Shown here: positions 1 to 64,000 of the stretch, piece by piece
How the letters are laid out: each line of letters begins with the position of its first letter
Position numbering within the stretch: the stretch's first letter is position 1
NCBI GenBank assembly: GCA_022792815.1
Contig: JAAWBS010000001.1
Span: forward strand, 1 to 64,000
Reading direction: 5' to 3'
Origin: Hungatella sp.
GTDB lineage: Bacteria > Bacillota > Clostridia > Lachnospirales > Lachnospiraceae
Length of the DNA stretch: 64,000 nucleotides
The notes under the pieces: model-generated
What the model was told of the DNA's origin: nothing
Databases searched by the model: none
Seen by the model: the letters and a program-made list of their open reading frames with translations, nothing else
Made by a program: the position numbers and the translations under genes

Positions 1-23
1 GCCGACTTCCTATAATTTTCCAT
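1..23 (-). CDS. Start of an IS200-like TnpA transposase gene (partial)
   Basis: An ATG at 23-21 on the minus strand follows a GAGGAG ribosome site by five bases and opens a frame reading MENYRKS up to the window edge. IS200/IS605 TnpA proteins (small Y1 HUH transposases that act on single-stranded DNA) commonly begin with a similar N-terminus. Only seven full codons are visible, so the call depends on context. The rest of the gene, including the catalytic Tyr and the HUH motif, lies outside the window. Confidence 0.4.
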
Positions 24-30
24 GTTTTCT

Positions 31-75
31 CCTCAAGTTTAGTATCTCTACTTTTCCTTTTTCTAAACTTTGAGG
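31..75 (-). promoter_or_regulatory. Leader stem-loop masking the transposase ribosome site
   Basis: CCTCAAGTTTAG (31-42) pairs with CTAAACTTTGAGG (63-75) with a single bulge. On the minus-strand transcript the second arm contains the GAGG of the ribosome site that serves the ATG at 23. Such a stem would hide the site. IS200-type elements are known to limit transposase translation by leader structures of this kind; the match here is by position and pairing only. Confidence 0.5.
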
Positions 76-78
76 TAT

Positions 79-124
79 GGGGTTGACCTAAAGGTTTCGC
101 CTAGAAGGCGAGGGTTTTAACCCC
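79..124. repeat. Imperfect hairpin near the IS end
   Basis: GGGGTT (79-84) pairs with AACCCC (119-124), and CGCCT (98-102) pairs with AGGCG (106-110) inside it, giving a long irregular stem-loop. In IS200/IS605 elements a subterminal hairpin is the transposase recognition structure and can also stop transcription entering from outside. This is the most likely role. Confidence 0.5.
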
Positions 125-150
125 AGTATACAGACAATAAAAGCTGATCA

Positions 151-960
151 CGCAGCATTTAGGACAACCCTGGTCTTTAAAAAATCGTCCGCCGCCTCAA
201 AACTTCTGACTCCTGTTGTTCTATCTAGTATAACTAATTATTCTCAGAAATACAACTTTTGTTTTTTCTGCCAATAATAATTATACACTAACTTTTTCTT
301 TGGTGCGCATTTTTATCATACACCAATTTGCAACACTCTTTCCATAATCGTAAGCTGCTTTCCCCCTATTTCCCGCAGCATGCAAATCACAGTTCTTGGA
401 ATCAGGGAAGTTCATTACCCCTCACCGTACCGCTGGACTTTCGCTTTTTTACACTGAAATTAACCGAATTTATCGTCTGATTCGGGAAAATAAAGGCGTT
501 TTTTGTGGAAATCATAAAACATCAAGAACTTTCAATAATCTCTTCCAATCCGGAGCGAGCGCCCCAATGAGACAGATATTTCTATTTAAATCAAATCGGC
601 TTTGTAACCTTATTAGGAACTTTGTTAACAAATTTCGATCAAGCAAATTATTCTTATCCTGACCGCGCATTTAAAAATTATATCCGAAACTTCTACTTCT
701 GTCAGATCCTATACCTTCTTTCGCTCCAAATTTAAAGGGAGACTGCTGCATCATAATGCCACAGGTCTCCCTCAATGACTGATTTTATCGTTGTCTGCTA
801 ACTCCCGGTCTTATTCCCTGCGTTTATTACAGATTTTAAGTGCCAGCCGCATCAGCAGGATATCGCCTGCTCTCCTATTATTATATACAGGCTTTAGAAA
901 AATGATAATATGCGGAATCTGTATTCACAGTGTGGTTATCATATTAAACATTAGGCGAAA
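151..960. other. AT-rich region without a convincing gene
   Basis: Two short open frames (396-662 and 791-997 on the plus strand) have no good ribosome site and no recognisable sequence. One inverted repeat, GGGAGAC (737-743) with GTCTCCC (765-771) around a 21-base loop, may be an old terminator. The stretch lies between the IS end and the 3' end of the DUF6147-like gene and probably holds decayed or non-coding DNA. Confidence 0.5.
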
Positions 961-1488
961 TTACTCCTCTTCATCTGCGCTGCGGAAGACAGGGTAGGAG
1001 GTGAGGAGGACGCCGTCGGTTTGAGTAAGCTTACTCTCATACGAACCGCTTGGAGTCCTTACTTTATGGGTACACGTTAATCGGTAATAATAGTCAGCTG
1101 CATAATTATCCTCTTCAAACTCTACATAAGCATAGGTAATTTTTCCATCTGAATAATCATCACCATTAAATTCAAATGTATATGTCTTTACGGGACTCCA
1201 AGTTCCTGTACCAGCACTCTTTTTGCGCTGCAACTTTATAGTTATCTGCCCCCATTCAACACCTACATAAGATCTGAAATCCGCATAAATGCCAAGTACG
1301 CCTTCTCCCTCATTTGTTATCTCAGAAATTGCACTTCCTAAGTAACTGCTTCTCGGCTGTATCGGATTATCTTCACTCCGTGAAGAAGTCTGATTCCCAG
1401 TTGTTATTGTAGCCGCAAAAGCACTATTTACTCCTATTATCATTAAAGCTAGTACTAAACTAATTACTTTTAATATTCTTCTTTTCAT
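961..1488 (-). CDS. Secreted DUF6147-like protein
   Basis: The protein has 175 residues with a clear Sec signal peptide: a short basic start, a hydrophobic core and an alanine-rich cleavage region near residue 25. The mature part is rich in Thr, Ser and Tyr and looks like a small beta-rich exported domain; it resembles DUF6147 proteins of Clostridia, whose function is unknown. I start it at the ATG at 1488, seven bases after GGAGGA. An in-frame TTG at 1503 overlaps that ribosome site and is unlikely. It lies 20 bp after the DUF4367 gene and is probably co-transcribed with it. The gene is clearly more AT-rich than the window average, which suggests acquisition. Confidence 0.7.
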   Translation of the reverse strand: MKRRILKVISLVLALMIIGVNSAFAATITTGNQTSSRSEDNPIQPRSSYLGSAISEITNEGEGVLGIYADFRSYVGVEWGQITIKLQRKKSAGTGTWSPVKTYTFEFNGDDYSDGKITYAYVEFEEDNYAADYYYRLTCTHKVRTPSGSYESKLTQTDGVLLTSYPVFRSADEEE

Positions 1489-1508
1489 ACTTAAATCCTC
1501 CAAATTAT

Positions 1509-2303
1509 TTAATCTGCATCATTGTAAGGTTTAATACCTTTAACAATCTCTCCAAATTCCTGTACATCTACAACTCCCTCTAAAAAATAATACTGATTTC
1601 CATGAATAATTCGAGCACTCAACTCTACGCTTCCATTTTCTAATTCTTTCTGATAAATAGAAATTCTTTCATTTAAAAACGAATTATATACTTCCTGGCA
1701 TTCATTCAAATCTGAAGTATAACTCAATGAACTGGGCTTATCATTTAATCCTTGTAGAAAGAAAAGACTTCCAGTTCCATCTCCAAACTCCATTATACTT
1801 CTTTTTTTTGCTATTGTCGCCTCACTAAATACCATATTCTCTGGTAAATACGACAATTGTAAAACTTTAATATTCAATTCTTTCGCTATTTCTTCATATG
1901 TTTCCAGCACTGAATCTTCGACTAAATTATTTTTATTATTGAATGTCATCGCACGCTGAACATTCTCTTTCTCCCTCACCTCATAAGAATAATACTTCTT
2001 CGCCCCAACCCACATACTCCCGCTAACCAGCAGCGCCCCCAAAATTGTCGCCGCGATGAGGACCTTGGCCAGTCTCCGTATCCTGACAGATCTATGCTTT
2101 TTGACAGGTGTAACGTTTTCTCTGTCCAAACGATCCATGATCCGCTGCAGTTCACCTTCTGGTGCCTTGGGCAGCTGTCCATTCGCGGCAGCTATGGCCT
2201 GATCAAGTTCGTCTGCCAACTGCTGATCCTCAAACCCGAAAGCCTCTGCCATTTTCCGGTCTATGAAGTTGTCGTTTAATTCTAATTGCTCCTTATCCCC
2301 CAC
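1509..2303 (-). CDS. Anti-sigma-like membrane protein with DUF4367-type C-terminal domain
   Basis: The protein has 264 residues: an acidic cytoplasmic N-terminal part (about 1-75), a basic stretch, one membrane segment (about 80-102) and an extracytoplasmic domain of DUF4367 type. Such proteins usually sit beside an ECF sigma factor as its membrane anti-sigma partner; here the sigma gene is at 3592-4137 on the same strand, with murG reversed between them. The only usable start is GTG at 2303, with weak GAGGTG upstream. The frame stays open 30 codons further (to a TGA at 2396-2394) and reads like protein, so the N-terminus may have been lost when murG arrived. The gene changes from GC-rich to AT-rich near 1980. 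Confidence 0.65.
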   Translation of the reverse strand: MGDKEQLELNDNFIDRKMAEAFGFEDQQLADELDQAIAAANGQLPKAPEGELQRIMDRLDRENVTPVKKHRSVRIRRLAKVLIAATILGALLVSGSMWVGAKKYYSYEVREKENVQRAMTFNNKNNLVEDSVLETYEEIAKELNIKVLQLSYLPENMVFSEATIAKKRSIMEFGDGTGSLFFLQGLNDKPSSLSYTSDLNECQEVYNSFLNERISIYQKELENGSVELSARIIHGNQYYFLEGVVDVQEFGEIVKGIKPYNDAD

Positions 2304-2438
2304 ATGGCACCTCGCATATTCTCTCGAATTTCGGGAAATGATTTTTTTTGCAGCCTTTTCAAACTGAGCGGCAGCGGCTTCATCAAGCAGCCCTCAACCT
2401 GGAGTTGCTGTCATTCCGGTCAGCCGAACAAGAAAAGG

Positions 2439-2466
2439 TTGACTTTTCACTTGGATTGTTTAGTAT
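2439..2466 (+). promoter_or_regulatory. Candidate murG promoter
   Basis: TTGACT (2439-2444) and TAGTAT (2461-2466) are separated by 16 bases, in an AT-rich stretch just upstream of murG. The leader then carries a small GC hairpin (GCCCC 2484-2488 with GGGGC 2493-2497) before the AAGGAGG ribosome site. Confidence 0.4.
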
Positions 2467-2527
2467 ATTATAAGTAGGCGATGGCCCCTGTCGGGGCACA
2501 TATTATGCGAACAAGGAGGCTTATCTA

Positions 2528-3601
2528 ATGAAAAAGATCATATTAACCGGCGGCGGAACTGCCGGCCATGTGACACCCAATCTTGCGCTGATCCCCTCCC
2601 TCAAGGAACTTGGATATGAGATCCGCTATATCGGTTCCTATCAGGGAATTGAGAAAAAATTGATTGAAAATGTCGGTATCCCCTATGACGGGATCTCTTC
2701 CGGAAAGCTCCGCAGGTATTTTGACCTGAAAAATTTTTCAGATCCGTTCCGAGTCATAAAGGGGTATCAAGAGTCTCTGCGCCTTTTGAAGAAGTTCAAA
2801 CCGGATGTGATCTTTTCCAAGGGCGGCTTTGTAGCGGTACCTGTGGTTCTGGCCGCAAAGCATTACCACATTCCCACCATTATCCACGAGTCGGATATGA
2901 CTCCGGGTCTGGCAAACAAGCTGTGTATCCCATCAGCCAAAAAGGTCTGCTGCAATTTCCCGGAGACCCTTCCTTTCCTTCCAGAAGACAAAGCAGTGCT
3001 CACCGGTTCTCCGATCCGGGCCGAACTGCTGGAGGGAGACCGGCTGTCCGGCCTTAACTATGCCCATCTGTCAGCCGATAAACCGGTGATTCTGGTGATC
3101 GGCGGAAGTCTTGGTTCTGTGGCTGTCAACTCGGCGGTGCGCAGTCTGCTGCCTCGCCTGCTGTCTGACTATCAAGTAGTGCATATCTGCGGAAAAGGCC
3201 ATTTAGATGAAACCCTCATCGGCCTTGCGGGATATGTCCAATATGAGTATGTGGATGCGCCCCTAAAGCATCTGTTCGCCGCCGCTGACCTGGCCGTATC
3301 GAGAGCAGGAGCCAACTCCATCTGTGAACTTTTGGCTCTTCGCAAGCCCCATATCCTGATCCCTCTGTCAGCAGCTGCCAGCCGGGGAGACCAGCTCCTC
3401 AACGCCAAATCTTTTGAAAAACAGGGCTTCAGCACGGTTCTCTCGGAAGAATCGGTAACCGATGATACCCTTTATGAGGCCATCACGAGGACTTACCAAA
3501 ACAGAGCTTCTTTCATCCAACAGATGGAGCAGAGTCATCTGAGCAATGCCGTAAAGACCATCGTAAATCTCATCGAAGAATGCGCTGCTCATCAAAACTG
3601 A
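2528..3601 (+). CDS. murG: MurG: lipid II-forming N-acetylglucosamine transferase
   Basis: MurG transfers GlcNAc from UDP-GlcNAc to lipid I on the inner face of the membrane, making lipid II for peptidoglycan. The 357-residue protein has the expected two Rossmann halves: an N-terminal GGGTAGHVTPN loop (about 8-18), a second glycine-rich GGSLGS loop near 197-202, and the acceptor/UDP-binding stretch SRAGANSICELLAL near 257-270. Length is normal. Start: ATG eight bases after AAGGAGG. Unlike most Firmicutes, it is not in a division and cell-wall cluster. It stands alone, reversed between two genes that normally pair, and its last ten bases overlap the 3' end of the sigma gene. Confidence 0.93.
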   Translation: MKKIILTGGGTAGHVTPNLALIPSLKELGYEIRYIGSYQGIEKKLIENVGIPYDGISSGKLRRYFDLKNFSDPFRVIKGYQESLRLLKKFKPDVIFSKGGFVAVPVVLAAKHYHIPTIIHESDMTPGLANKLCIPSAKKVCCNFPETLPFLPEDKAVLTGSPIRAELLEGDRLSGLNYAHLSADKPVILVIGGSLGSVAVNSAVRSLLPRLLSDYQVVHICGKGHLDETLIGLAGYVQYEYVDAPLKHLFAAADLAVSRAGANSICELLALRKPHILIPLSAAASRGDQLLNAKSFEKQGFSTVLSEESVTDDTLYEAITRTYQNRASFIQQMEQSHLSNAVKTIVNLIEECAAHQN

Positions 3602-4137
3602 TCCATGGTTTTAAACTGCTCTTTCATGTATCGTCTGATTCTGAACACTCGCATCCTGAATGCAGAATTGCTGATGTTCAAAATCTCACACACTTCTGCC
3701 GCTGACCGTCCCTCTATCATAAAGAGGACGGCCACCTCGCGCAGACACGGTTTCATACTCTCGATCGATTTCTGTATCCTGTGCATCTCTTCGTGTTCGA
3801 TCAGATTGTCACAGATATCCCGCATCAGGTGACGACGCATGATCTCATATTCAACGGTAACATCTCCTGAGTTCATGCTTATGGACTTTCTCTTCTTCTG
3901 ATCGCGATGATAATCGGCACAGCGATTTTTCAGAATCCTGACCAACGTCCCTTTTCTGCGCGGCACATCCCACTCCAGAATATCATTCTCATATGAATCG
4001 ATAAACGCGCAGAATGTATCTTGGATCATGTCATCAACTTCATGTTCCGGAACACCTATGCTGAATGCGATCAGGCGAAGACCGCCTTGATGTTCTTCGT
4101 ACAGCGCCTGCAACAAATCTTTCTGCTCTTGTTGCAT
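3592..4137 (-). CDS. ECF-type RNA polymerase sigma factor
   Basis: The protein has 181 residues, the usual ECF size. Region 2 is visible near residues 10-90 (including the DDMIQDTFCAFI helix and a basic stretch after it), and a region 4 helix-turn-helix lies near 125-175 (EGRSAAEVCEILNISNSAFR). It should direct RNA polymerase to a small stress or envelope regulon. The ATG follows AGGAGA by six bases. Its natural partner, the DUF4367 membrane protein at 1509-2303, lies further downstream on the same strand but is separated by the reversed murG. Regulation is therefore likely disturbed or uncoupled here. Confidence 0.85.
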   Translation of the reverse strand: MQQEQKDLLQALYEEHQGGLRLIAFSIGVPEHEVDDMIQDTFCAFIDSYENDILEWDVPRRKGTLVRILKNRCADYHRDQKKRKSISMNSGDVTVEYEIMRRHLMRDICDNLIEHEEMHRIQKSIESMKPCLREVAVLFMIEGRSAAEVCEILNISNSAFRMRVFRIRRYMKEQFKTMDQF

Positions 4138-4208
4138 GATTTTCTCCTAATTTCGATCTCTCATCTGCTGCAGGAACTGCAAAGTCCGATACTTTCACAG
4201 ATTCACGC

Positions 4209-4625
4209 CTATAGATGAGCGGTTACTTCCCCAACTATCTCTGCCGATTCCTCTGCATCTGCCGAACCTGGTTTCCAGGCCACCATCTCCGGTCCGCCTT
4301 CGTAACGGGGAATGATATGCATATGAAAATGTTTTACCGTCTGTCCCGCAGCCTCCCCGTTGTTTTGTACCAGATTGAATCCGGCACAGCCTAAGCCGCT
4401 TTTCATAGCCCTTCCAATCTTTGCCGCCAGGCCCAGCACTTTGGCGCCTACCGCTTCATCCAGTTGACATAAATCCTGATAATGCTGCTTGGGCAGAATC
4501 AGGGCATGCCCTCTGGATGCCGGCCCCGCATCCAATATCACACGGAAGTCATCATCCTCATAAAGGGTTGCTGCCGGAATCGACCCATTTGCAATTTTAC
4601 AAAAAATACAATCATCTCTTACCAT
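4209..4625 (-). CDS. HIT-family nucleotide hydrolase/transferase
   Basis: The 138-residue protein has the HIT fold. A CxxC pair near the N-terminus (CIFCKI) could bind zinc, and the catalytic histidine triad is in KHFHMHIIP near residues 103-111. HIT proteins of the Hint branch hydrolyse adenosine phosphoramidates; the cell role in Clostridia is not clear. I start it at ATG 4625, preceded by GGAGGAGA at four bases, rather than six codons upstream where the frame begins. Its start overlaps the end of the rhomboid gene by seven bases, so the two are co-transcribed. Confidence 0.9.
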   Translation of the reverse strand: MVRDDCIFCKIANGSIPAATLYEDDDFRVILDAGPASRGHALILPKQHYQDLCQLDEAVGAKVLGLAAKIGRAMKSGLGCAGFNLVQNNGEAAGQTVKHFHMHIIPRYEGGPEMVAWKPGSADAEESAEIVGEVTAHL

Positions 4626-5254
4626 ATATTCTCCTCCATCCAACCGGTTCTCCTCTTTGGTTTCCGGTACAAGACCGCTCCCATCACCACTCCCAATACC
4701 AAGCCTGCCAAGTGGGCCACATTGTTGACTCCTTTGCTGGTAAATCCGTGGTAGAGAGAAAACGCCGCCAACATTACCATCTGCCTGGTACTCAAATCTT
4801 CCAAGCGTCCCCGATTTATGGCCACCGCGTACAAAAGCCCGCCGATCACACCGAAGATCGCACCGGAAGCGCCTGCCGATACCACAACATTCCCCCGGAC
4901 AAGATTGACTGCCAACGACACGACATTGGCACCGATCCCACAGACCAGATAAAAAACGGCATACTTTATCTTTCCCAACGCCCGTTCCAGGTTATCGCCC
5001 AGAACAAACAAAAGCAGCATGTTATTGGCCAGATGTTCCACTCCGAAATGAAGAAACACTGCTGTCAGAAGCCTCCAATATTCCTTTCCATACAGCACCG
5101 CAGGTTCATACACAGCGCCGCAGGCAGCCATGAACCTGGCATCCTCTGTGGAACCTTTCGTCTCCAGATACAAGAAAGCTGCCACATTAACCACGATGAT
5201 AGCGATATTTATGTAAGCGGTTTTGTGGTATCTGCTGAATTCCATCACTGTCAT
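4619..5254 (-). CDS. Rhomboid-family intramembrane serine protease
   Basis: The protein has about 211 residues with six predicted membrane segments. The rhomboid signature is complete: the HFGVEHLANN pattern in TM2, the serine motif GASGAIFG in TM4 and the catalytic histidine in NNVAHLAG in TM6. Rhomboids cut substrates inside the membrane; bacterial substrates are mostly unknown. I start it at ATG 5254 (five bases after CAGGAG). Starts at 5245 or 5293 are possible. It overlaps the HIT gene downstream and follows the Tad/FHA block with a 62-bp gap. Confidence 0.9.
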   Translation of the reverse strand: MTVMEFSRYHKTAYINIAIIVVNVAAFLYLETKGSTEDARFMAACGAVYEPAVLYGKEYWRLLTAVFLHFGVEHLANNMLLLFVLGDNLERALGKIKYAVFYLVCGIGANVVSLAVNLVRGNVVVSAGASGAIFGVIGGLLYAVAINRGRLEDLSTRQMVMLAAFSLYHGFTSKGVNNVAHLAGLVLGVVMGAVLYRKPKRRTGWMEENIW

Positions 5255-5316
5255 CAAACTCCTGTTTTTCCTTTGTTGGTGACATTTTATCATACCTTTT
5301 TCGGTTTGTTAAGGTT

Positions 5317-6729
5317 TTATTTCAACCGAAACTTCAAATCAGCGATGCTGATTTCGTCCCCGGGCTGTACGGCAACTGTCTCATTAGCCGACAGACAGCG
5401 CCCGTTGACAAAGGTGCCGTTGGTGGAGTTCAAATCCGTAATCTGATAGCCGTCCTCCGTCTCATCCACCCGCAGGTGAAGACGGCTGACTGTACTCTTT
5501 GTGATGATATAATCGCAGAGGCCCTCTTGTTTTCCGATGATAAACGGGTAATACGACAGAGGAATACATATCCCGTCTTCACTGACCAGACTGCGTGTCT
5601 CCTTCTCCTCTTCCCCGCTCCACAAAAGAGCAGTGCGCATCTCACTGATGCAGGGTTCTTCTGGCTGCCCGGAAGTCTCTTTCGGATTCTCCTCAAAAAC
5701 CATCTGCCACTGACCTGGCATGGCAGTGTCCCTGGGAGTTTCACCTGAGTTCATAAGCTGCGGTGGGAAATTGGCTGAATTCATTCCATTAGTCTGATTC
5801 GCTGAGTGTTCACTGAAAGATGTCTGATTGCAAGATAACTTGTTGTTTTGTGTTTGTGGATGAGATATTTGTTGATGAGATGATTGGTCATGAGAGGATT
5901 TCATCCAGAGGACTGTACCGCCTGCAGACAGCAGCACTCCTGCCAAGGACAGCCAGATTCCATAAACCTGAAATCCCTGTCTTCCCAGCAGCAGCCAGCT
6001 TGCCGCCGCCAGTAAAAGCATACCGGCTCCCGGCGCCAAATATCTGCCGATTCCAGGCCTGCTGCCGCAGGACCTTTCTCTCTCTGAGGCCGCCGGCATC
6101 CCGGCCTCCCATGACTTGGTCGTTTCCTCGTCTATTGTCTCACAGTTTTCCTGCTTACCTGAAGACCCCATTTTCGGATAATTTTCTTTCATCAGCCATC
6201 TGAGTAAATTATCCAGCCCATAATTCTCTTTCAGGCTCTCTCTGTAAAGACCATACACCAACACCACGGCTTCCTTGTCCTCATGGTCTGCTTTTCCCAG
6301 AAGATACTGCAAAAATCGGCTGAACTCCTGGGGAAAATTCCCATGCCTTCCGGGAATCAGACAAAGAAAGGGCTCATATTCCTCCGGATCCACATAGATG
6401 TACTCCGGGCTGAACAGAATCTGATCTTCTGTCAGAAGGTAATCTTCCATCCGGGTCAGCGTCCGCGCAATTCCCAGAAGAAGGCCTCGGATCTGGGCCG
6501 CACTGACCGTCTTGGTCTCTAAAAGGCGGCTCAGAGGCTGTTTGGATGTGATCTCATAACAGAAACGGCTGCGGTTATCCGTCTTCTTAATCCGAAATTT
6601 CAGCAGCCCTTCTATGGTATTGCCGATCATCATCCTGGCCTCAAATCCCGGCTCACCGGCTCCCTCCACGGCTATGATCAGATAATTCTGCCTCATCTCT
6701 CTGCTGTATTCTACTTCCATCTCCGGCAT
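5317..6729 (-). CDS. DUF6382 and FHA-domain membrane protein at the end of the Tad operon
   Basis: The 470-residue protein has an N-terminal domain of about 180 residues resembling DUF6382, then two membrane segments around 225-270, a low-complexity Ser/Gln/Asn linker, and a C-terminal FHA domain (about 395-470) with the typical SRLHLRV and NSTNGTFVNG motifs. FHA domains bind phosphothreonine, so a partner kinase is expected; the only Ser/Thr kinase in the window is at 51186-52637. Start: ATG 6729 in a TGATG overlap with the preceding TadE-like gene, after GGGAGG. It is probably an accessory or regulatory subunit of the pilus locus, which is inference from context. Confidence 0.82.
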   Translation of the reverse strand: MPEMEVEYSREMRQNYLIIAVEGAGEPGFEARMMIGNTIEGLLKFRIKKTDNRSRFCYEITSKQPLSRLLETKTVSAAQIRGLLLGIARTLTRMEDYLLTEDQILFSPEYIYVDPEEYEPFLCLIPGRHGNFPQEFSRFLQYLLGKADHEDKEAVVLVYGLYRESLKENYGLDNLLRWLMKENYPKMGSSGKQENCETIDEETTKSWEAGMPAASERERSCGSRPGIGRYLAPGAGMLLLAAASWLLLGRQGFQVYGIWLSLAGVLLSAGGTVLWMKSSHDQSSHQQISHPQTQNNKLSCNQTSFSEHSANQTNGMNSANFPPQLMNSGETPRDTAMPGQWQMVFEENPKETSGQPEEPCISEMRTALLWSGEEEKETRSLVSEDGICIPLSYYPFIIGKQEGLCDYIITKSTVSRLHLRVDETEDGYQITDLNSTNGTFVNGRCLSANETVAVQPGDEISIADLKFRLK

Positions 6730-7079
6730 CACTGCCTCCCTCCCATCTCTTCTGGTATCGTCAGCTTCCGCAGAGTCTCCTCAGGCTCATGAAACGGTAC
6801 GGTAATCTGTTTTTCCCAATCACCGCTCCTCATGTATCCTTTTACCCGTCCGGACTCTATGGATACATATCCCCAGGGCCATGATTTCTCCTGCGGCTCT
6901 TCCTGGCTGCGCCGCATCTGTACCGCGCAGTGAAGATTCATAACCCTGGTGATTCGCCCGCACTGGCCGTATGCCCCTTTTATCAGCACCGCCAAAGCCA
7001 GAATCACCATAGCCATCACATAGGAAGCCTCCACCGCTATGCCGGCAGACAGACCGCGCCCCTTTTTTCTCTTTTCCAT
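6729..7079 (-). CDS. TadE-like minor pilin
   Basis: The 116-residue protein has a basic N-terminus followed by a TadE-type membrane helix with the Glu of prepilin-like segments (IAVEASYVMAMVILALAVLI), then a short extracytoplasmic tail. TadE/F-type proteins are minor pilins or assembly factors of Tad pili, processed by the prepilin peptidase. I start it at ATG 7079, directly after AGGGAGGGAGAAGGG. The longer frame from 7181 overlaps the preceding gene and looks non-coding. It is joined by TGATG overlap to the FHA gene. Confidence 0.7.
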   Translation of the reverse strand: MEKRKKGRGLSAGIAVEASYVMAMVILALAVLIKGAYGQCGRITRVMNLHCAVQMRRSQEEPQEKSWPWGYVSIESGRVKGYMRSGDWEKQITVPFHEPEETLRKLTIPEEMGGRQ

Positions 7080-7150
7080 CCCTTCTCCCTCCCTGTGTGT
7101 TGACCACATTCCGCCAAGCGGCTTGCCTGAATCGTCAGGTGGTTCGTACA

Positions 7151-7561
7151 CTAGATCACGATCCACAACCCCACCGGCCACATGCAGGTCAGAAAGGGTA
7201 TGGTATCATTCCGAATATCTCCTCCGCCCCCGGCTCTCGCCAGGATCATCACCATGGCCAATAACCAGCTGATCCCAAAACTGCCCAGCAATAAGATCCA
7301 TGTCTCCTCTGCTGTCAGGTAACCTGCACTGGCCAGAATGAACCAGCCGTCCCCGCTCCCCATAGCCCCTCGGGTGATCCGTCCCAAAGTCAGGATCCCT
7401 GCCCCGGCAAGTACCCCGACAAGATGTCCGGTTATACCTGTACTCCATCCATAGAAAAATCCGCACAGACCGCAGACTATAAGGAGACGGCAGGAGACAC
7501 TTCTCGTCCTTTTGTCCGACACTGCCGCCAGAGTCAGACACAGAAACCAAAACCACCGCAT
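7151..7561 (-). CDS. Short A24-type prepilin peptidase
   Basis: The 136-residue membrane protein has four or more hydrophobic segments. The aspartyl peptidase pattern of the A24 family is visible: an aspartate in SDKRTRS near residue 16 and the GSGDGWF motif (GxGD) in the middle. These enzymes cleave the leader of Flp pilins at the inner face of the membrane. It lacks the methylase domain, as TadV/CpaA enzymes do. This is the second such enzyme in the locus (the other is at 15187-15783) and is shorter and more diverged. It may serve the TadE-like proteins beside it. Confidence 0.75.
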   Translation of the reverse strand: MRWFWFLCLTLAAVSDKRTRSVSCRLLIVCGLCGFFYGWSTGITGHLVGVLAGAGILTLGRITRGAMGSGDGWFILASAGYLTAEETWILLLGSFGISWLLAMVMILARAGGGGDIRNDTIPFLTCMWPVGLWIVI

Positions 7562-7583
7562 AAGATGTCCTCCCTTTGTCTTC

Positions 7584-8444
7584 TTATCTCCCTCCGGAAC
7601 AGTAGGAACATGGTCCTAAGTACTCCACCTCCCTTTTGGGCACTGCCCTCGTGTAGGCGCCAATGGCCGAACAGGAGGGAGTGGTGTGATAATGAGTTCC
7701 GGACGGCATGATATACACAGAAGCGGCAGGGCTGCCCTGGCAGCGGCTGCAGGGAGAATACCGCCTTCCGTCCTGATTCCTGACAGAACCGATCTCTCCG
7801 ACAGACACAGCCGTGAGATCATTGTACAGATAATGGCAGATGCTGCTTATGTGGTATCGGGTACTGCCCTTTCCCACATAGACCAATTCCTCTTCAGCTC
7901 CCTGTCCTCCTCCCTGTGCCCATCGCCCCTCAGCCCCCACCCAGGCTCTCCGAAAACTTCTCACCGTCTGTTTGACGCTGCCCAGCCGAAACACCGGAAA
8001 AGGAAGGGACATCTGATAGTCTATGACCAGATCGATGGTCTCCCCGTCCTCTAGGAGGCTGGAACGCTTTAAAGAGATGTGGCTGACAGGAAGTCCCTTA
8101 AGCCTGCTTCTGACGGCCCCCTCTCCATAGGCGAAAGCCGCAGCCGTATTCCAAAAGCTCTCACTGTCCCCGTGTTTAGCCAGACAGGCCGCCTCCCCGA
8201 TCTGTTCACTAACCCGCTCGGCTGCAGCCTGAACCTGGCGATGGGTATCCATCATGGAAAACGGCGTCATCAGTATCACCCCCGCGAACAAAAACAGCGG
8301 GAGGACCAGGGCCGCCTCCAGAGTCAGAACGGCGGAGGCAGAAAAGGACACCTTTTTTCTGCCGGTTATAGATATCAGGATTCGTACTTGGAGAGTCACG
8401 CATTGTTTTTTTATTGGTTTCAATAGTCTGCAGAAAAAAGGCAT
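7584..8444 (-). CDS. TadE-like protein with twin His/Cys motifs
   Basis: The 286-residue protein has a TadE-type segment (about residues 36-65, with LTLEAALVLPLF) and a large extracytoplasmic part. The C-terminal third carries the same pattern twice: Tyr-His, a short spacer, Ser-x-Cys, about 35 residues, then PCSxC (YHISSICHYL to PCSRC, and YHTTPSCSAI to PCSYC). One His and three Cys per copy could bind a metal or form disulfides. Start ATG 8444 follows GGAGAAGG; it lies 27 bp after the DUF5702 gene. The role is probably a minor pilin or pilus tip/assembly protein (inference). Confidence 0.72.
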   Translation of the reverse strand: MPFFCRLLKPIKKQCVTLQVRILISITGRKKVSFSASAVLTLEAALVLPLFLFAGVILMTPFSMMDTHRQVQAAAERVSEQIGEAACLAKHGDSESFWNTAAAFAYGEGAVRSRLKGLPVSHISLKRSSLLEDGETIDLVIDYQMSLPFPVFRLGSVKQTVRSFRRAWVGAEGRWAQGGGQGAEEELVYVGKGSTRYHISSICHYLYNDLTAVSVGEIGSVRNQDGRRYSPCSRCQGSPAASVYIMPSGTHYHTTPSCSAIGAYTRAVPKREVEYLGPCSYCSGGR

Positions 8445-8471
8445 CCTTCTCCACCTCCGTCCCGCCCTTCT

Positions 8472-10388
8472 CTAATAGGCCTTCCCTGCCCCTGCTTCCA
8501 GCATATACCCCTCCTGCTCTCCCACATAAGATTTCACAAACGGCAGAGCGAAAAAGACGTGTTTTCCACAGGCCTTCCCACGGATATCCACATGATAACC
8601 GCATTTTTCCACCAGAAACCCCGGTTCCTTCTGCCGGATATTCAGCTGCATAAGATCCAGCATCCGCATGTGCTTTACCTCCGGTTTCTCTTTTAACAGC
8701 AAAAGTTTCAGATATCCCTCATAGGTCAGTCCCCTTCCCAAAGAATCCCGGCTGTCTGCCGAAGGCAATTTTTGGCGCCCCATATCCAAAAGACCTTCCA
8801 GGCTCAGCCTCCACTCTCCTCCGCTCTTCCAGAGAGGCACGCTGCCTCCCGCCATGAGAGTCCTTAAGTCTGCGATGGCTTCGCCCATAGCCCAGATTCC
8901 CATGATCAGACACGCGGTAATCTCTGCCAGCGGCGCCAGACCGATGCTGCCTGTAATCACAAGGGCCAGGGCTCTGGCCTCCTCTCTCTTCGCGGAATCC
9001 GACAGGATATGGATCAAATTCAGTCCCTCTCTCACCGCGAACAGTTCCGCCACCACCTTCTCCAAATTCCCTCGATCCCTATTCTCACCCTCCAGCACAT
9101 ATTCAAACTCATATCGGACCTGCCGTTCTCCGTCGTCCAGGGCATGAGAGAAAAAACGGCCGCAGTACTCACCGATGATCACCCGATCCACCAAACCATT
9201 GCCTTGTCTTTGGTCGCCTTGGCCTGCCTCTGCGGTGCCTGAGGGCAGATCGGCTGTGGAAAATGCGGTTGAGGAGATCACGGTTCCCTCCGGCATCACG
9301 AGCCCCAAAAGCCCTGACCCTGCCATGGACCGGATGCGGTCTAGCAGATTTTGTTTCTCCTTATCACCGGAACCGGAATCCGTGTTGATGCCGCTGTTCT
9401 CACGCTGCTGCCACAGTTCTGCTGCCGGGGCCAGTGACAGCTCTTCCCCCTCGTCTTCGTCATCGTCATCTTCCTCATACTCTTCTATCAACTCCTCCAC
9501 CAATTGTCCGGTCTGCTCAAGCAGCTGCAGATTCCGTCCCAATCCTTGCTCCCATGCCGCAAACTCCCGATACCGCTCCCCGTCTTCTCTGATATAGGCA
9601 TCGTAAGGATTCCACTGGCTCTCAAAAAGTTCCTTCCGATCCTCCTGCAGATCCGGCCCTATACTCTCGATTTCAGCCCGGGACCTCTGCTGCTTTCCTG
9701 CCAGCGCCTCCGCCTGTTTCCGATACTTCTTCATAAGGCCCGGATAGCCTGCCACACTCCTCCTGTAGTTGTCTGCTGCCTTGTAGAATCCGTATTCGTC
9801 ATCTTCATAGAGAGCCCTTCCTGTCTCGGCGGCATACCTCTCTTGTTCCCGAATGTTCATGAGAAGCTTTTCGGCCGCCTGTTCCAGCTTTCGGACCTCC
9901 TTTTCCTGATCGCTGTACATTTCGGTCAGAGTTCCTGCTCCTGCCGCCTCCGTCACATCCTTCAAAAACTGCTCCCCGTCCTCCGGTGCAAAGATAAATT
10001 GACTGACAAGCCCGTATTTCATATAGTCAAGCACCTCTTCGGCCAGAAACGCCCCCTGCTCATCGCCAAGTCCTGACAATCTGGTCACCTCCATGGATTC
10101 TAACCTCATAGGATACCAGCTGTCCGTCTCCAGATATCGATTGACATAAGTTTCCAGATTCTTCTCCAGTTCCCCCCGGGTGTCATATTCCAGGGCCAGA
10201 ATCCGGTATTCCTCCCAGAGCCGGCGGTGGTAGCGGCTGAACAGTGTGTCCAGTCCGCTCTCCACGGCCACCTGAAAATAGAATTTTGAACCTGCGGTCC
10301 TGGCGCATTCCAGCATCACACACAGAAGCGCTGCTGTACACAGAAGGCACATACTCAAAAATACGGTAATCTGCCCTCCCTGCCTCAT
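8472..10388 (-). CDS. DUF5702-type Tad-associated membrane protein
   Basis: The 638-residue protein begins with a TadE/TadG-like anchor (QITVFLSMCLLCTAALLCVMLE in outline, residues 6-28) followed by a long, mostly helical acidic region with a low-complexity Glu/Asp run near 310-320 and a hydrophobic stretch near 490-515. This matches DUF5702 proteins of clostridial Tad loci, whose exact job is unknown. The start is ATG 10388, in TGATG overlap with the pilin gene; a TTG one codon earlier also exists. Its place directly behind the pilin suggests a pseudopilin or assembly role. Confidence 0.72.
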   Translation of the reverse strand: MRQGGQITVFLSMCLLCTAALLCVMLECARTAGSKFYFQVAVESGLDTLFSRYHRRLWEEYRILALEYDTRGELEKNLETYVNRYLETDSWYPMRLESMEVTRLSGLGDEQGAFLAEEVLDYMKYGLVSQFIFAPEDGEQFLKDVTEAAGAGTLTEMYSDQEKEVRKLEQAAEKLLMNIREQERYAAETGRALYEDDEYGFYKAADNYRRSVAGYPGLMKKYRKQAEALAGKQQRSRAEIESIGPDLQEDRKELFESQWNPYDAYIREDGERYREFAAWEQGLGRNLQLLEQTGQLVEELIEEYEEDDDDEDEGEELSLAPAAELWQQRENSGINTDSGSGDKEKQNLLDRIRSMAGSGLLGLVMPEGTVISSTAFSTADLPSGTAEAGQGDQRQGNGLVDRVIIGEYCGRFFSHALDDGERQVRYEFEYVLEGENRDRGNLEKVVAELFAVREGLNLIHILSDSAKREEARALALVITGSIGLAPLAEITACLIMGIWAMGEAIADLRTLMAGGSVPLWKSGGEWRLSLEGLLDMGRQKLPSADSRDSLGRGLTYEGYLKLLLLKEKPEVKHMRMLDLMQLNIRQKEPGFLVEKCGYHVDIRGKACGKHVFFALPFVKSYVGEQEGYMLEAGAGKAY

Positions 10389-10564
10389 CAATATACCTCT
10401 TTGGCCTGCTTTTGAATCTCCTTAAAAATTCCCTGCAGCAGAGTGGTGATCTGCTTCTTGAAGATAATCACCAATCCCACCAAAACTACCAGAATCAGAA
10501 CCACCTCGATAACCCCCACGCCGTCTTCTTCCAATAAAAATGCCTTTACCTCTCTTCTTATCAT
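10388..10564 (-). CDS. Very short Flp-type major pilin
   Basis: This 58-residue gene has ATG at 10564 after GAGGAGAAGAAG. The product has a short charged leader ending in Gly, then the mature-like start VGVIEVVLILVVLVGLVIIF with a Glu at position 5, as in type IV prepilins, and a short amphipathic tail rich in Lys and Gln. The expected cleavage is after the Gly before VGVIE. It sits between tadC and the DUF5702 gene and overlaps the latter by TGATG. The size and sequence fit a Flp/Tad major pilin, the fibre-forming subunit. Confidence 0.82.
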   Translation of the reverse strand: MIRREVKAFLLEEDGVGVIEVVLILVVLVGLVIIFKKQITTLLQGIFKEIQKQAKEVY

Positions 10565-10631
10565 ATCTTCTTCTCCTCATATAAATATGTATTGACACTC
10601 GCTGTGCTTTGCGGTGCCTGACCGGCTGCCG

Positions 10632-11876
10632 TCAATCGTTTACCGCCATCATCGCCGGGACCATGATGATGACCATGACCACCAAAAGCATGAGAAACAG
10701 CGGCGCCAACAGTTTGGTCTTCGCCTCCTCGCCCATACGCCGGGCCGTGTGTTTCTGCCCGTCCCAGGCAGACATCATCTCCTGTTCCAACAGCTGCCGC
10801 AGATTTTTGCTCCCTGTTCTCCGGTTCTGTTCCAGCAGACTGCTGAGCTTCCTGTACGGCTGAAGGTGACATCTCCGTCCGAATTCAGAGATGGCTCTCC
10901 CCTCCGGTTCGCCGTTTCGAATCTGGTTTAACGTCACTGCCATCTCCTCGTAGGCCGGGCGTGTGCGCCCCGGACTCCTGACCCGTTCTCTCTCGTAGTC
11001 CTCTACCATCTGTTCCCAAGCCTTCTCCACAGTCAGGCCTGCCCCGATATACACCATCATCTGATACACCACATCAGCATAGTCCAGCAGGAGGAGCTGG
11101 CGTCTCTGCCTGTCTTTCCTGTCTCTCTCCGCCCTCTCCTGTCCCCACAGGAGGAATGCTCCGGCGACCCCCAGCAACGGCAATATCAGATAATCCCGGC
11201 TTCCGGTCCTCCGAAACCGAAGGAAACGGCCCTCATATTCTGTGGGCAGAACTACCTTAGACTCCTGGGGATGGGCCCGGTCCGCCTCCTGTACCTGCCT
11301 CAAAAATCCTGCTGCAGCAGCCTCCCGGTCACTCTTTACAGGCTGTCTGACTGTCACAGAGATCGTCCCCTCTCTCTCAAATCTTCCGTCCGTCAGCACC
11401 ACCTCCAGGACTGCCTGTACCCCTTCCCGGGGGATCCCCTCCTCCGCAATTTGACCGAAAGAATCCACGATCTCCGGATCCCTGCTCTGCCATACGGCGC
11501 GGACTCCTGTCCCGTCAAAGAGGGTCACCAGGTTTAAATCCCGGGTCACCTGATCCAAGGCCGTATTTTCCCCCAGGATCAGAGTGGGAAGCTGTCCGAG
11601 GATCCGGTCAAACTCCTTCTCGGCCTCATCCTCCGTGTATATGAGGGGTGCTATGTCCACAGTGCAGACCACAGGATTCTTATCCAGTCCCTCCACCACC
11701 AGTTCATAGGTGGTTTCCTCCTCCCCGTACCCCTTTCGCTCTACATACCCCTGCCTCACACAGTCCTGGATTTCCCCGTAAGCCGCCGCTCCTCCCAGTA
11801 TAAGGCCCGCGGCGACGCAGAATATCTGCTTTTTCCACCTGAGTATGCCTGTCTGTTTCTTCAATGGTTCTCTCAC
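10632..11876 (-). CDS. TadC-type type II secretion F-family protein with extracytoplasmic insert
   Basis: The product has about 414 residues. After an N-terminal membrane segment comes an extracytoplasmic region of about 200 residues. Part of it (near the DLNLVTLFDGTGV and WQSRDPEIVD segments) resembles the Ig-like aBig fold. Then follow a second membrane helix and a cytoplasmic T2SSF domain, with two C-terminal helices (LLAPLFLMLLVVMVIIMVPA). TadB/TadC proteins form the inner-membrane platform used by the TadA ATPase. I prefer GTG 11876, seven bases after AGGAG; the frame is open to ATG 11954, but that stretch is Arg/Gly-rich and poorly initiated. The 205-bp gap to tadB shows no gene. Confidence 0.8.
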   Translation of the reverse strand: MREPLKKQTGILRWKKQIFCVAAGLILGGAAAYGEIQDCVRQGYVERKGYGEEETTYELVVEGLDKNPVVCTVDIAPLIYTEDEAEKEFDRILGQLPTLILGENTALDQVTRDLNLVTLFDGTGVRAVWQSRDPEIVDSFGQIAEEGIPREGVQAVLEVVLTDGRFEREGTISVTVRQPVKSDREAAAAGFLRQVQEADRAHPQESKVVLPTEYEGRFLRFRRTGSRDYLILPLLGVAGAFLLWGQERAERDRKDRQRRQLLLLDYADVVYQMMVYIGAGLTVEKAWEQMVEDYERERVRSPGRTRPAYEEMAVTLNQIRNGEPEGRAISEFGRRCHLQPYRKLSSLLEQNRRTGSKNLRQLLEQEMMSAWDGQKHTARRMGEEAKTKLLAPLFLMLLVVMVIIMVPAMMAVND

Positions 11877-12081
11877 CTGACATCTCCTGTTATTCTCATC
11901 CCCTCCGCGCCCTCTGCCGTACTCCGGTTCTGCCCGTCCGCTCCGTCCTCTCATACCATATCCCTGTTCCCCGTCTGTACGCTGTTCCTGTCCTGCCCAT
12001 CTGCTCTATCTTTTCATGCGAATCCTGATTTGGGCGTTTGCACATCTCCCGTTTCTCCGTCCGCCTTAACCTTTATCCCGC

Positions 12082-12939
12082 CTACGCCATCCGAATATCC
12101 AGGATCTTCCGGGACAGCACCATGGACAGAAGATAGACGGCCAGACAGCCGGTCATAATCAGCCGTCCCAGCACGGTCTCATACATGACTCCGAAGAATC
12201 CCGGCGACGTCATGTCGATATAGAAAATCATGAGAAAAGGGATCCCGTTCATGATCTTCTGTTCAAACTGCACCGATGAGGTCATGGTGCGGATCTCCTC
12301 CTTCACCTGGCTCCGGTCCTCCATGACAGAGACCGTATGACAGATCACCGGGGTCAGCCCGCCTCCGCTGCGCTTCGCGATCCGAAAGATCCTGGCAAAC
12401 CTCCGGGCCTCTTCCAGCCCGCTTCTGTCAGCGAATTCCTGAATCACCTGTTCCACCGAGCGGTTTAGGTTCATCTGCTCGTTCATCCGCCTGAATTCCC
12501 GGACAATCATCCCCTGGGGGCCGTAGAGCTGTTCCAGCTCCCTGCCGCTGACCGCCACCGCATTTTCCGCCGAGTACCCTGCCGACAGCGCCCCTGCCAT
12601 GACCAAAATCGCTTCCTTAAACTGAAGTTCCAGCCTCTGTTTCTGTTCTCTCCTCCAAGTCTTCTCATAGGCCCAAGGATAGACACAGGCCGGGATCATA
12701 AAGACGGCGAAGGCCAGGAAACTCCGGTAAAAGGCATAAGCCGCCGCACCGGCCGCCAGGCTGCCTCCGGCAAAAGCCAGAAGCCTTCTTCCCGCCCCCA
12801 TGGCGCCGATGACCGGATTCGGTTCAGATGCCCTCCCCTGCCATGATAAGCTTCTCCCGGTTTTTAAGCTCTCCCTTTTTCCTGAGCTTTCCCTCCTCAA
12901 ACCGGTAGAGCGTGTTGAGCCGGATCTCTCCCGCTTCAT
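12082..12939 (-). CDS. TadB-type type II secretion F-family platform protein
   Basis: The 285-residue protein has membrane segments near 50-95 and 215-280, with a cytoplasmic T2SSF domain between them. The conserved GALSAGYSAENAV and RSGGGLTPVI segments are visible. It would form the platform with the TadC-type protein and be driven by TadA. The ATG at 12939 is preceded by GGAGGTGG at six bases, but this start gives a 116-bp overlap with tadA and an Arg/Ser-rich N-terminus. ATG 12801, just after the tadA stop, is the alternative. The function call is firm; the start is not. Confidence 0.82.
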   Translation of the reverse strand: MKRERSGSTRSTGLRRESSGKRESLKTGRSLSWQGRASEPNPVIGAMGAGRRLLAFAGGSLAAGAAAYAFYRSFLAFAVFMIPACVYPWAYEKTWRREQKQRLELQFKEAILVMAGALSAGYSAENAVAVSGRELEQLYGPQGMIVREFRRMNEQMNLNRSVEQVIQEFADRSGLEEARRFARIFRIAKRSGGGLTPVICHTVSVMEDRSQVKEEIRTMTSSVQFEQKIMNGIPFLMIFYIDMTSPGFFGVMYETVLGRLIMTGCLAVYLLSMVLSRKILDIRMA

Positions 12940-14035
12940 AATCGTCCACCTCCGTAATCCACAGTACTTTTCTGCTTTTGTCCCTGATTCGCCCCAGATG
13001 GATCAGAATATCCAGGGCAGAGGCGATCTGGCTTCGGATGGCTGCCAGCGGCAGATCCGCCCCCAAAAGAACCATGGTCTCCAGCCTGGCCAGCATATCC
13101 TTGGGAGAATTGCCGTGGCCGCTGCTTAATCCGCCGTCATGACCGGTATTAAAACTGCTGAGGAGCTCCGTGGCCTCGCTGCCGCGCACTTCTCCCACGA
13201 TGATCCGATCCGGGTTCATCCTGAGAGAGGCACGAATCAGGTCTGCGATGGTGATGGCTCCTTCCCCCTGGGCGTTGGCCATCCGGGTCTCTAAGCGAAT
13301 CAGATTTTTTACCTGCTGGATCTTAAGCTCCGCCGAATCCTCGATGGTGATCACCCGCTCGTCTGCCGGAATGTAGGCGGAGAGGGCGTTGAGAAACGTG
13401 GTCTTTCCCGAGTTGGTCCCCCCGCTGATGAAGATGTTGTACCCGGCCCGAACCAGCCTCTTTAAAAATTCTGCCGCCTCCCCTGTGATGCTCCCCGTCT
13501 CGATCAACATGTCCATGGTGATCTGCCGGGGGAACTTGCGGATGGTCACCACCGGCCCGTCCATGGAGACGGGAGGGAGAACCACATGGACTCTGGAGCC
13601 GTCCAAAAGCCTGGCATCCGCGATGGGAGAGGCCACATTGACCGTCCGGTTCACCCGGCTGACCATCTGCTGAATCATGTCCTCCAGCTGCTCCTCAGAG
13701 TCAAATTCCTGCTCCCACATCTCCATGGCCCCTCTTCTCTCCACAAAGATGTGTTCCGGCCCGTTGATCATCACCTCCGTAATGTCCGGGTCATCTATGA
13801 GGTTCTGCAGAACATCCAGCCTGCGGAAGGAATTGTAGAGGCTGATTCTCAGCTCGATCCGCTCTTTCAGCGGAAGATACTCCTCCTCCCCCTTCTCCAT
13901 GATCACCCGGTCGATCATCTGGTACAGCTCCTCATCGCTGGTGCTCCGGCTCTGGTCCGTCTCCTGCCGGATCTTCTGGCGCAGCTCTTCCCGGATTCCC
14001 TTCTGCCTGGTATTTTGTGTTCTCTTCTCCGTCAC
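12824..14035 (-). CDS. tadA: TadA/CpaF secretion ATPase
   Basis: This is a hexameric cytoplasmic ATPase of the type II/IV secretion superfamily that powers pilus assembly. The protein (about 403 residues) has an N-terminal domain and an ATPase core with Walker A GGTNSGKTT (about 205-213), an Asp box (ITIEDSAE), Walker B (RIIVGEVRG) and the His box (GLSSGHGNS). Length is typical. I start it at GTG 14035, with GAGGGG upstream; a GTG at 14065 would overlap the TadZ-like gene. It follows the TadZ gene tightly and overlaps the tadB frame. Confidence 0.92.
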   Translation of the reverse strand: MTEKRTQNTRQKGIREELRQKIRQETDQSRSTSDEELYQMIDRVIMEKGEEEYLPLKERIELRISLYNSFRRLDVLQNLIDDPDITEVMINGPEHIFVERRGAMEMWEQEFDSEEQLEDMIQQMVSRVNRTVNVASPIADARLLDGSRVHVVLPPVSMDGPVVTIRKFPRQITMDMLIETGSITGEAAEFLKRLVRAGYNIFISGGTNSGKTTFLNALSAYIPADERVITIEDSAELKIQQVKNLIRLETRMANAQGEGAITIADLIRASLRMNPDRIIVGEVRGSEATELLSSFNTGHDGGLSSGHGNSPKDMLARLETMVLLGADLPLAAIRSQIASALDILIHLGRIRDKSRKVLWITEVDDYEAGEIRLNTLYRFEEGKLRKKGELKNREKLIMAGEGI

Positions 14036-14048
14036 TTCACGTTCCCCT

Positions 14049-15050
14049 CTATCTCCACGACACACCTTTTAAAAGCTTCCTCACATAGTCTCCCAACTCT
14101 CCCCAGAGCAGCTGCTCCATATAGGTATCCTTCCGCCCAAAGCTGCTGTGGTACGGCAGCTTCACTCTCTGAATCCGCTCTCTCAGCCCCTCTCTCCCCG
14201 ACACTCTCAAGTATTCCTCCAGCTCTTCCAGCTTGGCGGAAGACACACAGTCCTCCTTCACCGGCATGTAGACCACATCGCAGAGCTCCAGCACCGGACC
14301 GATGTTCAGCACCGCCTGACCTACGTCCACGATCACATACTCATAGCCGCACTCCGCCGCGGCCCGCTCCAAAAGCGCGGCCGCCTCCTCGCCGGTCAGC
14401 TGCTCCAAGTCCTCAGGGTATCTTACGGGTGGAATATAGTCCATGTCCTTCCAGTTATAGACCATGCTCTTCAGACGCATGACGCCGAAATCCTCCTGCC
14501 TGAAAAAATACAGCACATCGCTTAAATCCCCTCTGCACTCCCCGTCAATGAGGGTGCCAAAACCGGCGAAGATCTCAAAGCTTATGTACAAAACCTTCCC
14601 GTCCCTGGCCAGCTGCTGGCCCATGGTCAGGGCCAGAGAGGTCTTTAAACACCGGCTTACAGGAGAGTAGACTCCGATCACTCTGGCCCGCTTCCCCACT
14701 GCCACAAACAGGGGCTGCGGCTTCTCGCAGTAGTAGGACATCACCTCTCTGACCACACTGTCTGTGGACTGGTACTTGTACACACTGGGATAGCTGCCGT
14801 CTGCCGGGACGATCTCCCCCTCGGCCAATGTCACCACGGACCGGGCCTTTATGCCCTCGATCTGTCCCTGAAGAACCCCGTTTCCGATCAGCAGAATCTC
14901 GATATCGTGCTTTTCCCCGTACTCTCTAAGCGCCTCTATGGACGTGAAGGGAACCACCGTAAACGGCGCCTTGGCCTTCTGATTCACCACGTCGGCAAAC
15001 CGCTCCGCGTAACTGGCGTCCACATCGTAGACCGCCATGATTTTCTCCAT
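14049..15050 (-). CDS. TadZ/CpaE-like protein with degenerate ATPase loop
   Basis: The 333-residue protein has an N-terminal atypical receiver-like domain (about 1-110) and a ParA/MinD-like domain. TadZ localises the pilus machine at the cell pole in other bacteria. The deviant Walker A is altered: GVYSPVSRCLKTSLA (near 126-140) keeps one Lys-Thr-Ser but lacks the glycine-rich KGGxGKT frame. The DVGQAV segment corresponds to Walker B/switch. ATP binding is therefore doubtful. The start is ATG after GGGAGG. It is the second gene of the pilus operon, after a 136-bp leader with a strong hairpin. Confidence 0.8.
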   Translation of the reverse strand: MEKIMAVYDVDASYAERFADVVNQKAKAPFTVVPFTSIEALREYGEKHDIEILLIGNGVLQGQIEGIKARSVVTLAEGEIVPADGSYPSVYKYQSTDSVVREVMSYYCEKPQPLFVAVGKRARVIGVYSPVSRCLKTSLALTMGQQLARDGKVLYISFEIFAGFGTLIDGECRGDLSDVLYFFRQEDFGVMRLKSMVYNWKDMDYIPPVRYPEDLEQLTGEEAAALLERAAAECGYEYVIVDVGQAVLNIGPVLELCDVVYMPVKEDCVSSAKLEELEEYLRVSGREGLRERIQRVKLPYHSSFGRKDTYMEQLLWGELGDYVRKLLKGVSWR

Positions 15051-15066
15051 GATGCCTCCCTTCTTT

Positions 15067-15103
15067 GGGGACTGCCCCAGAGATGTCTCTGAGGGCAGCT
15101 CCC
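15067..15103 (-). promoter_or_regulatory. Strong hairpin between the prepilin peptidase and TadZ genes
   Basis: GGGACTGCCCCAGAGA (15068-15083) pairs with TCTCTGAGGGCAGCTCCC (15086-15103) around a two-base loop, with small bulges. On the minus strand no U-run follows; the TadZ ribosome site comes directly after it. It could stabilise or attenuate the message between the first gene and the rest of the operon. Confidence 0.45.
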
Positions 15104-15186
15104 TGTTTTACTCTTGTCTGTGCGCAGGCACAGTCAGCACCGGCTCCTGCGCGAAAAAACGCCGATCCGTCGTCACTTATCAGTCG

Positions 15187-15783
15187 TCACAGCCCTGCCA
15201 GAAGCTGCCACACATAGCCTCCCAGCAGACAAAATCCCATGGGGATCACTACACCTTTCCCATCTCTCGATGCCTGGTAATAAGGCACCGCCTCTCTCGT
15301 CAGGAATAACCGCCTGATATAGGCGAAAAAATAAATCAGACGCTGCTGCAGATTCCTACAGGCCAGCATTTTCAGAAAAGCCAGAATAGCTCCAATGAAA
15401 AATCCATATAAGATGGCAAATCCACCGGTCCATAACCCCAGATACCCGGCCATAAGCGCCATCAGTTTAACATCTCCGGCTCCGATCATCCGAAGCCGAA
15501 ACAGCGGAAACCATACCGTCACCACTATCCCAATCCTTGCCATATAGCACAGACACTGCAGCACTCCTTCCCGGGGCCCGGCCCCCAGCCATGTCAGGAC
15601 AAATCCCGCCCCAAGGGCACTCATACACCACCAGTTGGGAATCCTCTGTTCCCTGATATCGTACCAGGCTCCTCCCAGCAATATCACCAGCAAAAGTCCT
15701 GAATGTACAAAAATAAACACACCACCTCCTGCCTTCTTCCTCTCCAGGAAAGTCTGCCCGAAACGAGCGATAATACGGATCAT
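15187..15783 (-). CDS. A24-type prepilin peptidase (TadV-like)
   Basis: This 198-residue polytopic protein has both catalytic aspartate motifs of type IV prepilin peptidases: WYDIREQRIPNW near residues 40-51 and MIGAGDVKLM near 99-108. It would remove the leader of the Flp pilin and TadE-like proteins. The C-terminal extension (YIRRLFLTREAVPYY to the end) resembles clostridial TadV proteins. The frame begins at ATG 15783, which lacks a good ribosome site; GTG 15720, after AGGAGG, is a credible alternative but would drop the first 21 residues. It is the first gene of the Tad operon. Confidence 0.88.
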   Translation of the reverse strand: MIRIIARFGQTFLERKKAGGGVFIFVHSGLLLVILLGGAWYDIREQRIPNWWCMSALGAGFVLTWLGAGPREGVLQCLCYMARIGIVVTVWFPLFRLRMIGAGDVKLMALMAGYLGLWTGGFAILYGFFIGAILAFLKMLACRNLQQRLIYFFAYIRRLFLTREAVPYYQASRDGKGVVIPMGFCLLGGYVWQLLAGL

Positions 15784-15818
15784 AACAGAAACATCTTGAA
15801 TGTGCTGACTGTGATTTT

Positions 15819-15847
15819 ATTATGCACGGGTTTTAAAAAAATGTCAA
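15819..15847 (-). promoter_or_regulatory. Promoter of the Tad pilus operon
   Basis: On the minus strand a consensus TTGACA (15847-15842) is followed after exactly 17 bases by CATAAT (15824-15819), about 36 bp before the ATG at 15783. It is a strong sigma-A-type promoter and the only good one upstream of the Tad genes. Confidence 0.65.
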
Positions 15848-15884
15848 GCAGAATTTTCGGTTTGTCAATTTTTCACAATCTCCG

Positions 15885-15913
15885 TTGACCATCTTCTGGT
15901 AAAATGGTAAAAT
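15885..15913 (+). promoter_or_regulatory. Promoter of the DUF2508-glgB operon
   Basis: TTGACC (15885-15890), a 17-base spacer and TAAAAT (15908-15913) lie about 75 bp before the DUF2508 start. It is divergent from the Tad promoter. Confidence 0.6.
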
Positions 15914-15988
15914 AGAGTCAGTTTCCATGTATAAAAATTCCATTTCCAGACAGACTAGTTCTATATCACAACATGGGAGATGACAATT

Positions 15989-16216
15989 ATGAGACATGGA
16001 AAAAAATTAAGCGGGGCCTTGTCCGGTTTCAGGGAACGGCAAGCCCTCCGGGCACAGATTGAGCAGACCAGACACACCATCGACTCGGTGCAAAACCACT
16101 TTGAACATGTGGTGGATCCCACCCTTATCGACTGCTACATCTACGAGCTGAACGCGGCGCAGCTGCGGTATCAGTTCCTGCTGCGCAGATTCAAGAGCCT
16201 GGAGGCAGACGCTTAA
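15989..16216 (+). CDS. DUF2508 family small protein (YaaL-like)
   Basis: The 75-residue protein is predicted to be helical. It carries the family pattern VVDPTLIDCYIYELNAAQLRY in outline (Asp-Pro-x-Leu-Ile-Asp, then Tyr-Glu, then Ala-x-x-Arg-Tyr). The function of the family is unknown; in many Firmicutes it lies near recR. Here it precedes glgB by 154 bp, and that gap holds an imperfect GC-rich stem (about 16272-16314). I use the ATG at 15989, nine bases after GGGAG; the ATG at 15980 touches that site. Confidence 0.78.
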   Translation: MRHGKKLSGALSGFRERQALRAQIEQTRHTIDSVQNHFEHVVDPTLIDCYIYELNAAQLRYQFLLRRFKSLEADA

Positions 16217-16370
16217 GGCCGTCCCACGAATCGCCGGACAGCGGGCAACCCAAAAGACAGTGAGAACGGCGCCCCCTTCTCTCGCAGACGGGGAGAGGGG
16301 CAGCGGGGGCTTGTCTTAAAAGAAACGGCACGATCTTCTGCCGTTCACCATAACACATGGAGGAATCAGT

Positions 16371-18281
16371 ATGGCACGCAGCAAAAAAGAATTGGGAACA
16401 GGGTTTATCACGGAAACAGACAGGTATCTCTTCGGGGAGGGAACTCATTATGAGATCTACGAGAAACTGGGAGCCCACCCAAAGACCTACCGAAGAAAAG
16501 AAGGGATGTATTTTGCCGTCTGGGCGCCTCATGCTCAGGCAGTCAGCGTGGTGGGGGATTTCAATGACTGGAATCCGGATGCCACCCCTATGGAGGTCCT
16601 GGGAAGTTCCGGCATCTACGAGACATTTGTGCCGGGTATAGGCACGGGCCAGCTGTACAAATACGCCATCACCACCGCCAGCGGGAAGGTACTGTTTAAG
16701 GCGGACCCTTATGCCTTTGAGGCGGAATACCGGCCCGGCACCGCTTCCATCACCGCGGATCTTTCGGGATTTGCCTGGAAGGACGACACCTGGATGCAGA
16801 AGAGAAAGGAACAGGATCTTCTCTCCTCCCCCCTGTCCGTCTACGAGGTACACATAGGCTCCTGGAAGAAGCAGAACCGGGAGGAGAAAGACGGATTTTA
16901 TACCTACATAGAAGCGGCTCACGAGCTGGCAGATTATGTAAAAGAGATGGGATATACCCATGTGGAACTGATGGGGATCGCAGAGCATCCCTTCGATGGC
17001 TCATGGGGCTATCAGGTGACCGGCTATTATGCCCCCACCTCCCGCTACGGTACGGCGAAAGACTTCATGTATTTTGTCAATTATATGCACAAGAAAGGGA
17101 TCGGTGTCATCCTGGACTGGGTTCCCGCACATTTTCCAAAAGATGCCCACGGACTGGCGGACTTTGACGGTCAGCCGCTCTACGAGTACGCGGACTCCCG
17201 TAAGGGGGAGCATCCCGACTGGGGCACCAAAGTGTTTGACTATGAGAAGCACGAGGTATCCAACTTTCTTATAGCCAATGCCCTCTACTGGATCGAGAAG
17301 TACCACATCGACGGTCTGAGAGTGGATGCCGTGGCCTCCATGCTGTATCTGGACTACGGACGCTCCGGCGGAAACTGGGTCCCCAACCGGTTCGGAGAGA
17401 ACAAGAACTTAGAGGCCATCGAGTTTTTCAAGCATCTCAACAGCATCGTAGACCAGCGGGCAAAGGGCGCCATGGTCATCGCCGAGGAGTCCACCGCGTG
17501 GCCCATGGTCACCGGAAAACCGGAGGACGGCGGACTGGGCTTTAAGTTCAAGTGGAACATGGGCTGGATGCACGATTTCCTGGAGTACATGAAGCTTGAT
17601 CCCTATTTCCGCAAATTCAATCACAACAAGATGACCTTCGGCATGACCTATGCCACCAGCGAGAACTTTATCCTCGTTCTCTCTCACGACGAGGTGGTTC
17701 ACTTAAAGTGTTCCATGATCAACAAGATGCCGGGGCTTCACGACGATAAATTTGCCAACTTAAAGGTGGGCTACACCTTCATGATGGGGCATCCCGGCAA
17801 GAAGCTTCTGTTTATGGGACAGGACTTCGGCCAGCTTCACGAGTGGGACGAGAAGGTGTCTCTGGATTGGTATCTGGCAGAGGAGCCTCTCCACAAGGAC
17901 CTTCAGAACTATTTTAAAGACCTGCTTCACATTTACAAGAAATATCCGGCTATGTACGACCTGGATTATGACTGGGACGGATTCCAGTGGATCAATGCCA
18001 ACGACGGAGACCGCAGTATCTTCAGCTTCATCCGCCGCGCAAAGACGGGCAAGCAGAACCTCTTGTTTGTCTGCAACTTTACCCCTGTGGCAAGACCCGA
18101 CTACCGTCTGGGCGTCCCCAAGAAGGGAAGCTATGCCCTGATCCTGGATCAGGCCCACGGACTCTACATGGCGGGGGACGAGAAAGTGACCTACCGTTCC
18201 ACCAAGTCCGAGTGTGACGGACAGCCATTCTCTTTTGCGTACCCGCTGCCGGCTTATGGCACAGCGATTTTCAGATTCTGA
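16371..18281 (+). CDS. glgB: 1,4-alpha-glucan branching enzyme
   Basis: GlgB makes alpha-1,6 branches in glycogen. The 636-residue protein has an N-terminal CBM48 domain (about 25-120), a GH13 TIM barrel and a C-terminal beta domain. GH13 motifs are present: DWVPAHFP (region I), GLRVDAVASMLY with the nucleophile Asp (region II), AEEST with the acid Glu (region III) and LSHDEVV (region IV). Length and order are normal. ATG follows GGAGG by seven bases. No other glycogen genes are near. It is followed after 25 bp by a two-component system and exporter, possibly read through from the same promoter. Confidence 0.95.
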   Translation: MARSKKELGTGFITETDRYLFGEGTHYEIYEKLGAHPKTYRRKEGMYFAVWAPHAQAVSVVGDFNDWNPDATPMEVLGSSGIYETFVPGIGTGQLYKYAITTASGKVLFKADPYAFEAEYRPGTASITADLSGFAWKDDTWMQKRKEQDLLSSPLSVYEVHIGSWKKQNREEKDGFYTYIEAAHELADYVKEMGYTHVELMGIAEHPFDGSWGYQVTGYYAPTSRYGTAKDFMYFVNYMHKKGIGVILDWVPAHFPKDAHGLADFDGQPLYEYADSRKGEHPDWGTKVFDYEKHEVSNFLIANALYWIEKYHIDGLRVDAVASMLYLDYGRSGGNWVPNRFGENKNLEAIEFFKHLNSIVDQRAKGAMVIAEESTAWPMVTGKPEDGGLGFKFKWNMGWMHDFLEYMKLDPYFRKFNHNKMTFGMTYATSENFILVLSHDEVVHLKCSMINKMPGLHDDKFANLKVGYTFMMGHPGKKLLFMGQDFGQLHEWDEKVSLDWYLAEEPLHKDLQNYFKDLLHIYKKYPAMYDLDYDWDGFQWINANDGDRSIFSFIRRAKTGKQNLLFVCNFTPVARPDYRLGVPKKGSYALILDQAHGLYMAGDEKVTYRSTKSECDGQPFSFAYPLPAYGTAIFRF

Positions 18282-18306
18282 TACTGACAGCGAGAAAGGT
18301 GGTTTT

Positions 18307-19002
18307 ATGCAGACGATTTTGGTTTGTGACGACGACAAACAGATTGTGGAGGCCATTGACATCTACCTGACAGGCGAGGGCTTTCAGGTGATCAAGGCCT
18401 ATGACGGATATGAGGCTCTTGAGCTTCTGGAATACAACCAGGTGGACTTGATGATCGTGGACGTGATGATGCCGGGCCTTGACGGGATCCGGACTACCCT
18501 GAAGGTTCGGGAAAACAGCAGCATCCCCATCATCATCCTGTCCGCCAAGTCCGAGGACAACGACAAGATCCTGGGGCTGAATATCGGAGCCGACGACTAT
18601 ATCTCCAAACCCTTCAACCCTCTGGAACTGGTGGCACGGGTCAAGTCCCACATCCGCCGCTACACCCAGCTGGGCAATCTAAATCAGCAGAATGTGGACA
18701 ATGTCTACAAGTGCGGCGGCCTCATGATCCACGATGACAACAAGGAGGTCTTCATGGACGGGGATCCCATCAAGCTGACCCCCATCGAGTACAATATCCT
18801 GCTTCTTCTGGTGAAAAATGCGGGAAAGGTATTTTCCATCGACGAGATCTACGAGCAGATCTGGAACGAGGAAGCCATAGGGGCGGACAACACCGTGGCG
18901 GTACATATCCGGCACATACGGGAGAAGATCGAGATCAACCCCAGGGAACCCCGATACTTAAAAGTGGTCTGGGGAGTAGGGTATAAGATTGAAAAACAGT
19001 AG
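18307..19002 (+). CDS. OmpR-family response regulator
   Basis: The 231-residue protein has an N-terminal receiver (about 1-120) with the acidic pair DDD near residue 9, the phospho-acceptor Asp52 in IVDVMMPG and Lys in SAKSE near 104, and a C-terminal winged-helix DNA-binding domain (about 135-230, ending in VWGVGYKIEKQ). It resembles VanR-type regulators. Start: ATG 18307 after AAAGGTGG; the frame itself is open from inside glgB. The kinase gene follows directly. It probably controls the exporter genes behind it in response to an antibiotic or peptide (inference from context). Confidence 0.92.
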   Translation: MQTILVCDDDKQIVEAIDIYLTGEGFQVIKAYDGYEALELLEYNQVDLMIVDVMMPGLDGIRTTLKVRENSSIPIIILSAKSEDNDKILGLNIGADDYISKPFNPLELVARVKSHIRRYTQLGNLNQQNVDNVYKCGGLMIHDDNKEVFMDGDPIKLTPIEYNILLLLVKNAGKVFSIDEIYEQIWNEEAIGADNTVAVHIRHIREKIEINPREPRYLKVVWGVGYKIEKQ

Positions 19003-19012
19003 GGAGCGATTC

Positions 19013-21319
19013 ATGAAAAAAACTGCCTGGCCCATGGCCTTAAAGAAGCATTTTCTGCTGGTTCTCCATGGATTGTTTCTCTGCCTGTTTCTCAGCGGCC
19101 TCTCTTTTATCTACTTTAATGAAAACTACGGCCGGGGCGTCAGCTGGCTTAATGAGGAGTCCTATGCCGACACCCTGCCGTTTACGGAGCAGCTGGAATC
19201 CGACGTGGAGATGATCTTTAAGTATGTGAAATACAAGGATCTGTTTGAGACGGACGGGAAATTGGACTACAACAAGGACATGGTCTGCGTCACCTTTACC
19301 TCCGGCAAAACCATGATATACACCCTCAATGACATGATACGGGCGGCCAAGAGCTGGGGATACTATCTGACAGATACATTTCAGGTAGCCGGAGGGCCGC
19401 CTGTCCACGAGAGGGATACGAAAAATGCGGCCATCCCCCTGATCGAGTGGAAGACCTACGACCCGGATGCGGCGCAGAACTACTCGGAGCCCGGGGATGC
19501 CTATGCCACCCGGGAGGAGCTTGCCCTGGAAGTGCTGACTATCCTGGGGGAATATTTTCAGATTCAGTACAATTACATGGACCGCCCGTCCAACCTGTAC
19601 TTTCGGGTCTCCTACATGGACAACGACGGCACGGAGCGGCTCTACACCAACGCGGAGCAATACCCGCTGGAGGACTTGAAGAATCTGGGAAGGTATCTGT
19701 ATCTCTCCGGAGACTCCATCCAGATCGACACGAATTTGACCTATATCCCCAAAAATATCACCTCTGAGCTGGAGAATTATAACCTTTACGGCAACACGGA
19801 CTACTATATCATCCTGGGGCTGGACACCAGGTATCCCAACACGGATCCCTACTCCCTGGCTCACAACGCCTACACAAAGGTCCGGGTCAACTATATTACC
19901 GGGCTGATCCTGTTTGCCATCGGGTGTATGGGCCTTCTCGCAACGCTCATCCACCTGGCCTGCCTGTCCGGCTACCGCACCAGGGAGCGAAAGGAGCCGT
20001 ATCTGTCCTACTTTGACCGGATCCCTCTGGAATGCGGGTGTGTCCTGTTCCTCGGCTGCCTGTGGTGCTGGAGCTTTCTGTCCGCTTCTTTAGGAACCGC
20101 CGCGGCCCGGCTTTTGGTGGACCAGAACCATCGGGATTTCTTTGTCACAGTCGTCTGCCGGGTCGGGATCTATGGGTTCTGTCTGGCGGAGGGGTTCAGC
20201 CTGCTGCGCCAGTACAAGGCCGGGATCCTGATTCGCGGCAGCCTGACCTGCCGGTTCTTCGAATGGGCCAGGACAGCGGTCAGCAAGGCCAGCTTCCCCT
20301 CCAGGATAACGGTCTGTTTTCTCGGATACCTGACAGGTACCTCGGTGTTGCTCTACACCATCTATTATCTGTACAGGAACCGGCAGCTTTTGGTGGTGCC
20401 TTATCTGTTCCTGGCTCCCGGGGCCGTGCTGATCCTGTTTCAGGTCTGGACCTTCCTTCTCCTCTACCGCAATTCCGGTGAGACGGAGAAGATTTCTTTT
20501 GCCATATACAAGATGTCTGAGGGTGACACCAGCTACAAGATCGACACCACCGGATTTTCCGGCAAGTATACGGATCTGGCCGAGACTCTCAACAACATTG
20601 GGGACGGCTTAGAGACAGCCCTGCAGGAGAAGGTAAAAAGTGAGCGGCTGAAGGCGGACTTGATCACCAATGTCTCCCATGACATCAAGACTCCCCTGAC
20701 CTCCATCATCAATTATGTGGACCTGCTAAAACGGGAGCAGATCCAAGACGAGAAGATCCAGCGGTATCTGGAGGTATTGGACCAGAAATCCCAGCGGCTA
20801 AAGACCTTGACCGAGGATCTGGTCGAGGCCTCCAAGGCCAGCTCAGGCAACTTAAAACTGGAGATCGCCAACATCGATATCGTGGAGCTGATCCATCAGA
20901 CTAACGGTGAATTTGAAGAGAAATTCGCCCTGCGCCACCTGGATCTTGTGGCCGGGCTTCCGTCTGAGTCTATCCAGATCGCCGCCGACGGCCGGCGGCT
21001 GTGGCGTGTCCTGGAGAACCTGTACAACAATGCCTTCAAATATGCTATGGAGCACAGCCGGGTGTATGTGGATGTGTCTTCCCGGAATGACTATGTATAT
21101 TTTACCATCAAGAATGTCTCGGCGAATCCGTTAAATATCAATGGTGACGAGCTGACGGAGCGTTTTGTCCGCGGAGATGTGGCCCGGACCACAGAGGGGA
21201 GCGGCCTGGGTCTTTCCATCGCCAAAAGCCTTACCCTGCTCCAGGGCGGTCAGTTTGAAATCTATATCGACGGGGATCTGTTTAAGGCACAGGTGGGATT
21301 TCCTGTATTGAAAGAATGA
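19013..21319 (+). CDS. Sensor histidine kinase with many membrane segments
   Basis: The 768-residue protein has a first membrane helix at about 13-35 and an extracytoplasmic sensor of about 260 residues. A block of about six membrane helices (about 290-500) and a HAMP-like linker follow. The kinase core contains the H-box NVSHDIKTPL (His556), N-box ENLYNNAFKYA and G-box GSGLGLSIAKSL. Start: ATG 19013 after AGGGAG; a TTG eight codons earlier overlaps the regulator gene. The large sensor plus polytopic block is less common than the VanS type and suggests sensing both outside and within the membrane. Its partner is the preceding regulator. Confidence 0.9.
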   Translation: MKKTAWPMALKKHFLLVLHGLFLCLFLSGLSFIYFNENYGRGVSWLNEESYADTLPFTEQLESDVEMIFKYVKYKDLFETDGKLDYNKDMVCVTFTSGKTMIYTLNDMIRAAKSWGYYLTDTFQVAGGPPVHERDTKNAAIPLIEWKTYDPDAAQNYSEPGDAYATREELALEVLTILGEYFQIQYNYMDRPSNLYFRVSYMDNDGTERLYTNAEQYPLEDLKNLGRYLYLSGDSIQIDTNLTYIPKNITSELENYNLYGNTDYYIILGLDTRYPNTDPYSLAHNAYTKVRVNYITGLILFAIGCMGLLATLIHLACLSGYRTRERKEPYLSYFDRIPLECGCVLFLGCLWCWSFLSASLGTAAARLLVDQNHRDFFVTVVCRVGIYGFCLAEGFSLLRQYKAGILIRGSLTCRFFEWARTAVSKASFPSRITVCFLGYLTGTSVLLYTIYYLYRNRQLLVVPYLFLAPGAVLILFQVWTFLLLYRNSGETEKISFAIYKMSEGDTSYKIDTTGFSGKYTDLAETLNNIGDGLETALQEKVKSERLKADLITNVSHDIKTPLTSIINYVDLLKREQIQDEKIQRYLEVLDQKSQRLKTLTEDLVEASKASSGNLKLEIANIDIVELIHQTNGEFEEKFALRHLDLVAGLPSESIQIAADGRRLWRVLENLYNNAFKYAMEHSRVYVDVSSRNDYVYFTIKNVSANPLNINGDELTERFVRGDVARTTEGSGLGLSIAKSLTLLQGGQFEIYIDGDLFKAQVGFPVLKE

Positions 21320-21328
21320 GGCAGACCA

Positions 21329-23092
21329 TTGAAAAAAATTCTTACTTACTATCTGAAACCGTATTACGGCCGTATGACTCTGGGCTTTGCCATCAAGTTT
21401 GTTGGAACGATGATGGATCTGTTTCTGCCCTGGGCTCTGGCTCATATGATCGACCAGGTGATCCCCTCCGGCAGGCGGCAGGATCTGCTCCTCTGGGGCG
21501 TCTTTATGGTGGTCTGCTCCTTCCTCGCGGTGATCTTCAATGTCTCCGCCAACCGCATGGCCTCCAGGGTGGCCAGTGATGCCACTTACACCATCCGAAA
21601 CGACCTGTTTGCCAAAATCATGTATCTTTCCCACGAGGAAGGGGATCGAATCACCCGCCCCTCTCTGATCTCCAGGCTGACCAGTGACACCTACAATATC
21701 CACCAGATGTTGGCCCGGATCCAGAGGCTGGGGGTGCGGGCCCCCATCCTGCTGCTGGGCGGCGTAACCATGACTCTTCTCCTGGACCCGGCGCTCTCCT
21801 GCGTCCTCCTGGCCTCCATGCCTCTTCTGGCTCTTGTGGTGATCCTGGTTTCAAGGAAGGGAATCCCCCTCTTCTCTGCTCTCCAGGCCTCTGTGGACCA
21901 GTTTGTCCGCCTGGTGCGGGAGGACATCTCCGGCATCCGGGTCATCAAGGCCCTGTCAAAGGAGGATTATGAGCGGGGACGGTTTGACCGCATCAACCGG
22001 GAGGTGGTGGAGGCGGAGCGGAAAGCGGTTATGACCACCGCGGTGACGAACCCGGCCATGAACCTGTTTTTGAACCTTGGGCTGGTGGGCATCATCATCG
22101 TGGGGGCGTACCGGGTCAACGCCGGGACCTCCGAGGTGGGGAAAATCCTGGCCTTCATGACTTATTTTACCATCATCCTCAATGCCATGCTGTCCATCTC
22201 CCGCATGTTCGTCATGATCTCCAAAGCCACGGCCTCGGGAGCACGTATCGTCCAGGTCCTGGACTGCCGTGACGAGCGGGATGCGGAAGTTCTCCATGGA
22301 GCTTGGGGGGAAGATATGGTTATGGAGAATCAGGACGACATACATAACAAGACCGCCAGGTCTGTGTCGGTCCCCCATATCGAATTCGACCATGTGACCT
22401 TCTCCTACAACAAGAATCAGCCCAACCTGTATGACTTAAGCTTCCAACTGATGCGCGGGGAGACTCTGGGAATCATCGGCTCCACCGGTTCTGGCAAGAC
22501 TACGGTGTTAAACCTCCTCATGGGATTCTACCGGACAGATCAGGGCAGCGTCCGCATCGACGGGCGGGATATCAAGACCATGGATTTCAGAGAACTGAGA
22601 AAACGATTCGGCGTAGTGTTTCAGAACGATGTGATCTTCGAGAATACTGTCTTTGAGAATGTGAACATGGGACGAGGCCTTGATGAACATCAGGGTAGCC
22701 AGGCTCTCACCCACGCCATGGCCGCGGATTTCGTGGCGGAGAAGGGAGGCCTTGGCCAACAGCTGGATATCCGCGGCGCCAACTTAAGCGGTGGCCAGAA
22801 ACAGCGGCTCCTCATCGCCAGAGCCCTGGCAGCCAAGCCCGAGATCTTGATTTTGGACGACTCCTCCAGCGCTCTGGATTACAAGACAGACGCCGCCCTG
22901 AGACAGGAGCTGAAGACCTGCTTCCATGACACCACCTGTATTGTCATCGCCCAGAGGGTCAGTTCGGTCATGGGGGCAGAGCATATCCTGGTACTGGAGG
23001 AAGGCCATGTGATCGGTTACGGAACCCACGAACATCTGATGGAGACCTGTCCCGTCTACCGCGAGATCGGCAGCTCTCAGATGGGTACATAA
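21329..23092 (+). CDS. ABC exporter subunit A (fused membrane and ATPase domains)
   Basis: The 587-residue protein has six membrane segments (about 15-310) and a nucleotide-binding domain. Walker A is GSTGSGKTT (from residue 384) and the signature is intact (LSGGQ from 486). Walker B ends LILDDSSSALD, so the catalytic Glu is replaced by Asp. This is the pattern of the degenerate half of heterodimeric exporters such as BmrC/BmrD or TM287/288. Start is TTG 21329, with a GAGGCA site; the N-terminus MKKILTYYLKPYYGRM is typical of the family. It lies 9 bp after the kinase gene. Confidence 0.92.
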   Translation: MKKILTYYLKPYYGRMTLGFAIKFVGTMMDLFLPWALAHMIDQVIPSGRRQDLLLWGVFMVVCSFLAVIFNVSANRMASRVASDATYTIRNDLFAKIMYLSHEEGDRITRPSLISRLTSDTYNIHQMLARIQRLGVRAPILLLGGVTMTLLLDPALSCVLLASMPLLALVVILVSRKGIPLFSALQASVDQFVRLVREDISGIRVIKALSKEDYERGRFDRINREVVEAERKAVMTTAVTNPAMNLFLNLGLVGIIIVGAYRVNAGTSEVGKILAFMTYFTIILNAMLSISRMFVMISKATASGARIVQVLDCRDERDAEVLHGAWGEDMVMENQDDIHNKTARSVSVPHIEFDHVTFSYNKNQPNLYDLSFQLMRGETLGIIGSTGSGKTTVLNLLMGFYRTDQGSVRIDGRDIKTMDFRELRKRFGVVFQNDVIFENTVFENVNMGRGLDEHQGSQALTHAMAADFVAEKGGLGQQLDIRGANLSGGQKQRLLIARALAAKPEILILDDSSSALDYKTDAALRQELKTCFHDTTCIVIAQRVSSVMGAEHILVLEEGHVIGYGTHEHLMETCPVYREIGSSQMGT

Positions 23093-23144
23093 CGATATCC
23101 GAAAGCCTATTGTCACTCACGATACAGAAAAGGAGGCAACCGCT

Positions 23145-24968
23145 ATGGCTGGCCGCGGAAGAACACGCAGCGACGCGAGTATGATTCCCAATGAGAAAGC
23201 CATCGAGACCATCAAAAAAAGAAAAGGCACTATCCTTCGGCTGGGCGGATACCTGTTCCGGTACTGGCCCCTTCTGACTGCCGCACTGATCATGAATCTG
23301 GTGAGCAACGCCCTGGCGCTGGTGGGGCCTATGCTGTCCGGCTATGCGGTGGATGCCATCGAGCCCGGCATCGGGAGAGTGGATTTTCCGCAAATGTTCC
23401 GCTATGCGGCCCTGATGGCCGTGTTCTATGTGATCTCCACTGTCTTTTCCTATCTCCTCACGGTTTTGATGATCACCATCAGCCGGAAGGTGTCCTACCA
23501 GATGCGAAAAGACGTGTTTGACAGGATGATGTCTCTCCCGGTGGGATACTACGACATGCATCAGACCGGAGATATCATCAGCCGGATCTTCTACGACATC
23601 GACACAGTCAACGAATCCCTGTCCAATGACCTGGTTCAGATCCTGGGAACCGTGATCACCGTAGCCGGTTCTCTCTACATGATGGTGGTCATCTCCCCGT
23701 CTCTGGTGCTGGTGTTTGTCATCACCGTACCTCTGTCCGGGTTCATCACTCGTTTCATCACTTCCAGGACACGGCCCCTGTTTCGGGAGCGGTCCGGGAA
23801 GCTGGGGGTGCTCAACGGCTTCGCGGAGGAGATGGTCTCCGGTCAGAAGACCATCCGGGCCTACTGCCAGGAGGCGGACACCATACGCAAATTCCATGAA
23901 AAAAACAGGGATGCCGTGGAAGCCTACTACCGGGCCGAGTACTATGGAAGCACGGTGGGACCTATGGTAAACTTTGTCAACAACTTATCCCTGTCTCTGG
24001 TCAGCGTCTTCGGCGCCGTGTTGTTTATGATCGGAAAGATGTCCATCGGACAGATCTCCTCTTTTGTACTGTATTCCAGGAAATTTTCCGGTCCCATCAA
24101 TGAGGCGGCCAACATCGTCAGTGACCTTCAGTCTGCCATCGCGGCTGCCGAGCGGGTGTTTAAGCTGATGGATGAGGTGCCGGAACCGGCGGATCTGCCG
24201 GATGCCGCAGAGTTAGGCGGCGCCGGCCATACACGGCCTGTCCGGGGCCATGTAGAGATCTCCCATGTGGATTTCGGATATAACCCGGACAAAATCATTC
24301 TCCACGACCTCTCCCTCTCTGCCGCTCCCGGCAGCCTGACCGCCATCGTGGGCCCCACCGGCGCGGGAAAGACCACACTGATCAACCTGCTGATGCGGTT
24401 TTATGACGCCCAGTCCGGTATGATCCTGGTGGACGGAACCGACATCCGCCGTCTGACCAGAAAAAGCCTGCGCCAGTCCTACGCCATGGTGCTCCAGGAC
24501 ACCTGGCTCTTCTACGGCACGGTGTATGAAAATCTGTCCTATGGGAGAACCGACGTCTCCAGAGAAGAGGTCATCCGCGCCGCCAAGGCCGCCCGGATCC
24601 ACAATTTTATCATGGGGCTGCCCGACGGCTATGACACCCTCCTCTTAGAAGATGGAGCCAATATCTCAAAAGGTCAAAAGCAACTTCTGACCATCGCCAG
24701 AGCCATGGTCTTAGACGCCAGGATGCTGATCCTGGACGAGGCCACCTCCAATGTGGATACCCGCACGGAGATGCAGATTCAGAAGGCCATGCGCAGTCTG
24801 ATGGAGGGAAAGACCTGCTTTGTCATCGCCCATCGCCTCTCCACCATCCAGGGCGCGGACTCCATCGTGGTGGTAGACCACGGGGAAGTGGTGGAGCAGG
24901 GGAATCATAAGCAACTGATGGAGCAAAGGGGAAGCTATTATCAGATGTATCAGGCGCAGTTTCAGTGA
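23145..24968 (+). CDS. ABC exporter subunit B (fused membrane and ATPase domains)
   Basis: The 607-residue protein has six membrane segments (about 30-335) and a nucleotide-binding domain with Walker A GPTGAGKTT (from 403), a changed signature ISKGQ (from 507) and an intact Walker B LILDEATSNVD. It complements subunit A: the two together give one full ATP site and one degenerate site, as in heterodimeric drug or peptide exporters. ATG follows AAGGAGG by eight bases. It is the last gene of the operon; a terminator overlaps its stop. Confidence 0.93.
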   Translation: MAGRGRTRSDASMIPNEKAIETIKKRKGTILRLGGYLFRYWPLLTAALIMNLVSNALALVGPMLSGYAVDAIEPGIGRVDFPQMFRYAALMAVFYVISTVFSYLLTVLMITISRKVSYQMRKDVFDRMMSLPVGYYDMHQTGDIISRIFYDIDTVNESLSNDLVQILGTVITVAGSLYMMVVISPSLVLVFVITVPLSGFITRFITSRTRPLFRERSGKLGVLNGFAEEMVSGQKTIRAYCQEADTIRKFHEKNRDAVEAYYRAEYYGSTVGPMVNFVNNLSLSLVSVFGAVLFMIGKMSIGQISSFVLYSRKFSGPINEAANIVSDLQSAIAAAERVFKLMDEVPEPADLPDAAELGGAGHTRPVRGHVEISHVDFGYNPDKIILHDLSLSAAPGSLTAIVGPTGAGKTTLINLLMRFYDAQSGMILVDGTDIRRLTRKSLRQSYAMVLQDTWLFYGTVYENLSYGRTDVSREEVIRAAKAARIHNFIMGLPDGYDTLLLEDGANISKGQKQLLTIARAMVLDARMLILDEATSNVDTRTEMQIQKAMRSLMEGKTCFVIAHRLSTIQGADSIVVVDHGEVVEQGNHKQLMEQRGSYYQMYQAQFQ

Positions 24969-24986
24969 GCGGACTGCGCCTTTTGA
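24953..24986 (+). terminator. Terminator after the ABC exporter operon
   Basis: GGCGCAGT (24953-24960) pairs with ACTGCGCC (24974-24981), followed by TTTT. The left arm lies within the last codons of the exporter gene. It closes the glgB-regulator-kinase-exporter transcript before the convergent type VII operon. Confidence 0.6.
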
Positions 24987-25049
24987 CGCAGTTTACTTAT
25001 TGGTCTCACAACTGTTAAGCCTTTCATCCTCTGATCAAATCCCAAAATC

Positions 25050-25325
25050 CTATTCCAGCCCTTCATAGTACCTGGCCAGATTCTCGATAAACTCTTCTCT
25101 CTCCTCGTCCTCACAGCCTCGGAAATAGATTTCCTCGATATCACTGTGATTAAACAAAAACTGGCTCTCGTCACCCATATTGCCCTCCGGATAGAGGACG
25201 CTGATATAGTCATATTCCTTATCCGTGCTGGTATCGGTCTGCTTCACCCCGTAGATCATGACTCTCTTCTGTCCGTCTTTCAGCAAAACCACGCTTCCGA
25301 TCGGCAATAACTCTCTGATTTCCAT
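25050..25325 (-). CDS. DUF4176 protein, type VII secretion accessory
   Basis: The 91-residue cytoplasmic protein carries the DUF4176 pattern: LPIGSVVLLKDGQKRVMIYG at the start, then YISVLYPEGN and FLFNHSDIEEIYFRG. DUF4176 genes cluster with LXG toxins and WXG100 genes in Firmicutes type VII loci, where members have been described as helpers of toxin export. Here it is the last gene of the minus-strand locus, 73 bp after the candidate substrate gene. By analogy it may be that protein's chaperone (inference). It starts at ATG 25325 and has a normal length. Confidence 0.8.
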   Translation of the reverse strand: MEIRELLPIGSVVLLKDGQKRVMIYGVKQTDTSTDKEYDYISVLYPEGNMGDESQFLFNHSDIEEIYFRGCEDEEREEFIENLARYYEGLE

Positions 25326-25398
25326 AATTTAGATCCTCTTTTCCTGATTTTATCATGCGGATCGATCCTGGCATTCTAATCCTCGCTGTCCGGCTCCG

Positions 25399-26454
25399 CT
25401 ACCCGAACAGCTTCTTGCCCCATTTGGCGATGGCTTTGACTCCTTTTCCCAGGGCTTTTCCCGCTTTTCCTACCTTGTCTGCGGCATAGAATATCACATC
25501 CGACGCCACTTCTGCCAGGTCCTTTTCTTCCCCAAACTTACCTGTGACCCATTTGCACAGCCCGTTGGCAGCCCAGGTCACAGCCACGGAGCCTGCTCCC
25601 ACGAGGATTGCTCCCGGCCCCAGAGGCACCAATACTGCGGTGACGAAAGCGGTGGAGGCTCCGCCTATGGCGATGTCCACGCCGGTCTCTATGGCGATCT
25701 CAGCCCCCAGCTTCAGCAGATTGCCGTCGCCCCGTTTTTTGTACTCGTCTACATTGTCCACCACGTTGCCGGCCAGCGTCAGGAGGTGACCTGCCCATTT
25801 GGTCGCAACCTTCACCTTGCCCCCCGCAGTCGTAGCGTTCTTGAAAGACAGGTCTTTTCCAAACTGTTTGCCCCAGGAGGAGGTAAAGGTCTTGCCGAAG
25901 CTGGAGGTATCCAGGCCCGTGACGGCGCTGTTAAAGCCAAAGAGGGACTTGGACCAGTCGGCCTTGGAACCCTGAGCTATCGTCCCTGAGATTCCGCCGA
26001 TCATGGAAGAAAGGCTCTTTCCCGCCGCGATTCCGGATTTTAAAGACCACCCTTCTGTGACGATGCTGCCTACAGCCGAAACACCGGCTCCGATGATGCC
26101 GCCTTTGCCGATGAGCTTCCAGGTGTCCTTCATGGTCCACTTATTGAATTCCTTTTTCTTTTTGTCTGATAAGACCTGATGCGGAGCCGCCAGACCATTC
26201 TCACATTCCCTGTATGCTTTCAGAACATCCGACAGGCCTGTCTCCAGATTTTTGATCCCCTGTTTTTCCTCCTCCAGACTGGAGATCACTTTATCCAGCG
26301 CACGGTAGACTGCCGTAAAGTTTCTGCCCCTCATAGACCGGTAGGATCTGATGCTGCGCACGGAGGCGATGGTATTGGACAGTTCCCGCCTGTGGGCCCC
26401 ATACAGAGTCACGGCCATGTCGGCGCCGCTCCATTTTATACTGATTGAACTCAT
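25399..26454 (-). CDS. Candidate type VII substrate with glycine-rich hydrophobic C-terminus
   Basis: I do not recognise a family for this 351-residue protein. Residues 1-90 look like a helical hairpin starting with MSSISIKWSG and ending in Tyr81-x-x-x-Glu85, the YxxxD/E export signal of ESX substrates. The rest (about 110-350) is rich in Gly/Ala/Val with several amphipathic or membrane-like stretches of glycine-zipper type and a Lys-rich end. This resembles pore-type toxin domains in general character only. Start: ATG 26454, two bases after the previous stop; a GTG at 26460 is an alternative. The DUF4176 neighbour supports a secreted effector. No obvious immunity gene is seen. Confidence 0.6.
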   Translation of the reverse strand: MSSISIKWSGADMAVTLYGAHRRELSNTIASVRSIRSYRSMRGRNFTAVYRALDKVISSLEEEKQGIKNLETGLSDVLKAYRECENGLAAPHQVLSDKKKKEFNKWTMKDTWKLIGKGGIIGAGVSAVGSIVTEGWSLKSGIAAGKSLSSMIGGISGTIAQGSKADWSKSLFGFNSAVTGLDTSSFGKTFTSSWGKQFGKDLSFKNATTAGGKVKVATKWAGHLLTLAGNVVDNVDEYKKRGDGNLLKLGAEIAIETGVDIAIGGASTAFVTAVLVPLGPGAILVGAGSVAVTWAANGLCKWVTGKFGEEKDLAEVASDVIFYAADKVGKAGKALGKGVKAIAKWGKKLFG

Positions 26455-26456
26455 AT

Positions 26457-26996
26457 TCACCTGCTCCCCATTCTAAACTCACTCAAAAGCTCATAAAAAT
26501 CTTCCTCACACTTCAAGAGCAGTACTTTCGTATCTCTGTCTCTCTCACATGTCCGGGCAGTCTCGGCATCCAGCACAAACTTGAAATCGCACCTCTGTCC
26601 TAAGCTGTCGGCGATCTTCACATCAGCCTCCGACACCAGGTCCACATTGAACGATACCTGATACACCGTACACTCGGCCACCTGAAATTCCCCCGCTGCC
26701 ACTTTCCTCAGAATCCTCTGTTTCTGCTTTCTGCATACTCGGATCCACCACACCGCGGCTGCGGACATTGCCAGTATCACTGCGGTGACCATGTTCTCCC
26801 CTGCGGATCTGTCTGCAAGACCTGTAGTCAGAGTCACAAGACAGCTTCCCGCCATGACCCCGAAGAACGCCGTGCCGAGAGACATCGCCCTCAGAGTCCT
26901 GGCAAATGATTTTCTTAGGTACCGTAAGGTCCCCTCCTTTTCCGCCCTCACAGGCGGCCGGAATCCGGCCAGCGCTTCTCTCCTTACACAGTCCAC
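26457..26996 (-). CDS. Membrane protein of unknown function in the type VII locus
   Basis: The 179-residue protein has a basic cytoplasmic N-terminus, two membrane helices (about 38-60 and 68-86) and a C-terminal soluble domain of about 85 residues rich in beta-type sequence with several Cys. No known family is recognised. The start is GTG 26996, six bases after AAGGAGA. It lies between the PP2C gene (11 bp) and the candidate substrate gene. It could be a small membrane component replacing a missing EssA/EssB-type part, or an immunity protein for the next gene; neither is proven. Confidence 0.6.
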   Translation of the reverse strand: MDCVRREALAGFRPPVRAEKEGTLRYLRKSFARTLRAMSLGTAFFGVMAGSCLVTLTTGLADRSAGENMVTAVILAMSAAAVWWIRVCRKQKQRILRKVAAGEFQVAECTVYQVSFNVDLVSEADVKIADSLGQRCDFKFVLDAETARTCERDRDTKVLLLKCEEDFYELLSEFRMGSR

Positions 26997-27007
26997 AGGT
27001 TCTCTCC

Positions 27008-27718
27008 TTATACCTTTACCGCAATCAGTGAATAATTGTCCTTCGTGTCATGTTCCACGGCTCTCCGGGCCAGCTTCTCCACCCTGCCCTGCCTCAAAAA
27101 AGGCATCCGGTACATATGCCGCAGACCGGCAAGGAGCTCATCCTCCTCCACATACCGGTAGATACCGTCGCTGCACAGGAGGAATACCTCGCCGGCCCTC
27201 ACCTTGTCCGTGGCACAGGAATACTCCAGGTTCTCGTAGCCTCCCACGGCACTGATGATCATTCCCGCATGTTCGGATCCGGCATCCCTGTCCGGACGAT
27301 TCTCCCACACGTCGTCTCTGGTGATCACCCTGGCACCCTCCCTGCCGCACCGGTAGATGCGGCTGTCTCCGCAGGAGAGGTACCCGCAGATGCCCTGATG
27401 CACAAACAAGAGGGCCAAGGTGGAACAGCTGTTTCCCGCTCCGGAGTCCCGGCACAATTCCTCATTGATCTGTTCTGCCGTGTCCTTGATATGGCCAAAA
27501 AGAGAAAAGAAGTCTTTCGCCCTGTGAGCTTGAAACACGTACTCCCACCAGGCACCGTACCGCTGCGCGATATAACCGCTGGCTCCGGCCCCGTCGAGGG
27601 AGCCTCCCACTCCGTCTGCTACCAGAAAAATCCCGGAGTTTCCCTCATTCCGCATGAGAATGGAATCCTGATTGTCTTCCCGGTAATCTCCCTTCTCACA
27701 GATGCCCCACACCGTCAT
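27008..27718 (-). CDS. PP2C-family Ser/Thr protein phosphatase
   Basis: The 236-residue single-domain phosphatase has the metal-binding motifs of PPM enzymes: REDNQD near 13-18, LVADGVGG near 32-39, CGDSRIYR near 115-122, LLCSDGIYRYV near 180-190 and DTKDNYSLI near the end. It would remove phosphate from Thr/Ser, reversing a Hanks-type kinase. ATG overlaps the stop of the VWA-FHA gene (ATGA), so translation is coupled and the FHA protein is a likely substrate or partner. No kinase lies in this operon; the nearest is at 51186-52637. Confidence 0.93.
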   Translation of the reverse strand: MTVWGICEKGDYREDNQDSILMRNEGNSGIFLVADGVGGSLDGAGASGYIAQRYGAWWEYVFQAHRAKDFFSLFGHIKDTAEQINEELCRDSGAGNSCSTLALLFVHQGICGYLSCGDSRIYRCGREGARVITRDDVWENRPDRDAGSEHAGMIISAVGGYENLEYSCATDKVRAGEVFLLCSDGIYRYVEEDELLAGLRHMYRMPFLRQGRVEKLARRAVEHDTKDNYSLIAVKV

Positions 27719-29244
27719 CTGTAAGTCACCTTAAGCCTGACCGGTCCCAATTTGAGCACGGCTCCTGACGGAAGCGGCAGTTCCGGGGCTACTCTCTTGT
27801 CGTTGACAAAGGTTCCGTTGGTGGAGGCGATCACGTCCCCTCCCCCGTCTCTCACAAACAGGCTGTCTCCCTTGGACACGATCTCACAGTGAACCGATGA
27901 GACGTAGGTATTGTAGTCAATGACGATCTGACACTTCTTCCTGTCCCTGCCGACGAGAAGTTTATCCCGCAAGGGGTACTCAAAGGTCTTGGACGGGTTG
28001 TCTAAATCCTGTAATGTCAGTTGAAGCCCTCCTGCGGCCTTCAGCATCCTGGTGTGGCCGTCGCTGTCATCGCCGCCTCCCTGAAGTCCGGCCACGGCAT
28101 CCCTGGAGCGGCCGATGCCTGATAAGTCGATCTGGGACTTCTGGGCATCTGCTTTTTTCTTCTTCCCGGCCAGGATCACCCCAGTCACAATCGCGATGAC
28201 CAGGACAAGGGCCGCGGCTATCCCTGCCGCCAGAAACGGCATCCCGAAAAATCCGTCCTCCGTGTCGGAAACCATCACTTCGGTCTCCTCCGCGCTCTCT
28301 GTCTGCTCTGCATCCTCGGTCTCCGGCTCCTCGGTGGTCTCCGGTTCTGTCTCCGCCTCAATCTCCTCCTGGGTCGTCTCCTCCACGGCCTTAAATGGCA
28401 TGTCCACCTGGGCCGTACAGTAGTCATCGCCAAAGGAGACCCTCACAGTCCTGGCAGTTCCGTCACAGGACTTGTCCGGAGGGGTGATGTTCACCCTGAT
28501 GATGTCTTCGTCCTCCTCTATTCCCTGAAGGATATCCCCGACTGACGCCTCGGTGAAGAGATAGTTCCTCCCGCCGGACATCCGGGACAGGGCGAACATC
28601 TTCTTTAAATTTTCCTCATTGCCCTTGGCCGGGCAGCCGATGGCATAGACAGGCACTTTTGCCGCCTGAATCTTTTTGTTCAGCTCGTCGTCCGTGTAGC
28701 CCAAAGCCTCATCGTCCACGCCGTCTGCTATGACAATGACACGGGTATACCGGATATCTTCATAACTGCTGATATCGCTCATCACCGTGTACATCACATT
28801 GGTAAAATAACTGTCTTGATTCTCGAACTGAAGGCTGTCAATCTGAGCCTTGATATCCAGATAATCGCTGCTCTCCTGAACCAGATAGGTGAGATTTTCT
28901 GCAAATGTGGCGATGGTAAAGACGTCTCCGTCATTTCGGTCCGCCGCCAGCTGAGTCAAAAATTCCTTGATCTCTTCCCTGTACTTCTTGTCGATGGACA
29001 GAGAGTTGTCCAACACCACTATGGTCCTAAAAGGCCCGGGCTCTTCTGTCGTAAAGCCCGGGGCCTCATCATTTCCCACATAGACGTGATCGATCTCTCG
29101 TCCCTGATCTTTTAAAAACAGAACCACCGAATCCGGACCTGTGTATGCGTTCATCACCGCTTCCAACTGAGCGGCCGCCGCCAGTGTGCCGGTGAGAAGC
29201 ACCATACAGCACACTGCGGAAATGAATCTGATGATCTTTTTCAT
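27715..29244 (-). CDS. VWA and FHA membrane protein of the type VII locus
   Basis: The 509-residue protein has a Sec signal peptide (1-24) and an extracytoplasmic von Willebrand A domain (about 72-265) with a MIDAS-like DNSLS. Next come a Ser-poor beta region, an acidic Glu/Thr linker (about 300-345), one membrane helix (about 350-378) and a cytoplasmic FHA domain (about 405-509) with SSVHCEI and STNGTFVND motifs. It could link events outside the membrane to phosphothreonine signalling inside. It is coupled to the PP2C gene by ATGA. The domain order is clear; a structural or regulatory role in secretion is inference. Confidence 0.88.
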   Translation of the reverse strand: MKKIIRFISAVCCMVLLTGTLAAAAQLEAVMNAYTGPDSVVLFLKDQGREIDHVYVGNDEAPGFTTEEPGPFRTIVVLDNSLSIDKKYREEIKEFLTQLAADRNDGDVFTIATFAENLTYLVQESSDYLDIKAQIDSLQFENQDSYFTNVMYTVMSDISSYEDIRYTRVIVIADGVDDEALGYTDDELNKKIQAAKVPVYAIGCPAKGNEENLKKMFALSRMSGGRNYLFTEASVGDILQGIEEDEDIIRVNITPPDKSCDGTARTVRVSFGDDYCTAQVDMPFKAVEETTQEEIEAETEPETTEEPETEDAEQTESAEETEVMVSDTEDGFFGMPFLAAGIAAALVLVIAIVTGVILAGKKKKADAQKSQIDLSGIGRSRDAVAGLQGGGDDSDGHTRMLKAAGGLQLTLQDLDNPSKTFEYPLRDKLLVGRDRKKCQIVIDYNTYVSSVHCEIVSKGDSLFVRDGGGDVIASTNGTFVNDKRVAPELPLPSGAVLKLGPVRLKVTYR

Positions 29245-29252
29245 GTTGTCAA

Positions 29253-29567
29253 TTACGCGATCACATCGACCTGAAGGGCTGATGCCACCTCCTGGGCCGT
29301 CCGCTCTGCCTCCTGGTATACCTGAGCCATGGCCTGAAGGTCCGTGGCGTGCTCGTTGATCATCTTGACCATCTTATTGATGCTCTCCTGAAGACCGTGG
29401 GCCTTGTTGTAGTAGGCGGTAGCCGCCTCGCCGGCCCAGGTTCCGTTTAAGCTGTCCACTGTGGAAAGCATGTTGGATGTAAGATTCTGAACGGTCGCTG
29501 CGGATGCAGAAAAGCTCTGGGCTGTAGAAATAAGTTTCTCCGGGGTTACTCTCAATGTTCCTGTCAT
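29253..29567 (-). CDS. WXG100 protein 1
   Basis: The 104-residue helical-hairpin protein of the ESAT-6 superfamily has Trp44-Ala-Gly46 at the turn and Tyr84-x-x-x-Glu88 in the second helix, the two marks of ESX substrates. Such proteins are exported as dimers and often help partner toxins across EssC. The start is ATG 29567, nine bases after GGAGA; the ATG three codons earlier touches that site. It is the last of six related genes in a row and stands 8 bp before the VWA-FHA gene. Confidence 0.9.
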   Translation of the reverse strand: MTGTLRVTPEKLISTAQSFSASAATVQNLTSNMLSTVDSLNGTWAGEAATAYYNKAHGLQESINKMVKMINEHATDLQAMAQVYQEAERTAQEVASALQVDVIA

Positions 29568-29625
29568 GATTATCATTCTCCTTTATCTATGATTTCTGTT
29601 CCTGTCCGATTCCTGGTGAACCGCT

Positions 29626-29928
29626 CTACTTGTAGGATCTGGTGCTTGCGGTGCCGACGTTCTTCGCCTCAGCAGCCTCGTATTTCTGGGCATTGTTCTC
29701 TAAAGCCTGACAATACTTCTCGATGGTGTCATAAAACACATCCATCTGGGACTTGTCGCTGTTGTAGGCGTTGTGGAAGTTCTCCTTGGCCTCGCCGTCC
29801 CACATTCCCATCAGCTGCTGCTCCGTGCCGGTCATATCCTCCACAGCCTTCTTAAACTGGTTGTTCAACTGTCTCAGCTCGCTTGCCTTAGACTTTAAGT
29901 CCCCTGATGTTACTTTGATCTCTGCCAT
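29626..29928 (-). CDS. WXG100 protein 2
   Basis: The 100-residue ESAT-6-like protein has Trp43-Asp-Gly45 at the turn and Tyr83-x-x-x-Glu87 near the C-terminus. The remainder is two amphipathic helices. The start is ATG after AGGAGG. Of the set it is the closest in pattern to canonical EsxA-type proteins (WDGEAKENF), so it may be the main secreted partner. Confidence 0.92.
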   Translation of the reverse strand: MAEIKVTSGDLKSKASELRQLNNQFKKAVEDMTGTEQQLMGMWDGEAKENFHNAYNSDKSQMDVFYDTIEKYCQALENNAQKYEAAEAKNVGTASTRSYK

Positions 29929-29994
29929 GTTTCATTCCTCCTAAAAAGTTTTAATATATCACTCAAGTGTAATGGTAACACATTGAATTTCAAC

Positions 29995-30306
29995 CTACTG
30001 ATACGTTCTGGACTCCGCGATCTCGAGAGCCCTCAGTTCAGCCTCCTTCACCGCTTCCGCTGTGGTCCTGATGGCCTGGGCGATCTTCTTCACACTGGCA
30101 GCCGTAGTCCCGATCTCCTCCTGCACCTTCCCTGCCTTAGAGTAATACTCGGGAGAACTGTCGCTCTGCCAAACGCTTTTTAACTGACCGATGGTATCTG
30201 CCAGCCTGTCCTTCGCCAGCTGTTCCAGCTTTCTGCCGATGGATTCCAGCTTTTCCGCCTGTCTGATGGCTTGTTTATAGTTAAACAAAATCTCTGTCTT
30301 TGTCAT
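29995..30306 (-). CDS. WXG100-like protein 3, with WQS turn and no YxxxE
   Basis: The 103-residue helical-hairpin protein has Trp46-Gln-Ser48 where the others have WxG, and no YxxxD/E motif in the second helix. It ends in SRTYQ. Start: ATG six bases after AGGAGG. Lack of the export motif fits the partner that travels inside a heterodimer, or a non-secreted adaptor. The 66-bp gap downstream contains nothing notable. Confidence 0.85.
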   Translation of the reverse strand: MTKTEILFNYKQAIRQAEKLESIGRKLEQLAKDRLADTIGQLKSVWQSDSSPEYYSKAGKVQEEIGTTAASVKKIAQAIRTTAEAVKEAELRALEIAESRTYQ

Positions 30307-30319
30307 CCCGGCACCTCCT

Positions 30320-30634
30320 CTATGCGATCACGTCTGTAGCCAGAGTCTGGTTATTCTCTGTCAGCGCCCTCTCGTTCTCGTCGTAGACTCCTGCCATGAC
30401 CAGCAGGTCTCCGGGATGCTCTTTAAACCGCCGGATGACCTGGTCCGTGTCATCCTTCTTGGAGTCAAAGTCCTTCCTCGCCTTATCTCCGGCGGCTCCC
30501 ACCCAGTATCCGGTGCTTCTGGACATGATATCCTGAATACTGGCAAAATGGCTTTCCAATTTTCTAATGTCCTGTTCCACCTCCGAGGCCTTGGTCCTCA
30601 GGGCCTCTGTGGTAACTTTTAATATTATGCTCAT
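30320..30634 (-). CDS. WXG100 protein 4
   Basis: The 104-residue ESAT-6-like protein has Trp44-Val-Gly46 at the turn and Tyr84-x-x-x-Glu88 near the C-terminus. The tail (TLATDVIA) resembles that of WXG100 protein 1 (ALQVDVIA), suggesting a duplication or a shared contact. The start is ATG after a GGGGGAGA ribosome site, and the gene ends 13 bp before protein 3. Confidence 0.9.
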   Translation of the reverse strand: MSIILKVTTEALRTKASEVEQDIRKLESHFASIQDIMSRSTGYWVGAAGDKARKDFDSKKDDTDQVIRRFKEHPGDLLVMAGVYDENERALTENNQTLATDVIA

Positions 30635-30644
30635 TGGTCTCCCC

Positions 30645-30953
30645 CTATACTCTTATGGCACTGACAATCGAGGCCACGCTGCTCTCACAGGTCTCATACC
30701 GGGCTTTGGCCTCCTCCAAAAGCCCAATCATAGCCTCTATGATCTCTGCCATGGAGTTTAAGGTCTCGTAATCAGACTGAAACTGCGCCACAAAGGCATT
30801 TTTCGCCTCGCCCTCCCACATGGCTCCGAGACCGTTAATCCCGGCCATCATGCTCTCCCCGGTCTTTCTCAGACCGTCCAAATGGGTCTTCAGACTGTCG
30901 ATGTCGCTCTGGAGCCTTTTCGTCTCGATCTCCAGCTTGGTTAACGCTGCCAT
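30645..30953 (-). CDS. WXG100 protein 5
   Basis: The 102-residue ESAT-6-like protein has Trp46-Glu-Gly48 at the turn and Tyr86-x-x-x-Glu90 in the second helix. Its ATG lies inside the last codons of the preceding gene (13-bp overlap), so the two are translated together and may pair as a heterodimer. Confidence 0.9.
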   Translation of the reverse strand: MAALTKLEIETKRLQSDIDSLKTHLDGLRKTGESMMAGINGLGAMWEGEAKNAFVAQFQSDYETLNSMAEIIEAMIGLLEEAKARYETCESSVASIVSAIRV

Positions 30954-31324
30954 CCGCTCTCACCTCCATACAATACGGTATTGACTCTGTCATAGAATCC
31001 GGACAGATCTACATTGGCTGTGTGAACCGGACTCTGCGGGGGGGCCTGGGACTCAAAGCTGTCCTCGATCTGTGTCTCTGTCCTCTGATACAAATCTCCG
31101 ATGTTGTCCAGAGCCTGAGCCATCATCTTGGTCTTGTACCGCTCCTCGGTCACCCTGTCCTCAAGCCTTCTCAGCATCCGGATCTCCGTGCCGAATTCTG
31201 TCTGTCTCTCCAGCGCTCTCTCCACCGCTTCCAGCTCTGCCGTCACTGTCCCCAGCTCTCTTGATATCTCCTGGATGTGGAGACTGATGTGTCTTATCTC
31301 TTCTGTATTGGCTTGCACATTCAC
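30941..31324 (-). CDS. ESAT-6-like coiled-coil protein without a WXG motif
   Basis: The 127-residue protein has two long charged helices and a loose C-terminal tail of about 40 residues. No WxG is present, but Tyr79-x-x-x-Glu83 occurs in the second helix and the length fits an ESX-type hairpin. The start is GTG 31324, eight bases after AAGGAGA. It is the first gene of the WXG100 cassette behind the candidate LytTR-controlled promoter and overlaps WXG100 protein 5. It is probably a diverged partner or adaptor of the secreted proteins. Confidence 0.72.
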   Translation of the reverse strand: MNVQANTEEIRHISLHIQEISRELGTVTAELEAVERALERQTEFGTEIRMLRRLEDRVTEERYKTKMMAQALDNIGDLYQRTETQIEDSFESQAPPQSPVHTANVDLSGFYDRVNTVLYGGESGWQR

Positions 31325-31348
31325 TTTTTATCTCCTTGTCATGGCACA

Positions 31349-31380
31349 AGTATACCTCTCTTTTCACGGGTGTGTGTCAA
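31349..31380 (-). promoter_or_regulatory. Promoter of the WXG100 cassette with a 20-bp spacer
   Basis: On the minus strand a perfect TTGACA (31380-31375) and a good TATACT (31354-31349) are 20 bases apart, three more than the optimum. Such long spacers usually make a promoter weak unless an activator helps. It lies 25 bp before the GTG of the first cassette gene. Confidence 0.55.
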
Positions 31381-31383
31381 AAA

Positions 31384-31417
31384 CTGACAAAATGCATGTT
31401 TTAGCCGACGAAATGCA
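31384..31417 (-). promoter_or_regulatory. Candidate LytTR-type binding site (two direct repeats)
   Basis: Two copies of TGCATTTYGTCRG (minus strand; 31417-31405 and 31396-31384) are arranged head-to-tail with a 21-bp period, that is two helical turns, and end three bases before the -35 element. LytTR-family activators such as AgrA bind paired direct repeats with about this period next to promoters with long spacers. A LytTR protein is encoded upstream in the same locus (32356-33072). Confidence 0.55.
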
Positions 31418-31442
31418 CATTGCCCTCTGGTTCCTGCCTCTT

Positions 31443-31691
31443 TCACACGAGAATCAGCTTCTCCCCGTTCTTCACACTGTAGCCTTTGAGAGAACTTCTG
31501 GGATTAAAATTCACTTTCTTGTCCACGGAACTCATGACAAACCGCTCCTTATCCCCGGCTAAGGCGGAATGCTCTTTCTGGCAGATCAGCTCTGAGATCT
31601 CCTCGATCAGCACCGCGATCCTGGACTCCTCGTCCAGATTGAAATTATATACCCTGTCCAAAGCCGGAACGTACACATCCACATTGATCAT
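31443..31691 (-). CDS. YukD/EsaB-type ubiquitin-like protein
   Basis: The 82-residue protein has a beta-grasp pattern: MINVDVYVPALDRVYNFNL, a central helix with ISELI, and the ending GYSVKNGEKLILV. YukD/EsaB proteins are small cytoplasmic parts of Firmicutes type VII systems, needed for or regulating secretion. The ATG at 31691 overlaps the previous stop (ATGA) and follows AGAGGGGA; the frame extends 28 codons upstream within the previous gene, but that is not coding. It is the last gene before the promoter gap (31325-31442). Confidence 0.85.
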   Translation of the reverse strand: MINVDVYVPALDRVYNFNLDEESRIAVLIEEISELICQKEHSALAGDKERFVMSSVDKKVNFNPRSSLKGYSVKNGEKLILV

Positions 31692-32359
31692 AGCTCTTCC
31701 CCTCTGATTTCCTTTAATAGTAGGCCGGCGGCCTCCTCTGCCGAGTACATATGGCAGTAGCTGACGTCTCTGCACAGAACATCAAGCCACGGAAAGACCA
31801 GGGACCGAAAGCCGCGGATCCGATTGTCCCGTTCCCCGTCCTCTGCCCTGATCCTCTCTGCCTCAAAAAACATCTCCTCATGCCCTGCTTCCAAATCTTT
31901 TTGAGCATGACCTTCCAGTGCCATGGCCTCCTCCCGGTGTTCGGTCAGACTCCTCGGCAGCTGTTCGTTGTCAAACAGATCCCGGACGTAGGCCTCCGGC
32001 TCTGCAGGCCACAGCTTCACCTGGGGACGGCCGGGACCGCTCTGTTTCTCCAGGACGATCACCGGTCCCTGTCCGCCGGCCCCCGGATAGATCAGCTGCT
32101 GGCCGGGGACTCCCTCCCGTAAGGTCAGTTTTATGATATATTCGGACAGACCCATGACTCTGACCAGTTCCATGACCTCCCCGGTCAAAACGATCCGGCC
32201 CCCGCTCTGCATCGCCTGCTTTCTTCTGTACAGCTGCGCTACGGCATGGACGATGGCCGAGTCGTCTAAGTCCTCTTCCCGACTGAACATGTACAGACTC
32301 TTCTGGCCGGCCAGGACGAGGAGGGTGATAAATTGTTCTTCCGTAAAAATGTATTTCAT
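31688..32359 (-). CDS. Cytoplasmic protein of unknown function in the type VII locus
   Basis: The 223-residue soluble protein has no signal peptide. It begins MKYIFTEEQFITLLVLAGQK, continues as mixed alpha/beta with a polar, Glu-rich middle (about 130-170) and ends with a helical part containing a few Cys. I recognise no family. Its place between the LytTR regulator and the EsaB-like gene, with ATGA overlaps at both ends, shows it is a core member of the locus. A substrate-specific chaperone is one possibility, by loose analogy with EspG of mycobacterial ESX systems. Confidence 0.6.
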   Translation of the reverse strand: MKYIFTEEQFITLLVLAGQKSLYMFSREEDLDDSAIVHAVAQLYRRKQAMQSGGRIVLTGEVMELVRVMGLSEYIIKLTLREGVPGQQLIYPGAGGQGPVIVLEKQSGPGRPQVKLWPAEPEAYVRDLFDNEQLPRSLTEHREEAMALEGHAQKDLEAGHEEMFFEAERIRAEDGERDNRIRGFRSLVFPWLDVLCRDVSYCHMYSAEEAAGLLLKEIRGEEL

Positions 32360-33072
32360 GTGATCAGTCTCTTGATATCCTGTCTATAGGTTCTGGACAG
32401 AAGAGCCGCCGCCCCGCCCTCCATCTCGATGATCCCCTCCGACAGCCGGATCTTCCGGATCTTTCTGGAATTGACCAGATAAGAGCGGTGACATCTTACA
32501 AAATAGGCGGGGACCGTGGTCTGCAGGTTCTCGATGCTGTCGTAAAAATCGTACTCTTCCCGATCTGTTCTCACATTGATCTTCTTGTTGCTGGCCTCGA
32601 AGAACAGGATCCTGTGGTAGGGAATCAGGATTTTCCCCTCTCGGGATCCCAAGACAAACTGTTCGTCGGGATCCGGGCTGTCCAGGGTCTGCAAAAAGGC
32701 GTCAAACATCTCTTCATTGACCTGGTCGAACTCTCTCTGGGCAAAAGGCCTCAGAAGAAGGAGATCCGGCGCGATTCCCGGCCTTAAGTACTGCATGGGA
32801 GACACGGTCGGGGAAGTGAGAATCATCAGCAGCGCCTCCCCTCCCTTCTGCCTAAGCCTTCGTAGGGCCTCCACATCCGACGGGGCCCTGATCTCGAAGT
32901 AGACCAGATCCGTCAATCCCTCGAGGGAACCGTCCCCCGCCAGCTGTTCCGGCGCCGTGGTCTTGGTGAAGGTTAGCTTATCCTCGGTCTTTCGGGCTGT
33001 CTGGCTGCGGCAGCCCTTTTCTATGATACTCTGCTCTCTTAACACTCTGTTGAAGGAAAAAACCGAAATCAT
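32356..33072 (-). CDS. LytTR-type transcription regulator of the type VII locus
   Basis: The 238-residue protein has an N-terminal receiver-like domain (about 1-130) in which the usual acidic phosphorylation site is not clear, and a C-terminal LytTR DNA-binding domain (about 135-238) with the segments RILFFEASNKKINV, YFVRCHRSYLVN and LSRTYRQDIKRLI. LytTR proteins activate promoters through paired direct repeats. It starts at ATG 33072, two bases after the essC stop, and overlaps the next gene by ATGA. No histidine kinase is adjacent, so it may respond to a different signal. The candidate site at 31384-31417 suggests it controls the WXG100 cassette. Confidence 0.85.
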   Translation of the reverse strand: MISVFSFNRVLREQSIIEKGCRSQTARKTEDKLTFTKTTAPEQLAGDGSLEGLTDLVYFEIRAPSDVEALRRLRQKGGEALLMILTSPTVSPMQYLRPGIAPDLLLLRPFAQREFDQVNEEMFDAFLQTLDSPDPDEQFVLGSREGKILIPYHRILFFEASNKKINVRTDREEYDFYDSIENLQTTVPAYFVRCHRSYLVNSRKIRKIRLSEGIIEMEGGAAALLSRTYRQDIKRLIT

Positions 33073-33073
33073 G

Positions 33074-36000
33074 TCATCCTCTGTAGTTGGGAACAACAAC
33101 CTGTTCCATCCTTGCATTCTCATCATCGCTGGGAACCACGCCGATGCCGGCCTTCAGCCCGTTGGCCTGAATCTTGTAGGGCACATTGGCATAGGTAAAC
33201 AGCTTCTGGGACAGATATTTCCCGCCGAATCGAAGGCCCTTTCCGTTATCCCGGAAACCGGCCATAAACTTGTATCCCATGGTATCGCCGATATCGCTGT
33301 CACTTAACTCCGCAAAGAAATAGAAATTATAGTGGAATCCCTTGTCCCCGCTTAAAGTCTCATACACACCTACGGCATTGTATGCCTCGGACTCCCGGTT
33401 GTAAAGCTCGTTCAGGAAGGCAGGCACATTGGGGATAAAGACGCAGATGCGGCGATATTGTGCCATGGCCCGGTAAAATTCCTCGTCCTCCAGATGTCCG
33501 GCCATACACTCTTTCTTCTTCACCGCCCGGATCCCCGCCTCACTCAAGAGGGTATTCTTGGCAAAGTCGTAGATGCCGTGGCCGTCGGTCACATAGCGGC
33601 AGCCTGTGTCTGCCGCGATCTGGGCAAACTCCGTCGATCCGATCTCGATGATGCACACATCGCTGTCCTTGTCTAAGCTGGCCCGGATCAAAGTCTTTAA
33701 ATAGGTGGACTTGCCGCTCTTTCTCGTACCTGTGACCACATAGGTCAGAAGGCTGGTGAGATCGACAGAAGAATAGGCCGCCGTCTCGGCATCGTAGCCG
33801 TTCGGCAGAAGGTTGGGAGTGTCTATCAGTTTCTGATAATCCTCCTCTTTCCGGTACTCCTCCCACACAGGTTTCTCGGGAATCACCGGGATCCTTCTGG
33901 CATGTCTTCCCTTGTCTGCCTGGTTGACCAAGGCGATCCTCTTCTTAATGCTGTCGTTTCGGTCAAATGTGCTGTCACCCTCCGCTGCCAGGGCTGTCTG
34001 GAACTCGATGATCTTCTCGCCGTAGTACACAAGGCCCCGGCCCTTCACATTGCTCTCCGGATACAGGGGCACTCTCACCACCCGCATCACATCGCTGTAC
34101 TGGTAGATATCCGACATCTCCAGACTGATGGTGGTCCGGAAGTTATCTGCCAGCCTGGAAGGAATCTCGGATGTCCCGAACCCTCCGGCTGTGACCATGA
34201 GGAAGATGCCGTAGCTCAGTCCCTCCTTGGCCAGCTGTTTGATCATGTCGTCGTAGTGCTCGTCGGTCTTCTCCTTAAATCCGGCGTAGTTATCGATGAC
34301 AATGATGACGGCAGGCAGCCTTCCCCGGCTGTGTTCTACATAGTCCCGGTAATTGGAAGAGGCCAGAAGTTTCTTCCTCTCGTCGATGACAGCGGCGATC
34401 ATAGTGAAGAACTTGGAGATCTTCTCGCCGTCCTCCTCTGCATCCGTCATGATTCCGCCTACCTGTCCGGCATCCTCAAACACCGTCAGCAGCTTGGAAC
34501 TGAAATCCAGGATATAGATGTTGACCTCCTCTGAGGTGTACTTGTTAATCAGGGCGTACACCGCTGTCTGGAGGAACGTGGACTTGCCGGTGGACACAGT
34601 TCCGCAGATGGCGTGGTGACCGTTGTTGGCAAAATCCACTGTGATGGGCATCTGGTTCTGATTCTCCGGGTCATCGCCTTTCCCCACCACCACTGACAGG
34701 GACCACTGGCCGCCGCCTGCGGCACCGGCCCGCTCTCTCAGCTCGAAATCCCGGTATCCGTCTATAGAAGTGAGAGGCAGGATCTCCGGCAGAACCGGCA
34801 TCCACAGCTGCACCGTGTGGGTGTAGCCGCTCTTTTCTGCCACCTGGGCCAGATATTCGTTGACTGCCTCCAACTGGGACTTGGCCTTGGTCTCGGGAAG
34901 CTTGATCCCGTGCTTTAAGGCGGCATCGATCAGCTGAACCACTTTGTGATCTTCCGAGCTTCCCTTCAGACTGCCGAAGAGACGGATAAACACTTTCAGT
35001 CTCACGTCATTGTACTGGCTCTTTTTATAATCGATATTTTTCTTCTCCATGAGGCCGTAGACCACGCCCATGATCCTCTCGATGTAGACGTCATCGATTC
35101 GATCCAGATCAGAGACCCTGTTTCCTGCCGCGTACTCCACGGCCTGACACAGAATCTTGATCCACCGCTGTCTGGCCTCCTCCTGGTATTTGATCTTAAA
35201 GTGATTGCCCACCAGGTCGATCTTGCCGACGGAATCCAGCATCTGGGCCACCACCAGCTTCTTGTCTCCCAGGACCTCGTCGTAGACGGCCCCGGAATAT
35301 CCGGATTGGAACAGTTCAAACAGCTCGTCGTTGCCCACCTGTAAATATCCCCGGCCGGCCTGAGTCAGATAGGCCGCATCCGCCCGATGGAGCATATCCA
35401 TGGAATCCTGCCGGTCCTGCACCCTCAGACACAGGCGGAATTTGGAGTTGGACCAGATGTTGTCGTCCACCGTGCCGGCCGGCTTCTGGGTGGCCAGAAT
35501 CAAATGGACTCCCAGACTTCGTCCCACCTGGGCCACACTCACCAGCTCCCTCATAAAGTCCGGCTCCTCCCGCTTTAACTCCGCAAACTCATCGATGATA
35601 ATAAACATGTGAGGGATAGGCTCTTTGGCGCTGTTGCTCTTGTAGAGGGACGTGTACGCGTTGATGTTGTTGACGCCGTAGTAGGAGAAGATCCTCTGTC
35701 TCCTCTTGTTCTCTGATTTGATGGACACCATGGCCCGCTTGACCTGGTTGCCGGACAGGTTGGAGATGGCGCCGATCATATGGGGCAGGCCTTTAAAGAG
35801 ATTGGCCATGCCGCCGCCCTTGTAGTCGATGATGAAAAATCCCACATCGTCAGGGCTGTAATTGATGGCCAGGGACAGTATATAGGTCTGAAGGGTCTCC
35901 GACTTGCCGGAACCTGTAGTTCCCGCCACTAGTCCGTGGGGACCGTGATATCGCTCATGGATATCCAGGTAACAGGGCGCTCCTCCGCTCTTGAAGCCGA

Positions 36001-38068
36001 CGAGGGCCCTCATGGACTCTGCCGTCCGGGACCGCCTCCACCGCTCGGCCGCGTTTAACTCTTCCGGCCTGGAGATCCCGTACATATCAAAGAAGGTGAG
36101 AGAACTTGGAACCTCGCCGCCGCTCTCCGTCTCATTGACCTCGATATTGGCCAGTCTCTTGGCAAAGCTCATCAGCTTGGCATCGGATACCTCGTCGAAC
36201 ACGACAGGAATCTTGTCCGTGTTCTCATCCGTGGTGGAGTAGATGCCGGAAAATCCGCTGTTGTTCTCGATGATGAATTCACAGTTGTTGGGCAGCCCCT
36301 CGTAGTGCTCGGACACAATGACGGTGGACAGTCCGATCTGGCCGCTTTCGTCGTTTACATATTTTGTGATCAGCTCGCCCTCCAGCAGTTCTTTGTTGAG
36401 CACGATCAGAATATAGTAGGGCTTTATGCCGCTTAAGTCCTCTTCCTTCCTGGTCCTCATGATCTGGCTTAAAGCATAGAACACCTCGCTGGCCTCGTTT
36501 TTGTTGGCCGCGAAAAACCGAAGCTTCTTGTCCTCGGACCAGACGTGGGGAAGCCATTTGACGAACTCCCAGGTCCTGACATTGGGAATCCGGTTGGCGT
36601 CGTAGACCATGGCGATCTTCACGTCGGTGTAACTGTTGTTGCCGGCGATCTGAGCGATCAGATTCTTGACGACAAAGACCCAGGCGTTGTTGCTGCCGAT
36701 GACGCCCACCAGGCTCTTTTCCCTGAGATTGACACAGGCAGGCACATTGCGCATGATGCTGAACCGGTCGCTGATCATCTTCGGCTTCTCTGCCAGAGAA
36801 TCGTCCAGCATGGTGAACCGCTCCCTCTGAACCTCGATGGTCAGGGGGCTTGGCACATCTCCCACCCCCAGCCTGTAGGTCAGCACGTCGCTGTGGTTAA
36901 AATTTCGGTTCCACAGCTTCTCATTGCCGTAGGCATAATCCGCGATGGCATCTGAGGAAAGGTATTTCGCCCGCATGGCAGCGGAATTGGCGTTGTAGCA
37001 CTCTTCTATGTAATTCTGCTTGTCGATAAGATACTGGCCGTATTTATCGTAGCGCTGCCGCTCTTCCTGGTAGACTCTCTTCTTGTTGAACCGCAGATTC
37101 ATAAGTGCCCAGAAGACGCCGATGAAGGCGGAGGCCACCGCGGTGATGATGCCGGTGTACATCATAGAGCTGCCGGCGCTGCCGCTCATCCGGGATGCCG
37201 CGACAGTCATCCCGCTTCCCAAAATCATGGGGATAGTCATGGTCATAGCCGGCCCGATCTGCATGTAGAGAGGCATGGGAGTGATCTCCCTGGGGGCGGG
37301 CGGCGGATCGATGGTGACCGTCTCCGAATTGACCTTGGGGATGCTTCTCGGCGCCCGATAAAAGACCGACCGGGCGCTGCTGCCGCTCTTCTTGCCCTTG
37401 GTCTCCAAAAGTCCCAGTTCCGGCGTGGTAAGCTCGGTCAGATCCGTCTCTCCGCCTGTAGGGCTGTTGACCGCCAGCAGATTGCCCAGACAGATGATGC
37501 TCAGCCCGAACACGCGAATATGATCTCCAAAGTTCAGTTTTGTCTTCCCGTTGACCCGGATGTTGTTGACATAGGTACCGTTGGAGGAGGTGTCCTCCAG
37601 CCAGGCAGCGGTTCCGTCATAGCGGATATTGCAGTGATGGTGGGAGACAAAGCTTTTGGTCTGTTTTTCTATGGGGTAGCGATAACGAATCTTGTTATCC
37701 GGATCCAATCCTATAGATACCACCTGATTGGCGACAAGGACATATTTTTTGTAAACACACAGAGGATTATCCTTCTCCTCCACAAGGATCGTCAGAAATT
37801 CCCCTGCCGATGTGGACAGGTTATATCTTCCGTAGACAGGAAGCCTGTTGTTGTCCGGCGAGGGCGGACCGATATACTCGATGGTACGCCCCTCGGTTAC
37901 GGGTTTAAAATACCACTGGTTCTGTATGCTCTCCAGCTCTACTACTTCATTGGCCTGGAGATGAAAAGTCTCGGCATCCAAAAGAAATGAGTACTCCGTG
38001 TTGGCCATAGACGGCAACACGACCTCATAAAATGCCCAGTCGTTGTAGATCGACAGTACTTTACTCAT
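33074..38068 (-). CDS. essC: EssC: FtsK/SpoIIIE-type type VII secretion ATPase
   Basis: This 1664-residue protein is the central motor and membrane channel part of Firmicutes type VII systems. The N-terminal 200 residues hold two FHA-type domains; the second has SHHHCNIRY and SSNGTYVNN (141-169). Two membrane helices follow (about 272-292 and 302-324). A degenerate ATPase-like region lies near 450-560, and then come three ATPase domains. D1 has Walker A GTTGSGKS (716-723) and Walker B IIIDEF. D2 has GTVSTGKST (1156-1164) with IDN at the Walker B end. D3 has GTRKSGKST (1447-1455) but no acidic Walker B (CVFIPN). Start: ATG 38068 after AAGGGGG; the 25 codons upstream belong to the promoter region. 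Confidence 0.95.
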   Translation of the reverse strand: MSKVLSIYNDWAFYEVVLPSMANTEYSFLLDAETFHLQANEVVELESIQNQWYFKPVTEGRTIEYIGPPSPDNNRLPVYGRYNLSTSAGEFLTILVEEKDNPLCVYKKYVLVANQVVSIGLDPDNKIRYRYPIEKQTKSFVSHHHCNIRYDGTAAWLEDTSSNGTYVNNIRVNGKTKLNFGDHIRVFGLSIICLGNLLAVNSPTGGETDLTELTTPELGLLETKGKKSGSSARSVFYRAPRSIPKVNSETVTIDPPPAPREITPMPLYMQIGPAMTMTIPMILGSGMTVAASRMSGSAGSSMMYTGIITAVASAFIGVFWALMNLRFNKKRVYQEERQRYDKYGQYLIDKQNYIEECYNANSAAMRAKYLSSDAIADYAYGNEKLWNRNFNHSDVLTYRLGVGDVPSPLTIEVQRERFTMLDDSLAEKPKMISDRFSIMRNVPACVNLREKSLVGVIGSNNAWVFVVKNLIAQIAGNNSYTDVKIAMVYDANRIPNVRTWEFVKWLPHVWSEDKKLRFFAANKNEASEVFYALSQIMRTRKEEDLSGIKPYYILIVLNKELLEGELITKYVNDESGQIGLSTVIVSEHYEGLPNNCEFIIENNSGFSGIYSTTDENTDKIPVVFDEVSDAKLMSFAKRLANIEVNETESGGEVPSSLTFFDMYGISRPEELNAAERWRRSRTAESMRALVGFKSGGAPCYLDIHERYHGPHGLVAGTTGSGKSETLQTYILSLAINYSPDDVGFFIIDYKGGGMANLFKGLPHMIGAISNLSGNQVKRAMVSIKSENKRRQRIFSYYGVNNINAYTSLYKSNSAKEPIPHMFIIIDEFAELKREEPDFMRELVSVAQVGRSLGVHLILATQKPAGTVDDNIWSNSKFRLCLRVQDRQDSMDMLHRADAAYLTQAGRGYLQVGNDELFELFQSGYSGAVYDEVLGDKKLVVAQMLDSVGKIDLVGNHFKIKYQEEARQRWIKILCQAVEYAAGNRVSDLDRIDDVYIERIMGVVYGLMEKKNIDYKKSQYNDVRLKVFIRLFGSLKGSSEDHKVVQLIDAALKHGIKLPETKAKSQLEAVNEYLAQVAEKSGYTHTVQLWMPVLPEILPLTSIDGYRDFELRERAGAAGGGQWSLSVVVGKGDDPENQNQMPITVDFANNGHHAICGTVSTGKSTFLQTAVYALINKYTSEEVNIYILDFSSKLLTVFEDAGQVGGIMTDAEEDGEKISKFFTMIAAVIDERKKLLASSNYRDYVEHSRGRLPAVIIVIDNYAGFKEKTDEHYDDMIKQLAKEGLSYGIFLMVTAGGFGTSEIPSRLADNFRTTISLEMSDIYQYSDVMRVVRVPLYPESNVKGRGLVYYGEKIIEFQTALAAEGDSTFDRNDSIKKRIALVNQADKGRHARRIPVIPEKPVWEEYRKEEDYQKLIDTPNLLPNGYDAETAAYSSVDLTSLLTYVVTGTRKSGKSTYLKTLIRASLDKDSDVCIIEIGSTEFAQIAADTGCRYVTDGHGIYDFAKNTLLSEAGIRAVKKKECMAGHLEDEEFYRAMAQYRRICVFIPNVPAFLNELYNRESEAYNAVGVYETLSGDKGFHYNFYFFAELSDSDIGDTMGYKFMAGFRDNGKGLRFGGKYLSQKLFTYANVPYKIQANGLKAGIGVVPSDDENARMEQVVVPNYRG

Positions 38069-38081
38069 ATTGGCCCCCTTG

Positions 38082-38103
38082 TCATGTGAATGGTTCCACA
38101 TGA
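38082..38103. promoter_or_regulatory. Inverted repeat just downstream of the essC promoter (candidate operator)
   Basis: TCATGTG (38082-38088) and CACATGA (38097-38103) form a perfect 7-bp inverted repeat around 8 bases. It lies just after the expected transcription start of the essC promoter, a usual place for a repressor site. It could instead form a short leader hairpin. Confidence 0.45.
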
Positions 38104-38114
38104 ATATTTCCTTT

Positions 38115-38143
38115 ATTTTACAAAATCCGTCAGGCTTTGTCAA
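38115..38143 (-). promoter_or_regulatory. Promoter of the essC operon
   Basis: On the minus strand TTGACA (38143-38138), a 17-base spacer and TAAAAT (38120-38115) lie about 47 bp before the essC ATG. The -35 lies within the last codons of the acetyltransferase gene, showing that the type VII operon has its own start. Confidence 0.65.
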
Positions 38144-38681
38144 TGGACGGTTCCGCCCGCTTCAGGAAGATCTCCCGCACATGCCCTCCATACTTCTCCT
38201 TCACCGTCATGGCCTGATACCCCTGTCTCACCACATTGCTGCGGCTGTAGCAGTTATCCGGGTGGACCGTGCACATCAGATACCGGAATCCCGCCGCTCC
38301 AAGGTCCGCCTCCGCAGCCTCCATCAGCCGTCTCTGCAGCCCGTGCCCGCGATACTCCGGAAGCACGGCCACCGAATCCATGTGAGCCACCAGGGGCAAT
38401 TCCTCCTCCCCAAGGCCGATATCATATCCCATATTGCTCTCATCCAAACCAGGCGCTACGGCCATAAACACCCCGGCCACAGCGCCTGTCTTTTGATCGA
38501 TCGCCTTATATCCCGTGCCCCTCCCTGTGGTCAGCATCCGGTAGGTATACGCCTCATCGTCAGCCATGAACCACTCCTTATGGTCCATGGCCTGCCATGC
38601 CGTCCCGATGATATCCGCAAATACCTGATAATCCTCCGCGACTGCCCTCTCGATCCGAAATTCTCTCTCCTCTGTCCTCAT
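38130..38681 (-). CDS. GNAT-family N-acetyltransferase
   Basis: The 183-residue protein has the GNAT core: a long first region with a Trp/Asp-rich stretch, AHMDSVAVLPEYRGHGLQRR (motif A, acetyl-CoA pyrophosphate loop, about 118-137) and a C-terminal HPDNCYSRSNVVRQGY motif B (about 158-173). The substrate is unknown. The ATG overlaps the TrmL stop (TGATG), so it is translated with the tRNA methyltransferase. It is the last gene of the 41410-38130 operon. Confidence 0.88.
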   Translation of the reverse strand: MRTEEREFRIERAVAEDYQVFADIIGTAWQAMDHKEWFMADDEAYTYRMLTTGRGTGYKAIDQKTGAVAGVFMAVAPGLDESNMGYDIGLGEEELPLVAHMDSVAVLPEYRGHGLQRRLMEAAEADLGAAGFRYLMCTVHPDNCYSRSNVVRQGYQAMTVKEKYGGHVREIFLKRAEPSIDKA

Positions 38682-39175
38682 CAGTCCCTCCAGTTAAGCC
38701 GGTGCAGATGACCCTCTGTGGTCATCTTCTCAAATCCGTTCTGCCGCAGAGCCTCATAGAGCACCACAGACACCGCATTGGACAGGTTCAGGGAACGGAT
38801 CTCTCCCCACATGGGGATCCGCACGCAGGTTTCCTCGTACTCCACCAGCAGCTCCTCCGGGATCCCCCCGCTCTCCTTGCCGAACATCAGATAACAATCC
38901 GGCTCATAGGCGGGTTCCGTGTACATCTGCCGCGCCTTGGTGGTGGCCATGTAGATCTTGGCCCCCGGATTCCTCTCCAGGAAATCCTCAAAGTTACAGT
39001 ACACGATCACCTCCAGCCGATCCCAGTAATCCAGCCCCGCCCTCTTAAGCGCCTTCTCGTTGATCTTAAATCCCAGGGGCTCGATCAGATGGAGTCTGGT
39101 GTTGGTAGCCACACAGGTCCTCCCGATGTTTCCCGTATTTGCCGGCATCTCCGGTTCAAACAGCACTATATTCAT
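38681..39175 (-). CDS. trmL: TrmL-type tRNA wobble-base 2'-O-methyltransferase
   Basis: The 164-residue SPOUT methyltransferase should methylate the ribose of wobble nucleotide 34 in certain leucine tRNAs using S-adenosylmethionine. The family motifs are clear: EPEMPANTGNIGRTC (9-23), LMFGKESGGIPEELL (near 96-110) and the knot segment IPMWGEIRSLNLSNAVSVVLYE in outline (near 119-140). Length is typical. ATG overlaps the aminotransferase stop (ATGA). Confidence 0.92.
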   Translation of the reverse strand: MNIVLFEPEMPANTGNIGRTCVATNTRLHLIEPLGFKINEKALKRAGLDYWDRLEVIVYCNFEDFLERNPGAKIYMATTKARQMYTEPAYEPDCYLMFGKESGGIPEELLVEYEETCVRIPMWGEIRSLNLSNAVSVVLYEALRQNGFEKMTTEGHLHRLNWRD

Positions 39176-40347
39176 CCCAATTTACCGTCCAGTCTTTTCA
39201 CGAACCGCTCCATCCGTCCCAGTGCCTCCTTTAAATTCTTTAACGAGTAGGCATAGGAAACTCTCAGGTAGCCCTCCCCGCAGGCGCCGAAAGCCGTCCC
39301 CGGCACCACAGCCACCTTCTCCTCCTGAAGGAAACGGTTGGCAAACTGCTCTGAGGTCATTCCAAACCGTTTGATGCTGGGAAATGCATAAAAAGCCCCG
39401 TTGGGTTCAAAACACTCCAGCCCCATCTCCTCGAACGCGTGAAGCACAAACCGCCTCCTCTGATCATAGGATTCCCTCATCATCTCCACGTCCCCATCCC
39501 CGTCTCTCACAGCGGACACCGCCGCGTATTGGCTGGTGGTCGGAGCGCACATGATGGCAAACTGGTGGATCTTGAGCATCTGCTCCTGGATCAGGTGAGG
39601 GGCCGCCACATAGCCCAGACGCCACCCGGTCATGGCGTAGGATTTGGAAAAGCCGTTGATCAGGATGGTCCGCTCCCTCATCCCGGGAAGAGAGGCGATG
39701 GACACATGGCGCTCCGACCCAAAGGTCAGTTCACAGTAGATCTCATCGGACAGCACAAAGAGATCATGGTCGATGACAATCTTTGCCACCGCCTCCAGGT
39801 CCTCCCTCCTCATGACAGCCCCTGTAGGGTTGTTGGGGAAGGGCATAATCAGGATCTTGGTCTTGTCCGTAATCTTCTCCAGAAGCTTCTCGGCCGTGAG
39901 GCGGAACTGGTCTTTCTCCTCCAGTTCGATGATCACAGGCCTGCCTCCTGCCAGCACCGTACACGGCAGGTAGGAGACGAAGCTGGGCTGAGGGATGAGA
40001 ACCTCGTCTCCGGGGTTCACCATGGCTCTCAGAGCGATATCGATGGCCTCGCTGCCTCCTACCGTCACGATCAGCTCCTTGTTGGGGTCATAGGTGATAT
40101 CGCAGCGCCGCTTCAGATAATTGGCGATCTCCGTGCGCAGCTCCTTCAGTCCTGAGTTGGAGGTGTAAAAGGTCCTCCCTTTCTCAAGAGAATAGATGCC
40201 CTCCTCTCGGATGTGCCAGGGCGTGTCAAAATCCGGCTCGCCCACACCTAATGAGATGGCGTCCTTCATCTCGCTGACAATGTCAAAAAACTTGCGGATG
40301 CCCGACGGCTCTATGTTTACGATGGTATCTGATAAAGGGTTTCTCAT
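39172..40347 (-). CDS. Class I/II PLP-dependent aminotransferase
   Basis: The 391-residue fold-type I aminotransferase starts with MRNPLSDTIVNIEPSGIRKF in outline. It has the PLP-binding segment FPNNPTGAV, the Asp of LSDEIYCELTF and the Schiff-base lysine in INGFSKSYAMTGWRLG (near 234-249). It resembles the aspartate/alanine branch; the exact amino acid is not clear. ATGA overlaps on both sides tie it to the Lrp regulator and TrmL. The Lrp neighbour suggests expression tuned by an amino acid. Confidence 0.92.
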   Translation of the reverse strand: MRNPLSDTIVNIEPSGIRKFFDIVSEMKDAISLGVGEPDFDTPWHIREEGIYSLEKGRTFYTSNSGLKELRTEIANYLKRRCDITYDPNKELIVTVGGSEAIDIALRAMVNPGDEVLIPQPSFVSYLPCTVLAGGRPVIIELEEKDQFRLTAEKLLEKITDKTKILIMPFPNNPTGAVMRREDLEAVAKIVIDHDLFVLSDEIYCELTFGSERHVSIASLPGMRERTILINGFSKSYAMTGWRLGYVAAPHLIQEQMLKIHQFAIMCAPTTSQYAAVSAVRDGDGDVEMMRESYDQRRRFVLHAFEEMGLECFEPNGAFYAFPSIKRFGMTSEQFANRFLQEEKVAVVPGTAFGACGEGYLRVSYAYSLKNLKEALGRMERFVKRLDGKLG

Positions 40348-40826
40348 GGTGTAATCAGCATCCTTTCATCCTGGACCTCCTGCACCAGTACTGTACCATG
40401 GTCCTTGTATTTTTTCAGCACAAAATGGGTGGCCGTGCCGCGCACGGAGTCCAGAGTGGAAAGCTTCTCAGACACAAACTGGGCCACCTGACGCATGGTC
40501 TTGCCCTCGATAAACACGGTAAAATCATAGGCGCCCGACATGAGATACACTGCATTGACCTCACTGTACTGATAGATTCGCTCCGCGATCTTGTCAAATC
40601 CCATGCCCCTCTGAGGAGTCACACTGACCTCGATTAAAGCTACCACCTTCTCGTCGCTGGTGTTGTCCCAGTTGATCAGGGTGTGGTAGCCGCAGATGAT
40701 ATGCTCTTTCTCCATATCCGCGATCTCATTGGCCACCGCGATCTCGCTTTCTCCGAGAAGGATCGCCAGATCCTTGATGTCAATCCTACTGTTCTTCTCC
40801 ATGATCGCCAAAATCTTTTCTCTCAT
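40344..40826 (-). CDS. Lrp/AsnC-family transcription regulator
   Basis: The 160-residue protein has an N-terminal winged helix-turn-helix (about 1-55: IMEKNSRIDIKDLAILLGES in outline) and a C-terminal RAM domain (about 65-145) that binds amino acids and drives oligomerisation. The start is ATG 40826 after AAAGGAG, overlapping the stop of the preceding gene (ATGA). It probably controls its own operon with the aminotransferase. Confidence 0.92.
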   Translation of the reverse strand: MREKILAIMEKNSRIDIKDLAILLGESEIAVANEIADMEKEHIICGYHTLINWDNTSDEKVVALIEVSVTPQRGMGFDKIAERIYQYSEVNAVYLMSGAYDFTVFIEGKTMRQVAQFVSEKLSTLDSVRGTATHFVLKKYKDHGTVLVQEVQDERMLITP

Positions 40827-41410
40827 ACCATCGTCTCCTTTTTCCATAAGTTTACAGAAACCAGCTCATCTTCCCTTGGCCTCTCTAAGAATCCTCTCAC
40901 CTGACCGTAATGGATCTCTCTTCCGATGCCGCGGCTCACCACACCGATGACCGCAGCCGGGATCCCCTCCCGGATCAGGCGCTCTGCCAGATGATATCCG
41001 TTGTCCGCAGCTGCGATGACACAGTTTTTGCTGTAAAGCCGGTAGGGGTTTAACTCGTACCTCTCGCACACCTCAATGGTGTCCTGCCTGACAGGGATAC
41101 GGTACAGATCCACCTGAAATCCTCTCCGGTAAGCCCCCGACAGATTCCAAAGGGCGGTAAAAATACCGCCCTCCCCTGCACACTCCCACTCCGTGGCGCC
41201 ATACTCCCGCCAAGGAACGGAGTCCTCGTCTATGATCCTGCCTGTGCCCTGCTGCATCCGCTCGATATAGGTTCTTGAAAACCAGGCAGACAACTCTGCC
41301 TCCCTGGCCTTGGCGATCCGTCTCGCCCCCTCCAGTCCCGCATAGCCTGCGGCCACCAGATCCTGTCCGGCTTCTAAAGTCCCTCTAAGTTCCCGTTCAA
41401 CAGGCTTCAT
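40823..41410 (-). CDS. AIR synthase-related (PurM/HypE C-terminal-like) protein
   Basis: The 195-residue protein has segments typical of the C-terminal half of the PurM/HypE fold: EGGIFTALWNLSGAYRRGFQV, then LYRIPVRQDTIEVCERYELNPYRLYSKNC, each in outline, and a late IPAAVIGVV. The N-terminal ATP-binding half of AIR synthase is absent, so it is a half-size relative; similar genes in Clostridia are labelled hydrogenase maturation factor. The reaction is unknown. It is translationally coupled to the Lrp regulator. The start at ATG 41410 is taken from the frame. Confidence 0.65.
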   Translation of the reverse strand: MKPVERELRGTLEAGQDLVAAGYAGLEGARRIAKAREAELSAWFSRTYIERMQQGTGRIIDEDSVPWREYGATEWECAGEGGIFTALWNLSGAYRRGFQVDLYRIPVRQDTIEVCERYELNPYRLYSKNCVIAAADNGYHLAERLIREGIPAAVIGVVSRGIGREIHYGQVRGFLERPREDELVSVNLWKKETMV

Positions 41411-41446
41411 GCTCTATCATACCTTTCCCGACCAAGCTGATCGACT

Positions 41447-42967
41447 CTATACTCCGGGGCCGCTTTCTCCGGGGCCTGTTGTCCCCGGACCCGGAGTCGA
41501 AGCCGGCTCGGACGGCTGAGACGGCCCTGTGACTCCCGGACCTCCTCCGATTCCCTCCACCGGCGCTGCCGGAGCGGTCTGCTGCTCTCCCCCCGTGTTC
41601 TGGGGAGGGGCAGGCTCCGTCTGCTGAGGCGGCGGCGCCTCCGGTCCCACTTTATAAATGGCCTTGGAAGCATTATAAGTATCCGTGTGAAGAAGGATCC
41701 GCTCCGTCTCCACACCGTCGATGTAGACACATTTCCACAGTCTGGACTTAAGCCCACGATGGGCGGACTGGACGCGGATCCTAGCTCCCGGCGCAAGAGA
41801 CGGGTCCACCTGGGTGATCGGCTCTCCCGGGTCCCGGACGCTTAAGGTCTCGGACTTGTACTTGACCGTCCGGTTGGCCGGTCTGGTCTCCTTGCCGTAG
41901 ATGGTGAATGTCAGGGTCCTTCCGCTTGTGCCGCCCTCCACATAGATGGGCGTATCATAGGGGTTGGTCACCTTGATGTCTTTATATGTCCCTGCGATGG
42001 CCGCATCGTTGGACGGCGGCACATAGGTCACAATCATGGAATGGTTCTGTCTCTGCGTAATCTCCAGCTCCGCGTTGAGGGCCGCATTATACAGAGTTGT
42101 GGCGATCTGGCACACGCCGCCGCCGATGGAATCCACCACCTGGCCGTTCTCATAGGCCGCTGCCGCCGCGTAGCCGTTGGCCCTGGTAAACGGCTGCATG
42201 CACTCGTAGCCGGACAGGGTCTCCCCCGGCATCAGCACATGGCCGTTGATCTTGGAAGCACCTACCTTTAGATTGGTGGATCTGGCCGCTCCGCTGCTGC
42301 TGAAATCCGTGGAAAATGTGCCCAGCATATCCTGAATCTGGGACAGCATCTCCGTGGTCCTTGCCGGCTCCGTCACGGTCACCGATGCCTTCACGTGGAC
42401 CGGGGCCTCAAGTCCGGCCGCCAGTGCCCCATAGAACGCCTCTTTGGTCCCGTCTAAGTCTATGGCGATACCGGTCTGAGAAGGCGTCACCACAAACTGG
42501 CCGTTCTCTCTGATGACAGTGGCATCCTGGGCCTCCCTGGCAAAGGGGGCACACTGTTCCTCCACAAACCGGCCCGCCGCCTCCTGGTCCACCTTCACTT
42601 CCAGCTCTATGTTTACCGGGTTTCTGGCCAGGTCTTTCTGTTTCATATAGCGCCTGATCACATTGCCTGTGTGGTATTCTCTGACTGATTCCTCCACCAC
42701 ATCCGTGTTCTCCCAGGTAAAGCCCAGGTCCTCTGCCGTGGTCTCCACCGTGGTTCCCTCCACCTCCAGGCTAATGGTCTGTCCGGACATGCCGGCTACA
42801 TACTCCTCAATTTTCTTCTCTGCGTCCTCCGCTTCCAGTCCCCCTAAGTCCTGGCCTCCTACGGAGAGTCCTGTCGGAACCACCGCCCCCATGGCCGCTG
42901 TCGGCAGCGCCAGCATAACACCGCAGAAGGCTGCCGCAAAGCCTGCTGCCCATATCCTTCTTTTCAT
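41447..42967 (-). CDS. VanW-family exported cell-wall protein
   Basis: The 506-residue protein has a Sec signal peptide (1-28), a peptidoglycan-binding-like repeat region (about 30-210), a VanW domain (about 220-350, with YECMQPFTRANGY and SIGGGVCQIATTLYNAAL) and a tail rich in Pro, Gln and Gly (about 440-506) that may cross the wall. VanW-like proteins occur widely in Gram-positives; their role is still unclear, and this gene is not part of a vancomycin cluster. ATG follows GAGGA by about five bases. Confidence 0.88.
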   Translation of the reverse strand: MKRRIWAAGFAAAFCGVMLALPTAAMGAVVPTGLSVGGQDLGGLEAEDAEKKIEEYVAGMSGQTISLEVEGTTVETTAEDLGFTWENTDVVEESVREYHTGNVIRRYMKQKDLARNPVNIELEVKVDQEAAGRFVEEQCAPFAREAQDATVIRENGQFVVTPSQTGIAIDLDGTKEAFYGALAAGLEAPVHVKASVTVTEPARTTEMLSQIQDMLGTFSTDFSSSGAARSTNLKVGASKINGHVLMPGETLSGYECMQPFTRANGYAAAAAYENGQVVDSIGGGVCQIATTLYNAALNAELEITQRQNHSMIVTYVPPSNDAAIAGTYKDIKVTNPYDTPIYVEGGTSGRTLTFTIYGKETRPANRTVKYKSETLSVRDPGEPITQVDPSLAPGARIRVQSAHRGLKSRLWKCVYIDGVETERILLHTDTYNASKAIYKVGPEAPPPQQTEPAPPQNTGGEQQTAPAAPVEGIGGGPGVTGPSQPSEPASTPGPGTTGPGESGPGV

Positions 42968-42994
42968 AATCCTCTCCTCAAATCTACTTTCTGA

Positions 42995-43108
42995 CTAACG
43001 CAAAAGGGCACTCAACACCACAGGTGCTACCATAGACAGCACCAGCAGAATCACGATGACCGTCGAAACGATCTTTCTGTTCTTTTTATTATTGAAATCA
43101 AATAACAT
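42995..43108 (-). CDS. 37-residue single-pass membrane peptide
   Basis: ATG at 43108 follows GAGGTGAGAGCC. The product reads MLFDFNNKKNRKIVSTVIVI and continues as one hydrophobic helix to a terminal Arg. It has a basic cytoplasmic start and a 20-residue membrane span. The pattern is regular enough to be a real small protein. It precedes the VanW gene by 27 bp on the same strand and is probably co-transcribed. Function unknown. Confidence 0.62.
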   Translation of the reverse strand: MLFDFNNKKNRKIVSTVIVILLVLSMVAPVVLSALLR

Positions 43109-43209
43109 GGCTCTCACCTCTTCACTCTGATCTTTGGTCCTGTCACACAGAGGCCGAATCTCTGGGCTCTGTCTGCACAGTTGTATTTATTCTATGCTAT
43201 TTTGTCCGT

Positions 43210-44937
43210 TCACGCAAGACCCCTTTTACTGTTTTTCACCAAAATCGCCCTTGCATTGCGGCTCAGAGGATCTCTGTTTTTGTAGTCAAACACCACCAGC
43301 TGCCCGTCCCCGAAGACCTCTCCGTGGGCCATTTTGCTCATCTGCCTGGAATCATATCCCTCATATCCCGGCAAATACCGGGGGTTTTGCCTCTCTTTCA
43401 CAAAAAATTCGCGGATTCTCTCCTTATAAATGGTCTGATCCGGGGCAAAAGAGGGCCGGCTTTTCACATTTTCCCGAAGATACAGGTCATACATCAAAAG
43501 ATCCCGATACCGCAGGATCCTCCCAGGCTCTCTGTCCCTTAAAAAGTCGTAGAGGATCTCATACCTGGCCTGACGGCTGTGGCTGATCCCCTTTAGCCCG
43601 TGATGCTCATAGTAATCTCCTATGGCCTCAAACATGGCATAAGGAGACTGCCACTGTGTCTCCATCTCCCTCAGGGTATGGGTAAACTGGCCGCTGTTAT
43701 AGTAGACCTCCACCATCTCCTCCACCGCCTTCAGCCGGATCACCTCCCCGTAATCCAGCCATCTGGTGGACAGCACCTCATAGGGCGGCTCATACCCACA
43801 GACCAGGCCATAGGACGAAGCCTGACGCTCCATGTAAGAGCCCTTCAGCACCTTCAAAAACCCCAGCTGAAGCTCGTGGGGCCTCATGTGATACACCTCA
43901 TCAAAGGACTGGCAGAATCGGTCAAAGCCCTCCAGCGGAAGTCCTGCGATCAGATCCAGATGCTGGCGGATATTGCCGAATTCCCGGATCCTGGTCACCG
44001 CCTCTCTCAGACGCTCCAAGTCCATGGTCCTGTGAATCTCCTTTATGGTCTCCTGATTGGTGGTCTGCACCCCGATCTCCAGCTGGATCAGACCCGGCCT
44101 CATCTGTCCCAGCACCGAAAGCTGCTCCTCATCCAGCAGATCCGCGGAGATCTCAAAGTGGAAATTGGTCACCCCGTTGTCGTGTTCTATAAGGTATCTC
44201 CAGATCTCCAGGCAATGACTCTTTTTACAGTTAAAGGTTCGGTCCACAAACTTTACCTGAAAGACGTTTCTTTCCAGGAAGAAATCCAGCTCCCGCTTTA
44301 TAAGTTCCATACTCCTAAACCTTACGGACTTATCTATGGAAGAAAGGCAGTAACTGCAGGAGTAGGGGCATCCCCGGCTGCTCTCGTAGTAGAGGATCCG
44401 GTGCTCCATCCCCTCCAGGCTTCCATAGCAGAAGGGAATCCGGTCCATGTCCAAAAGGGGCCTCGGGGCAGCAGCCGCGATGTGTCCCGAATCCCGGCGA
44501 AACACGATCCCCCTGATGTCCTCCAGACAGAGCTGCCCTCCTTCATAAAACCGGACCAACTCCGAGAAGGTCTCCTCCCCCTCTCCTGTCATGATCCCCC
44601 GGATCCACGGCCATCTCTCCAGAGACTGTTTCGCATCGTAGGACACCTCCGGACCTCCCAGCCAGATCTGAGTCCGGGGCAGCACTTTGGCAAGATCCTT
44701 GGCCAGCCATGAGACATACCGGATATTCCAGATATAGCAGGAAAATCCCACCACCTCCGGCTTTCTCTTGTAGATATCCTGCAGGATCCTATCCATCTCA
44801 TGGTTGATGGTGTACTCGCTGATCTCCACCGAGCTGTCCTCACCCCCGGCCTCCCGGTCGGCGTAGGCTTTCAGACTGTACACTCCCAGGTTGGAGTGAA
44901 TGTATTTTGCGTTGATCGCCACCAGCAATATCTTCAT
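43210..44937 (-). CDS. B12-binding-domain radical SAM protein (DUF4080 type)
   Basis: The 575-residue protein has an N-terminal cobalamin-binding-like Rossmann domain (about 1-140), a radical SAM core with the cluster motif CPYSCSYC (near 190-197) and a C-terminal DUF4080-like region. These enzymes use a 4Fe-4S cluster and S-adenosylmethionine for radical chemistry; the substrate for this class is not known. The B12 domain lacks an obvious DxHxxG motif, so cobalamin binding is uncertain. The start is ATG 44937, 15 bp after the Sua5 gene stop. Confidence 0.88.
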   Translation of the reverse strand: MKILLVAINAKYIHSNLGVYSLKAYADREAGGEDSSVEISEYTINHEMDRILQDIYKRKPEVVGFSCYIWNIRYVSWLAKDLAKVLPRTQIWLGGPEVSYDAKQSLERWPWIRGIMTGEGEETFSELVRFYEGGQLCLEDIRGIVFRRDSGHIAAAAPRPLLDMDRIPFCYGSLEGMEHRILYYESSRGCPYSCSYCLSSIDKSVRFRSMELIKRELDFFLERNVFQVKFVDRTFNCKKSHCLEIWRYLIEHDNGVTNFHFEISADLLDEEQLSVLGQMRPGLIQLEIGVQTTNQETIKEIHRTMDLERLREAVTRIREFGNIRQHLDLIAGLPLEGFDRFCQSFDEVYHMRPHELQLGFLKVLKGSYMERQASSYGLVCGYEPPYEVLSTRWLDYGEVIRLKAVEEMVEVYYNSGQFTHTLREMETQWQSPYAMFEAIGDYYEHHGLKGISHSRQARYEILYDFLRDREPGRILRYRDLLMYDLYLRENVKSRPSFAPDQTIYKERIREFFVKERQNPRYLPGYEGYDSRQMSKMAHGEVFGDGQLVVFDYKNRDPLSRNARAILVKNSKRGLA

Positions 44938-44952
44938 AGTTGTCTCTTTCCG

Positions 44953-46059
44953 TCATACCTTTAAGATGTGATACCCTGCCGCCTTGGACAGACGGTTCAT
45001 GATAGCCTGTCCCAGATGATCTCTGGAAAAACTCTCCGAATAGATAACCTCTACCTCCAGGCTGTCAAACTCCCTGAGTACCCCAAACAGATTGTGAGCG
45101 ATAGTCTCCTCCCGGCTCCGAAGTCCCAGGCTCCGGACCCACAGGGATTTCGGATACTGCTCCACAGTCTCATCGGTACAGATGATGCCCACCCGCCGGC
45201 CCTTTTTAGCCTCCTCCATGGCAAGGCGTGTGATGGTCCGGGTCACAGCCTGGCTGACAGCGGTTCTGCGACGCCCATAGTCCCGGCTATGGGCCCGGCT
45301 CCACTCCTCGTCCTCCACCAGCACCAGCTTTGCCTTCGGCGCATAGTGGCGGTACTTCATCCCCGGGGCTCTGGGTTTTACATCCGCCGATACGGGTCCC
45401 GTCACCGCCGGGTCCACCTCCACGGCTCCCACCGTCTCCTCAAGCATCTCCAGGGTGACGGCGCCGGGCCGCAGCAGGATAGGGACCGGGCCTGTCACGT
45501 CCACGATGGTGGACTCCACCCCGATGCCCACCGGGCCTCCGTCCAGAATTAAATCGATCCTTCCGTCCATATCCTGATATACATGATCCGCCTCCGTGGG
45601 GCTTGGCCGTCCCGACGTATTGGCGCTGGGCGCTGCCACCGGCACTCCGGCAAGCCGGATCAGCCGCCTGGCCACCTCATCGTCCGGCATTCTCACTGCC
45701 ACCGTGTCCAGTCCCCCTGTGGTACCTCCGGGTACCAGACTGCTTTTGGGGAAGATCATGGTCAGCGGTCCCGGCCACCAGGCCTTCATCAGTTTCCCGG
45801 CGGCCTCCGGGATCTCCTTCACCAGCGGCTTTAAGTCCGACGGGCTTGCGATGTGGGCGATCAGGGGATTGTCCGACGGCCTTCCCTTGGCCGCGTAGAT
45901 CTTAGCCGCCGCCTTCTCGTCCAGGGCGTTGGCTCCCAGGCCGTACACCGTCTCCGTGGGAAATGCCACCAGGCCGCCTGTCTTAAGAATCCGGGCCGCC
46001 TCCTCCAGATCTTCATCCCGAAGGGCATCTCTGTCTATCACTGTCACTTTTGTCTTCAT
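44953..46059 (-). CDS. L-threonylcarbamoyladenylate synthase (Sua5 type)
   Basis: The enzyme makes threonylcarbamoyl-AMP from threonine, bicarbonate and ATP for the t6A modification at position 37 of ANN-decoding tRNAs. The 368-residue protein has the YrdC domain (about 10-200; FPTETVYGLG, KGRPSDNPL, SANTSGRPSPT) plus the C-terminal Sua5 domain (about 235-368), so it is the long form. I start it at ATG 46059, six bases after AGAAGGA; an ATG two codons earlier touches that site. A strong promoter lies upstream. Confidence 0.95.
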   Translation of the reverse strand: MKTKVTVIDRDALRDEDLEEAARILKTGGLVAFPTETVYGLGANALDEKAAAKIYAAKGRPSDNPLIAHIASPSDLKPLVKEIPEAAGKLMKAWWPGPLTMIFPKSSLVPGGTTGGLDTVAVRMPDDEVARRLIRLAGVPVAAPSANTSGRPSPTEADHVYQDMDGRIDLILDGGPVGIGVESTIVDVTGPVPILLRPGAVTLEMLEETVGAVEVDPAVTGPVSADVKPRAPGMKYRHYAPKAKLVLVEDEEWSRAHSRDYGRRRTAVSQAVTRTITRLAMEEAKKGRRVGIICTDETVEQYPKSLWVRSLGLRSREETIAHNLFGVLREFDSLEVEVIYSESFSRDHLGQAIMNRLSKAAGYHILKV

Positions 46060-46107
46060 TCTCATTCCTTCTTCTCTTTCGGACTTTCAACGGTTATTTG
46101 CCCCCTC

Positions 46108-46136
46108 ATTATACACAACCGCATCCGGGATTGCAA
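46108..46136 (-). promoter_or_regulatory. Promoter of the Sua5-radical SAM operon
   Basis: On the minus strand TTGCAA (46136-46131), a 17-base spacer and a perfect TATAAT (46113-46108) lie about 50 bp before the Sua5 start. Confidence 0.65.
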
Positions 46137-46206
46137 CTGGTGGACAACGTTCTTTTTTTCCTGATTTCCGATATACTTAAACCAAGAACATTCCCTGGAG
46201 CAGTCC

Positions 46207-46956
46207 GTGAACTCATTGAATAAACATCGGATATCCGCCTTAAAGGCCTCTCTGCCTTCCGGTCAGGAAATCCTCATGGCCATACTTCTCCTGTTTCTGA
46301 TCTACCATATGGCCCGCCAGGCGGCTATACTCACTGCGCCGGCGGCTTCCTCATCCGCCTCCACTTCCCCTGTGGTGGTCATCGACAGCGGACATGGGGG
46401 CATAGACCCGGGAAAGGTGGGCATAGACGGCAGCCTGGAAAAGGACATCAACCTACAGATCGCCAGGCGGCTCAAGACCTATCTGGAAGCCTCCGACGTG
46501 ACGGTGGTGATGACCCGTGACAGCGACTGCGGCATGTACAAGGATGGGGATAAAAACAAAAAATCGGCGGACATGAAGAACCGCTGCAGCCTCATCAACA
46601 ATGCCGCCCCGGATCTGACTGTCAGTATTCATCAGAACAGCTATCATGAGGAATCTATCAAAGGCGGCCAGGTCTTCTATTACAAAAATTCCGATGAAGG
46701 CAGAGAACTGGCAGAGATCCTTCAGAAGCGCTTTGACTTTGTCCTGGGTGACGGCAACACCCGGGCTGCCAAGGCCAACTCCAACTACTATCTGCTGCTC
46801 CACGTCCGCTCCCCCATCGTCATCGTGGAATGCGGATTCCTCAGCAACTCCGGCGAAGCCGCCAAACTGGGGTCTCCCGACTATCAGGACCGGCTGGCCT
46901 GGACCATCCACATGGGGATTATGGAGTATCTCAACAGCGCACAGAGCAGGCCCTAA
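46207..46956 (+). CDS. CwlD-like N-acetylmuramoyl-L-alanine amidase
   Basis: The 249-residue protein has an N-terminal signal anchor (about 20-45) and an Amidase_3 domain: VVVIDSGHGGIDPGKVG (zinc His, near 57-73), SIHQNSYHEESIKGG (second zinc His, near 139-153) and IVIVECGFLSN with the catalytic Glu. CwlD in spore formers helps make muramic-delta-lactam in the spore cortex; the size and anchor fit that type. The start is GTG 46207, six bases after GGAG. Its end overlaps the convergent phosphoesterase gene by four bases. Confidence 0.88.
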   Translation: MNSLNKHRISALKASLPSGQEILMAILLLFLIYHMARQAAILTAPAASSSASTSPVVVIDSGHGGIDPGKVGIDGSLEKDINLQIARRLKTYLEASDVTVVMTRDSDCGMYKDGDKNKKSADMKNRCSLINNAAPDLTVSIHQNSYHEESIKGGQVFYYKNSDEGRELAEILQKRFDFVLGDGNTRAAKANSNYYLLLHVRSPIVIVECGFLSNSGEAAKLGSPDYQDRLAWTIHMGIMEYLNSAQSRP

Positions 46957-48380
46957 GGCCTGCTCCTCTTGTTGTAGTCTATGGTTCCGTCCTCTAAGAC
47001 CTCCTCCATGTACATGGCCAGAAGGCTGGTGCGGTCCAGCTGTTTCCACTGCTCATAGCTTGGGCTTCCCATCACGTAATCCCGCACCTCATAGGCATTG
47101 CCGGCGACCGCCTGGACATTGAGGATGGCATACAACTCCGCCATATCCCGAATCTCGTCCTGGGTCAGCTCCTTTCCCTGCAGCTCCCCGACCGCCCTCT
47201 TATAAAAGGTATCCTGAAGAAATTCATCGGCATACCACTCAAAGTCCTGAAGATTCCGGTCCGGATTATTCCTCCGCTCCGCCCACGCGGACACATCGGT
47301 CTTTTCCGTCCAATAGAAATAGTGGTCCGAACCAAAGAACTGGAGGACCCCATACTGGCAGGGAAACACAGACAGTGCTGAGGTGACGATCTCGTCGATG
47401 TCGTAATCCTCTGAAGTCTTGTAGTGCTGTACATGAAGGTGGCCGCTTAAAAACAGCCCGGCCCCCCATCGGTCCAGGATCTCTTCCAGCTGTTCCGCGT
47501 GCTCGATGGTACAGTCCTTCTCATAGATCCTGCTCTCGTCCATAAGGTTGTGATGAGCCACCACGAGAACCTGGCGCCCCTGAGCCCAGGCCTCCTCCAA
47601 CTGCTCCTCCAGCCATTGGTATGTGTCGGTGCCGATCATACCTCCCACCTGAACCGCTTCCTCATACTGACAGCTGTCCAGCATCACCAGCCAAGTCCCG
47701 TCCGTCATCTGGTACACATAGCTGAGGGACGAGCCGTCCCGGCTCAGGGCATCCCCGTACCCGAACTCGTCATAGATGTTGGCAAACTGCCTTGGACTGG
47801 TAGGTTCCGCAGGTATGACTTCATCGGCCCTGTAGGAGACAGCCTGGGGATTGTTGATATCATGGTTGCCCGGGATCACCGCCACAGGGATCCCCGCATC
47901 CTTCACCCGCCTCAGCTGCTGCGCCAGGGTCTCGTGGCTGGCCTTGGCCCCGTTTAAGGTCAAATCCCCGGCCAAAATCAGTACCTGGGGACGTCTTTTG
48001 ATCACCTGATCCAAAAACGCCTCCGTGATCTCCCAGCCGTAGAAAACCATCTGTCCGTCTCTGTTTGACGCCGCCTGCATGAACGCATCGCCAAAATCCG
48101 TCAGCTCTTTGGACAGGTAATGGAGGTCCGCCGCAATCACGATCTCCGGATTGACGGTGTGGGTCTCCGTGGGAAGTTCCGGCAGGTCAAGGGGTGCGAT
48201 GGTGGTCTCCTCCGGGGGAAGCCAAGGCATGGTAGGACCTGCCTCAGTCTCAATCTGTGTCTCCCTCTCGATCATAATGTCTGACCCCAGCGCAGCCTCC
48301 TCCCGGCCGGAATTGATGTAAGAACAGCCGCTTAGCAGCAAAAATCCTGCCAGCAGCCATAAGATTCCTCCTCGTCTCAT
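46953..48380 (-). CDS. Exported metallophosphoesterase lipoprotein
   Basis: The 475-residue protein has a lipobox (LLLSGCS, Cys near residue 19), so it should be anchored to the outer face of the membrane. The calcineurin-like motifs are in order: AADLHYLSKE (near 85), LAGDLTLNGAKASHE, PGNHDINN, VVAHHNLMD and SGHLHVQHYK. The substrate is unknown; such enzymes may act on nucleotides or phosphorylated wall polymers. It follows the GH18 gene by 13 bp on the same strand. Confidence 0.9.
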   Translation of the reverse strand: MRRGGILWLLAGFLLLSGCSYINSGREEAALGSDIMIERETQIETEAGPTMPWLPPEETTIAPLDLPELPTETHTVNPEIVIAADLHYLSKELTDFGDAFMQAASNRDGQMVFYGWEITEAFLDQVIKRRPQVLILAGDLTLNGAKASHETLAQQLRRVKDAGIPVAVIPGNHDINNPQAVSYRADEVIPAEPTSPRQFANIYDEFGYGDALSRDGSSLSYVYQMTDGTWLVMLDSCQYEEAVQVGGMIGTDTYQWLEEQLEEAWAQGRQVLVVAHHNLMDESRIYEKDCTIEHAEQLEEILDRWGAGLFLSGHLHVQHYKTSEDYDIDEIVTSALSVFPCQYGVLQFFGSDHYFYWTEKTDVSAWAERRNNPDRNLQDFEWYADEFLQDTFYKRAVGELQGKELTQDEIRDMAELYAILNVQAVAGNAYEVRDYVMGSPSYEQWKQLDRTSLLAMYMEEVLEDGTIDYNKRSRP

Positions 48381-48393
48381 GGTATCGCCCCTG

Positions 48394-50067
48394 TCATCGA
48401 TTTACTTTCACCACATCCCAGATGGAGGCAGACTCAAACCCCAGCTTCCAACAGCCCACCCCGGCCAGCTGGTATTTTTCGATCAAATCCATCTTGAGCC
48501 CTAAAGATCGCTCCTCCTCCATCCAGATCTGCTTCAGCCCCTCCTCCGTGGAAAGCTCTCCGTAATACTGGCCCATGTCCTCCTGCCAGAACAGCTCCAC
48601 ACCGTTTTCCTCGATCCACTTCTGCGCCCCCGCAATCCCCAGGGCGGAAGACGTAGTCTTATCATCCTTGATGGTCCACACTCTCGTGTAGAAGGGCACC
48701 GCATTGATCACCTTTTCATGGGGGACCTCCTCGATAGTGTTTTGGATCCCTTCCTGTACATAGGAGTAGGAAGCCACAGAGCCGGCTTCCCCGCCGGCAT
48801 AATGCTCGTCATAGCCCATGACGATCACATAATCTGCCACCCGCCCCTGCTCCGCCCGGTTATAAAAGGAATTGTAGCCGGCCGGAACGTAATTGTCCAC
48901 AGACAGAATCACACCCTCCTTGCGGCAGGACACCGACAATTCTCTGATAAACTGGACATAGTGAGGGCCTGCCTCCGGCTTGATCCCCTCGATATCCAGA
49001 TTGATGCCGTCCAGGCCATATTGCTTCACATCCTCCATCAGACCGGCGATCAGCCTCTTTCGCACGGAGGTCTGAGAGAACAAAATCTCCGAGTTTACGT
49101 TGTCTCCCATGTTGAAATTATCCAGAACCGCCCACACCTGCATCCCCATCTCGTGGGCCTTATCCACATAGTCCCGATCCGCATAGGAATGATAGTTCCC
49201 CCTGTTGTCCGTCAGAGCAAACCAGGTGGGGGCGATCACATTGACCCCCTCAGTGTTGGCGATCAGCTCTTCCATGGCCCCGTTGGCATCCTCGTGAGTC
49301 ACCTGGTGCCAAGCCAGACACACCTTCTCGTCCAGGGAGATGCTGGTGTACTCCGGAAGCTCCATGGTACAGGGATTCTCCTCAGTCTGTGTCCGGGCGA
49401 TCCTTTTGTTCTTAAGATACCCGATAAAACCGTCCTCCGTCAGCACTCTGGCCCATTCCTCCGACTGATCCAGGATCTGAAAGTTCCCCTCTTTCTCCAC
49501 ATAGGTCAGAATCGGACTCTTGATATCCTCCCCCACCCGCACCGGGGTCCGCTTGGCGCTTACTCCTGTCTGTATCGGCTCCCACCGGTCATCTATGTAT
49601 ACCCGCTTGTGATCTTCTCCCTCCACGAAACCGTAAACTTCCACTGCCGTGTAATTGGTGATGAGACCCACAGAGAGGTAGATCCCGCTCTTTTCCGCAA
49701 GAATCAGGGGCAGACCAGTGCTGCCTTTTGTCCTTCTGTCCGCGTAGACGATGGTGTCCGGAAGGGTGTACACCAAAAGCTTCTCTACCTCATCCCAGTA
49801 GAACTTCTCATTGATCCGGCTGTTGACCCACTTCACCGGCAGATAGATCTGCCCGTCTCTCGTAAGACCCACATCCTCCTGGAGCTTTCCGTTAAAAAAA
49901 AGAGCCGTCTCCTCCCCGCTGACTCCCAGCACCATATCCAGATCTGCCGGTTCCTTAGATGGGATGTAGCGCTGTAAGATCGTGACCCCCACCACAGCTC
50001 CTGCTCCCAGCACCAGCAGCAAAATCATCATGACAATAATAAAAATTGGAATCCTCTTCTCCTTCAA
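48394..50067 (-). CDS. GH18-family glycoside hydrolase with membrane anchor and SH3-like region
   Basis: The 557-residue protein has an N-terminal membrane anchor (about 7-30), a copper-amine-oxidase-N-like/SH3-like region (about 45-225) and a GH18 barrel (about 240-557) with DGINLDIEG carrying the catalytic Glu. It resembles spore-cortex lytic enzymes of the YaaH/SleL type and likely cuts peptidoglycan or chitin-like chains outside the cell. The start is TTG 50067, directly after GGAGGAGGAACC. A TATACT box is visible upstream but without a convincing -35. Confidence 0.85.
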   Translation of the reverse strand: MKEKRIPIFIIVMMILLLVLGAGAVVGVTILQRYIPSKEPADLDMVLGVSGEETALFFNGKLQEDVGLTRDGQIYLPVKWVNSRINEKFYWDEVEKLLVYTLPDTIVYADRRTKGSTGLPLILAEKSGIYLSVGLITNYTAVEVYGFVEGEDHKRVYIDDRWEPIQTGVSAKRTPVRVGEDIKSPILTYVEKEGNFQILDQSEEWARVLTEDGFIGYLKNKRIARTQTEENPCTMELPEYTSISLDEKVCLAWHQVTHEDANGAMEELIANTEGVNVIAPTWFALTDNRGNYHSYADRDYVDKAHEMGMQVWAVLDNFNMGDNVNSEILFSQTSVRKRLIAGLMEDVKQYGLDGINLDIEGIKPEAGPHYVQFIRELSVSCRKEGVILSVDNYVPAGYNSFYNRAEQGRVADYVIVMGYDEHYAGGEAGSVASYSYVQEGIQNTIEEVPHEKVINAVPFYTRVWTIKDDKTTSSALGIAGAQKWIEENGVELFWQEDMGQYYGELSTEEGLKQIWMEEERSLGLKMDLIEKYQLAGVGCWKLGFESASIWDVVKVNR

Positions 50068-50164
50068 GGTTCCTCCTCCTGTGCATATTTTTTTAAGTAT
50101 AGCACATTTTTAGATGCCTGTATCTTAAGTTTTTTTTAAGTAGGGGCACTTTCCTATGAGATAA

Positions 50165-50193
50165 GAAAGCGGACGTGTCGTCCGTCCGCTTTC
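50165..50193 (-). terminator. Hairpin terminator of the kinase operon
   Basis: GAAAGCGGAC (50165-50174) pairs perfectly with GTCCGCTTTC (50184-50193) around nine bases. On the minus strand it lies 56 bp after the 74-residue gene and is followed by only a weak T stretch. Confidence 0.5.
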
Positions 50194-50248
50194 CCGCCCC
50201 TTAACCATTGGCTGCTGGCTGAATCTGGTATTCTCCGGGGCCTTCCTG

Positions 50249-50473
50249 TTACTTGTTATACACCCGGTCAAAATGGATCTCCTTTAGAGTCCCCTCCTCT
50301 GTCCCTACATAATCACACATATAAAAGGCTCCATCTTCCCGAACCTGGAAGATCTTCTCCCAGTCCTCTTCCGCTGCCTCCTGTCCGTCAATATAGATTG
50401 GAACTCCTATGGATTCAAATCTTCTGAACCCGTCCACATACTGCTTCTGCTCCTCTGCACTATACTCTTTCAT
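50249..50473 (-). CDS. Small acidic protein of unknown function
   Basis: The 74-residue soluble acidic protein has no membrane segment and one Cys. Its start ATG 50473 lies 14 bases inside the end of the preceding MinD-like gene, after GAGGAGAG, so it is translationally coupled to it. The sequence (DGFRRFESIGVPIYIDGQEA) is not a family I know. It may be a partner or regulator of the kinase/MinD-like pair. Confidence 0.62.
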   Translation of the reverse strand: MKEYSAEEQKQYVDGFRRFESIGVPIYIDGQEAAEEDWEKIFQVREDGAFYMCDYVGTEEGTLKEIHFDRVYNK

Positions 50474-51164
50474 TTGACTTTCTCTCCTCTTTTGACCTCA
50501 AAAACTGCCCTTTTCCCCTCAGGAGGCCTTTTCGTGACACATCACCTGAAAAAGGGCTCCGGTCCAGCGCCGTCTCCATCCATCCCATCAGCTCTCTGGT
50601 GACGGTAAAGGCATCTGCTGAAAGAGGAACTCTCTCGATCTTCGGTCTCCGCCTTTTATTCCACTCTGCTCTGGATTCTTCACTGCCAAAGGCAGCAAAA
50701 AATTGCCAGCTTTCTCTCCCCGGGGATTCCCTAGATCTCATAAGTTCCCAAAACGCCTCCATCTGCCACTCGCTGAAGGATATTAGGATCCACACGGCTT
50801 TGCACCGCGTAAGTTCTGTCTCAGTCATTTCATCCAGGACGCCGAAATCGATCAGCACCCTCTCGTATCCTTCTCCCAGGCATCTCATCAGCCGGCCCGC
50901 CTCTGCCCGTGGGTAGTAATCTGCCTGCAAGATTCGATAGCGGTCTTTCTCCTTTTCTTCTCCCGTGCACAAGATTCCCAGACGGTCAAAATCTCCATGG
51001 TCGTTCCACTCCAGCACCGCCGTCTTTCTCCCCTGTGCACTGCACAGATAATTGGCCAGCATCAGAGTCAGGTGGGTCACCCCAGTGCCTCTGCCGGCCC
51101 CGGCCAGGCCTATGATCCAAGGCTTTGTCTCCCCTCCCCCAAAACGGCCTTTTGCAAATCTCAT
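50460..51164 (-). CDS. MinD/ParA-like protein with defective P-loop
   Basis: The 234-residue protein has the layout of a ParA/MinD NTPase, but the deviant Walker A reads GAGRGTGVTH (22-31), with Val in place of the signature lysine of GKT and His in place of Ser/Thr. The next strand has KTAVLEWNDHGDF, which matches KTIYEEWNDSQD in the C-terminal domain of the neighbouring kinase. The two domains are paralogues. Nucleotide binding is unlikely or altered, so the protein may be a scaffold. The start is ATG after AGAGGAG, 21 bp after the kinase gene. Confidence 0.75.
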   Translation of the reverse strand: MRFAKGRFGGGETKPWIIGLAGAGRGTGVTHLTLMLANYLCSAQGRKTAVLEWNDHGDFDRLGILCTGEEKEKDRYRILQADYYPRAEAGRLMRCLGEGYERVLIDFGVLDEMTETELTRCKAVWILISFSEWQMEAFWELMRSRESPGRESWQFFAAFGSEESRAEWNKRRRPKIERVPLSADAFTVTRELMGWMETALDRSPFSGDVSRKGLLRGKGQFLRSKEERKSNERV

Positions 51165-51185
51165 GGTTCTCCTCTGCGGTTCCTT

Positions 51186-52637
51186 TCACCCGTGGCCGCC
51201 TTGCAGCCGCGCTCTTGCAAACGCCGCCGTCTTCTCTGCCCATCCCGGCATTCGCCTCCCTCTATGCTCTGCTCCAGGCAGAGGGATCCTGCCCGCCAGT
51301 TCTTTAAAAAATGATTCTGCCTCCCTTTTGCATTCCCAGGGATCCGGAAAATCCGGCACCTGAAAACACTGTTCCGCAGAAACATCCCGGGGCCGGTCCG
51401 GCCTCATACTCCCGATCGTCCGATTGTAGAGCACCAGAAACCCAGGACAATTTTTCAATGCCTCCAGGGCCTTCACTCCCGCTTCCTGTTCCCACCACTT
51501 TCCTCCGTGGACCAGCCAGACGCAGGTTACATCCGGGGCCTCCCGCACTGTTTTCCATTCTGTGCCATAATCCCGGACTACCACCGGATAAAAAGCCTGC
51601 TTTAAGCGCACGGCCGGACCGTAGAAAGGTTTCACAGCCACCTGTCTGATCTGACAGATGCCATAGGAATCCACAGGGCTTCTGGTGCGAACTGCCATAT
51701 CCCGCACATCCTGTGAGTCATTCCACTCTTCATAAATCGTCTTAACTCCCAATTGGTTTAAATACCGGACAAACCCCAGGGCAATGTGTGTGACGCCCGC
51801 TCCGTGGCGGCTGCCTGCCAGGGCTACAATAAGAGATGATGGTTGATTTTCTTTGAAAACACCTGTTTGAGAATACAGAATTTCTAATTCTTCTTTTAAC
51901 TCCTCAATGGACGGATACCTCTGTGCCCTGTCCTCTCTGACACAGTTCCCGATAATCCTTCCCAGAGTCTGACCGAAAAGCTTCCCGTCTGCCTCTTCCC
52001 TCGTGTATCCTGTGGAAAGATAGTAGAGAAGGGCACCGATCTGATAGACATCCGTATAGACGCCCAATGCGCCTCCCGCCTTCTGTTCCGGCGCACAAAA
52101 TCCCGGCGTCCCGTAGCGCAGACGTGACCGGTTGGCCTCATCCAGACGGTCTGCATGGTCAAAATCCAACAACTTCACACAGCCATGGCAAAATAACAGA
52201 TTTCCTGGCTGCAGATCTAAATATAAAACAGGGGTTTCTCCTGCGGAATGCAGGTAATGGACCAGGTCACAGACTTGAACTCCTATGCGGAGCACTGCTT
52301 CCTGATTCAGATGTCCCTGGCTTTTCACCAGAGCATAGAGAGATTCACCCTCCAGATATTCTTCAATGAGATAACTGTAACTTTCGTCTTCTTCCAAGTC
52401 GTACACTTTGGGGATCCCGGCGTGATCCAGCGATGAGAGCAGAAGCGCCTCCTTCTTAAACTCCTCGTAACCGACAGACACCTTGGGCACCCTCTTCACA
52501 GCCCGGTATTCCTTTAACTCCAAATGGAGCGCCAGATACACGGTCCCGCTCCGCCCTTTCCCTAATAAGCGCACCAACTGATATTTTCCAAACAGAACGG
52601 TGTTCTCGATCTGCTCACCTCCTTCGTCCAACCTCAC
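51186..52637 (-). CDS. Hanks-type Ser/Thr kinase fused to a MinD-like pseudo-P-loop domain
   Basis: The 483-residue protein has a kinase domain at about 18-255: the glycine loop GKGRSGTVY (26-34) and Lys48 in AVKRV. The catalytic loop is YLDLQPGN (139-146), where the usual HRD is YLD with Asp141 kept, and the metal motif is DFD (158-160) instead of DFG. The C-terminal domain (about 268-440) is a MinD-like fold with altered loop GSRHGAGVTH (275-284). No membrane segment or PASTA repeat is present, unlike PrkC. It is a candidate source of phosphothreonine for the FHA proteins at 5317, 27715 and 33074. Start GTG 52637 is uncertain; TTG 52631 is an alternative. Confidence 0.85.
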   Translation of the reverse strand: MRLDEGGEQIENTVLFGKYQLVRLLGKGRSGTVYLALHLELKEYRAVKRVPKVSVGYEEFKKEALLLSSLDHAGIPKVYDLEEDESYSYLIEEYLEGESLYALVKSQGHLNQEAVLRIGVQVCDLVHYLHSAGETPVLYLDLQPGNLLFCHGCVKLLDFDHADRLDEANRSRLRYGTPGFCAPEQKAGGALGVYTDVYQIGALLYYLSTGYTREEADGKLFGQTLGRIIGNCVREDRAQRYPSIEELKEELEILYSQTGVFKENQPSSLIVALAGSRHGAGVTHIALGFVRYLNQLGVKTIYEEWNDSQDVRDMAVRTRSPVDSYGICQIRQVAVKPFYGPAVRLKQAFYPVVVRDYGTEWKTVREAPDVTCVWLVHGGKWWEQEAGVKALEALKNCPGFLVLYNRTIGSMRPDRPRDVSAEQCFQVPDFPDPWECKREAESFFKELAGRIPLPGAEHRGRRMPGWAEKTAAFARARLQGGHG

Positions 52638-52649
52638 CTCTTATCTAGT

Positions 52650-52678
52650 ATCTTAATACAATTTCAGAGTTTTCGCAA
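52650..52678 (-). promoter_or_regulatory. Candidate promoter of the kinase operon
   Basis: On the minus strand TTGCGA (52678-52673), a 17-base spacer and TAAGAT (52655-52650) lie just before the GTG start of the kinase gene. The leader would be very short. Confidence 0.4.
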
Positions 52679-52728
52679 TGGGTAATTCCAGAATCTCTTA
52701 AATTTTTCAAAATTTTTTTACATAGGAA

Positions 52729-52763
52729 TTGATATTTGACCGTATTATATAGTATATTATAGT
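52729..52763 (+). promoter_or_regulatory. Candidate mecA promoter region
   Basis: An AT-rich stretch holds TTGATA (52729-52734) with TATATT 18 bases on, and TTGACC (52736-52741) with TATAGT (52758-52763) 16 bases on. Either pair could serve mecA. The region is divergent from the kinase promoter. Confidence 0.45.
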
Positions 52764-52824
52764 TGAGACATTCTATTCTTTTATTGATAGAAAATTTGAT
52801 TTGTACTGAAAGGGAGTATCCTGT

Positions 52825-53556
52825 ATGAAAATAGAACGTATCAATGACAATCAGATTCGATGTACTCTGACCAGTTTGGATTTGAGCGCCCGCAACTTGA
52901 ATCTGGGGGAGCTGGCCTATGGGAGTGAGAAGGCGCGAAATCTGTTTCGGGAGATGATCCAGAAAGCCTCCAGCGAGGTCGGATTCGAGGCGGAAGACAT
53001 CCCCCTGATGGTGGAGGCGATCCCTCTGTCCAATGAGAGCGTAATGCTGGTGATCACCAAGATCGAGGACCCTGAGGAGCTGGACACTCGGTTCTCCAAG
53101 TTTTCCCCCCAGTCCGACGACAGCACGGATGTGCTCTCCCACCTGGCCAGTGAGCTGCTGGAGGGGGCGGAGACTCTGGGTCGGCTGTTAGGCGATTCTC
53201 TGGCCTCCGTCCTGGCGGACAACGCTCTGCAGGGAGACGGACAGGACTCCAAGGAGCCTGTTTCTTCCATGCGCATCTATTCTTTTGACGGCCTGGACCG
53301 GATATCCGAGGCCGCCAGAGCCGTGGGGAAGCTCTATGACGGCATCAACACGCTGTACAAAAAGCCAGACACCAGCCAGTATTATCTGGTGGTGAAGAAT
53401 GAGGGCTGTGAGCCACTGGCATTCAGTCGAGTCTGCAACATATTGGCTGAGTATGGAACCAAGGTCCGCCACGAATATGCCAGCGAAGCCTACTATGCAG
53501 AACACTATGAGGTCCTCTGTCAGGACAAGGCACTGCAGGTATTTTCCGCGATCTGA
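52825..53556 (+). CDS. mecA: MecA-type adaptor of the ClpC protease
   Basis: The 243-residue protein has the MecA layout: an N-terminal substrate-binding part (MKIERINDNQIRCTLTSLDL in outline, about 1-85), an acidic linker and a C-terminal ClpC-binding domain (about 150-243, with SFDGLDRISEAA and LAEYGTKV). MecA delivers proteins to ClpCP and so controls competence, stress and wall functions in Firmicutes. ATG follows AAAGGGAG. It has its own promoter and terminator. Confidence 0.9.
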   Translation: MKIERINDNQIRCTLTSLDLSARNLNLGELAYGSEKARNLFREMIQKASSEVGFEAEDIPLMVEAIPLSNESVMLVITKIEDPEELDTRFSKFSPQSDDSTDVLSHLASELLEGAETLGRLLGDSLASVLADNALQGDGQDSKEPVSSMRIYSFDGLDRISEAARAVGKLYDGINTLYKKPDTSQYYLVVKNEGCEPLAFSRVCNILAEYGTKVRHEYASEAYYAEHYEVLCQDKALQVFSAI

Positions 53557-53560
53557 CACG

Positions 53561-53595
53561 AAAAGACCGCCTGTGCAGACACAGACGGTCTTTTT
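53561..53595. terminator. Bidirectional terminator between mecA and the DUF1858 gene
   Basis: AAAAGACCGCCTGTG (53561-53575) pairs with CACAGACGGTCTTTT (53580-53594) with one mismatch, followed by T. Both arms end in A or T runs, so it can stop transcription from mecA and from the convergent DUF1858 gene. Confidence 0.8.
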
Positions 53596-53610
53596 GATGT
53601 CTCGAAAAGC

Positions 53611-53811
53611 TTAACGGTCGGCCAGAACCTCGTTCATCTTGGATACCAGATCATCACAATCTATTCCGTGAACATAGCACGCCTCTTCTAAGCTCTCACC
53701 CTGAGCGGACGGACATCCTAAGCAGTGCATCCCGGCGCCCATGAGCATCTGCGGAATCAGCTCATCCATCTGAACCAACTGACCAATCAGCATCTCTTTA
53801 TTAATCTGCAT
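53611..53811 (-). CDS. DUF1858 small protein with CxxC motif
   Basis: The 66-residue protein begins MQINKEMLIGQLVQMDELIP in outline and carries GMHCLGCPSAQGESLEEAC, the pattern of DUF1858 proteins related to the hybrid-cluster and ScdA N-terminal type. The Cys pair might bind a metal or cluster; the cell role is unknown. The start is ATG after AAGGAGG. It has its own promoter and faces the mecA terminator. Confidence 0.85.
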   Translation of the reverse strand: MQINKEMLIGQLVQMDELIPQMLMGAGMHCLGCPSAQGESLEEACYVHGIDCDDLVSKMNEVLADR

Positions 53812-53841
53812 GGGTATTCCTCCTTTCCATGTACTGGTTCT

Positions 53842-53870
53842 ACTATAATACTTTTTTTGTATTTTGGCAA
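53842..53870 (-). promoter_or_regulatory. Promoter of the DUF1858 gene
   Basis: On the minus strand TTGCCA (53870-53865), a 17-base spacer and TATAGT (53847-53842) lie about 30 bp before the ATG. Confidence 0.5.
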
Positions 53871-53942
53871 GGGGGACAGGTCGTTAGTTCAAGCTAACTG
53901 ACATTGCTTTCAATTTTAAACAATTGCACCTACAATTTCCTC

Positions 53943-53971
53943 TTGATTATTCGTCTGTTGTGGTATAAAAT
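53943..53971 (+). promoter_or_regulatory. Promoter of the ferredoxin gene
   Basis: TTGATT (53943-53948), 17 bases, then TAAAAT (53966-53971). The ferredoxin ATG lies 38 bp further on, after AAGGAGG. Confidence 0.5.
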
Positions 53972-54009
53972 GAGGATACACATGTATAGAATATAAGGAG
54001 GTAATGATT

Positions 54010-54180
54010 ATGGCACGTGTGATTAGTGATGCTTGTGTAGCTTGCGGTACCTGCGAAGGCGAGTGCCCCGTAGGCGCAATCTCTATGGGAGACGGACAGT
54101 ATGTAGTTGATGCGGATGCCTGCATCGATTGCGGCGCATGTGAAGGTGCCTGCCCGACCGGCGCGATCAGCGAAGCTTAA
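54010..54180 (+). CDS. 2[4Fe-4S] clostridial-type ferredoxin
   Basis: The 56-residue protein is a low-potential electron carrier for fermentation enzymes. It has two Cys motifs of the form CxxCxxCxxxCP: CVACGTCEGECP near 9-20 and CIDCGACEGACP near 38-49. The pseudo-twofold repeat (VGAIS, TGAIS) and the size match clostridial ferredoxins exactly. ATG 54010 lies eight bases after AAGGAGG; an in-frame ATG two codons earlier is too close to the site. A single gene with its own promoter and terminator. Confidence 0.95.
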   Translation: MARVISDACVACGTCEGECPVGAISMGDGQYVVDADACIDCGACEGACPTGAISEA

Positions 54181-54198
54181 TTATATCACAGATACTTA

Positions 54199-54234
54199 AA
54201 ATGCCTCTTCCACCGCGGAAGGGGCATTTCTTGT
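54199..54234 (+). terminator. Terminator after the ferredoxin gene
   Basis: AAATGCCTCTTCC (54199-54211) pairs with GGAAGGGGCATTT (54217-54229), followed by a short T-rich tail. Confidence 0.75.
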
Positions 54235-54286
54235 TTCCTATAACAAAACACAGCGGCTATTGAAGCCCGGTTAGGAGGCGCATTTC

Positions 54287-55015
54287 ATGAAAAAACCAGT
54301 CATCGGCCTGACCCCTGCCCACGATACGGACACCGGAGACTTGGCCATGAGGTCCACTTATTTAAAGGCACTCTCAGCGGCAGACGTGATTCCCGTCGTC
54401 CTTCCTCTCACCCTCTCCCCTGACGGCTGTGAGCAGATGGCAGAAACCTTAGACGGCTTTGTGTTCACCGGCGGGCCTGATCCCCATCCCTTTCTCTTCG
54501 GAGAGGAGACTCACAGGGCATGCGGCAATGTGTCCTCTGTGAGGGACACCATGGAGCTGGCTCTTCTCGCGGCAGTCTTAAAGACCGGGAAGCCGGTTCT
54601 CGGAATCTGCCGTGGGATCCAGATCATCAATGTGGGGCTGGGGGGAACCATCTACCAGGATATCCTCAGCCAGTACTCTCCAAACTGCGGGGGTCCCATC
54701 GCTCACCGGCAGCCTTTCGCCTTCCACCTTCCCTCCCACAAGGTCGAGGTCACGGCAAAAAGCCGTCTGGCCCGGATCTGCGGCTGTACGGCCCTGGCGG
54801 TAAACAGCATGCACCATCAGGCCGTCAGGGACCTGGCGCCGTCTCTCTCGGCGTGCGCCAAAGCCGCTGACGGCCTGATCGAGGGAGTGGAGATGGGGGG
54901 CCACCCCTGGTTTCTCGCTGTTCAATGGCATCCGGAACATCTCTGGGAGCAGGACGAGGCCGCTGCCCGGCTGTTCCAAAGCTTCGGAGATGCCTGCCGG
55001 GCGGGCCTGTCCTAA
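54287..55015 (+). CDS. Class I glutamine amidotransferase-like hydrolase (PuuD type)
   Basis: The 242-residue protein belongs to the gamma-glutamyl-gamma-aminobutyrate hydrolase group. The triad is visible: the nucleophile Cys in VLGICRGIQIINV (near 105-117), and His and Glu in AVQWHPEHLW near 209-218. PuuD-type enzymes hydrolyse gamma-glutamyl amides in polyamine breakdown; no other put genes are near, so the substrate is open. ATG follows AGGAGG. Its end overlaps the convergent MerR-like gene by four bases. Confidence 0.9.
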   Translation: MKKPVIGLTPAHDTDTGDLAMRSTYLKALSAADVIPVVLPLTLSPDGCEQMAETLDGFVFTGGPDPHPFLFGEETHRACGNVSSVRDTMELALLAAVLKTGKPVLGICRGIQIINVGLGGTIYQDILSQYSPNCGGPIAHRQPFAFHLPSHKVEVTAKSRLARICGCTALAVNSMHHQAVRDLAPSLSACAKAADGLIEGVEMGGHPWFLAVQWHPEHLWEQDEAAARLFQSFGDACRAGLS

Positions 55016-56346
55016 AACAGCTTCTTCCCGCTCTTGCCAAACTTCTTTTTTTTGAAAAACGGGACTTTGGCCGCAGCCGCTTCGGCCCGGCCTTTTCCCT
55101 GTTTCTGATAGGCTCTGATGGTCTCGTCTAACTGGCGGAACCGCTCCTCCTCCTTCTCGTCGCTGACCCGCATCAGATACTCTACCTCTTTCATCACCTT
55201 GTCCGTCACATCCTCGCTGACCGTGTTGCTCACTTCCCTGGCCAGTCTGTCCATGTTGGCATCCATGGCCCGTCCGATAATATGGTTCATAACACTCTGG
55301 AAACGAGCCATCTTCTCCGCGTTCAGCTCGGCAGTCTGGGGTTTCTGATGAAGGTTGTCCACCTCCTTTAAGCTTGTCTCCTCCTGCTTTCTCAAGTTCC
55401 TCTGAAGATGTTCGATGGACATCACAGCCGCTCCGCTCTTGGCCGGACGCACATCAGGCTCTTTGGGCTGACCCTGTCCTTTCTCCCCAGACAAAGCTCC
55501 GGACACTCCTCCCGGATTCTCTGCCCCACGGACTTCCGGCGATCTGACACTGTCACCGGAAGCGGGCGCCGGGAGTGTTCCGTCTTCTGACATACGGGGA
55601 ACAGACTGTTCCTGAGCCTCCCGCGGGCCGCAAACCTTAGACGGTTCCTGGACGGCTTTTGCCTGCGCTGTGCCGGACTGCCCTCTGGGGGACTCAGCGG
55701 GACGGGATTTTTCCGGTTCTTTCGGCACCTCGCCGTGCCGGACTCTCGATTGTGTCCGCATGGACTCTGCCACCCGTGTCTCCGGCTGCTCACGGGAGGC
55801 CTCCGCTGTCTGCGCCTTCAGCTGCACCCGAGGAGACTCCGCCGTCTGTGCCTTCAGCTGCACCCGGGAAGCTTCTGCCGTACGCGTCCTCGGCTGTTCC
55901 CGAGAGGCTTCTGTCCGCGCTTTTACCTGTTCCCGCAGAATCTCTGCCGGACGCACTTTCGACTGCTCCCGAGGCGCCTGCGCTGTCCGCGGGTTCGGCC
56001 GTTCCCGTGACAGTTCTCCCGGCCGCACCTTTGGCTGTTCCCGTGATGGTCCCTCATTCCAAGCTGCTTTCATGTCTTCCTCCATATAATCTTCGGTGAT
56101 GGTAATCTCCCCCATGGCACCTGTCATTTTATTCAGGGCATTTTTGATTGCCTTCAGCTGGTATCCTTTTTCCTTTAACTCCTTTATCTGACGGAATAAA
56201 CGGATATGGTACTCCGTATAATAGCGATGTCCCATGTCATTTCTGGGGATGTCCAGTTCCAGCTCGTCCTCCCAGTAGCGGAGAACATGAGACTCCACAT
56301 CCACCTGTTTCGATGCATCCGATATAAGATAACGTACCTCAGCCAT
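55012..56346 (-). CDS. MerR-like DNA-binding protein with 12-residue repeat linker
   Basis: The 444-residue protein has an N-terminal MerR-type helix-turn-helix (about 1-75; YLISDASKQVDVESHVLRYW in outline). A linker (about 100-230) of 11 tandem repeats of 12 residues follows, each like SREQxKxRTAEA, then a Gly/Ser/Pro stretch. The C-terminal helical region (about 320-410, VMNHIIGRAMDANMDRLARE in outline) could be coiled coil, and the end is very basic (KKKKFGKSGKKLF). The layout recalls RacA, the chromosome-anchoring protein, but this is only an analogy. Start: ATG after GAGGAT. It stands upstream of no operon partner. Confidence 0.72.
   Translation of the reverse strand: MAEVRYLISDASKQVDVESHVLRYWEDELELDIPRNDMGHRYYTEYHIRLFRQIKELKEKGYQLKAIKNALNKMTGAMGEITITEDYMEEDMKAAWNEGPSREQPKVRPGELSRERPNPRTAQAPREQSKVRPAEILREQVKARTEASREQPRTRTAEASRVQLKAQTAESPRVQLKAQTAEASREQPETRVAESMRTQSRVRHGEVPKEPEKSRPAESPRGQSGTAQAKAVQEPSKVCGPREAQEQSVPRMSEDGTLPAPASGDSVRSPEVRGAENPGGVSGALSGEKGQGQPKEPDVRPAKSGAAVMSIEHLQRNLRKQEETSLKEVDNLHQKPQTAELNAEKMARFQSVMNHIIGRAMDANMDRLAREVSNTVSEDVTDKVMKEVEYLMRVSDEKEEERFRQLDETIRAYQKQGKGRAEAAAAKVPFFKKKKFGKSGKKLF
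55657..56049 (-). repeat. 36-bp coding repeats (11 copies) in the MerR-like gene
   Basis: Eleven units of about 12 codons encode variants of SREQxKxRTAEA; one unit is a codon short. Two neighbours (RVQLKAQTAE) are almost identical, suggesting recent duplication. The linker is highly charged and probably unstructured. Confidence 0.75.
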
Positions 56347-56504
56347 AGCATCCTCTCCTTTTGTTTCCAGATTTCACGTATTCCTTATAGCATCATATGA
56401 ACGGAAGACAGATAATATGCCAGTTAATTTCTCTTTTTTCATGGACCTACCCCAAAAGTCTGACCCACAGGGCTCTCCGCCTGCAGGGCTCGTGTTTCAC
56501 GGCA

Positions 56505-56542
56505 TAAAAAAGAAGCCCCACAGGGTCTCCCATGAGGCTTTC
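56505..56542 (-). terminator. Terminator after dnaB
   Basis: On the minus strand GAAAGCCTCA pairs with TGGGGCTTC (one bulge), followed by TTTTTT. It lies 11 bp after the dnaB stop and closes the gdpP-rplI-dnaB transcript. Confidence 0.65.
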
Positions 56543-56552
56543 TCTGTCTCTT

Positions 56553-57896
56553 CTACTGTGCCGGCTGTCTCGTGGCATTGGCAAACCGGGTGTACTGAGG
56601 CATCCAGACCAGGTTCACAGTGCCGATGGGGCCGTTGCGCTGTTTGGCGATAATCACTTCTGCCATATCTTTCATCTCGGAATCTTTATTGTAGTAATCG
56701 TCTCTGTACAGAAACATCACCACATCCGCGTCCTGCTCGATGGCTCCGGACTCTCGAAGGTCCGAGAGCATGGGCCTGTGGTCGGTTCTGGTCTCACAGG
56801 CACGGCTCAGCTGGGAAAGCGCCACCACCGGCGCTTTCAGTTCCCTGGCCAAGGCCTTTAAAGATCGGGAGATCTCGGAGATCTCCTGCTGCCGGTTGTC
56901 GCTGCCCCGGCTGCTTCCCGTCATCAGCTGAAGGTAATCGATGATCACCATGCCGATGTCGTGCTCTAACTTGGCCTTTCGGCACTTAGAACGCAGCTCC
57001 GTGATGGAGATACCGGGAGTATCATCGATGAGCAGCCTGGAACTGCCGATCACCCCCACCCCCTCCACCACTGCATCCCAGTCGGAGTCGGTCAGGGTCC
57101 CGGTCCGCAGCTTCTGGGAATCCACATTGGACTCCATGGACAGCATACGGTTCACCAGCTGCTCCTTGGACATCTCCAGGCTGAACACCATACAGGGAAT
57201 CCCTCTTCTGACAGACACATAATCCACCACATTCAGCACAAAAGCAGTCTTTCCCATAGAGGGGCGGGCTGCCAGGAGAATCAGGTCCGAGGGCTGAAAC
57301 CCTGAGGTCTTATAGTCCAGATCGATAAAACCGGTTGGAACTCCGGTGACGGTCTCCTTGGTCTTGGATGCCCTCTCGATGTTCTCCAGAACATTGAGTG
57401 CCACCTGTCGGATGGGGACGAATTCTCCTGAATTCCGGCTCTGGAGCAGATCGAAAATCTTCTTCTCTGTGACAGCCAGAATATCCGCCAAAGGCTCTCT
57501 CCCCAGATAACAGTCATTAGCAATCTCTTCATTGACCTTAATCAGTCTCCGAAGGACCGCCTTCTCTCTGACGATCTCGGCGTAAGATCTGATATTGGCA
57601 GAGGTGGGCACCGTCGTGATGATCTCCCTGACAAAATCCAGGCTGCTGACCTCCGGCGGGACGTCCTTCTCTTTCAAGCGGTCCTGGAGAGTCACCAGAT
57701 CCACCGGCTTTCCCTCATTAAACAGCTCCACCATGGACTCAAACATCACGCCGTACTGGTGCTGATAAAAATCATCGGCCGTCACAGTCTCCGAAGCTGT
57801 GATAATCGCCTCCCGATCCATCAGCATGGAGCCGATCACTGACTGCTCCGCCTCGATACTGTGGGGGAGAACCCGTTTTAACAGGGCTTCTTCCAT
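56553..57896 (-). CDS. dnaB: Replicative DNA helicase DnaB
   Basis: This hexameric helicase unwinds DNA at the replication fork. The 447-residue protein has the N-terminal DnaB domain (about 8-110; PHSIEAEQSVIGSML) and the RecA-like C-terminal domain with Walker A ARPSMGKTAF (near 209-218), Walker B MVIIDYLQLM (near 317-326) and the LSQLSRACE segment. Length is normal and no intein is present. It follows rplI after a 43-bp gap. Confidence 0.97.
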   Translation of the reverse strand: MEEALLKRVLPHSIEAEQSVIGSMLMDREAIITASETVTADDFYQHQYGVMFESMVELFNEGKPVDLVTLQDRLKEKDVPPEVSSLDFVREIITTVPTSANIRSYAEIVREKAVLRRLIKVNEEIANDCYLGREPLADILAVTEKKIFDLLQSRNSGEFVPIRQVALNVLENIERASKTKETVTGVPTGFIDLDYKTSGFQPSDLILLAARPSMGKTAFVLNVVDYVSVRRGIPCMVFSLEMSKEQLVNRMLSMESNVDSQKLRTGTLTDSDWDAVVEGVGVIGSSRLLIDDTPGISITELRSKCRKAKLEHDIGMVIIDYLQLMTGSSRGSDNRQQEISEISRSLKALARELKAPVVALSQLSRACETRTDHRPMLSDLRESGAIEQDADVVMFLYRDDYYNKDSEMKDMAEVIIAKQRNGPIGTVNLVWMPQYTRFANATRQPAQ

Positions 57897-57939
57897 TGTA
57901 GTCTCTCCTTACCTGTCTGTAGGGCATAGCCGGTCGCCT

Positions 57940-58386
57940 TTATTCCTCCACAACCTTGACCGCCAGCTTTGCCGTCACTTCTCTGTGGAGCTTTATGGGG
58001 ACTTCGTGGGTTCCAAAGGTCTTTAATGGCTCGGGAAGCACCAGCTTCTTCTTGTCTACATCCAGCCCCAGCTGCTCCTGGATCGCCTTGCCGATCTCCT
58101 TGCCCGACACAGACCCAAAGGCCTTGCCGTTATCTCCGGCTTTGATGGCCAGGGTGACAGAGGACTTCTCCAGCTTTCCTGCCAGTTCCCTGGCGTCTGC
58201 CAGCTGCTTGGCTGCCACCTTCTCCTCATTGGCTTTCTTGAGCTTTAAGTCGTTTAAGTTCTTGGAAGTGGCCTCCACTCCCAGCTTCTTGGGCAGAATA
58301 AAGTTTCTGGCATATCCCTCGCTGACCTTGACCAGCTCCCCCTTCTTTCCCAATGATTTTACATCTTCTAACAATACAATCTGCAT
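57940..58386 (-). CDS. rplI: 50S ribosomal protein L9
   Basis: The 148-residue protein has the L9 N-terminal RNA-binding domain (MQIVLLEDVKSLGKKGELVKV and EGYARNFILPKKLG, in outline), a long central helix and the C-terminal domain (ending TAKLAVKVVEE). The size is standard. It is one base from the gdpP stop, so translation is coupled. The gdpP-rplI-dnaB order is conserved in Firmicutes. Confidence 0.97.
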   Translation of the reverse strand: MQIVLLEDVKSLGKKGELVKVSEGYARNFILPKKLGVEATSKNLNDLKLKKANEEKVAAKQLADARELAGKLEKSSVTLAIKAGDNGKAFGSVSGKEIGKAIQEQLGLDVDKKKLVLPEPLKTFGTHEVPIKLHREVTAKLAVKVVEE

Positions 58387-58387
58387 A

Positions 58388-60439
58388 TCAGCTCACTTCT
58401 CCCTTCTCAATCATTTCCTGAATTACTTGTTTTACTTTTTCTCGGGCTTCTTCTATGGAGGCTCCCGGAAGCTGGGCTCCCGCCACGGTCCGGTGCCCTC
58501 CGCCGCCCAATCTCTCCATCATCACCTGGACATTGACCTCATCGATGGAACGGGCGCTTAGGTAAATGACTCCGTTGTATCTGGACATGACCACGGATGC
58601 CTTGATCTCCTTGATCTCCAGCAGCTCGTTGGCCGCCTGGGCCGCCACAATGGTGGGATTCTCGATGCCCTCCGACGGACACACACTGATGGCAAAGGAC
58701 CCCTGGTACACGTCTGCCTGGCGCACCGCCTCCGCCTTGGCCTTGTAGTCCGCCATCTCCTCGCGGAATAATTTTCTGACTCTGGTGATATCGGCGCCGC
58801 TCCTCCTCAGATAGGCCGCCGCCTCGAAGGTCCTGACTCCCACCTGATTGTTGAAATTGTTGGTGTCAAGGACGATTCCCGCGTACATGGCGTCTGCTTC
58901 CTGGGGCTTTACCCGGATCCCGTCGGCAATGTACTGGAGCACCTCGGCCACCATCTCACAGGCCGAGGAGGCATAGGGCTCTACATAGGACAGAACCGCA
59001 TTGGTGATGATCTCGCTGCTCTGGCGGTGATGGTCCAAGACCACGATGGTCTTGGCGAGATGGAGAAGCTCCGGGGCATCGGTGATGCTTGGCCGATTCA
59101 CATCTACCACCACCAGGATGGTGTTGGCGTCCACCATGTCCGCTGCCTTGTCTCCCGTGAGGAACAAATCGTCCGGGTAATCCGGATTGTTCAGGAACAT
59201 CTCCGTCAGCGGCCGCACTGAGGAGGTGATGTCATTGATGACAATATGGGCCTTTTTGTTGAGGGACGCGGCGATGCGGTAGATTCCTATGGAAGCCCCG
59301 AAGGAATCGATGTCTCCCAGTTTATGGCCCATGATCAGCAGCCGGTCTTTGTTCTCCATCAGCTCCCTGAGAGCATGAGCCTTCACCCGTGCTTTCACCC
59401 GGGTGGTCTTCTCCTGCTGCTGGGACTTCCCGCCGAAGTATTCGATCTTCTCTCTGTTCTTGATGACAGCCTGATCTCCGCCTCGGCCAAGAGCCATATC
59501 CATAGCCATCCGGGCCAGCTCATAGTTCTGACTGTAGGAATCCCCGTTCATACCAAGGCCGATGCTTAAGGTCACCGACATCTCATTGCCGATATTGACG
59601 GCCTTTACTTCCTCCAGAATGGTGAATCGCTGTTCTCTCAGCTCTTCCACATATTTCTGCTTGATGGCAAAGAAATACCGGTCTTTTTCCATCTTTTTTA
59701 CGATTCCGCTCATCCTGCTGATGTATTTGCTGATCTTTCGCTCGATAAGAGCCATCAGAAGGGAACGGCGGACTTCTTCTACGCTGGCCAATGCCTCCTC
59801 GTAGTTGTCTAAGTAGATCAGACCGGCTACCATCTTCTGGTCATCCACCTCTTGGGTCAGACGCAGAATCTCGGTCTCGTCGAAAAGATATACCGTAATC
59901 AGGGATCTGTCATCTGCTACTACCTGAAGATCTGGCTCGGAGTTTATGTCCTCTTTTTCTATGATCACCGGCTTTAACTCGATCCGGTAACGGTTCTCTC
60001 CAAAACTGCTGTGGATCCTGGTGTCTTCTTCAAGCTCTGACAGGATCTCTTTTGTGATCTCGGGAAACATGGACTGGAGAGCGCCTATCTTTCCTTTTTC
60101 TTCTCTGATGATCTGGGTGAACTGGTCATTCATCCAGAGAAGCCGGCCTGTATCGTCTATGATTCCGTATGGGATGCTTAAATCCATCAGCAGTTTCTTC
60201 TGGATCCATGCGTATTCTGCTGAAAATTCTATCATTCCGGCCATGATGCTTCTTTTCTTGTAAATGTACAGGAAAATGGCAGCGATCAGATAGACTATGG
60301 TAAAGCCGCAGAGGGCTAAACCGGCTGTGGGGTCTATAAGGGCTGCTGTCGCATTCATCGTGATGACCAGAGCGGAAAGTAATAGGGGCCACTGGAGATA
60401 GACTCCTAACCGACCTGTTACTTTTCTTTTTTCTTTCAT
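58388..60439 (-). CDS. gdpP: GdpP-type cyclic-di-AMP phosphodiesterase
   Basis: The 683-residue protein has two N-terminal membrane helices (about 12-60), a PAS-like domain (about 75-190), a degenerate GGDEF domain (about 200-320; LGRGGDQAV in place of GGDEF) and a DHH/DHHA1 phosphodiesterase (about 360-683; MGHKLGDIDSFGA, VVLDHHRQ, LDTNNF, GGGGHRTVAGAQ). GdpP splits c-di-AMP to pApA and so affects wall and potassium homeostasis. ATG follows AAAGGAG by 11 bases. The upstream region holds repeats. Confidence 0.94.
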   Translation of the reverse strand: MKEKRKVTGRLGVYLQWPLLLSALVITMNATAALIDPTAGLALCGFTIVYLIAAIFLYIYKKRSIMAGMIEFSAEYAWIQKKLLMDLSIPYGIIDDTGRLLWMNDQFTQIIREEKGKIGALQSMFPEITKEILSELEEDTRIHSSFGENRYRIELKPVIIEKEDINSEPDLQVVADDRSLITVYLFDETEILRLTQEVDDQKMVAGLIYLDNYEEALASVEEVRRSLLMALIERKISKYISRMSGIVKKMEKDRYFFAIKQKYVEELREQRFTILEEVKAVNIGNEMSVTLSIGLGMNGDSYSQNYELARMAMDMALGRGGDQAVIKNREKIEYFGGKSQQQEKTTRVKARVKAHALRELMENKDRLLIMGHKLGDIDSFGASIGIYRIAASLNKKAHIVINDITSSVRPLTEMFLNNPDYPDDLFLTGDKAADMVDANTILVVVDVNRPSITDAPELLHLAKTIVVLDHHRQSSEIITNAVLSYVEPYASSACEMVAEVLQYIADGIRVKPQEADAMYAGIVLDTNNFNNQVGVRTFEAAAYLRRSGADITRVRKLFREEMADYKAKAEAVRQADVYQGSFAISVCPSEGIENPTIVAAQAANELLEIKEIKASVVMSRYNGVIYLSARSIDEVNVQVMMERLGGGGHRTVAGAQLPGASIEEAREKVKQVIQEMIEKGEVS

Positions 60440-60553
60440 CTGTCTTTGTTCTCCTTTCGGGACGATGGAGGAAGGGGAGGAGGGTAAAAAATCGTTTTTT
60501 GTTGCTCGGCAGGGCGGTATTTAACTCTGTTTTGCGGAGGGAGGGGACTCGGC

Positions 60554-60700
60554 AGGGCAGTGCTTGATTCCGCTTTGTAATGCTCCGCTCCGCAGGGCTC
60601 GATTTCGCTTCGTAATACTCCACTCCGCAGGGCAGTGCTTGATTCCGCTTTGTAATGTTCCACTCCGCAGTGCGGCGCTCGATTCCGCTTCGCTCCATCT
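60554..60700. repeat. Tandem repeats of 35-40 bp upstream of gdpP
   Basis: Three full units (60554-60593, 60594-60628 and 60629-60668) and a partial fourth share AGGGCxxTGCTTGATTCCGC followed by TTyGTAATryTCCrCTCCGC; the second lacks five bases. They lie in the leader of gdpP. Confidence 0.75.
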
Positions 60701-60723
60701 CGCTCACGGGCTTTCGCCCTATC

Positions 60724-60786
60724 AAAAAATACAGGCAGTCCTCTGCTTTCGTGCAAGCACGACGCAGCGGATTGCCTGTATTTTTT
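60724..60786. terminator. Long palindrome, probable bidirectional terminator
   Basis: AAAAAATACAGGCA (60724-60737) pairs with TGCCTGTATTTTTT (60773-60786). Inner arms TCC, CTGC and TCGTGC also pair around a two-base loop, giving about 28 paired bases with small bulges. T runs end both strands. It sits about 95 bp after the sortase gene and can terminate that operon. The extent suggests a repeat-family element as well. Confidence 0.7.
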
Positions 60787-60882
60787 GGCACTGCTCATTG
60801 CTTACGTGGACATTATACCACAATAAGCATATTTCGTCTATTACTGATATTTGGGCGGGCGGGGGGCTTATTGACGAATTTT

Positions 60883-61731
60883 CTACTCCCCCGCCTTCAC
60901 CGCCTCTGCCAGGATCACAAACCGATATCGGCTCTGGCCGCCTACACAGGTGGAGAGCATCACCAGCGGCGGGTTCTCATCCGCCGATCTCTCAAAAGCC
61001 GCGGTGCCTTCTGCGGGCAGCGGCACGTCCACCTTTGGGTCTGCCGGGTCTATGAGGTAAGTACCTCTCTCTCTCATGCCGGTTAGAAACTGGTTCCGCT
61101 CTACATCGGCGGCAAAGGCCGTAGGATAGTTGTCTTCTTTGGCGGGAACCCGGCAGCAGGCCAGGATTCGGCAGCGATATACTGCGTCAGGCAGATAGAG
61201 GTCAAAATAAGGGAATTTCTCGTAGTGATCCTGTTCCATGTAGCGCTTTAACAGTCCGAACATGGAACCGTTGCGCATATTGTGGCCATAGATGATGGTG
61301 TTGTCGTCTGTGAGAAGCCCCTCGTTGCGGGAATCCGCGAAAATACATCCCGCCGCGTTTCGTTTTCCTTCAAATGTGTATTTCAGATAACGGGCGTTGT
61401 CCGCGCCGTGTACTACAGGATAGCTGATGTCCTGGCCCGGAAAATCGATCCAGGCCGCAATATCCCCGTTGATGCTTCGCAGTACATCAAAATCTACGAA
61501 AAGGGCAGGCGGGTTTTTCATCACACCCGCCTGCTGAACCTGTTCTGTATTTTGATCCGGCTGCTCTTCGGACTGCCCTGCATCCTGCTTTACGGCCACC
61601 ACATGCCCTAACAGGTTTCGATACTCATCACTGCTCTCCCGGTTCATCCGGTAGTAACCGACAAGCAAAACCATACAGACCACGCAGACCCCACAGGCAA
61701 CTGCAAATAGAACTCTGAAAAGCCGTTTCAT
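60883..61731 (-). CDS. Class B sortase
   Basis: The 282-residue transpeptidase has an N-terminal signal anchor (about 5-27), a polar Gln/Glu stalk (about 45-70) and a sortase B domain with His150 in IIYGHNM, Cys262 in VMLSTC and Arg270 in RYRFV, the catalytic trio. It would attach the preceding protein to the cell wall or pilin. It starts right after that gene's stop (two bases between), after GGAGAAG. Class B sortases classically use NPQTN-like signals; here the nearby signal is IPQTG. Confidence 0.93.
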   Translation of the reverse strand: MKRLFRVLFAVACGVCVVCMVLLVGYYRMNRESSDEYRNLLGHVVAVKQDAGQSEEQPDQNTEQVQQAGVMKNPPALFVDFDVLRSINGDIAAWIDFPGQDISYPVVHGADNARYLKYTFEGKRNAAGCIFADSRNEGLLTDDNTIIYGHNMRNGSMFGLLKRYMEQDHYEKFPYFDLYLPDAVYRCRILACCRVPAKEDNYPTAFAADVERNQFLTGMRERGTYLIDPADPKVDVPLPAEGTAAFERSADENPPLVMLSTCVGGQSRYRFVILAEAVKAGE

Positions 61732-61733
61732 CC

Positions 61734-63416
61734 CTATTTATTCTTCTCCTTCTTCTTTCCAAATCCCAGGAATCCGAACCCGATCATGAGCATCAGGCTG
61801 ACTGCGGCAGTCACCGCCAAGGGGATCACCGGGAATTCGTCTCCTGTCTGCGGGATCATAAAGGTCAGCGGCACTTCCGGGTCCGGAAGGATGGTCAGCG
61901 GCACTTCCTCATTAGGAATCTCCACCATCGTCTGCGGTACCGGCTCGTCGGGGATATTGACTCCCGGTCTGTCCGGCCGCCCCGGGTCGTCGGGGTCATC
62001 GGAATCTCCCGGGTTATCGGGGCGATCGGGAGGAGTGGTGACCTCCTGAACCATGAACTCCCAGTCGATCTTGGTGAGTACATCCGCAAATCGGTAACTG
62101 CCGTCATCGTCCAGTCCGATGTTTTTGTCCAGGACAAGTTCCACACGAATCTGTTCCTTGCGCCCATGTTTGTAGACTCCCAGCGGTACCAGACCCTGCA
62201 TGTCTTCTTTTCCCGACAATTCCGAGTAATGGTATCCGGTGACATCGCCGTCATAGATCAGCTGATCCAGGTAGTACACCTTCATGGCAATCTTCTTCAG
62301 AAGTTCTTCCTGAATATCCGACTGTTTCTGTTCGCCGGTTCTGGGGGAGATCTTCATGAAAAGCCGGAAATCCTTGCTGCTGGCATTCTCGATATTCAGC
62401 TTATCCCTGTATTTTCCTCCGGGAACCATATTGGTAAAGCTCATGAACCAGTTGCCGTCCTCCACACCGTCCACCGATGTCATGTAGGGCACATACTTCA
62501 TTTTGCCGTTATTTTCATCGAAATATAAGGTCTTCACGGTCTCGGACTCATAATCCACTTCACCCGTGATATAACCTGCGATGTATTCGCTGACCCGGTC
62601 CCCGTGGAAAATGGTCTTGACCGCATCGCTGGTGGCCTGCACGGTCTGCATGCTGACATTCAGGGTGTAATGGCTGCTGTCGTAGCCGTATTTGGAATTT
62701 ACCGTGTTGACCGTGATCTTCTTATACCCTCCCTGGGCCTCCTCATCTTTCACAAAATAGGTGTGGCTTCCGGTGACCGTGGTCTCCAGCTTGGGGTTCA
62801 TCCGCACACTGGACAGAAGAATCGGGGTGTCCTCACCCGGCTGTACCATCCCCATGTAGTAAAAGGTATAGTTTCCCACCTGATCCGGTGTCTCCGACAT
62901 CAGGAGCCATTTGCCCTCCGCCTCTTTCAGAGTGGACACCTCCGGGATATCAAATCGGGGACCTGCCGCATCCGCCCGGCTGTCCGAGAGGATCACCACG
63001 GCGTCCTTGTTGAAATTCAAGATCGCCGCGTACTCCTTTATACCGTTCTCCGCCGTAAATACCGACGGGAGATATTCGCCTTTCGGGGCTACAACCACCT
63101 CTTCCGGTTCCTTGCCCCCCTCAGGGATCTGAAGCGCTTTCACGTCCTCCCGCCGGATCCAGTTCTGATTCATGGTAATCTTGGCGATGATGGGAATCGT
63201 GCTCTCGTTCTTCACCCATACAGCTTTTCTCTTCTCCTCGCCTGGCAGCCATCCTTCCGGCGATTTGAAATCTTCCTTCAAAAAGGTGCTGTACTTTGCA
63301 GTCATATATTCATTCTTGGCCAATAAATGGTCCGTCCATACTGCCCAGGTCCCCCCAATCGTTGCAGCCGCTGCCATAGCTGCCAAGCCTGCGATAAATA
63401 TTTTTATTTTCCTCAT
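61734..63416 (-). CDS. SipW-type exported surface protein with IPQTG sorting signal
   Basis: The 560-residue protein has a SipW-dependent type signal (1-30, ending GGTWAVWTD), as in TasA/CalY-like and BsaA-type proteins. It has several beta-rich domains, a Pro/Asp/Arg-rich spacer (about 455-490, repeated DDPGRPDRPG-like units) and a cell-wall sorting signal: IPQTG (521-525), a hydrophobic helix and the tail KKKEKNK. It should be exported, cut by the SipW peptidase next door and linked by the sortase. An adhesin or matrix component is likely (inference). Confidence 0.82.
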   Translation of the reverse strand: MRKIKIFIAGLAAMAAAATIGGTWAVWTDHLLAKNEYMTAKYSTFLKEDFKSPEGWLPGEEKRKAVWVKNESTIPIIAKITMNQNWIRREDVKALQIPEGGKEPEEVVVAPKGEYLPSVFTAENGIKEYAAILNFNKDAVVILSDSRADAAGPRFDIPEVSTLKEAEGKWLLMSETPDQVGNYTFYYMGMVQPGEDTPILLSSVRMNPKLETTVTGSHTYFVKDEEAQGGYKKITVNTVNSKYGYDSSHYTLNVSMQTVQATSDAVKTIFHGDRVSEYIAGYITGEVDYESETVKTLYFDENNGKMKYVPYMTSVDGVEDGNWFMSFTNMVPGGKYRDKLNIENASSKDFRLFMKISPRTGEQKQSDIQEELLKKIAMKVYYLDQLIYDGDVTGYHYSELSGKEDMQGLVPLGVYKHGRKEQIRVELVLDKNIGLDDDGSYRFADVLTKIDWEFMVQEVTTPPDRPDNPGDSDDPDDPGRPDRPGVNIPDEPVPQTMVEIPNEEVPLTILPDPEVPLTFMIPQTGDEFPVIPLAVTAAVSLMLMIGFGFLGFGKKKEKNK

Positions 63417-63452
63417 ATTTTGTTCTCCCTGTCAATATGGCCTACCGGCCTC

Positions 63453-63974
63453 CTACTGCTGCGTTTCCTGCTGGTTCTGTTCCTTGCTGTCTTTTTTCTC
63501 TTCTTTTGCCAGATGATCCACCACAGTGCCTGCCAGCAGAATTGCCACCATGATGCCTATGACAAAAGGCTGTTTTCCATAATTTACAAAATATCCGCCG
63601 TAGGGAATGCTGATCTTGCTGGCCTTGCCCACTACATTCGTATAGGGAACCATACCCGGATCCCTTCCGTCATTGGCATCGCCCTCTGTGCCGAAGGCCC
63701 TGGCGCTTTCGTCTTTCTCGACCACACGGTGTGTCACCATGGCTCCCCCCTCCGCGCCGACAAATGTGATGGGGTCACCTACATTGATCTGCTCAAAAGG
63801 GGCCGCCTTGTAGTAAATCACACTACCCACATGGTATGTGGGTTCCATACTGCCGCTTAGTACAACGACAGGATGGTAACCCAGAACCATGGGGGCCGCG
63901 ATGGCCAGAAACCCTATGATACAGACATATACGATTGCGGTTAGAATGTTTGTAATAAACTTGGCTGTCTTCAT
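63453..63974 (-). CDS. SipW-type signal peptidase I
   Basis: The 173-residue protein has an N-terminal membrane helix (about 8-30), the serine motif VLSGSMEPTYHVG with Ser42, and VTHRVV with His82 in place of the bacterial lysine, the mark of the ER/SipW branch. A second helix lies near 138-155 and the C-terminal tail is charged and Gln-rich. It should process the TasA/CalY-like neighbour rather than general secretory proteins. ATG 63974 lies in the last bases of the window with a weak AGGA site; the promoter is outside. Confidence 0.9.
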   Translation of the reverse strand: MKTAKFITNILTAIVYVCIIGFLAIAAPMVLGYHPVVVLSGSMEPTYHVGSVIYYKAAPFEQINVGDPITFVGAEGGAMVTHRVVEKDESARAFGTEGDANDGRDPGMVPYTNVVGKASKISIPYGGYFVNYGKQPFVIGIMVAILLAGTVVDHLAKEEKKDSKEQNQQETQQ

Positions 63975-64000
63975 CGGTTAATGTCCTGTTTTAAAATTTT

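Follow-up and report, generated by a model that had tools for sequence, protein, structure and literature searches.

The window, i.e., the whole 64,000-nucleotide stretch of DNA analysed here, contains on its minus strand (positions 25050 to 38068) an intact type VII locus, which we read, with a probability of about 65%, as an accessory type VII secretion system (T7SS) that belongs to an undescribed subtype, resembles T7SSi in gene content and works by the mechanism proposed below. Its gene set and gene order, their conservation, the absence of detected EssB-type genes and an empty site are observed directly; the functions of all its proteins are ones that we infer.

An ORF check found fifteen intact genes, all in one direction, and every gene named in an earlier note on this DNA proved to be an open, intact minus-strand ORF. 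The pair by which a T7SS is generally recognised, an EssC/EccC ATPase and WXG100 proteins, is present. The EssC/TsxC ATPase (33074..38068, 1664 aa) bears, as that note had seen, one FHA domain (42.5 bits in Pfam) and three ATPase modules (three FtsK/SpoIIIE stretches), together with a hydrophobic segment at residues 301-325, and it scores 1031 bits against TIGR03928 (cut-off 778.4). The mechanical ORF of this gene starts with a TTG at 38143; the true starts of EssC and EsaB lie later than those of the mechanical ORFs, and starts were corrected by homology to the one common to relatives (38068 for EssC, 31691 for EsaB and 26454 for the candidate effector). EssC is followed by a LytTR regulator (“N,” TsiN-like; 32356..33126; PF04397, 74.5 bits), by the 223-aa protein “G” (31688..32359), a candidate EspG-like chaperone whose family numbers 39 in the fetched loci, the window's G counted, and by an 82-aa EsaB/YukD-like protein with a predicted ubiquitin fold (31443..31691). 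The last scores 21.9 bits against YukD, below the cut-off of 27, but its family is kept in place in relatives, where it has positional orthologues.

Six small proteins come next. Three of the five counted in the earlier note as WXG100 proteins are above the PF06013 cut-off of 27.3 bits, namely paralogs 5 (30645..30953; 38.9 bits), 2 (29626..29928; 44.8 bits) and 1 (29253..29576; 63.6 bits), and two are slightly below it, namely paralog 4 (30320..30634; 27.1 bits) and the WXG100-like paralog 3 (29995..30306; 24.8 bits), which has WxS here. The sixth, called ESAT-6-like (ESX6, 30941..31324), is a predicted hairpin without WxG and with YxxxE. Its sole ESX-type match (ESAT6_2, E=0.02, 15.1 bits against a cut-off of 100) is outscored by coiled-coil matches, and we kept it as an ESX protein because of its position, its orthologues (a group of 55) and its YxxxD/E motif. 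The remaining genes encode a VWA-TM-FHA membrane protein (27715..29244; Pfam VWA and FHA; hydrophobic segments 3-30 and 330-363), a PP2C-type phosphatase (“F”; 27008..27718; PF13672 at 28.9 bits, cut-off 24; NF033484 at 96.7 bits, short of its cut-off of 230), a 179-aa protein with two hydrophobic segments (26457..26996), a candidate effector (25399..26454) and a DUF4176 protein (25050..25325; PF13780, 95.2 bits). The VWA, FHA, PP2C_2, LytTR and DUF4176 proteins all score above their respective Pfam cut-offs, as the note had named them.

Recurrence of the locus and its candidate platform

GTDB species were scanned for relatives, and the best 80 of at least 591 confirmed loci, chosen as the closest matches to the window, were analysed. 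Counts from these 80 describe the neighbourhood of the window rather than T7SS at large, come partly from the same genomes as the family-genome loci discussed below, the two sets not being independent confirmation, and were made by automatic gene assignment, which may omit genes or choose wrong ones. Among the 80 are loci of Lachnospiraceae bins, Oribacterium, Blautia luti, Anaerosporobacter faecicola, Faecalicatena faecalis and Lachnoanaerobaculum saburreum, as well as of bins called Ruminococcus, Oscillospiraceae and others. A gene-neighbourhood comparison, for which the earlier note had called, showed that other Clostridia share the order EssC-LytTR-G-EsaB-ESX paralogs-VWA/FHA; since it is found with EssCs of 36-52% identity across other genera, it is more than chance. 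Within the best 80 loci, LytTR was found in 56/69, G in 57/69 and EsaB in 62/69, with C-LytTR-G consecutive in 51/69 and C-LytTR-G-EsaB in 44/69. Relatives in this set also have a kinase match at the locus (30/42), a TM-FHA protein before EssC (45/74) or a large wall-type protein, Ig-like by eye (9/42), none of which was detected at the window locus by Pfam scan and among its ORFs. The window locus is a compact form of the cluster.

An EssC tree (96 rows, 1470 columns, computed by a quick method with SH-aLRT support only and midpoint-rooted) places the window in a clade of 38 rows (SH-aLRT 100), apart from 13 EssB-linked EssCs. Eleven rows of this clade are untagged for LytTR linkage, some of them since the stretch ends early. 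The neighbouring group of 24 rows (SH-aLRT 96) holds T7SSe-like loci and the LytTR-linked EssCs of two other families, f22 and f11.

The earlier note had proposed that the VWA-FHA protein and the 179-aa membrane protein may replace missing parts of the machine, and the first half of this proposal fared well. The VWA-FHA protein has a hydrophobic N terminus (a signal peptide by eye), a VWA domain, a hydrophobic segment at 330-363 (the putative TM) and an FHA domain. Among 29 long-form proteins, the MIDAS residues D79, S81, S83 and D174 are kept in 24 to 25 and T148 in 17, while in the FHA domain Gly is found in 29, Ser in 23, His in 24, Asn in 27 and Arg in 19. The FHA arginine usually contacts phosphate; the FHA of EssC itself has Leu at this position, Arg being present in 2 of 22 aligned EssCs. 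Since the VWA-FHA protein recurs, combines these four elements and mostly conserves its MIDAS and FHA residues, it is a candidate membrane component for which a structural role is plausible.

It is possible, though we doubt it, that the VWA-FHA protein and PP2C are a signalling add-on only, the platform then comprising nothing but EssC, EsaB and the ESX proteins, the arrangement of the small T7SSg. Neither protein is universal, since within the best 80 of at least 591 loci VWA-FHA proteins of any size are present in 42/55 (long form in 29/55) and absent from 13/55, and PP2C is present in 27/55 and absent from 28/55. However, a membrane segment, mostly conserved MIDAS residues and the same position in the operon in other genera argue against a mere add-on. 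The PP2C of the locus appears by eye to keep what we take to be the metal-binding Asp motifs. As for kinases, the source genome gives five matches, including a short partial frame. Of the five, two sit in a PP2C/FHA island on contig 70 and one, at 51186-52637 of the window, matches the kinase HMM of the clade at 182 bits. We treat this kinase/PP2C/FHA island as a lead only to the origin of the kinase.

Protein G bears on another alternative, namely that the locus is a plain T7SSi, present in more taxa than described and with accessory genes added, for which a new subtype is unneeded. This is rather unlikely. In the parts of the source available to us, T7SSi is published for Vallitalea only (PMC11217815). 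The order-level f22 genomes do show EssC-LytTR-G-EsaB, i.e., the T7SSi set C, N, G and B, and lack EssB, and their loci look like T7SSi; moreover, the G proteins of 11 loci from other families, f22 contributing five, are homologous to that of the window clade (HHalign probability 98.7%, E 6.7e-15). However, the f22 EssCs fall outside the window clade and group with those of f11 and, less firmly, with T7SSe-like ones, the fetched stretches of the five f22 loci gave no match to VWA-FHA or PP2C, and the identity of f22 with Vallitalea is itself presumed.

The G of T7SSi is predicted to be similar to EspG, according to the same part of that paper (PMC11217815). We compared the G profile with an alignment of eight EspG proteins, the shuffles and controls being run with the trimmed alignment only. 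HHalign gave a score of 25.8-26.5 (E 0.003, probability 10%) for the trimmed alignment, for which 12 control families reached at most 20.5 and 300 column shuffles at most 16.6, and 14.2 (probability 3%) for the untrimmed one; with these two alignments, a G profile made from the other families alone scored 16.2 (E 0.24) and 0.4, respectively. EspG was absent from PDB profile results with 26 G sequences (best hits a MarR regulator, E=0.008, and MotA, 0.02) and with 51 (best E=0.18), and it was likewise missing from the Pfam matches of 26 G proteins. A role of the 223-aa protein like that of EspG is thus weakly supported. In the Pfam scan one member of the G family matched DUF5081 (E=0.06), which we take to be a T7SS-linked family; a search of 249 genomes of the phylum for DUF5081 carries no information, since its controls came out as empty as the search itself.

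EsaA, EssA and EssB in the source genome and its relatives

The earlier note had reported no EsaA, EssA or EssB at the locus, which is correct, and had allowed that these genes might lie elsewhere. The whole-genome HMM search that it suggested found no match to PF10661 (EssA), PF10140 (EssB) or TIGR03929 (EsaA N terminus) in the source genome, an assembly of 3.81 Mb in 73 contigs that is 89% complete, while the same three models were positive in control searches of B. subtilis. The genome has a single EssC locus by HMM search; a third match, below the cut-off and covering only part of the motor, is FtsK by our reading. Across the family, EssB scores above the cut-off in 22 of 397 genomes. Besides the window's own, 33 genomes of the family carry an EssC of the window clade (loci L034-L064, L020 and L112), and EssB is above the cut-off in one of them, G241, on a contig other than that of EssC; another genome, G147, gives a match of 18.8 bits, below the cut-off. 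No EssB was found in the best 80 of at least 591 loci matching the window. The EsaA model cannot decide on EsaA in relatives because T7SSb genomes score alike and none passes the cut-off: four of 33 genomes with a window-type EssC, the window's included, give matches below the cut-off (G337, G148, G090 and G241), seven T7SSb genomes score similarly, and 0/42 genomes tested pass. In G241, the EsaA-like match lies together with EssB.

The premise that Firmicutes systems need EsaA, EssA and EssB holds for T7SSb (PMC11217815). In the portion of Garrett et al. 2024 available to us (PMC11217815), eight subtypes (T7SSc to T7SSj) are described without them, and their lack is therefore already known in kind. 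The variant machine that the note had suggested is borne out, since the EssC clade is apart from the EssB-linked EssCs and the gene order recurs, which is not what a decayed T7SSb would show. A degenerate or incomplete T7SSb, its membrane genes lost or lying in the unassembled part of a genome that is 89% complete, is thus very improbable, the second contig of G241 speaking for it, and the rarity of EssB (1/33 clade genomes, 0/80 best loci), the separate EssC clade and the intactness of all locus ORFs speaking against it.

The locus was gained or lost as a block. Two congeners (G911 and G914) have an empty site, in which its flanking genes, for an ABC transporter and a GNAT protein, meet with 28 and 18 bp, respectively, between the aligned ends, where the window holds about 13.2 kb. 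A third congener (G114) gives a single match to the EssC query (E 1.4e-19). The borders (220-240 bases each) share no direct repeat longer than 8 bp and no inverted repeat longer than 9 bp. Since the GC content of the locus (0.538) is close to that of its flanks (0.524 and 0.543), there is no compositional sign of import.

ESX paralogs and candidate effectors

Six orthologous groups of ESX proteins, assigned by best HMM score and seeded with the window's six proteins, recur in the best 80 of at least 591 loci, in the exact order ESX6-5-4-3-2-1 in 20/55 and with a contiguous run 5-4-3-2-1 in 31/55; in some loci, the 2-1 and (ESX6-)5-4-3 blocks swap position or duplicate as units. In these loci, a YxxxD/E motif past residue 60 is found in 55/60, 61/64, 5/65, 58/65 and 61/65 members of WXG1 to WXG5, respectively, and in 50/55 of ESX6. 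Conversely, WxG in residues 31-60 is found in none of the 55 ESX6 proteins and in 50 to 55 of the 60 to 65 members of the other groups, WXG1, 2, 4 and 5 having both motifs in most members. ESX6 and WXG3 divide the motifs in a way reminiscent of PE and PPE, of which PE carries the signal, as far as the available part of the source describes these pairs (PMC11217815). The ESX proteins presumably pair.

The 353-aa candidate effector has an N-terminal targeting domain with YRECE and a glycine-rich hydrophobic C terminus. An HMM of the domain (about 100-150 aa), built from 11 N-terminal stretches of 150 residues, detected it in 51 proteins (250 aa or longer) from 43 of the best 80 of at least 591 loci. 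Among these 51, the domain begins in the first 60 residues in 45, YxxxD/E lies in its second half in 49, and a DUF4176 gene is within two genes of 34. No Pfam family scored above the cut-off in three N-domain proteins scanned, one of which was the window's. Proteins with this targeting domain, which ends in YxxxD/E, are likely effectors. A previous effector HMM had drifted into lipase-type proteins, and its count of 45/55 in the best 80 of at least 591 loci was set aside. From the published sections available to us, DUF4176 proteins are involved in the secretion of LXG proteins, the homologue at the telA locus being essential for secretion of TelA and not of TelC (PMC11322744), and the DUF4176 protein of the window is a probable effector secretion factor. 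Like TelE, described as membrane-acting in the available part of its report (PMC10434224), the window effector ends in a glycine-rich hydrophobic stretch, a loose likeness without sequence match, and a search for a solved relative found none. We regard the 353-aa protein as a probable antibacterial effector that acts on membranes.

The 179-aa protein, the second half of the proposed replacement, did not hold up as such: no relative was found among the genes chosen in 40 family-level loci, and one weak match (E=0.032) was found in the best 80 of at least 591. It looks effector-linked rather than conserved. Its weak relatives (in L213 and L180) adjoin effector-DUF4176 modules, and a profile of three proteins of this type also finds L193 21643-22509, beside effector and DUF4176 genes. 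Because its weak relatives adjoin such modules, a role as candidate immunity protein would fit this probable cargo.

Proposed mechanism and comparison with known systems

We propose that the six small ESX hairpin proteins would pair, and that those with YxxxD/E would engage the EssC motor and be exported. Polymorphic effectors would be co-exported via their N-terminal helical domain, likewise ending in YxxxE, after preparation by DUF4176 and probably also by the EspG-like G, and EsaB would be seated on the motor, like the ubiquitin-like domain of EccD in ESX. EssC and the VWA-TM-FHA protein would form the membrane platform, instead of EsaA, EssA and EssB; the outer VWA domain may bind a metal-dependent ligand, and the inner FHA domain may read threonine phosphorylation that PP2C removes. 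As there is no kinase at the locus, the kinase would act in trans in the window organism. LytTR would regulate the operon, and the adjacent 353-aa protein would be the membrane-acting antibacterial effector.

We counted for this explanation the EssC clade, gene order, the lack of EssB and the frequent kinase matches at the loci of relatives, ESX motifs, effector N-domain, MIDAS and FHA residues and empty site, and against it the FHA Arg (19/29), the MIDAS Thr (17/29), the Leu in the FHA of EssC, the non-universal VWA-FHA and PP2C, the weak EspG homology, and a window lacking the kinase and TM-FHA protein that many relatives have at the locus. More tentatively, and more likely wrong than right as a whole, the locus may represent a further T7SS subtype, found in gut Clostridia, whose six ESX paralogs share out the export signal in a PE/PPE-like manner and are served by an EspG-like chaperone, and whose phosphorylation-gated VWA-TM-FHA protein replaces EsaA, EssA and EssB. 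The preferred reading would extend the 2024 T7SS catalogue to a cluster recurring in Lachnospiraceae and other gut and rumen Clostridia. It supplies testable candidates for what replaces EsaA, EssA and EssB, its targeting domain offers a way to list effectors of these bacteria, and six paralogs with export motifs divided among them are now described as a set.

With T7SSb of S. aureus and B. subtilis, the locus shares an FHA-bearing EssC, EsaB, WXG100 proteins and DUF4176-linked effectors. In contrast to T7SSb, it has several recurrent ESX paralogs rather than one EsxA, no EsaA, EssA or EssB was detected in its 89%-complete genome, and its EssC is outside the EssB-linked group. The other systems are compared as described in the available part of one source (PMC11217815). 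T7SSc likewise has a VWA protein (TscE), a PP2C (TscF), an EspG-like TscG and EsaB; however, TscE is cytoplasmic with no FHA described in that part, TscC lacks the FHA that the window EssC has, and a kinase (TscD) is present. Within the group of T7SSe, T7SSd and T7SSj, phosphatase and FHA proteins are common to e, j and the window, and some window-clade relatives also have kinases and large wall-type proteins. The T7SSe markers, i.e., kinase D, Ig-like I and DUF6382-FHA J, were not detected at the window locus by Pfam scan and among its ORFs, and N and G are missing from the described T7SSe.

T7SSi is nearest. It shares with the window the FHA-bearing EssC, the LytR-like N, EsaB and G, the EspG likeness of the window's G coming from weak profile evidence, as well as the lack of EsaA, EssA and EssB. 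As for its kinase-like TM protein M, the 15 locus proteins gave no kinase match in a scan with Pfam models. The VWA-FHA protein, PP2C and six recurrent ESX paralogs are the window's own, and its EssC clade is separate from the presumed T7SSi (f22) rows. The set matches none of the eight subtypes as described in the available part of the source (PMC11217815), and was not found described in the open-licence PMC literature, a scope outside which preprints and most subscription journals lie. Because it differs by its VWA-FHA protein, its PP2C, its six ESX paralogs and its place in the EssC tree, we read the locus as an undescribed subtype. It is set apart from the published T7SSi by description, the tree containing no named T7SSi sequences, and on this footing we call it a new variant.

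ESX genes and lipase-like proteins in related loci

A WXG match downstream of EssC was absent from 6 of 55 relatives' loci, which come from the best 80 of at least 591 confirmed; in some of these six (L203, L224, and L231), the ESX genes lie upstream instead. EsaB is present in L188 and L176, where no ESX match was found downstream of it.

Three Lachnospiraceae loci from the EssC clade of the window encode a lipase-like protein with a GHSKGG-type motif recognized by eye (L043, 6962–11037; L047, 9208–10884; L059, 8736–9998). These proteins are possibly reverse-arranged T7SS lipases.

Contig 70 island and surface-protein genes

An island on contig 70 of the window's own genome (L254–L255) is composed of two PP2C proteins, two zinc-ribbon kinases, a kinase-like protein, and FHA proteins. 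Neither EssC nor WXG matches were found in this island, which is a possible trans partner.

On the minus strand of the window, 60883–63974 carries consecutive genes named by eye as sortase-like, TasA/camelysin-like surface protein, and SipW-like signal peptidase.

MinD-like and wall-type proteins

The interval 50460–52637 of the window (minus strand) encodes a single protein in which a kinase precedes a P-loop part that looks MinD/TadZ-like by eye, together with an adjoining MinD-like protein. The presumed T7SSi loci also encode a MinD-like protein, which lies immediately before EssC and bears a hydrophobic segment at its C-terminus. Upstream of EssC in five relatives' loci (L175, L188, L221, L237, and L245), there are wall-type proteins of 1880–2012 aa, accompanied in some by kinase and TPR genes; these wall-type proteins resemble component I of T7SSd/e (PMC11217815).
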